The notes below the pieces were generated by a model. That model did not search any database. It saw nothing but the letters and a program-made list of their open reading frames with translations, and was not told where the DNA came from. Of a stretch of 22,246 nucleotides of DNA, positions 1-22,246 are shown in pieces. This stretch comes from a virus: positions 1-22,246 of IMG/VR virus record IMGVR_UViG_3300035698_026460; one strand, 5' to 3'. Position numbers and translations under genes: made by a program. Numbering within the stretch: the first letter of the stretch is position 1; each line of letters opens with the position of its first letter.

Positions 1-755
1 AGACTCAAAAGCTATGTGCAGCGCTGATGCAAACCCCTCACTACAAAAAGATGGGAGCTGAAGGCATCTTCGCCATCGTTCAAAAAGCTAAAGCTGTGGG
101 AGTAGACCCTCTGGATGCTTTGAATGGAGGTATGTACTACGTCCAAGGAAAGGTAGAGATGACCTCTACGATGATGAATGATCTTATCAGGCGTCAAGGC
201 CATAGCATCACCAAAGACAAGAACAGTAACTCAGAGATCTGCATCTTGCATGGTAAGAGAAAAGATAACAACGATACGTGGAGCGAGAACTTTTCCATTG
301 AAGATGCCAAGCAAGCAGGGATCTATCGCAACCAGTGGCTCAAATATCCTAAAGACATGTTATTTGCTCGGGCATTGAGCAGGCTAGCTCGTCAGTTATT
401 TCCCGATGTCATCAAGGGGTGTGACGTTGAGGAAGAGATCAAGCAAGCGTTTGAAGCTAAGCTTGAATCCCCTCACCTCGTTACTCAAGAGGTGGTGATG
501 ACCATTGAAGAGATGCGAGAAATAATCGTTAACAACATAGAGGTACCGCACCAAGAATACTTAGAGGAATATCTCCTGTTCTGTCGAGAGAGAGTTCAGA
601 AGCCTATGAGAGAAGTGATCGAGAGTTGGGTTAGCAATCCAGAACCGTTCAAGACTCACTATGGGAAATGGGTTTCTAAGAAAAATGTTGACAACACTAT
701 CGAAGTTCAGGAAAATGAGGACCGTGCCTCTTCATTCTCAGAGGAGCACGCATAG
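1..755 (+). CDS. recT: RecT-family single-strand annealing protein (5' partial)
   Basis: Probable phage recombinase of the RecT family, which binds single-stranded DNA and anneals homologous strands during phage recombination and replication. The frame is open to the left edge, so the true start lies upstream; the first ATG inside the window is at 27. The visible part carries the family pattern in order: a 'lmqtphykkmG-eGIFAIVQKAKAVGVDPL' type opening, ALNGGMYYVQGK, a GHSI segment, then IEDAKQAGIY, a W-x-KYP-x-ML segment, and RALSRLARQLFPDVIKG near residues 95-131 counted from the base-27 ATG. The last ~100 residues are charged and variable, as is usual for this family. It is the only gene on its strand before a strong terminator at 773-802. 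Family assignment is from recognised sequence pattern; activity is inferred. Confidence 0.78.
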   Translation, partial: TQKLCAALMQTPHYKKMGAEGIFAIVQKAKAVGVDPLDALNGGMYYVQGKVEMTSTMMNDLIRRQGHSITKDKNSNSEICILHGKRKDNNDTWSENFSIEDAKQAGIYRNQWLKYPKDMLFARALSRLARQLFPDVIKGCDVEEEIKQAFEAKLESPHLVTQEVVMTIEEMREIIVNNIEVPHQEYLEEYLLFCRERVQKPMREVIESWVSNPEPFKTHYGKWVSKKNVDNTIEVQENEDRASSFSEEHA

Positions 756-772
756 ATAGACTCCATTGCATA

Positions 773-802
773 CTCGGCCCCGTAAAAAGGGCCGTTTTTT
801 TA
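773..802 (+). terminator. Rho-independent terminator after the RecT-like gene
   Basis: The arms CGGCCC (775-780) and GGGCCG (789-794) form a perfect 6-bp GC stem around an 8-base loop, followed directly by a run of seven T (795-801). It sits 18 bases after the RecT-like stop. Its T-run abuts the stop codon (800-802) of the convergent minus-strand gene. The minus-strand side of the hairpin has only a weak T-rich tail (from TAAAAA in the loop), so termination is mainly rightward. Confidence 0.85.
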
Positions 803-1144
803 TGTGGCTATCTTTCTAGGTCTTCCTCTCTTAGCTCCAGTGGTAACGGTCTTAGGAGCTATAGAGGCGGATATAAACAGAGCAGCGTTTCTTTCTTCTA
901 GCCTTGTCTCTACGATGGTGGTTCGAGTGTTGAGATCTCGAACATCGATCCCCACGTCTTGAATTTTACGGTCGGCTAGTTCGATCTTATGAGCCACAAC
1001 CATTAGGCCATCTTCCAAAGTTTTTTGGAGAAGATCAATCTTTTTTGCACCTTTTCTCTTAAGGTAACAAGAACGTAAAAAATAGCAAGTACTCAAACAA
1101 AGACCTAGACCAAGCAACGAAATTTCTATCCAGTTAATAATCAT
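800..1144 (-). CDS. Membrane-anchored coiled-coil protein with AT-hook-like C-terminus
   Basis: Small 114-residue protein of unknown family. Residues ~5-28 form one hydrophobic helix (ISLLGLGLCLSTCYFL), followed by a basic KRKGAKK stretch (29-35), which favours a cytoplasmic C-terminal part. Residues ~36-88 are charged and heptad-like, suggesting a coiled coil. The tail contains K-RGRPRK (105-111), the core of an AT-hook, a minor-groove DNA-binding motif. The ATG at 1144 has AAGGGA five bases upstream. The layout (membrane helix, coiled coil, C-terminal DNA-binding element) resembles that of phi29 p16.7, a membrane-anchored replication organiser, although no sequence homology is visible. It sits between the recombinase and the replication-initiator-like gene but on the opposite strand. 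Membrane location is well supported; DNA binding is inferred. Confidence 0.7.
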   Translation of the reverse strand: MIINWIEISLLGLGLCLSTCYFLRSCYLKRKGAKKIDLLQKTLEDGLMVVAHKIELADRKIQDVGIDVRDLNTRTTIVETRLEERNAALFISASIAPKTVTTGAKRGRPRKIAT

Positions 1145-1221
1145 CGGACTCCCTTAAACCCTAACCAGGATAGCAGGAAGCGGCGATTAGGTCTAGACAA
1201 ATTTGGTGATGGAGAAGTAGG

Positions 1222-1257
1222 ATTTAAAAAGAAAGGGCCACCACGGAGGTGACCCTT
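1222..1257 (-). terminator. Rho-independent terminator, leftward
   Basis: On the minus strand the arms AAGGGTCACC (1257-1248) and GGTGGCCCTT (1242-1233) form a 10-bp stem with one U-G wobble and a 5-base loop, followed by TCTTTTTAAA. The plus strand lacks a T-run after the stem, so the direction is leftward. It lies upstream of the 114-residue minus-strand gene and about 1 kb beyond the end of the late virion genes. It therefore either stops late transcripts that run antisense through the replication gene or acts as a leader attenuator for the 114-residue gene. Confidence 0.65.
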
Positions 1258-1358
1258 AACCTAACTGAGAAAATCGCGTCTCTACTCGCTTTCCTCTGAT
1301 ATCTAACATCATAAACTGTCTGAGATATTAGTCAAGAGGAGCGCAAAGAGTCAAGCGG

Positions 1359-1380
1359 TTTTCTCCACACAAGGAGAAAA
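1359..1380 (+). promoter_or_regulatory. Inverted repeat sequestering the ribosome-binding site of the replication gene
   Basis: TTTTCTCC (1359-1366) and GGAGAAAA (1373-1380) are a perfect 8-bp inverted repeat around ACACAA. The Shine-Dalgarno AAGGAG (1371-1376) lies partly in the loop and partly in the 3' arm, and the start codon follows at 1382. If the hairpin folds in the mRNA, ribosome access to the replication gene would be reduced. Control by folding is inferred from position; the repeat is seen directly. Confidence 0.55.
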
Positions 1381-1381
1381 A

Positions 1382-2260
1382 ATGACTGTAGTCCGAGTTT
1401 CCAAAGACAAAAAAAATCCATATGTCATTCTGAACAAAGAATTTCTGAACGACGGAGTGATCTCATTTAAGCTGAAGGGATTTTTAGCTTATTGCCTCTC
1501 GAAGCCCGACGATTGGACCTATCACGTTACATACATCTCTTCCCTGATGAAAGAGTCGGCTACGACGATTTATACCATTATCAAAGAAGGGATCGAACAC
1601 GGCTACATACAGAAACATCAAAGTAACGATCGAGGACGTTTTGGAAGGGTAGAATATATCATTCATGAGACCAAATTAAAAAAATGTTTGCCGCTTCGCG
1701 AAAAGTCGCATGCGGAAAGCTGTTCACTACTAAGTAATGAAGAAGAACTATGTAAAGAAAGAGAGGGAGAGAAAGAAGAGGTGCGGAGCACCTCTAAGAA
1801 AGACTCGCCTTCGGCTCAGACACCCGCTCTCTCTTTTTTCAAATTCAAACGAGTCCAAATGCAAATGGAAGCTTATGACAAGCTCCTCAAGGATTTTGGC
1901 AAACCTCTGATCGATGAAATGCTTGAGAGGGTAGAGGAATACGCTGATATCAATCCAAAGCGATTCAAAGGTTACGCTAACCACGCCACTGTGATACGTA
2001 AATGGATACGGGAAGACGGCATTAAAGGCCCTAAGAAGGACGTCAATCGCATAAAAGAGGTTCAGGGGTATATCCAGTCCCATCCCAAGAAAGAGGTCCT
2101 TGAGAAGGCTAAGAGAGACGGAAAGATTGAGATTCAAGCGAGCCAGATCGAAAAGCTAGGGGTGTTCAATGGTAGTTCGCACGAGGATCAATACATCAAA
2201 TTTACCGAGCCCAACGCCAAAGAGAGGATTGACCAGCTCATTAGGCAGATGAATGTTTAG
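1382..2260 (+). CDS. Replisome-organiser-like replication protein (winged helix + DnaD-like region)
   Basis: 292-residue protein that probably recognises the phage origin and recruits the host replication machinery. Residues ~1-90 read as a winged helix-turn-helix of the phage/plasmid initiator type: a 'NPYVILNKEFL' opening, LKGFLAYCLSKPDDWTYH, a helix-turn-helix around residues 49-70, and GYIQKHQ in the wing. A highly charged linker (~105-145, Glu/Lys/Arg-rich) is encoded by a purine-rich stretch. Residues ~160-215 (YDKLLKDFGKPLIDEML...ATVIRKWI) match the DnaD-like C-terminal region of phage replisome organisers, with the terminal Tyr and 'I-x-x-W' pattern. The remaining ~75 residues are unassigned. 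ATG 1382 has AAGGAG five bases upstream. The stop overlaps the convergent fibre gene stop by 4 bases. No clear promoter consensus is visible in 1258-1360. Confidence 0.65.
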   Translation: MTVVRVSKDKKNPYVILNKEFLNDGVISFKLKGFLAYCLSKPDDWTYHVTYISSLMKESATTIYTIIKEGIEHGYIQKHQSNDRGRFGRVEYIIHETKLKKCLPLREKSHAESCSLLSNEEELCKEREGEKEEVRSTSKKDSPSAQTPALSFFKFKRVQMQMEAYDKLLKDFGKPLIDEMLERVEEYADINPKRFKGYANHATVIRKWIREDGIKGPKKDVNRIKEVQGYIQSHPKKEVLEKAKRDGKIEIQASQIEKLGVFNGSSHEDQYIKFTEPNAKERIDQLIRQMNV

Positions 2261-2269
2261 CCTAAGAGC
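2236..2269. other. Hairpin spanning convergent stop codons
   Basis: GCTC (2236-2239) and TTAGGC (2241-2246) pair with GCCTAA (2260-2265) and GAGC (2266-2269), giving a 10-bp stem with one bulged base and a 13-base loop. The loop holds both stop codons (2257-2260) except the last base of the plus-strand stop, which is in the stem. Neither strand has a T-run after it, so it is not a classical intrinsic terminator. It may slow polymerases or protect 3' ends of both transcripts. Confidence 0.4.
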
Positions 2270-3018
2270 CAAGCGCTGAACCAGCTCAACCCAGAACCAG
2301 CGGGGGAGTAAATGTCCACGGTCTTGGTGCTTCCTCCAACTCGGATATTCACTGCAACGGTATCGCCAGCTACCAGAGGAATGGAAACAGAGCCAGCTTT
2401 GTTGTAAGAATCGGCGTTCGAGTCCACAGCTCCGGGATTATCTTCGGCGAATCGGATACCTTCGGTGAAGGCAGCTGCTCGGGACCCGGTAAGAAGAAAG
2501 GCAGCGATTAAGCTGTTGTGAGCTGAGGTAAGATTTAGCAAGGATACACTAGCATTGAGCTGATAAACTCCTGAGACCGGGACAGTGAAGATTCCAGTAG
2601 TCGTATCGAAGTTGGTTCCTTGATCCACCACTTCCGTATTATACACAATTGTGTAGGTTGTGGAATCACCCGTTACGTTATCAATATTTACGCTATTGTA
2701 TGCAAAAAAATGGGGCTGAAGAGGTAGGGTTCGAGTTCCTCCAACGGTCATGATGAACGTATCGGTGGTTCCTAAAGCTGTGGAAGCTGCGAGTTTAAAG
2801 TTATCGGAGTCGTTGTTGTCGATTCCCATCTCGAAGTCGGTAACGCCACTCACATTGAAGTTAAGACTCGGGTCGCCTGCCGATGCTCCTCCAACTGTGA
2901 TCGTCGCTCTAGCTACCGAAGAAGCAGTGTCCGAGGGGTTGGTAACAGTGAGGGTGTTGGTCACACCTGAGATTGATGCGCCGACGGTGTTGTTGATTGC
3001 GTTGTTCGATTCGACCAT
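2257..3018 (-). CDS. Fibre-like virion protein with C1q/TNF-like C-terminal domain
   Basis: 253 residues, the last gene of the fibre cassette. Residues ~1-95 are Thr/Ser/Val-rich beta structure with an 'NxxDSDNFKLAAS' segment like those in phage fibre shafts. From ~100 the sequence has the C1q/TNF-like jelly-roll pattern: QPHFFAYNS, then NFDTTTGIFTVPVSGVYQLNAS (a 'F-x-x-x-x-G-x-F-x-x-P-x-x-G-x-Y' signature), then VPLVAGDTVAVNIRV and a terminal WFSAWLLG. Such trimeric domains commonly tip phage fibres and bind host surface structures. ATG 3018 has AGGTGA three bases upstream. It follows the previous fibre gene by 7 bases, so co-expression is likely. Domain call is from pattern recognition; receptor binding is inferred. 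Confidence 0.65.
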   Translation of the reverse strand: MVESNNAINNTVGASISGVTNTLTVTNPSDTASSVARATITVGGASAGDPSLNFNVSGVTDFEMGIDNNDSDNFKLAASTALGTTDTFIMTVGGTRTLPLQPHFFAYNSVNIDNVTGDSTTYTIVYNTEVVDQGTNFDTTTGIFTVPVSGVYQLNASVSLLNLTSAHNSLIAAFLLTGSRAAAFTEGIRFAEDNPGAVDSNADSYNKAGSVSIPLVAGDTVAVNIRVGGSTKTVDIYSPAGSGLSWFSAWLLG

Positions 3019-3025
3019 GATTCAC

Positions 3026-4102
3026 CTACGTTATGATTAAGTTTCCTGTTACCGCAAAGGCTGTCCAAACAGTGTTAGCAGTAGTACAGACGATACAAAT
3101 GGTGGCAGTATCTTCGGATGATTGGATCATCCCAGTGACTCCGGTCGTTGTGGTGGAGTCAACAACGATGATCGTTTCGCCAGCGTTTTGATTTATTTGC
3201 CATCCGCCCGTTCCTTTGCCGATCACGTGAATTATGCTTCCGAGGATGGCTGTGGTAGGTAGGAGAAGCTGAACCCGAGACGCGCTGTTAGCTACAATTC
3301 CACTATCGACCGTCACACCTGTAGGACCTACAACAGTAACTTCAGTCCAAGAAAGTCCCCCTCCGGTTGAGGTGACAGTAACAGTTGATCCGGCCCCTGA
3401 AGTAGTCGTGGAGCCCGTTCCCAGAACATTGAGATTACTTGCAGCGGGGGTTGCTGAACCTGCATCGCAAGTATAGGTAGTAGCTACCGTCGCGTCGGAT
3501 GTGATAGTGAGCGTGGCGCCAGCTCCCGAAGTGTCGATGCCTGCACCTCCGAAGACGTTGAGCGAGTTAGCAGCGGGAGTTGCTGTCCCTGAGTCGGAAA
3601 CAAAAGAGGTGGGAACTGTTGCTCCCCCAGTAACCGTTACCGTGCTGCCTGCTCCGGACGTTGAAATCCCCCCAGTTCCTAGTATATTGATCACTCCTGC
3701 GGCTGGTACAGCGTTCCCGGCATCAGTGGTGTAAGTGTCAGCGACGGTGCCATCTAAGGCGATCGTGAGTGTGTTTGCCCCAGGATTACCGGTTACAGTG
3801 AGATTACCAGAGGTGAGCAGGTTGATATTGTTGCCACCATCCGGACCTACAGCACCCCCTGCATCTCCCGTAATCGTTAGAATTCCTGTTCCAGAAGCGG
3901 CCATCTGAACCCAAGTACCATCTGTCGCTGTTCTGCCGACCATTATCCACGCGGAATCGTTGGCATCGTTGATCCAGATATCGAAAATTTGGAAGTTTTT
4001 GTAATCAGTGGACGCGGGATTACGAGCAGGGTCGAGCCATTTCCGTATTGGAAAGGCATTCGTAGCCGGATAGGTGAGTGTGCTTTTATCTATGAATGGC
4101 AT
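3026..4102 (-). CDS. Tail-fibre-like protein with three 42-residue beta repeats
   Basis: 358 residues. The N-terminal ~70 residues (KWLDPARNPASTDYKNFQ, 'IWINDANDSAWIMVGRTA') resemble the attachment end of fibre proteins that carry a 'W-x-x-D...W-x-x-x-G' element. Residues 75-90 contain 'LTGD-GGAVGPDGG', shared with the two beta-helix fibres of this window. Residues ~119-245 are three tandem repeats of ~42 residues, each with 'D-G-x-A-x-P-A-A-x-x-(L/I)-N-(V/I)-x-G' and 'TSGAG-(S/A)-T-(V/L)-T-(V/I)'. The final ~108 residues (GKGTGGWQINQNAGETI ... NTVWTAFAVTGNLIIT) are a recurrent phage fibre tip. The gene lies 6 bases after the preceding fibre gene, with GAGGA upstream of its ATG. No enzyme motif is visible. 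Confidence 0.65.
   Translation of the reverse strand: MPFIDKSTLTYPATNAFPIRKWLDPARNPASTDYKNFQIFDIWINDANDSAWIMVGRTATDGTWVQMAASGTGILTITGDAGGAVGPDGGNNINLLTSGNLTVTGNPGANTLTIALDGTVADTYTTDAGNAVPAAGVINILGTGGISTSGAGSTVTVTGGATVPTSFVSDSGTATPAANSLNVFGGAGIDTSGAGATLTITSDATVATTYTCDAGSATPAASNLNVLGTGSTTTSGAGSTVTVTSTGGGLSWTEVTVVGPTGVTVDSGIVANSASRVQLLLPTTAILGSIIHVIGKGTGGWQINQNAGETIIVVDSTTTTGVTGMIQSSEDTATICIVCTTANTVWTAFAVTGNLIIT
3368..3748 (-). repeat. Three tandem ~126-bp coding repeats in fibre gene
   Basis: These bases encode residues ~119-245 of the 358-residue fibre, three diverged copies of a ~42-residue unit (boundaries near residues 160 and 202). Copies are similar at the DNA level but not identical, e.g. 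around GGGGTTGCTGAACC and GGGAGTTGCTGTCCC on the plus strand. Gain or loss of a copy would keep the frame and change shaft length. Confidence 0.6.
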
Positions 4103-4108
4103 GAGTCC

Positions 4109-5566
4109 TCAACAAATTAATGCTCCACTAAATGTAACAAATTCTACGTCACTTGTTGTCCCAATTAAATCAACGGTTTTAGTACTATTACCTACAAGAA
4201 AAGTTACATGAGCGGTGTCGTTAGCATCCATATCAGCATAAGTGGACCCCATCAACGCATATACATTAGTAGAAGCCCGCGCCCCTCCTGGGCTAACTGT
4301 TGCGAAATCATATTCTCGGTTGGAGGTGACTAACCTCAATTGAGCCAAAGTATGGGCGTCTCCTAACTCAGCAAGGTTTATGAGAATTTCAAAGTGATAC
4401 CGTCCCGTTACCGGAGCTGTGAATGTGGCGGCAACGCCAGCACTCCCAACTGTGAAGTCAGAATTTTGATCATATATTTCGGTTAAGGCCGTCATCACCG
4501 ATGTATTGCCCAGCAATACCACCGTTCCGTCACCCGTTACGTTTGCATCCGAAGTCCCTAGAACAGCTAAAAATGAGGGCTGAGACGCGTTAACCATTTC
4601 TCCGTTATCTGTCACGGTGATGGTGGTGTCTTGCAAGAGGTTCGAGGTACTGCCCATTACGACGGTGTTATCGGTAACGGTGCTTACAGTGAATGCCGAC
4701 GTTCCATTGCCTGTAAGAACTCCCGTGAGAGTCGAAGCTCCTGTTCCTCCATTGGCAACAGTTAAATCGGTGGTAAGTGTCAATGAGTTGATGGTTACAT
4801 CTCCGGAGCTGTCCCAGGTATATTCAGTAGCGGAAACGATTTGCACCTCATCCAAAATAGGAATGGTAGGGAGATTAACTCGATTACGGGTCATTTTAAC
4901 TTCATAAAATCCAGTTGCGTTAGCTATCCATCCCACGAGATCTGCTGCGAGCCACAAGATGGCTCCGTTATTTCTTAAACCATTGGTTCCATCGGCTGGA
5001 GTAAAGGAAGAAAAACCTGTTCCTCCTGTGGAATATTCAAAGGAAGGAGCAATCCCCCCCCCTCCCGCTGCAGTATCTAAAATTATCTCCATTTCATTGA
5101 ATTGAGCAGCGTCACCAAATGTCATCGTCTCAGTGTTGAGGACGAAGGCCGTAATATTCCCCGCTCCACCAGATGCAAGAGCCGCTGTGACGTCTACAGC
5201 TTTATTGAGAATGTCGTCAGCATTTCCGAAAGCACCTGAGTTGTGCAAAATCGGATTGATATTAATCCCCGTGGTGTATCCATGTATAGTCGCCGAGCCT
5301 TCCGCGGTAGCGACAACTTCATAGCCAGAGATGTCCCCTCCAGTTGAGGCTGTTTCATCGATGTTCACTAGTATGACTTCTTCATCGACTCCAGCTCCGA
5401 TGGCTCCAGTGATATAAACAATATCGACAGCTTTTAAGTCACCAAATCCCGCAGCATCACAATCTATTTCTAGAGCATGGTCATCATTTTCTGATGCAGT
5501 GTGGACAAAATCAACGGTCCCATTTACTTTTAACACATCTAAAGGAGAAGTTTGTTTATAATCCAT
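4109..5566 (-). CDS. Tail-fibre-like protein with C1q-like tip
   Basis: 485 residues. The first ~250 residues are beta-rich and lack a recognisable family; they include an Ala/Gly-rich segment around 'AAGGGGIAPS' encoded by a G8 tract. The middle carries the fibre-shaft signature 'LTVANGGTGASTLTGVLTG' (about residues 268-287), widespread in phage fibres. The last ~150 residues read as a second C1q/TNF-like jelly roll: QPSFLAVLG, 'FTAPVTGRYHFEILINLAEL', DANDTAHVTFLVGN and a terminal FSGALIC. 'HTLAQLRL' parallels the equivalent strand of the 253-residue protein, whose 'GxSTKTVDxx' strand is also shared. The start overlaps the upstream stop as TAATG at 5566, indicating coupled translation. Probably a receptor-binding fibre; target unknown. 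Confidence 0.65.
   Translation of the reverse strand: MDYKQTSPLDVLKVNGTVDFVHTASENDDHALEIDCDAAGFGDLKAVDIVYITGAIGAGVDEEVILVNIDETASTGGDISGYEVVATAEGSATIHGYTTGININPILHNSGAFGNADDILNKAVDVTAALASGGAGNITAFVLNTETMTFGDAAQFNEMEIILDTAAGGGGIAPSFEYSTGGTGFSSFTPADGTNGLRNNGAILWLAADLVGWIANATGFYEVKMTRNRVNLPTIPILDEVQIVSATEYTWDSSGDVTINSLTLTTDLTVANGGTGASTLTGVLTGNGTSAFTVSTVTDNTVVMGSTSNLLQDTTITVTDNGEMVNASQPSFLAVLGTSDANVTGDGTVVLLGNTSVMTALTEIYDQNSDFTVGSAGVAATFTAPVTGRYHFEILINLAELGDAHTLAQLRLVTSNREYDFATVSPGGARASTNVYALMGSTYADMDANDTAHVTFLVGNSTKTVDLIGTTSDVEFVTFSGALIC
5055..5062 (-). repeat. G8 homopolymer inside fibre coding sequence
   Basis: Eight C on the plus strand (G8 in the coding sense), next to GGGA, encode the Gly run near residue 170 of the 485-residue fibre. 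A slip of one base would shift the frame and remove the shaft motif and C1q-like tip. No evidence of slippage can be seen in a single sequence. Confidence 0.6.
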
Positions 5567-7116
5567 TAAAATACCTCATAGGATGTTCCATTAAACATGA
5601 ACCGAGCTGATTGATAATTAGAGTTAATAACAAAGGTGGTGACCCCGTCAAGGGTCACGGCTCCCCCTGTAGTCGTTATTGTTATATTATTAGTTGCTGC
5701 TTCTCCTCCCAAATCCTTGACTGTTATCACTCTTCCTGTAGTAGGAGCGTCAGCAAGATCGATCGTTAAAACTCCAGCGGAAACGTCGCAGCTCAAATAT
5801 TCATCGGCGGAAAGAACAGTATAAGGGGAAGCAGCGCTCGTTATAGATGTCACAGCTACAGAACCTCCTCCAGTGGCGTCAATGGTTATAGAACCAGGGC
5901 CATTGGTTACAGTGATGTTAGTTCCGGCCGTAATTGTGGATTTTGTGGGAACTGCATCAGTATCTCCAATAAGAAGCTGTCCATCTGTTATATCAGTGGG
6001 ATAAAAAGAAGAGGAACCCAGATTTACATTACCGCTAATATTGGAGTTGGAAGGAAACGTAATCTCGGATAAAGTAAGAGTACCTGCGCCCGTTCCCCCA
6101 AGCGCCGGATTACTAGAAGTGTTGATGATAGAGTTATATACCAGGATATTAGCACTGGACTGCATGATAAAAGATGCCGAACCCCCTGTTTCCCAAATAC
6201 AACTATAGAAAGATCCCGTGGTATCATTGTTGAAACTGGTTTGTCTTTCGAAGAAGCAATTTACAACTGAAAGATCCGCACCCGTTACGAAGGATCCTGC
6301 CGCTTTGAATCGAGACTCCTCAATTATACTTACGCCGGAGATTACCCAATTTTGTCCGGCTCCGTTTCCAACATGGGAGGATTTTATGTTTAAAGTAGCT
6401 CCTCCGTTATTGTTTATGAAGCCGTCGTTGACACCTCCGTCAAAGGTGACATTATTTAAGGAGATATCTCCAGTCCAATTTAAAATAGTAAAACTATATC
6501 CATTAGTAGTGGCTAAATCTACGTTGTCGAGCTTGAAATCGGTGGTTCCCGCAACGACCGATGAAAAAATGGCTGATGCGTCTTCGAGTCGGATCCGAGT
6601 AAAAGAAATTTCTCCGGATCCAGGTGGTGTGTGCGTTCCATTAATAATGGTTGATTCTTTAGAGTTTCCTACTATCTGCACGTTGTCATAGAGAGTTAAA
6701 TCTTCGGTCCACGTCCCGTCACGTACATAAACTGTTCCTCCCCCCGCGGAATTGGCCGCGTCGAGAGCACTCTGGACTGTAACATATGCTCCTCCAAGTG
6801 CTACCACAAAAGGGGAAATCAAAATTGGCTCTAAACTATCGGGAGTAATGGAACGAATCGTATCTGTGAGAGTTCCCGTCTCTATCGCAGTAGCTAGCTC
6901 AACGGTTCCTACTTGAGTAGTAGAAGAAGCAATGCCTAGAACATTCATAAGATTAGACCCAGGAGTCCCAACTATATCGATTCCTGTAGTATTATTTGCT
7001 ACAAAATCGATATTGAATGCTGCGTCGGGCCCTACTGCTCCTCCACTGTTTCCAGTGAGAGTTTCAATTCCCGCGCTTCCACTTCCTGAGCTACTGTTGG
7101 CTCCGCCTTGGGACAT
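5566..7116 (-). CDS. Beta-helix tail-fibre protein (paralogue of the 7470-8993 product)
   Basis: 516 residues from ATG 7116. That start is preferred over a TTG 36 bases upstream because it forms a TAATG overlap with the previous stop and has GGAG seven bases before it. After a Ser/Gly-rich start comes 'ETLTGNSGGAVGPD', shared with other fibres here. Then, from about residue 130, comes 'YVTVQSALDAANSAGGGTVYVRDGTWTEDLTL', the classic first rungs of a pectate-lyase-like right-handed beta-helix. Asn- and Ser-rich rungs continue to ~385 (NWTGDISLNNVTF, NGGATLNIKSSHVGNG). The C-terminus (YTVLSADEYLSCDVS ... TFVINSNYQSARFMFNGTSYEVF) is a familiar phage fibre tip. The helix may bind or cleave surface polysaccharide, but no catalytic residues can be assigned. 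The rungs match the 507-residue neighbour; the tips differ. Confidence 0.72.
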   Translation of the reverse strand: MSQGGANSSSGSGSAGIETLTGNSGGAVGPDAAFNIDFVANNTTGIDIVGTPGSNLMNVLGIASSTTQVGTVELATAIETGTLTDTIRSITPDSLEPILISPFVVALGGAYVTVQSALDAANSAGGGTVYVRDGTWTEDLTLYDNVQIVGNSKESTIINGTHTPPGSGEISFTRIRLEDASAIFSSVVAGTTDFKLDNVDLATTNGYSFTILNWTGDISLNNVTFDGGVNDGFINNNGGATLNIKSSHVGNGAGQNWVISGVSIIEESRFKAAGSFVTGADLSVVNCFFERQTSFNNDTTGSFYSCIWETGGSASFIMQSSANILVYNSIINTSSNPALGGTGAGTLTLSEITFPSNSNISGNVNLGSSSFYPTDITDGQLLIGDTDAVPTKSTITAGTNITVTNGPGSITIDATGGGSVAVTSITSAASPYTVLSADEYLSCDVSAGVLTIDLADAPTTGRVITVKDLGGEAATNNITITTTGGAVTLDGVTTFVINSNYQSARFMFNGTSYEVF

Positions 7117-7460
7117 TAGACTCCACCAGCCGCTGAGATTACCTCTACCCAAACTGCTCCAGAACCTGCTGCTCCGGAAACTCGTTTAGTTGAAAAAATT
7201 GTCCCTACTGGTAGGAAAAGCCCATCGTCACGCACTTTATTAGCTGAAAAATCGAGGATAAAGAAGCTTCCTGCCGCCATTCTGATTTGATTTGTTGCAC
7301 CATCGAGAGAAATATATACTTCTACATCAGTCGTATTTACAAATCTCACTAACCTAGCATGGTCAGTTAAGGCCGTGCCGATAGCAGCAAAGGTTCCTGA
7401 AATACTCCCAAATGCGAGTTCTCGGACTGCATCAAATGTTGCTTTTGTTCCGAATGCCAT
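7116..7460 (-). CDS. Small beta-rich virion protein between the two beta-helix fibres
   Basis: 114 residues, no named family recognised. The pattern 'FAAIGTALTDHARLVRFVNTTDVEVYISLDGATNQIRMAAGSFFILDFSANK' followed by 'STKRVSGAAGSGAVWVEVI' is one seen in small phage structural proteins encoded among tail or fibre genes: a single beta-sandwich with 'NxTDxxVxIS(L/I)DG'. It probably forms a collar, base or decoration of the fibre assembly, but this rests on context. ATG 7460 has AAAGG ten bases upstream. The gene starts 9 bases after the 507-residue fibre gene, and its stop overlaps the next start (TAATG at 7116). Confidence 0.6.
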   Translation of the reverse strand: MAFGTKATFDAVRELAFGSISGTFAAIGTALTDHARLVRFVNTTDVEVYISLDGATNQIRMAAGSFFILDFSANKVRDDGLFLPVGTIFSTKRVSGAAGSGAVWVEVISAAGGV

Positions 7461-7469
7461 AATTTACCT

Positions 7470-8993
7470 TTAGTTTTGTCTTATAATTACATAGTCAAAA
7501 GCACTAACGTCCGTTACGGCTGCTACACCCAGTGCATCAAAAGAAGCTACTGTAAACGAGGTGGCCGCACTAATAGTCGTAATGAGATCACCTAATTCCG
7601 GCGAAGCATTCAACGCCGAACGAGTGACAAATATTCTATCTCCTGCAGCTATGTTAGTATTAGCGACTGTGACTGTTCCAGCTACCAATGTAGCTTGTCC
7701 TATGAAGTCCGTAACGGCTCCTCCATTCACTTGAACTTGCGTAGCTACGTCTGAAAGAATTAAATCCCCATGAACCTCGGTTTCTCCTAATTTTTCGTGA
7801 GAAAAAGCCGTAGTGAGTGTGCCAGCAAGAGTGGTGTCACTTAAAAAAGTAGTGGAGCCAATGGTCACCGTACCGGCCCCGGCTCCCGTTAAGGCCGGGG
7901 TATTTCCAGAATCAATAACGCAATCGGTGAAGGTAAAATTTCCACTGGAAGACATTGCGATAGCATCATCCGCTCCGGTGGAGAAACGACATTGGGTAAA
8001 AGCCCCCGACGAATTATTAGAAAAAGTAATCGTTTCATCAAACTGACCATTATCGCAGATTACCGTGGCTCCGGTCTGAAAGTCTATAGGACAAAAGAAT
8101 TGACATAGGATCCAAGTGTTAACTCCCGAAAGAACCATCGAGTTTCCAGTTCCATTTCCGCATCCTACATCAATTAAGGTAGTGGGAGCTCCCCCTGTGT
8201 TATTAATAAATCCATCATTAGTTCCACTTACGAAAAAATCAAAAATGTTAATAAGTCCTGTCCAGTTTAAAAGATCAAAAGTATATCCTCCGGTAACAGC
8301 AGTTATACAACTAAACAAATTTATAGTAGTCGTGCCAGCGGCCGCAGAAGAAAAAATTGCAGTAGCATCAGAAAACCACAGGTTATAGAATCCAATTGTG
8401 CCTGATGCAGGAGGCGCATGGGTCCCAGCTATGACGATAAAATCATCATCAACTTGAGAAGTAGAGCCTATAAGGGTTACACCACTAAAAAGAGTAAGAT
8501 CTTCTGTGTAAGTTCCAGGTTGCACATACACGGTTCCTCCTCCTGCCGCATTCGCCGCGTTAATAGCGGCTTGGACCGTCGCATACCCAGCTTCCGATGC
8601 TGGACCAACTATATAAGGGCTCACAGGATAAGCGTTGGTTCCTTCAGTATAAGTTAAGGTACTGCCCGCTCCTACAAAAGTTCCTAAATCCCCCCCGGCC
8701 AACGTAATATTTCCCCCTGCCGGAGAAATAGCTCCACCAGAGTCACCGGTGAGGGTATCTACATCTGATGCGCCAGGACTCATTAGATTCCATGTTGCAC
8801 TTCCTCCCGACACCGCTCCTAGTCCGTAGATTATTCCCGTTGATGTATCAGACCATAATTGGCCAATTTCATAACCCGTATCAGCAGTAGTTGGAGCTCT
8901 CAGAGATTGAATAGGTTTTTGAGCGAAGTTAGTGAACTGTCCTGAAGGGCTTCCTGAAAGTGTTTGCCCTTGTCCTTGTCTCGTCCGTGCCAT
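7470..8993 (-). CDS. Beta-helix tail-fibre protein, first gene of the fibre cassette
   Basis: 507 residues. The N-terminus (GQGQTLSGSPSGQFTNFAQK, 'APTTADTGYEIGQLWSDTSTG') looks like a virion-attachment region. 'DTLTGDSGGAISPAGG' follows at ~80-93, then 'GYATVQAAINAANAAGGGTVYVQPGTYTEDLTL' starts a right-handed beta-helix (about residues 135-390), including 'NWTGLINIFDFF' and 'GTNDGFINNTGGAP'. The C-terminal ~70 residues (VAGTVTVANTNIAAGDRIFVTRSAL ... TSFTVASFDA) are a separate tip domain found in many phage fibres. ATG 8993 has AGAGGA four bases upstream, and a sigma70-type promoter lies at 9026-9054. It is a tandem paralogue of the 516-residue fibre. A G7 tract (8690-8696) falls within 'AGGDLGTF' near residue 100. 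Confidence 0.72.
   Translation of the reverse strand: MARTRQGQGQTLSGSPSGQFTNFAQKPIQSLRAPTTADTGYEIGQLWSDTSTGIIYGLGAVSGGSATWNLMSPGASDVDTLTGDSGGAISPAGGNITLAGGDLGTFVGAGSTLTYTEGTNAYPVSPYIVGPASEAGYATVQAAINAANAAGGGTVYVQPGTYTEDLTLFSGVTLIGSTSQVDDDFIVIAGTHAPPASGTIGFYNLWFSDATAIFSSAAAGTTTINLFSCITAVTGGYTFDLLNWTGLINIFDFFVSGTNDGFINNTGGAPTTLIDVGCGNGTGNSMVLSGVNTWILCQFFCPIDFQTGATVICDNGQFDETITFSNNSSGAFTQCRFSTGADDAIAMSSSGNFTFTDCVIDSGNTPALTGAGAGTVTIGSTTFLSDTTLAGTLTTAFSHEKLGETEVHGDLILSDVATQVQVNGGAVTDFIGQATLVAGTVTVANTNIAAGDRIFVTRSALNASPELGDLITTISAATSFTVASFDALGVAAVTDVSAFDYVIIRQN
8690..8696 (-). repeat. G7 homopolymer inside beta-helix fibre gene
   Basis: Seven C on the plus strand read as G7 in the coding sense, early in the 507-residue fibre (near residue 100, before the beta-helix). 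A one-base slip would remove almost the whole helix and tip. Confidence 0.55.
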
Positions 8994-9025
8994 TAGATCC
9001 TCTATGGTTGTAAAATCTTTTCTTT

Positions 9026-9054
9026 AAAATAGCACGGAAAGGACTCACAATCAA
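9026..9054 (-). promoter_or_regulatory. Sigma70-type promoter for the fibre cassette
   Basis: On the minus strand, TTGATT (9054-9049) and TATTTT (9031-9026) are separated by exactly 17 bases. Transcription would start near 9019 and give a short leader to the fibre gene ATG at 8993. It would let the fibre cassette be expressed apart from the head-tail transcript. Called from consensus only. Confidence 0.5.
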
Positions 9055-9068
9055 AAAATATTTAGTAA

Positions 9069-9097
9069 TTGTTTTAAAAAAGCAAGTGAGGTATACT
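9069..9097 (+). promoter_or_regulatory. Sigma70-type promoter for plus-strand island 1
   Basis: TTGTTT (9069-9074) and TATACT (9092-9097) are separated by 17 bases. The predicted transcription start (~9103-9105) falls at or just before the ATG at 9106, so the mRNA would have little or no leader. It is divergent from the fibre-cassette promoter, with the two -35 boxes only 14 bases apart. Confidence 0.55.
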
Positions 9098-9105
9098 ATT
9101 CACAT

Positions 9106-9303
9106 ATGGAAGCAAAAGAAATAATCATACCTTTGTCTCATTGGAACCGACACTATCAATGGCCAACGATTGCAGGAATGCGAAATAGATTTTTCAAAAG
9201 AAAAGAAATGGGTTATGAAACCGCGTTTTTTAAAGAAGGAAAGAGGGTATTAGTGAGAGCAAATGAATTCTGGAGATGTGTGGAAAAGAGAGGAGACAAA
9301 TAA
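9106..9303 (+). CDS. Small AlpA/excisionase-like DNA-binding protein (putative)
   Basis: 65 residues, basic. 'SHWNRHYQWPTIAGMRNRFFKRKEMGYETAFFKEGKRVLVRANEFWRCV' follows the small excisionase/AlpA-type layout. A helix with Trp opens, 'WPTIAGMRNRFF' serves as helix-turn-helix, a beta wing comes with 'x-x-GKRVLVR', and a closing helix has 'xFWRCVE'. Such proteins bind DNA as directionality factors or small regulators. There is no integrase in the window, so regulation of neighbouring promoters is as plausible as excision. No Shine-Dalgarno sequence lies at normal distance (GAGG ends 14 bases upstream), consistent with a leaderless mRNA from the promoter at 9069-9097. First gene of island 1. Confidence 0.55.
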   Translation: MEAKEIIIPLSHWNRHYQWPTIAGMRNRFFKRKEMGYETAFFKEGKRVLVRANEFWRCVEKRGDK

Positions 9304-9304
9304 A

Positions 9305-9403
9305 ATGATCCATTTATTAATAATTATTGCAATTTGTCTTATTTTCCCGAAAAGTTCTAGTGAGTCTGCTGAGAATGAAGACTATGGTGGACCTTGGGAT
9401 TGA
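9305..9403 (+). CDS. 32-residue hydrophobic or exported small protein
   Basis: Small open frame starting one base after the previous stop, with AGGAG (9291-9295) nine bases upstream of the ATG. Residues 2-14 (IHLLIIIAICLIF) are strongly hydrophobic, followed by PKSSSE and an acidic tail ending EDYGGPWD. This is compatible with a single membrane segment or an uncleaved signal anchor. No family recognised. The good ribosome-binding site and its place between two other short plus-strand frames support it being real, but its shortness leaves doubt. Confidence 0.4.
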   Translation: MIHLLIIIAICLIFPKSSSESAENEDYGGPWD

Positions 9404-9404
9404 T

Positions 9405-9533
9405 ATGATGGAGGCCTTATATACAATATTTGACTTAGCTATCCATCTAATTGTAGAATTATGTAGGGACTTGACTCTTACCGATATCTTACTTGGTGCT
9501 GTCTGTGGACTCTTGTTGGCTGCCGGAAATTAA
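9405..9533 (+). CDS. 42-residue membrane protein (small, holin-like size)
   Basis: ATG 9405 follows the preceding TGA by one base, suggesting termination-reinitiation. Alternative in-frame ATGs lie at 9375 and 9384 but would overlap the previous gene. There are two hydrophobic stretches, ALYTIFDLAIHLIVELC and DILLGAVCGLLLAAG, separated by RDLTLT, so it could be a helical hairpin in the membrane. Size and hydrophobicity would suit a small holin or membrane peptide, but no lysis gene is adjacent and there is no sequence match I recognise. Its last 45 bases overlap the 3' end of the convergent ejection-protein gene. Confidence 0.4.
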   Translation: MMEALYTIFDLAIHLIVELCRDLTLTDILLGAVCGLLLAAGN

Positions 9534-10793
9534 ATCAAAAATATCTGGATCGGATTTTTTAATTTCCTTTTCCATGGCTCGGAGGTTCTTAATAAATGCT
9601 CCCTTATTTTCATTCACGGCATCTTTGACTAAATTACCGTAAAATCTTCTAAGAGTAGGATTTTTAAACATCCGAGTAACAAGCTCAGCTCCTTTTAGTC
9701 CCGTAAAGACCCCTGCGGTCGTCGGAAGAATCTTGGGAAATAATCCCTCCAGGATTAATAGCGGTCCTTTCCCAATGCTTTTTGCCTGCTTCCCTAGCCA
9801 ATTACCCACTCTTTTACTTTGATTAAATCCGGCATAAGCTTCATTAGCATTTCGGTAATGATTTATAAAAATGGGATTCTGTTTTCCATATGCTGCTATT
9901 TCCGAATCAATTAAACCAGATAAATCATTTATTTTTCCCTGAGCATAATTTATAGACTGTTTCCCAGTGAGGTCCTTATATAATTTCCCTCGGAGCTCAT
10001 TGATATCTTTTTTAAATTGCACTAATTCTTCCACATCCACAGAGCCTTTTTTAATTTTTTTTCTGATATTTTTGAGAGGAGCACTAACAAATGTTTTAGA
10101 GGGAGTGGTAATTCCTTTTTCTAATTCGCCGCTTATTTTATCGAGTTTTCTTTCCATCCTGAAGGTGGTAACTTTTGCGTTTGGAGGAACAGCTTCTTCA
10201 GCTAATTTATATTGTTCATTCCAGTATTTTTTGACACTTCCGCGTCCTGTTAAACCGGCAAGAAAAAAGGAACCTAATTTAGCGGCTGCTTGTCCTTTTT
10301 CTCCTAAGCCTAATTTCTCAGCTGCTTTGGCTCCTAAGTTACCAAAAATTGCTGTACCAATTGAGCGCATAAAAGGAATTTTCCCTTTAACCGGGAGGGC
10401 TAAAGCAGCTGCATCAGACACGATGTCATCAATAAATTCTTCAGTCTTAGACTGTGGAACAACAGTTTGCCCAAATAATTTAGTGGATATTTCTTTTAAT
10501 TCTTGAGAGCCAGGTGCACCAGGTTTTTTTATTCCGGTTTCTAAAGGTTCTAGGCCTATTTTTTCTCTGACTTTACCAGCGACTTTTTCTAATTTCTCTG
10601 CTCCGACTTGGCCCAAACGTAAGATATCACTAGGAAGTCCTAAGAGCGTCTCTGCTACTCTAGAGACAGAGCGAGCAACATGTCGCCCTACTTCGCCTAA
10701 AGGACTGGGCTGCTCTTCAATGGAAACTTGATCAAATATATCTCCTTGAGGAGACTCTTCTTCAAGAGAAATTTGGTCAAATATGTCGGGCAT
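9489..10793 (-). CDS. Putative DNA-ejection (internal virion) protein with DIFD motifs
   Basis: 434 residues, mostly helical and basic, with Ala/Gly-rich amphipathic segments (DAAALALPVKGK, AIFGNLGAKAAEKLGLG, LGSFFLAGLTG). These are typical of proteins carried in phage heads and injected with the DNA. A short motif D-I-F-D-x-(I/V)-S occurs at residues 3-9 and 18-24 and again at 417-423 next to the C-terminus. Residues ~210-310 are a long charged helical region. It is the third of three consecutive helical or Gly-rich genes after the large tail protein, the position ejection proteins hold in many short-tailed phages. The start overlaps the upstream stop (TAATG at 10793). The function is inferred from composition and order. 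Confidence 0.55.
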   Translation of the reverse strand: MPDIFDQISLEEESPQGDIFDQVSIEEQPSPLGEVGRHVARSVSRVAETLLGLPSDILRLGQVGAEKLEKVAGKVREKIGLEPLETGIKKPGAPGSQELKEISTKLFGQTVVPQSKTEEFIDDIVSDAAALALPVKGKIPFMRSIGTAIFGNLGAKAAEKLGLGEKGQAAAKLGSFFLAGLTGRGSVKKYWNEQYKLAEEAVPPNAKVTTFRMERKLDKISGELEKGITTPSKTFVSAPLKNIRKKIKKGSVDVEELVQFKKDINELRGKLYKDLTGKQSINYAQGKINDLSGLIDSEIAAYGKQNPIFINHYRNANEAYAGFNQSKRVGNWLGKQAKSIGKGPLLILEGLFPKILPTTAGVFTGLKGAELVTRMFKNPTLRRFYGNLVKDAVNENKGAFIKNLRAMEKEIKKSDPDIFDLISGSQQESTDSTK

Positions 10794-11869
10794 TAAAATT
10801 CAAAGCCCCTTTTTTTAGCTAATTTTCTAGCTAATTCTTTATCCCCTTTTGCCTCTCTTAAAAGATCTTTAGCTACTTCAGTTGTAAGAGATCCATCATT
10901 CTTTTGAGTGCCAAACTTTTCTTTACCTTTTTGGAAAATTTTCACTAATTCTTTTTCTTTTTCCTGAGCATAGGGCTTTAATTGTGCGTCAACGAGTCGA
11001 CCAATATTTCCAGGGACATAGCCCATGTTTTGTCGATAATAATCCTCGAGTTGATCAGTTATTTTTATTTTTTCTTCCTGAAGATCGAGAGCATTTTTAT
11101 AAAATTCAACAATTGTTTGGTTAGCCTCATTTGATTTTCCGATTTGTGGAATAGCTCTACTCAAAATTCTTTCCAAAAACATGTTTGGACGACCAGTTAC
11201 GCGCTCCAGATCGGAAATAAAGAATTCTTTCCCAGCAGTATTTAAAATTGCACCTTCCGGGCTTATCCATCTGTCGAATCCTGCCATGGATTTCAAGTTA
11301 TCAGGGCTAAAGAAGCTTAGATCTCGGCGGTCAATAGCCTGTTCAATAGAAGATAGAGAGCTTTGGCCTCTTCGAGTGGAGTCTCGTGCCTCATTGACCT
11401 CATCCAAGAATTTGTCTGAGCGTTTGATATCGGATCTACGAACGTCTTTTTTTACGTCCTGTCTTTGTCGTATCTCTGATTCAGCGGATTTAGTAAAAAG
11501 CGGGTTGCTTAAGAGTTGGTTTAACTGTTCATCGGACCTAGAGGATACCCCTCCCTTTTGTGGAGGAGCCTGAGTTTGATTGGATTGGTCTACTTCCAGT
11601 ATTTCTTCTTGGCCTCCTTGAGGACCTGTTTGAGCTTCAAAAAGAGCTTGATACAGGAGGGGTTTTTGGAGCTCTTTAGGAGATTGGAGGATGGACATAG
11701 CTGTTTCTTTAGGTAGATATTGAGATAGAGCCTCAGCTTGTTGCTCTGTATTCTTTTTTTGGTGGAAACCTTCCAATCGTTGCTGAAGGCCTAATCCAGC
11801 TCCTTCGCCAAAACTTCTTAAAAGAAGATCTAATCCTGACTGTTGAGGTTGTCCTACTGAAAAGCTCAT
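10793..11869 (-). CDS. Putative DNA-ejection (internal virion) protein
   Basis: 358 residues, predicted almost wholly helical, rich in Gln/Glu/Lys. The N-terminus has 'GLDLLLRSFGEGAGLGLQQRLEGF'. A Gln-rich and polar linker (~80-115) and a charged coiled-coil-like region (~130-175) follow. The conserved-looking core 'FISDLERVTGRPNMFLERILSRAIPQIGK' (about 217-245) resembles a domain seen in proteins beside ejection genes of environmental short-tailed phages. The C-terminus is strongly basic (KELARKLAKKRGFEF). AGGAGG lies just upstream of ATG 11869, and the start overlaps the preceding stop by four bases (ATGA). Likely packaged in the capsid; no enzymatic motif seen. Confidence 0.5.
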   Translation of the reverse strand: MSFSVGQPQQSGLDLLLRSFGEGAGLGLQQRLEGFHQKKNTEQQAEALSQYLPKETAMSILQSPKELQKPLLYQALFEAQTGPQGGQEEILEVDQSNQTQAPPQKGGVSSRSDEQLNQLLSNPLFTKSAESEIRQRQDVKKDVRRSDIKRSDKFLDEVNEARDSTRRGQSSLSSIEQAIDRRDLSFFSPDNLKSMAGFDRWISPEGAILNTAGKEFFISDLERVTGRPNMFLERILSRAIPQIGKSNEANQTIVEFYKNALDLQEEKIKITDQLEDYYRQNMGYVPGNIGRLVDAQLKPYAQEKEKELVKIFQKGKEKFGTQKNDGSLTTEVAKDLLREAKGDKELARKLAKKRGFEF

Positions 11870-12543
11870 TTCAAACCTCCTAAGAGCTGCGCCAGGAGCC
11901 CAGATAAATCCCCTCCTTGTCCGGAGCCTAAGCTTTGACCTAATCCTCCTGCTAATCCCCCTAGACCTTGTGCAAAGCCAGAAGGTCCTCCAGGAGTAAA
12001 CTGAGTATTAAATTGAGGCTGCATTACTTGTCCAAGTAGAGCACCTAAAAGCCCTTGTTGCTGCTGGCCTCTGGCTTCTCCTAGACGAGTGGCGAGATTC
12101 TCTCCTGAACGCGCTAAGGCTTGCTGAAATCCCGAAGACTTCTGGGCTCCGAGCGACGTGAATCTTTCTGCTAAACCCGGAACGATTTCTTCTTGAAACT
12201 GCCTCATGGCTGGATCTGCAAAGGCGTTGAATCCTTCTTCTCCAAATAAGTTACCTAGGAGACCTCCTTCAGCCTGTTGGCCTTGGCCAGTCAGAATATT
12301 TCTTAAAAGCTCACTGAGTTGTTGTTGTTCGTCGGAGAAACGATCAAATCTTTGCTCTTTACCCGGACGATCCAATAATCCTCCTCCTCCTTTTGAACCT
12401 CCAAAAAGTCCCGATAAACCTCCCACTATTCCCCCGATACCCGCTCCTAGTCCAGTCCCTAAGCCCGGAATGATAGATCCTATGCCTGCACCTGTAGCGG
12501 CTCCACCTAGTGCGCCTTTACCGGCTTGTGAAATACTAACCAT
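11866..12543 (-). CDS. Gly-zipper virion protein, putative ejection/pore component
   Basis: 225 residues, extremely Gly-rich. Residues ~8-48 form a glycine-zipper stretch (GALGGAATGAGIGSIIPGLG and continuing) like those of membrane-inserting ejection proteins such as P22 gp7-type DNA-transfer proteins. The middle (~70-165) is polar, Gln-rich and helical (DEQQQLSELLRNILTGQGQQ, FQEEIVPGLAERFTSLGAQK). The C-terminus is again Gly/Leu/Gln-rich (LGGLAGGLGQSLGSGQGG). Such proteins are thought to help build a conduit through the cell envelope. ATG 12543 has AAGGAGA upstream. It is the first of three consecutive probable ejection genes. The family assignment is by composition and order, not by detailed homology. 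Confidence 0.55.
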   Translation of the reverse strand: MVSISQAGKGALGGAATGAGIGSIIPGLGTGLGAGIGGIVGGLSGLFGGSKGGGGLLDRPGKEQRFDRFSDEQQQLSELLRNILTGQGQQAEGGLLGNLFGEEGFNAFADPAMRQFQEEIVPGLAERFTSLGAQKSSGFQQALARSGENLATRLGEARGQQQQGLLGALLGQVMQPQFNTQFTPGGPSGFAQGLGGLAGGLGQSLGSGQGGDLSGLLAQLLGGLK

Positions 12544-12588
12544 TATTTTCTCCTTTTCCCATAGAGTATTAAAATTATTATTTACATT

Positions 12589-13083
12589 CTAGTTTTTTAG
12601 ATACTCTAGGATGATGATTCCTGTCGTGATAGCAGCGGCGGTAGCTCCGTTGATTATATTGATATTGGTAGCATCCACATTTATTTCTACCTGATCCGTA
12701 ATTAACGTAGCACTCACATATGGTAGAGGAAGGTTGTCAATGGTGTCTGTTCGAGCCGTACCATAGATATGCGTGAAAGTGGAAGTAGTATTGGCTCCTG
12801 TTATCACATGCGCAATGGTGACAGTGGCACCTTGGGCTACGGCCCCCACCGTAAAGACTTTACGATAGGCAAATCGCTTTTTCTCGGGGTCCGTTATATT
12901 AAAAAATTGCTGGCCGTTTAATTGCTCTATGGTCTCAAAAGTTCCTATCTCTCTTTGATTAATAGATTGTGCAAAGGAGGTATAATTATCAGTCAAAACA
13001 ATTAATCGTTGAGATTCATCTTCGGGAAAAACCTGAGTAGTAGGGAGAAAGGGCCCAACAGAACTGGAGGGAAGAAACGTCAC
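12589..13083 (-). CDS. Conserved phage virion protein of unknown role
   Basis: 164 residues, beta-rich. The pattern 'VFPEDESQRLIVLTDNYTSFAQSINQREIGTFE' then 'QQFF...DPEKKRFAYRKVFTVGAVAQG', 'TIAHVITGANTTSTFTHIYGTART', 'LPLPYVSATLITDQVEINVDATNINI' and 'IILEYLKN' belongs to a family I recognise as common among environmental short-tailed phages, next to the large tail gene. Its role is not known to me; a fibre-adaptor or tail-surface role fits. The start is GTG at 13083, overlapping the upstream stop as GTGA, so translational coupling probably sets expression. A 45-base gap separates it from the next gene. Confidence 0.6.
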   Translation of the reverse strand: MTFLPSSSVGPFLPTTQVFPEDESQRLIVLTDNYTSFAQSINQREIGTFETIEQLNGQQFFNITDPEKKRFAYRKVFTVGAVAQGATVTIAHVITGANTTSTFTHIYGTARTDTIDNLPLPYVSATLITDQVEINVDATNINIINGATAAAITTGIIILEYLKN

Positions 13084-15374
13084 TGAATAATCCTAACGTT
13101 ATCGGTTAGATGTAGCGTCATTGCATGCAGGACAACATCGCTAGAATTAATTTCTTCATCGGACATCTGAGCATCATCAAAAGTTAGCTGCAATTGAAAA
13201 TTCTGAGTAAGAGAATAAGTGAAAAATCTATGCCAAATTTTTTCTTGATTAGCTTGAAAAGGAATCAAAGCCAAATTTTCCGGTCGGGTGAGAACTATAT
13301 TGTCTCCCTGTAATCCTTCATTGCTGAAGGACTTAGGATCATTCACCGAAATACTGGAATTTTCGTTCACGAACAAATTGACAGTTAGTTCTCCTTCTTC
13401 GGTTTTCTCCAGAAAAAAATCGATGAACCCCAACCGAACTTGAGAACCCACTTCATAATAAGGAGAAAATCTCTTAGTGAGGATATTGATATTATTGAGA
13501 ACAGTTAATTTTCCCGCTCCTAAGTAGGTTCCACCAGCGCCAAGGGTAACATTATCAAATAACTCGGTAGTGGAATTATATAATTGTAAATCTAATGTAT
13601 CATCAGTGACCTTTATAACTCTGTATATTGCATCATTTAAAGTAGTTGGATCCGGAGAACCGATTCCAATAATCCCGGTGATCTTAGCAAATTGTCCCGT
13701 CTGAAGATTATGATTAGGCACCGTAAGGCGTACGGGCGTCCCCACAGTTAAGACAGTGATGGACAAAGAAACATCGTTAAAAATAGACCGATTCAGAGTC
13801 TCTACGTAGCCTTGTTGATTTCCCCCTATTACATCAGGAAACTGGGATTGGATTAGTCCGCTATTCCAGGGATCAGTCCAATCGGCCCAAGAGGGGTAAC
13901 CTAAGGTTGACCAAATTAAATCACTTCCTCTCTGGAAATAACCAAAGCAGGTAAAGCTGTCATTAAAAATTGAAAATGTTCGGTTAACGTAATTGTATAC
14001 CAGGATTTTATTTGGATAGGTGGGATTTTCTGCTGAATTAGGGAAAGACCAGTAGACCAGTTGTTGCTGGAAATTTCTTATCCCATATACCCTCTCGACC
14101 CCCTCATTATCATTATTAAACGAAAATACAATATCTGGAATTCTTTCATCTATACGGGTAACGTTAACGCTATCATCTGTAGTCACCCCATAATTTCCAA
14201 CGGTAAACACACCCCGATCAAAAGGGACAACGCTAAAGGTGGACTCAGCCCCGAGTTCGGTGTTGATTTGTTGTAAAACAAAAGGGAGAGTCTCATTTCC
14301 AGTATAAATAATCTTCCATGATGATCGTTCACATTTGATCAAAAGAGTATCTTTTATAAACTCGGCTGAGACAATAGCTTCATTAGTAGGAATATCGATG
14401 AAGCCGCCTCTTCCAACGACATCATCGAGCCATCCAAGTGTTTGGTCAGTAGGATCTCCATTTTGGGAAAAACGAATTCTCTGGGCAAAAGCCGTCGAAC
14501 CGGCAAGAGTAGCTCCCTCCCATGTATTCATAGCTAAGAGTCTATCCTTATAGGGAAGAAGGATTAATGATTGATGAAGTTCGTTCGCCCCATTAATTAG
14601 TGGAAGAAAATTAGTCCACGCAGCTCCGTCAAAGTAACGCATCGGGTCCCCAGTGGGCCCCGAAAAGTTAGTAGCCCACATCAAATCTCCAGTCACATTT
14701 TGAAAATAATTGGTGGTCCAGAAAAAATCTGAGTCCGTACCACTCCATGTGGTTCCTGTCACCAGCTCAACAAACTGCCCTCCTGAGAACTGATAAGCAT
14801 AGACAGTGTCGAAAGCGATTAATTGCTCATTATTAATAAGAGTAGAGCTTTCTCGGGTACGTAACCCCATTACAGGAAGCCCTGGGCAATAAGAAAGAGC
14901 TCCCTCAACCACTAGTCCTCCCCCAGGCGCTGCAGTAAAAGTTATCCCAACAGCAGAAGTAGAGCTGACATAATTGATAATTCCCGATCCGGTGAATGGA
15001 CCGGAAATATGAGTGAGTACTCCGTCTGTGACGTTGTCACGATAAATTGTTTCATTTGCATTTCCTACGTCTATAGTTATGGTCACGGTACCAGGAACAA
15101 TCTCGGCATTAGGTTCCGTGGCTCGAAAAGTAGTTAAGATATCCGCATCTGCATAGGTACCGCTGCCATCGGTGTTTGTCATGGCTACAGCCGTAAGGGC
15201 TCTACAGAGTCTCCCAAGGAGTTCAAATCCGGGTCTCCGACGTATCCGTCCTCTCCAAGCATAAGCATCTTCCAACTGAGGAAAAGCTTTTTCCGGAATG
15301 AGAAATGATTCGCGGGACTGGTCTAAGCCAGACTCATTCTCGTACCCCGAAATATAAAAAGGTTTATAAGGCAT
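13080..15374 (-). CDS. Large tail protein (putative tail nozzle/hub)
   Basis: 764 residues, the largest protein in the window. The start 'MPYKPFYISGYENESGLDQSRESFLIPEKAFPQLEDAYAWRGRIRRRPGFELLGRL' is a conserved N-terminus of large tail proteins in environmental short-tailed phages. The centre (~185-500) has recurring aromatic beta strands (YAYQFSGGQFVEL, FWTTNYFQN, DRLLAMNTWEG, RSSWKIIYTG, GVFTVGNYGVTT) suggesting a beta-propeller. Residues ~532-605 contain an FCCH-like insert (RLTVPNHNLQTGQFAKITGI...DTLDLQLYN) also seen in two head-proximal proteins here. The C-terminal ~130 residues are another beta domain. Position after the connector-type genes and composition suggest a tail tube/nozzle, but this is inferred. 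The start overlaps the upstream stop as TAATG, and its stop overlaps the next GTG. Confidence 0.6.
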   Translation of the reverse strand: MPYKPFYISGYENESGLDQSRESFLIPEKAFPQLEDAYAWRGRIRRRPGFELLGRLCRALTAVAMTNTDGSGTYADADILTTFRATEPNAEIVPGTVTITIDVGNANETIYRDNVTDGVLTHISGPFTGSGIINYVSSTSAVGITFTAAPGGGLVVEGALSYCPGLPVMGLRTRESSTLINNEQLIAFDTVYAYQFSGGQFVELVTGTTWSGTDSDFFWTTNYFQNVTGDLMWATNFSGPTGDPMRYFDGAAWTNFLPLINGANELHQSLILLPYKDRLLAMNTWEGATLAGSTAFAQRIRFSQNGDPTDQTLGWLDDVVGRGGFIDIPTNEAIVSAEFIKDTLLIKCERSSWKIIYTGNETLPFVLQQINTELGAESTFSVVPFDRGVFTVGNYGVTTDDSVNVTRIDERIPDIVFSFNNDNEGVERVYGIRNFQQQLVYWSFPNSAENPTYPNKILVYNYVNRTFSIFNDSFTCFGYFQRGSDLIWSTLGYPSWADWTDPWNSGLIQSQFPDVIGGNQQGYVETLNRSIFNDVSLSITVLTVGTPVRLTVPNHNLQTGQFAKITGIIGIGSPDPTTLNDAIYRVIKVTDDTLDLQLYNSTTELFDNVTLGAGGTYLGAGKLTVLNNINILTKRFSPYYEVGSQVRLGFIDFFLEKTEEGELTVNLFVNENSSISVNDPKSFSNEGLQGDNIVLTRPENLALIPFQANQEKIWHRFFTYSLTQNFQLQLTFDDAQMSDEEINSSDVVLHAMTLHLTDNVRIIQ

Positions 15375-15937
15375 TAGTTTCCAATAGCCATGTAATGCAA
15401 AGCGTTATTTCCTCCTGTGCTCGTCTTAACAGTAAATCCTGTTGTAGCGAGAGCCGTAAAATAAGTCGAAGTGACCGACGTCCCATTCCTTTCTTCAGCT
15501 AAAGTAAGAGCAAAGACATTCGTGGGAAAAGCTCCTCCTGCAAATACAACTGGGTCTCCATCGGATGGGGTAGCTAAAACTCCCCACTTCAAAATCAATG
15601 CCCCTCCTAAAAAAGTAGAGCCAGAGGCAGCTACTGTAGGATCCGCTCCCGACAACTGGACAGCTGTCCCATTGCTTTCTTGTCGCAAAAAGAGTCGTGA
15701 ATTACCTCCGACTTCTTTCGCATAAACGGCCAATTCATCCCCTAGCGTAGTGGGATCCACCGCTAATTCGATGTAAGTACTTTGATCGTGCTTACCTCGA
15801 TCGGCTACGGTGGAATCATTAAAAGGAACGTGGTCAATATCGAAAACTGTATTTAATTGCTGAAAATTGGTTAGCATGTCCCCTTGAGATTGAGAAGGGA
15901 TGTCGCTGCTCTGAGGAATATTTGGATTATACGACAT
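15374..15937 (-). CDS. Short tail fibre with gp53-like C-terminal domain
   Basis: 187 residues. The N-terminus 'NIPQSSDIPSQSQGDMLTNFQQLNTVFDIDHVPFND' resembles fibre anchors of phages in this group. The second half matches the gp53-like C-terminal fold of tail fibres: 'GGALILKWGVLATPSDGDPVVFAGGAFPTNVFALTLAEE', then 'TGFTVKTSTGGNNALHYMAIGN', ending in the diagnostic Y-x-A-I-G-N. It probably trimerises as a short fibre or spike tip. ATG 15937 has AGGAG nine bases upstream. The stop overlaps the large tail gene start (TAATG). It starts beside a 7-bp inverted repeat (15952-15972) shared with the divergent 60-residue gene. Confidence 0.7.
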   Translation of the reverse strand: MSYNPNIPQSSDIPSQSQGDMLTNFQQLNTVFDIDHVPFNDSTVADRGKHDQSTYIELAVDPTTLGDELAVYAKEVGGNSRLFLRQESNGTAVQLSGADPTVAASGSTFLGGALILKWGVLATPSDGDPVVFAGGAFPTNVFALTLAEERNGTSVTSTYFTALATTGFTVKTSTGGNNALHYMAIGN

Positions 15938-15951
15938 AGGGCGCTCCTAAA

Positions 15952-15972
15952 AAAAGTTTATATATAACTTTT
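15952..15972. promoter_or_regulatory. Inverted repeat between divergent genes
   Basis: AAAAGTT (15952-15958) and AACTTTT (15966-15972) flank TATATAT. The site lies in the 69-base gap between the short-fibre gene (leftward) and the 60-residue gene (rightward), among several TATATA -10-like sequences on both strands. No good -35 box is seen. It may be an operator or a structured leader. Confidence 0.35.
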
Positions 15973-16006
15973 ATATACCACGAAAGAAATTTGAAAGGAA
16001 GTAAAC

Positions 16007-16189
16007 ATGAAAGAGAGAAACAGCGAAGAACTTTGGACCCCCATTATCGTAGCCATATTAGCTTTCCATATGGTGGTAGGAGCGATTTTCACCTGGAAGA
16101 TTTTTCAACACATCAATGACTTAAATCAAGAAATTGAGAATCTTGATATCTTGTTTGAGAAAATTGAGCATTTAAAACCCACTGAATAA
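16007..16189 (+). CDS. 60-residue membrane protein with coiled-coil tail (plus-strand island 2)
   Basis: Single gene set against the late transcript. Residues ~11-31 (TPIIVAILAFHMVVGAIFTW) form one membrane helix, and residues ~34-55 (QHINDLNQEIENLDILFEKI) have heptad spacing for a coiled coil. The protein therefore has bitopic membrane topology with an oligomerising tail. ATG 16007 has AAGGAA six bases upstream, a good ribosome-binding site. Its final 18 bases overlap the convergent connector gene. No family recognised; spanin-, holin- or superinfection-type roles are possible but unsupported. Confidence 0.6.
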   Translation: MKERNSEELWTPIIVAILAFHMVVGAIFTWKIFQHINDLNQEIENLDILFEKIEHLKPTE

Positions 16190-17242
16190 GTTTCCGAATG
16201 GAAAGCTGGGAAATTGGGTTTGCTCGGTATAGATTGTAGAAGTCCTTTCGCTAGTATATTCCACTATTGTTCTTCGGAGCACCAGGTTCATTTGCTCCTG
16301 TAAAATGGGACGAAACTGCTTAAGATCTTCAAAATTAGCATTATCCGCAAATATTTTATCTGCTGCTCCATACGCTAGGAGTTGCCACCATTCTTGCAGT
16401 TGGGGATCTTCCGTAGAACTGGCCAGAGCCGTGGGATATTTATAAACTTCAAAAGAAACAGTGTAAGCCTGGTCGGGCACCGGGTACACGATAAACTGGT
16501 CTTCAAAGAAAACAACCGATTGAGGTCGGGAAGCTACATAGGGAATATACTGCGCATTAATAGCGTTTCCCGTAGGAATAGCTGCCGAGAAGGTGGTGAG
16601 AGTAAAAACACCCGTGAGATAATTGATAGTCCCTCTTCGCAGGCTAGGATCAGTAGAGATATCCGAAGAATCAAAGAGATTTCCTTGACCGTCATCGACA
16701 AGTGTTATCGACGGAGAAATACCGCTCACCGCATCAGCCGCTCCCAATCCCGAGAAAATAACATTCCACTTTAAAAATTGGGCCCCAATATCATTGGCAG
16801 GAACCGTGCTATCAGAATAAGCGCCAGGAGGATTTGGTTTGAACCCTGGCATAATGGGAGTATTGATTAACGTGCCGGTATAAGGGCCCACAGAGCCATT
16901 GCCTGTTGAGACGTCTTGCTGTAAAAAGTTTAGCTGAGGATTCGTGCGAAAAAAGTTTTCCCTAGACTGAGTCATCTGGGCTCGGTAACCACCAATAAAA
17001 ACAGGCGGCATGTTTGTTAAGTAGGTATCCCGAGGAAAATCATACACAGCGATGTTGGCAGTCGTAGTGAATTCATAGTTTACGAGAAGACTTTCAAGCT
17101 TGAGATGTTGAGGAAGATCAAAACGATAAAAGGTATTTACGTAATCATCTATCTCGGCGTCCGTCATTTGGGCAGCAGAGGGTCTTCCAGTAATTCTTCG
17201 CACTTTCTGGCGAATATCTGAAAGATTGGAAGGAAAAGACAT
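16172..17242 (-). CDS. Putative head-tail connector (adaptor) protein
   Basis: 356 residues. The N-terminal helical part, 'SDIRQKVRRITGRPSAAQMTDAEIDDYVNTFYRFDLPQHLKLESL', and the C-terminal helical part, 'LQEWWQLLAYGAADKIFADNANFEDLKQFRPILQEQM', enclose a beta-rich middle with an inserted domain (about 100-230). Helical ends that could pack in a ring around the portal, plus its place between head and tail genes, suggest an adaptor of the head-tail connection. I recognise the type from environmental short-tailed phages but cannot name a family. ATG 17242 has GGAG seven bases upstream, one base after the previous stop. The 3' end overlaps the plus-strand 60-residue gene by 18 bases. Confidence 0.5.
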   Translation of the reverse strand: MSFPSNLSDIRQKVRRITGRPSAAQMTDAEIDDYVNTFYRFDLPQHLKLESLLVNYEFTTTANIAVYDFPRDTYLTNMPPVFIGGYRAQMTQSRENFFRTNPQLNFLQQDVSTGNGSVGPYTGTLINTPIMPGFKPNPPGAYSDSTVPANDIGAQFLKWNVIFSGLGAADAVSGISPSITLVDDGQGNLFDSSDISTDPSLRRGTINYLTGVFTLTTFSAAIPTGNAINAQYIPYVASRPQSVVFFEDQFIVYPVPDQAYTVSFEVYKYPTALASSTEDPQLQEWWQLLAYGAADKIFADNANFEDLKQFRPILQEQMNLVLRRTIVEYTSERTSTIYTEQTQFPSFPFGNLFSGF

Positions 17243-17243
17243 T

Positions 17244-17588
17244 TTAAAGCTCCGGTATTATATTTTCATTGTTAGTAACGGCCTGGAGAAGGCTATCTCC
17301 AGCCTCGGCAACTGGTATGACCTGGGCCGTCTGAACAGTTCCAATAGGGTTAAATACGTCGAAATTTGTTGTGTCGAGTCCGATAGAGAACGAAGTTGCA
17401 TCTATTTTTATTATTTTTACTACTTTATCTTTCAATTGATTCATTCCCACGTTAAGCGGAAAGAAAAAACGCAAACATAATCCCGTCTCATAACCATGAG
17501 CTTGCGTAGTGATAACCACTCCGGGGTTAGCCTGCGTAATTGCTGACACTGTCTGTCTATTAGGAACAAAAAAATTGGAAATTGTCAT
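17244..17588 (-). CDS. Small FCCH-like virion protein
   Basis: 114 residues. 'VSAITQANPGVVITTQAHGYETGLCLRFFFPLNVGMNQL' followed by 'VVKIIKIDATSFSIGLDTTNFDVF' is the pattern of the FCCH-like beta domain (named for the ubiquitin-activating E1 FCCH fold) that is common in phage structural proteins. The end 'TAQVIPVAEAGDSL' parallels 'APQVIPVGETANN' of the 324-residue capsid-associated protein, so it looks like a free-standing copy of that protein's second domain. Role probably in head decoration or head-tail joining. The start overlaps the previous stop as ATGA at 17585. Confidence 0.55.
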   Translation of the reverse strand: MTISNFFVPNRQTVSAITQANPGVVITTQAHGYETGLCLRFFFPLNVGMNQLKDKVVKIIKIDATSFSIGLDTTNFDVFNPIGTVQTAQVIPVAEAGDSLLQAVTNNENIIPEL

Positions 17589-18085
17589 TCTATTCCAGTT
17601 CCAAACTCTAAGGACTCAAATCCCATTCTTTTCTCGTAACTAGAAATGCCTGCAATAGGAACGGGAATCCCTCCTCCTAATTCGGACATGCCCTCAGTAG
17701 AGGGAACTAAGTCATTTTGACCACTCATTTTGAATCCATGTTTCGCATAAGAGCAGGAATGGATATTTCCGTTAAGCTTTTTGGCACAAGAATCAAATCC
17801 ATTTATAAAACGTGCAGCATAAAGAGGTATTTCGTAAACCTCTCCATCTTTCATGGCTTTGTTAAACATGGGACAAATTTCGGGAGGATATTTTCTCCAA
17901 GTAACTTTTTCTGAGCCCCCCTGACGGCCTTGCTCATAGAGACGAAAACGGCCTTTGACCATTTTCAGTTCTTTCTTAGCTTCATCCCAAACTCGGTCAG
18001 GGATGTGTGCTGACTTTTGAGATTCGAGAACTTTTTGTTCTTCTCGAGGAGTAACTGATCCTGAAACCTTTTTTAAATTTGCCAT
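17585..18085 (-). CDS. Hypothetical head/connector-region protein
   Basis: 166 residues, no family recognised. The N-terminal half is basic and helical (EEQKVLESQKSAHIPDRVWDEAKKELKMVKGRF). The middle has 'YEIPLYAARFINGFDSCAKKL' with Cys at 71, 100 and 111, and the last 45 residues are Gly/Ser-rich and acidic. 'G-x-(V/I)-Y-x-(I/L)-P-L-x-x-A-R-(F/H)-(I/L)-N' is a motif seen in small head-region proteins of other short-tailed phages, which supports a virion role. It is the first gene after the terminator at 18101-18133, with GAGAGGG just before ATG 18085. A metal site formed by the cysteines is possible but not shown. Confidence 0.5.
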   Translation of the reverse strand: MANLKKVSGSVTPREEQKVLESQKSAHIPDRVWDEAKKELKMVKGRFRLYEQGRQGGSEKVTWRKYPPEICPMFNKAMKDGEVYEIPLYAARFINGFDSCAKKLNGNIHSCSYAKHGFKMSGQNDLVPSTEGMSELGGGIPVPIAGISSYEKRMGFESLEFGTGIE

Positions 18086-18100
18086 TATCCCTCTCTTGTT

Positions 18101-18133
18101 AAAAAGGAGGCCTACCAGGAAATCCTAGCAGGC
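18101..18133 (-). terminator. Rho-independent terminator after the capsid genes
   Basis: On the minus strand, GCCTGCTAGGA (18133-18123) pairs with TCCTGGTAGGC (18120-18110) as an 11-bp stem with two G-U wobbles, followed by CTCCTTTTT. It lies 11 bases after the 324-residue gene. The tail genes downstream have no obvious own promoter, so it is probably leaky and lowers tail expression relative to capsid. Confidence 0.7.
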
Positions 18134-18144
18134 GTCCAAGGTTC

Positions 18145-19119
18145 TTATATACTCACGCCTCTGTGAGCTACCCATTGGTAAAGAATGCCAGTCGTCTGCA
18201 CAGTCGTTCCAATTTGTACTCCTCTAAAGGATTGATTATCGGTTGCATCAGCCAAGTTATTCGCATAGGTGTTATTTGCTGTCTCACCTACAGGAATTAC
18301 CTGTGGAGCTTCTACACCAGCGCCCGCAACTGCGGATGTTGGGAAAGCAAAAGTTGTAAATGCAGAGCTATCAATATCGACCGTGATCGTATTGTTAGCT
18401 GTACTGATTGCTGTGATGTTGCCTATTAGCTCATCCATCTCAATCATTCCGAATGCAGAAGGGACTTTAATGCGGACAGCTTGTCCAGCAGTAAATCCAT
18501 GAGTTACGTTCAGAGTGATGACGGCGCTAGCAGCCGCAGAAATTGCAGTAATCCTTCTATTCGTTGGATAGAAACGAGGATCAAATGGAACTCTACGAAC
18601 TGTACCAGCAGTAGCTGCCGCTGCGAATCCAGACGCATCCAGATAAGCAAGTGTGAATGAAGTGTTAGCAATCAACGCTGCGATAGTGAAATCCCATCCA
18701 GCAATTTCTAGCATTCCAGTAGTACCAAAAATACGGACTACATCAGTGTTAGCAAGACCAGAGGTAGAAGCCAAAGCAACTACAGCCGGATTTGCTTGAG
18801 AAACCGAAGTAACTCCAGTATTCGCCGCGCCAAGATTGACCGAAGCGCTATCGTCTATAAATGTAAAACCACCAGTAGCAGTTGTTACAGATAGAGCGAT
18901 TGTTGCTGCCCCACTTGTCTTAGGTCCGTAAATACCGGAACCGTCAGCCATTGAGGATGTACCCCAGGCTTTCATGACGTTGGTGTTAGCTGCTGCTGAA
19001 CCGATATCGGTGATGTTTGTCATCTCGAATTCGGTGTAACCAGAAGGAAGAGTAATATTCTCGACCACTCCAGTAGATGTAAAAGTGCCAGTAATTACGG
19101 CATTAATAGGTGTACTCAT
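18145..19119 (-). CDS. Capsid-associated protein with two FCCH-like domains
   Basis: 324 residues, low in charged residues and rich in Ala/Thr/Ser. The N-terminal ~100 residues form a beta domain ('FTSTGVVENITLPSGYTEFEMTNIT'). Two FCCH-like units follow, at ~102-176 (VTSVSQANPAVVALASTSGLANTDVVRIFGTTGM) and ~189-280 (ITAISAAASAVITLNVTHGFTAGQAVRI). The C-terminus (QSFRGVQIGTTVQTTGILYQWVAHRGVSI) is typical of abundant phage head proteins. It directly follows the major capsid gene (12-base gap, AAGGAGG Shine-Dalgarno) and precedes a terminator, so it is probably made at high level as a decoration or minor capsid protein. Confidence 0.6.
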   Translation of the reverse strand: MSTPINAVITGTFTSTGVVENITLPSGYTEFEMTNITDIGSAAANTNVMKAWGTSSMADGSGIYGPKTSGAATIALSVTTATGGFTFIDDSASVNLGAANTGVTSVSQANPAVVALASTSGLANTDVVRIFGTTGMLEIAGWDFTIAALIANTSFTLAYLDASGFAAAATAGTVRRVPFDPRFYPTNRRITAISAAASAVITLNVTHGFTAGQAVRIKVPSAFGMIEMDELIGNITAISTANNTITVDIDSSAFTTFAFPTSAVAGAGVEAPQVIPVGETANNTYANNLADATDNQSFRGVQIGTTVQTTGILYQWVAHRGVSI

Positions 19120-19131
19120 ATTTTTGCCTCC

Positions 19132-20079
19132 TTATGCTAGCGTACAACGCAGGTTAAAGACCCATTGGTCGTTCAAGATACGGGGGACTTCAGCGAATTT
19201 ATATCCAACTGATGCATTCAGAGCTAAAGGACCATCATAGATGGGGGGACGATAGATGAATTGTGAACTATATCCATCCTGTTCTACAGCCGCGAAAGCT
19301 TCGCGTCCACAGACAAAGATATTATAGACAGTAGCGCCAAGAAGTGAGGCGTTGGCAGTAGTAGAACCAATGCTGGAAAGCAAAAATCTTACGTTGGCTA
19401 CCGTTCCCCATTCTGGATCGAGAGTAGACTGTTGATTGGGATAGTTCCATTTTTGAATGAATCCACCAACATCATCAAGCTGGCCGATTAGGTCCGTATG
19501 ACCTAGTCCGAAGTAAGCATCTCTGACTGGAGCTGTTCCGAATCTATCCTGCCCTTCAACTCCTGCCAAGAAGCTATATGCATTATTACCACGTAGAGTG
19601 CGAACGACAGTATCAACATCAGAACGAGTAATCTCGGTGGGGTTGTCACCATTTGTGCCTCCTACACAGTTAATAAAGCTAGCTGTAGATGCCAGCATGT
19701 CTCTCATCAACTGATCTTCTGTTTGCCGAAGAGAAACGCCTAGACGTTGCGCGGCTTCATTTAGAACAGGGTCTTGGTTTTGAAGAGTTACTTGCTCATT
19801 GAGCAAAATGTAAGTCCCGTAGAAATCCATCTGGGCATCAATATTGATGGCAGTTAGAGTTTGGGGTGGAGGAGTAACTCCACTGTTTCCTAGAGGTACC
19901 GGAGCGGTAGCTAAAGGGTTATAACGTCTCATTCTCAGCGTGGTACCACCGTTTCTAGGCATGGCCTTCAGATCGGCTGGGATCTTATGGATCATGTAAG
20001 GAACCGGAACACTCAGCAATTTAAAGCTGAATGATTGTTGGACCGGAGCTGGAAGGACGCTAGAGGTCGTAATAGACAT
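19132..20079 (-). CDS. Major capsid protein, N4-gp56 family
   Basis: 315 residues forming the HK97-fold shell. The sequence follows the N4-gp56 family in order: 'FSFKLLSVPVPYMIHKIP', then 'MPRNGGTTLRMRRYNPLATAPVPLG' (residues 40-64), 'GVTPPPQTLTAINIDAQMDFYGTYILLNEQVTLQNQDPVL', and 'VSLRQTEDQLMRDMLA'. 'ITRSDVDTVVRTLRGNNA' follows, and a late 'VGYKFAEVPRILNDQWVFNLRCTLA' ending. The length is typical or slightly short for the family. ATG 20079 has AAAGGAA seven bases upstream. It lies between the scaffold-like gene and the capsid-associated gene, the canonical order. Confidence 0.85.
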   Translation of the reverse strand: MSITTSSVLPAPVQQSFSFKLLSVPVPYMIHKIPADLKAMPRNGGTTLRMRRYNPLATAPVPLGNSGVTPPPQTLTAINIDAQMDFYGTYILLNEQVTLQNQDPVLNEAAQRLGVSLRQTEDQLMRDMLASTASFINCVGGTNGDNPTEITRSDVDTVVRTLRGNNAYSFLAGVEGQDRFGTAPVRDAYFGLGHTDLIGQLDDVGGFIQKWNYPNQQSTLDPEWGTVANVRFLLSSIGSTTANASLLGATVYNIFVCGREAFAAVEQDGYSSQFIYRPPIYDGPLALNASVGYKFAEVPRILNDQWVFNLRCTLA

Positions 20080-20111
20080 AGCAATTTCCTTTTGTTATGC
20101 CAAAAACTTCT

Positions 20112-20834
20112 CTATCCCTTCATTGCTTGCTGCATCTCGCTCCAAAGCTGTGTTTTCAGATCTTTGGTGAGACCATTTTCAAACAAGTGGGCATTACCTA
20201 TAGCGCTCTGTTTAGTAACGGCATTAACCGATAACGGTTTTAGGGAATTTTCCTCGGCTTTCTTTTTTTCTAGAGAGTCGGTCTTTTCTCCTGGGACCGT
20301 TACTTTTTTAAGCAACTTATAGGCAGCCACTGCCTGATTATAGGGGTCAGGCATGTGATATAGGGATTGAGCTAGTTCAGGCTCTGTTTGTTTCAAAAGT
20401 TCTATATTTTCTTTTGTTACAACTTCAGCATAATCGGCAAACTTGACTTGCATTCTCTCGTCAACTGTTGCAGCGTCTCGCTCTTTGAGAACGTCTTCTG
20501 CAACACTTCTTGCCATTTTTTGTGCAAGCTTTCTGGCTTGCGCGACTGTTAAGATGTCATCTTCGGCAAGATTTGCTAGTTCATCGGGTTCCTCTTTGGG
20601 AGGATTCCTCTTTGAGATCTCTTGAAACTGTTTTCCTAGTTCATCGATCTGCTGATCTTTTTCCCGCATCTGCCGTCTCATTTCTCCCCAGTTGTATTCA
20701 GCATCATTGCGCGTAGTCAGCTGAGACTTCTGGTTGCCTGTTGAAACGTCGTTATGCTCATTTTCCGATTCGCTGGCCTGAGCGGAACCTTGAAGAATTT
20801 CCTCTTCTACACTCACGTTTGCCTCTTCAGACAT
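20112..20834 (-). CDS. Scaffold-like head assembly protein
   Basis: 240 residues from ATG 20834. AAGGAG lies five bases before this ATG, whereas a GTG six bases further upstream would sit on the Shine-Dalgarno sequence. The protein is highly charged and predicted helical or disordered: an acidic N-terminus (EEANVSVEEEILQGSAQASESENE), a coiled-coil segment (GEMRRQMREKDQQIDELGKQFQEISK), and a helical region with 'LTVAQARKLAQKMARSVAEDVLKER'. The basic/amphipathic C-terminus ends 'LKTQLWSEMQQAMKG'. Composition, size and position directly upstream of the major capsid gene are those of phage scaffolding proteins. It is the first gene after the strong promoter at 20934-20963. Confidence 0.7.
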   Translation of the reverse strand: MSEEANVSVEEEILQGSAQASESENEHNDVSTGNQKSQLTTRNDAEYNWGEMRRQMREKDQQIDELGKQFQEISKRNPPKEEPDELANLAEDDILTVAQARKLAQKMARSVAEDVLKERDAATVDERMQVKFADYAEVVTKENIELLKQTEPELAQSLYHMPDPYNQAVAAYKLLKKVTVPGEKTDSLEKKKAEENSLKPLSVNAVTKQSAIGNAHLFENGLTKDLKTQLWSEMQQAMKG

Positions 20835-20933
20835 TTGCACTCCTTTGGTTGGTGAGACCCGTTACACCTATAAGTTGAACATTGAATTCAGCGCGATTGA
20901 CGCTCGCACACGATTCTAAACTCAATTAATTTA

Positions 20934-20963
20934 TTGATAGCAGGCATTTAGTAAAGTTGTCAA
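20934..20963 (-). promoter_or_regulatory. Sigma70-type promoter of the head operon
   Basis: On the minus strand a perfect TTGACA (20963-20958) and TATCAA (20939-20934) are 18 bases apart. Transcription would start near 20927, leaving a leader of about 90 bases before the scaffold ATG. It probably drives the whole head block. Confidence 0.6.
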
Positions 20964-20993
20964 ATTATTTCTTTAGCCTTGACAACGTTGACA
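20956..20993. promoter_or_regulatory. Operator-like repeat overlapping divergent -35 boxes
   Basis: GTTGTCAA (20956-20963) and TTGACAAC (20979-20986) form an 8-bp inverted repeat with a 15-base spacer, and a third GTTGACA follows at 20987-20993. The arms contain the -35 boxes of both divergent promoters but extend two bases beyond them, so a regulator could block both. The repeats may also be only the two promoters themselves. Confidence 0.4.
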
Positions 20994-21008
20994 CCATTGG
21001 CGGATAGT
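20979..21008 (+). promoter_or_regulatory. Sigma70-type promoter for plus-strand island 3
   Basis: TTGACA (20979-20984) and GATAGT (21003-21008) are 18 bases apart. A second TTGACA (20988-20993) could pair with TAAAAT (21009-21014) at a suboptimal 15 bases. Either gives a short leader carrying AGGAG (21025-21029) six bases before ATG 21036. Confidence 0.5.
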
Positions 21009-21035
21009 TAAAATGTTATTTTACAGGAGAATAAA

Positions 21036-21686
21036 ATGAAAAACCTACTCGTGGCTTCTTTATTGGCCACTACCACATGTGCTTTAACAGCAGAAGAAAA
21101 AACTCACAAGCATTGCATTGCCCCTAAAGGCTTTTACCGATCTCATAATGAAGAGAATTACAATTATAAAACTGGGGGGATAGGTGTTGAGTATTCCTAC
21201 GTCCAAGCCAAAGGACTTAATATCAAGTTATCTGGGTTGTCCAACCTGAAAAATGATAATGTCTTAATGGAAATGGAAAACACTCTGTTTTTTCGCGCGC
21301 CATTAAATGAAAAAAATAACCTTTACCCTTTACTTGCCACCAAGGTTTCTTCCCATAAGATGGAAAAGGTCGATGAAAAAAGTACTTTTATCCATAAGAG
21401 CACTGCGTATGTTGGGATAGGATGGGAACTCCTTCTTTCTCCTCTTTTTCAAGTCCGAATTGAAGGAAGCTTATTTCGGGACCTCCACAACGCTTTGATG
21501 GTTCAGGAGAAAACTCACTTTTGGGGTAAATCTTATTCCAACCCTACCGGCGGAAAAGCTGGCCTAGGATTAACCCTTAAGTGGAAAGAGAAAATCTGGG
21601 CTGAGGTTCAGACCTACTACTCTCATACTTTCGAGAAGTGTTACAAAGAAATGGGCAGTGAGATTTCCTTTAAATGGTCGTTTTAA
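21036..21686 (+). CDS. Putative outer-membrane beta-barrel protein (Lom-like moron)
   Basis: 216 residues. The N-terminus MKNLLVASLLATTTCALTAEE is a Sec signal peptide with a likely cut after ALTA. The mature part alternates polar and hydrophobic/aromatic residues in beta strands (GGIGVEYSYVQAKGLNIKLSG, STAYVGIGWELLLSPLFQVRIEG, GGKAGLGLTLKWKEKIWAEVQTYYS). It ends EISFKWSF, with the terminal Phe recognised by the BAM outer-membrane insertion machinery. No named family is evident. By analogy with lambda Lom, it may be expressed from a prophage and change the host surface (adhesion, superinfection exclusion); that role is inferred. It has its own promoter (20979-21008) and AGGAG site, and it is coupled to the next gene by TAATG at 21684-21688. 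Confidence 0.65.
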   Translation: MKNLLVASLLATTTCALTAEEKTHKHCIAPKGFYRSHNEENYNYKTGGIGVEYSYVQAKGLNIKLSGLSNLKNDNVLMEMENTLFFRAPLNEKNNLYPLLATKVSSHKMEKVDEKSTFIHKSTAYVGIGWELLLSPLFQVRIEGSLFRDLHNALMVQEKTHFWGKSYSNPTGGKAGLGLTLKWKEKIWAEVQTYYSHTFEKCYKEMGSEISFKWSF

Positions 21687-21949
21687 TGAAGCTGATCCTG
21701 TTTCTTATTGTGTGTTTCTCTCTGCCAGGGGGGCTGTATCCCGAGAGATTCTACTCCGTTGAAGAGAGTTCGGAAGAGGGCTTTATTGAGTTTAACGACA
21801 GTATTGGAGAAATAACTGAAGAATTGAAAATTCTAAACGTTAAGCAAATGCACATCATTGATTTGCTAAGTCGAATCTCCATGATCGTAGAACAACATAG
21901 TGTCGTCTCGTGGAATAATCAGGCAGTCGTGTCTCCATCAAAGGAGTGA
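21686..21949 (+). CDS. Small exported coiled-coil protein
   Basis: 87 residues from ATG 21686, which shares its A with the upstream TAA (TAATG). An in-frame ATG 12 bases earlier lies inside the barrel gene and is less likely. MKLILFLIVCFSLPGGLYPE is a signal peptide or anchor. The mature part is acidic, then a heptad-spaced helix (IGEITEELKILNVKQMHIIDLLSRISMIVEQ) suggests a coiled coil. There is no lipobox at the cleavage region. It is probably periplasmic and works with the barrel protein, judging from coupling. The last 31 bases overlap the convergent gene at the right edge. Confidence 0.6.
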   Translation: MKLILFLIVCFSLPGGLYPERFYSVEESSEEGFIEFNDSIGEITEELKILNVKQMHIIDLLSRISMIVEQHSVVSWNNQAVVSPSKE

Positions 21950-22246
21950 GTCGCCTCTTTTACCCATCCCACTAAGTCCGGGTCATATTGGCTCGGATTT
22001 TTTAGTATAGACTTACAATCTTCCCAGCCTGGCACAGTCCATTTAAGAGCAATCGTTCCATTTTTCGGGTCCACTTCATACAACGACTTAGCAGAGTTTG
22101 GATGCATCTCCATTACTTCTTGAGGCTTCCATTCTCGTTCCTTAAAACAGGTACACTTTTGTAGCATGGCATTGTCCACACCTATAGAACTCAATTCTTT
22201 CTTGAACAGATGAAGGATAAAAAAGTTACCTAGGTACTCTTTACAT
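21919..22246 (-). CDS. Hypothetical protein (5' part beyond the window)
   Basis: The frame is open to the right edge, so at least 108 residues are visible and the start lies outside; a TTG at 22194 is only an internal codon. The visible end is soluble, with 'KCTCFKEREWKPQEVMEMHPNSA', 'TIALKWTVPGWEDCKSI' and 'YDPDLVGWVKEATHSFDGDTTA'. No family recognised. Its direction matches the late block, so it could be the last gene of an upstream head-packaging group, but nothing in the visible part shows portal or terminase motifs. The 3' end overlaps the plus-strand coiled-coil gene by 31 bases. Confidence 0.6.
   Translation of the reverse strand, partial: CKEYLGNFFILHLFKKELSSIGVDNAMLQKCTCFKEREWKPQEVMEMHPNSAKSLYEVDPKNGTIALKWTVPGWEDCKSILKNPSQYDPDLVGWVKEATHSFDGDTTA

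Follow-up and report, generated by a model that had tools for sequence, protein, structure and literature searches.

Why should an otherwise leftward block of virion genes be interrupted by short runs of rightward genes? In the window analysed here, a complete virus record of 22,246 b that is itself a fragment of a larger genome, three such islands lie on the plus strand at 9106–9533, 16007–16189 and 21036–21949. Their open reading frames and coordinates are correct in the initial annotation, and so are the gaps before the next leftward gene (112, 69 and 195–201 b, given there as 113, 69 and about 200) and the overlaps with the 3' end of the next leftward gene (45, 18 and 31 b). That annotation took the islands for a coordinated set of genes; we find that they are real, and that they are three fixed slots rather than one set. 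They are more than chance, because many unrelated families fill the same slots in antisense orientation in relatives. The explanation that we favour, and consider somewhat better than an even bet, is that they are antisense moron slots, with the roles proposed below, in the late region of tailed phages that have a P22-type portal and probably infect environmental Chlamydiota.

Relatives of the window and their probable host

The capsid protein of the window has at least 132 relatives in IMG/VR. We compared 23 long relatives (26–41 kb) and two contigs from metagenome-assembled genomes (MAGs), around 25 in all; they were fetched as pieces, their genes were called with our own script and clustered into families, and membrane segments were assigned by a simple hydropathy score. 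Because these relatives are not independent of one another, families were counted as well as genes. The portal gene is absent from the window, and the relatives have a P22-like portal (PF16510, E = 1.7e-76 for the portal of one relative). The phage collection held no near-DNA matches to the window, and no Rfam family was found within it. These viruses form a large, previously undescribed family of tailed viruses, whose probable hosts have few such viruses known.

In a genome collection of 84,980 species, the capsid protein occurs on three contigs, which belong to MAGs of a Simkaniaceae member, of Parachlamydia and of an archaeon, the last possibly misbinned. Because two of the three fall in one small phylum, the host of the family is probably a member of Chlamydiota, an environmental relative of Chlamydia, with binning errors possible in MAGs. 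Further support comes from a U-box protein encoded by two relatives (described below), which matches 13 of 79 Chlamydiota genomes. A literature search for tailed phages of Chlamydiota found nothing on this phage group in the papers covered; phage genes on chlamydial plasmids have been reported (PMC7846284).

Two other features of the relatives were recorded. Intron-like insertions, up to four of them, interrupt the major capsid gene in 21 of 83 loci (L134 15936–18455; L034, L061, L063–L064, L066–L075, L077–L081 and L083–L084), with hot spots around residues 52 and 105. Group I-like R/S motifs occur in several of the insertions, and one contains a DUF551 open reading frame; no Rfam intron matched any of the insertions searched, and none matched L134 at E values up to 1. 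One relative carries a tRNA gene (L132 4823–4894).

Antisense slots and late transcription units

We defined the slots by the genes that flank them. Slot 1, between the last ejection-type virion gene and the fibres, is filled by antisense genes in 20 of 22 genomes, and its cassette is missing only in divergent members. It holds 52 antisense and 3 sense genes of at least 45 aa (35 and 3 by families; binomial p = 6.7e-8), a ratio that is somewhat inflated because the slot was ended at the first sense gene of more than 150 aa, a rule that disfavours long sense genes. Slot 3, between the conserved gene 21919 and the scaffold-type gene, is filled in 20 of 25 genomes with variable cargo (49 antisense and 2 sense genes; 38 and 2 by families, binomial p = 1.5e-9), and is found both filled and empty between the same flanking genes in relatives. 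Slot 2 is filled by antisense genes in 6 of 23 genomes, with 7 antisense and 3 sense genes (7 and 3 by families as well), a difference that is not significant (p = 0.34); here, too, filled and empty versions share their flanking genes. Families f25 and f107 are common to more than one slot and are antisense every time. Divergent gaps have medians of 148 b (slot 1), 97 b (slot 2) and 188 b (slot 3); the convergent ones are nearly zero. Testable gene pairs from slots 1 and 3 gave dN/dS values of 0.06–0.27, with one at 0.52, indicating purifying selection. In three annotated phages whose capsid proteins are distantly related, the virion block contains no antisense gene.

A further antisense slot, the largest, is the TerL–portal interval, with 93 antisense and 13 sense genes of at least 45 aa. 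Many of its antisense genes encode soluble proteins, including repeated DUF551 genes and a phosphoesterase, as would be expected if antisense genes were simply early or middle genes whose strand happens not to be the late one, with no part in exclusion or at the cell surface. Rightward genes are also not confined to the islands, as recT and a replication initiator at the left end of the window lie on the plus strand. Against this reading, which we regard as unlikely, stand the strong membrane bias of slot 1 and the signal-peptide pair of slot 3. Separately, the interval from the portal to its neighbouring gene holds an antisense gene for a second exported protein resembling an outer-membrane barrel (L106 11784–12716; family f63 in G008–G011); the protein has no Pfam match and was judged from sequence only.

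The initial annotation placed the islands against a single late virion transcript. Using a 45-b late motif trained on sites upstream of portal and fibre genes in the relatives, with the window left out, we found a single strong site in the window, at 9014–9058 (minus strand; score 26.2, compared with 11.3 for the best of six shuffled windows). This late promoter of the fibre unit precedes the first fibre gene and falls within the divergent gap of island 1. In most relatives such a site precedes the portal and another precedes the fibres; in one relative the fibre module is inverted, and its site has moved along with it. Promoter enrichment is also seen before scaffold genes, but of a different and weaker kind (Fisher 4e-8); in the window, the probable promoter of the scaffold/capsid unit (TTGACA-N18-TATCAA, 20934–20963, minus strand) lies in the divergent gap of island 3. 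No promoter enrichment was found before genes inside the units (capsid, c17585, c16172, c15374 and tail764). Because late promoters start there, slots 1 and 3 are junctions between late units and not breaks in one transcript. A single late transcript across the islands is rejected on this evidence: conserved promoters restart late transcription at the fibres, at the portal and probably at the scaffold. Unlike these two slots, slot 2 sits inside a late unit.

The same annotation proposed that the islands are a coordinated lysogenic or envelope-acting set silenced by head-on late transcription. The antisense strand of the islands fits this idea, as do a tyrosine recombinase in slot 1 of one relative and the scarcity of intrinsic terminators at convergent junctions, where terminator-like sites were found on the late strand in 0 of 19 (slot 1), 0 of 6 (slot 2) and 3 of 16 (slot 3) cases; on the island strand, the counts were 2 of 19, 0 of 6 and 3 of 16. 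Because terminators are so few there, collision of island transcription with the upstream late unit is possible. Coordination, however, does not agree with slots that differ in frequency (slot 1 is filled almost everywhere, slot 3 often but with changing content, and slot 2 rarely) or with separate late promoters. Nor is a lysogenic character borne out, as a tyrosine integrase (PF00589) is present in 2 of the 23 long relatives and a serine recombinase (PF00239) in none; the window itself is a fragment. Searches for integrases and repressor-type helix–turn–helix (HTH) proteins gave scattered matches only. We therefore consider a head-on silenced set very improbable.

In the favoured moron-slot explanation, slots 1 and 3 lie at the junctions of separately promoted late units, where, as the comparison of relatives shows, inserts leave the late operon intact. 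The cargo has its back to the late promoter that comes next and heads for the end of the preceding unit. It is likely to be expressed outside the late programme from a weak promoter of its own. In a shuffle test, promoters on the island strand were only weakly enriched (Fisher 0.002 for slot 1, 0.047 for slot 3 and 0.12 for slot 2); these statistics are used here, and a control of antisense coding DNA was set aside because it overstated enrichment.

Cargo between the ejection-type and fibre genes

Island 1 is flanked by a fibre gene (7470–8993, minus strand) and by the last ejection-type virion gene, so named by position (9489–10793, minus strand). It is best read as three small plus-strand open reading frames of 65, 32 and 42 aa; a TTG-started frame at 9327 is doubtful. 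The first (9106–9303; 65 aa, family f39) has homologues that head the same slot in four relatives, with a dN/dS of 0.12 for one pair. It looks HTH-like by eye only, and its low-confidence AF2 model (pLDDT 60) was too poor to speak for or against a role as a DNA-binding protein. The second (9305–9403; 32 aa) has an N-terminal membrane segment and an acidic tail, and short membrane peptides like it close slot 1 in several relatives. The third (9405–9533; 42 aa) is hydrophobic and runs 45 b into the ejection-type gene; it is the weakest of all the island frames, with no homologue seen. A weak candidate promoter (TTGTTT-N17-TATACT, 9069–9097, plus strand) places its −10 box 8 b before the ATG, with p = 0.045 against the antisense coding control, a control that overstated island promoters. 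In relative G020, the gene at the head of slot 1 encodes the tyrosine recombinase (L124 8489–9487).

Across the relatives, 40 of 52 slot 1 genes encode a membrane segment, compared with a background of 151 of 828 (18%) among small non-core proteins. This composition recalls P22 (NC_002371), in which sieA is antisense and has an annotated promoter of its own, with ejection gene 16 on one side and tailspike gene 9 on the other. In the P22 group, sieA, mnt, arc and ant make up the 'ant moron', and morons are said to occur at the tailspike slot only (PMC2629481); an antisense location has been described as characteristic of morons (PMC7067206). Slot 1 shares with the ant moron its place between the last ejection gene and the tailspike or fibre position (by gene order only), its antisense strand, a content that varies among relatives and a membrane product. 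By contrast, there is no sequence homology in flanks or cargo. The flanking virion proteins showed no homology to P22 gp7, gp20 or gp16 (hhalign probabilities below 5%), the ejection-type flank gene in particular having no detectable homology to gp16, and none of 59 slot 1 proteins matched the SieA family in a PHROGs search. The family also differs from the P22 group in having further slots inside the virion gene cluster and no immunity region that we could see. Morons usually go with lysogeny, which is unsupported here; the lytic phage SPP1 carries morons (PMC6316719), and such cargo in a phage without lysogeny is a point of resemblance, although its host and genes are unrelated.

Slot 1 could instead be a lysis module of short holin- or spanin-like proteins, in a host that lacks a full peptidoglycan sacculus and may need no endolysin. 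BhlA/UviB-type holin-like proteins combine a short N-terminal membrane segment with a charged coiled coil, and slot 1 proteins have the same layout. The near-universal occupancy of the slot is also in keeping with lysis, and two Rz-like spanin PHROGs each gave one weak match among the 59 slot 1 proteins. No endolysin domain was found in 71 representative proteins scanned with Pfam (singletons left out; four family names not shown). Lysis genes, however, would not be expected on the strand opposite to the late genes, nor in a slot that is very diverse and multi-copy and whose family f25 moves between slots. Two f25 members tested had no Pfam holin match, Holin_BhlA included, and other membrane proteins (f47, the lipoprotein f35 and window 800–1144) are encoded on the late strand beyond the fibres, a usual lysis position. 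Exclusion is favoured over lysis, which we judge rather unlikely, because slot 1 resembles P22 sieA in where it lies, in its strand and in the membrane character of its products. As exclusion proteins, the small membrane proteins of slot 1 would most likely work in the inner membrane to keep out the DNA of related phages.

Island 2 (16007–16189, plus strand) encodes 60 aa with one membrane segment, between a gene with a weak match to tail-fibre PHROG 1396 (15374–15937, minus strand) and one that matches tail PHROG 10775 (16172–17242, minus strand). The call rests on a ribosome-binding site, the membrane segment and the slot position. The expectation that island frames are conserved in relatives held for islands 1 and 3; island 2 has no detectable homologue in viral contigs. 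Slot 2 is a place of occasional insertion.

Barrel and U-box cargo before the scaffold-type gene

Island 3 lies between a scaffold-type gene, so called from its position before the capsid gene (20112–20834, minus strand), and a conserved gene that is cut by the window end (21919–22245, minus strand; homologues in 21 of 26 records). Its first gene (21036–21686, plus strand; 216 aa) encodes a signal peptide and a predicted outer-membrane beta-barrel of about ten strands (AF2 pLDDT 80.9), for which Foldseek returned OpcA (TM 0.69) as well as Ail and OmpT. Eight viral homologues in other contigs are all in slot 3 and on the same strand. The protein matches only the general OMP_b-brl Pfam model, weakly and below the cut-off, and a search of 79 Chlamydiota genomes, run without a positive control, found no homologue. 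The second gene (21686–21949, plus strand) encodes a small, putatively exported protein of around 87 aa; its start is most likely 21686, where TAATG couples the two genes. All five long relatives with the barrel also have a small protein after it, with a signal-like N terminus in four. A weak candidate promoter (TTGACA-N18-GATAGT) lies at 20979–21008 on the plus strand. This signal-peptide pair and the membrane segments of the other islands support the earlier description of the products as membrane or exported proteins, and the comparison of slots among relatives upholds their description as moron-like cargo.

Phage lambda carries lom and bor as cargo genes (morons) in its late region. Island 3 resembles them in having an outer-membrane beta-barrel, here of predicted Lom/Ail-type fold, as late-region cargo; it differs in being a two-gene pair and in lacking Ail_Lom Pfam membership. 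Slot 3 would hold surface- or host-directed cargo, and the barrel and its small exported partner probably alter the cell surface. In G006 and G007 (L095–L098), the place of the barrel in the slot is taken by a protein that combines a hydrophobic hairpin with a U-box/RING domain. Some of its matches in Chlamydiota extend along most of its length; among the three best loci aligned, two span hairpin and domain, and the third covers the domain only.

The moron habit itself is already known; what is new here is that there are several slots and that their strand is consistent. Where the cargo lies and which strand it uses obey fixed rules linked to late promoters, and the small membrane proteins in the sieA position become candidates for a role in exclusion or lysis in hosts whose envelope is unusual. 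For a common metagenomic phage group, the comparison points to a probable host phylum, one of obligate intracellular bacteria. More speculatively, and on balance we doubt it, the antisense slots may carry genes that act on both the bacterial envelope and the eukaryotic host of the bacterium, as the hairpin and U-box protein of slot 3, which is shared with Chlamydiota, would suggest. In that case, the interaction between symbiont and protist would have a tailed phage as a participant.
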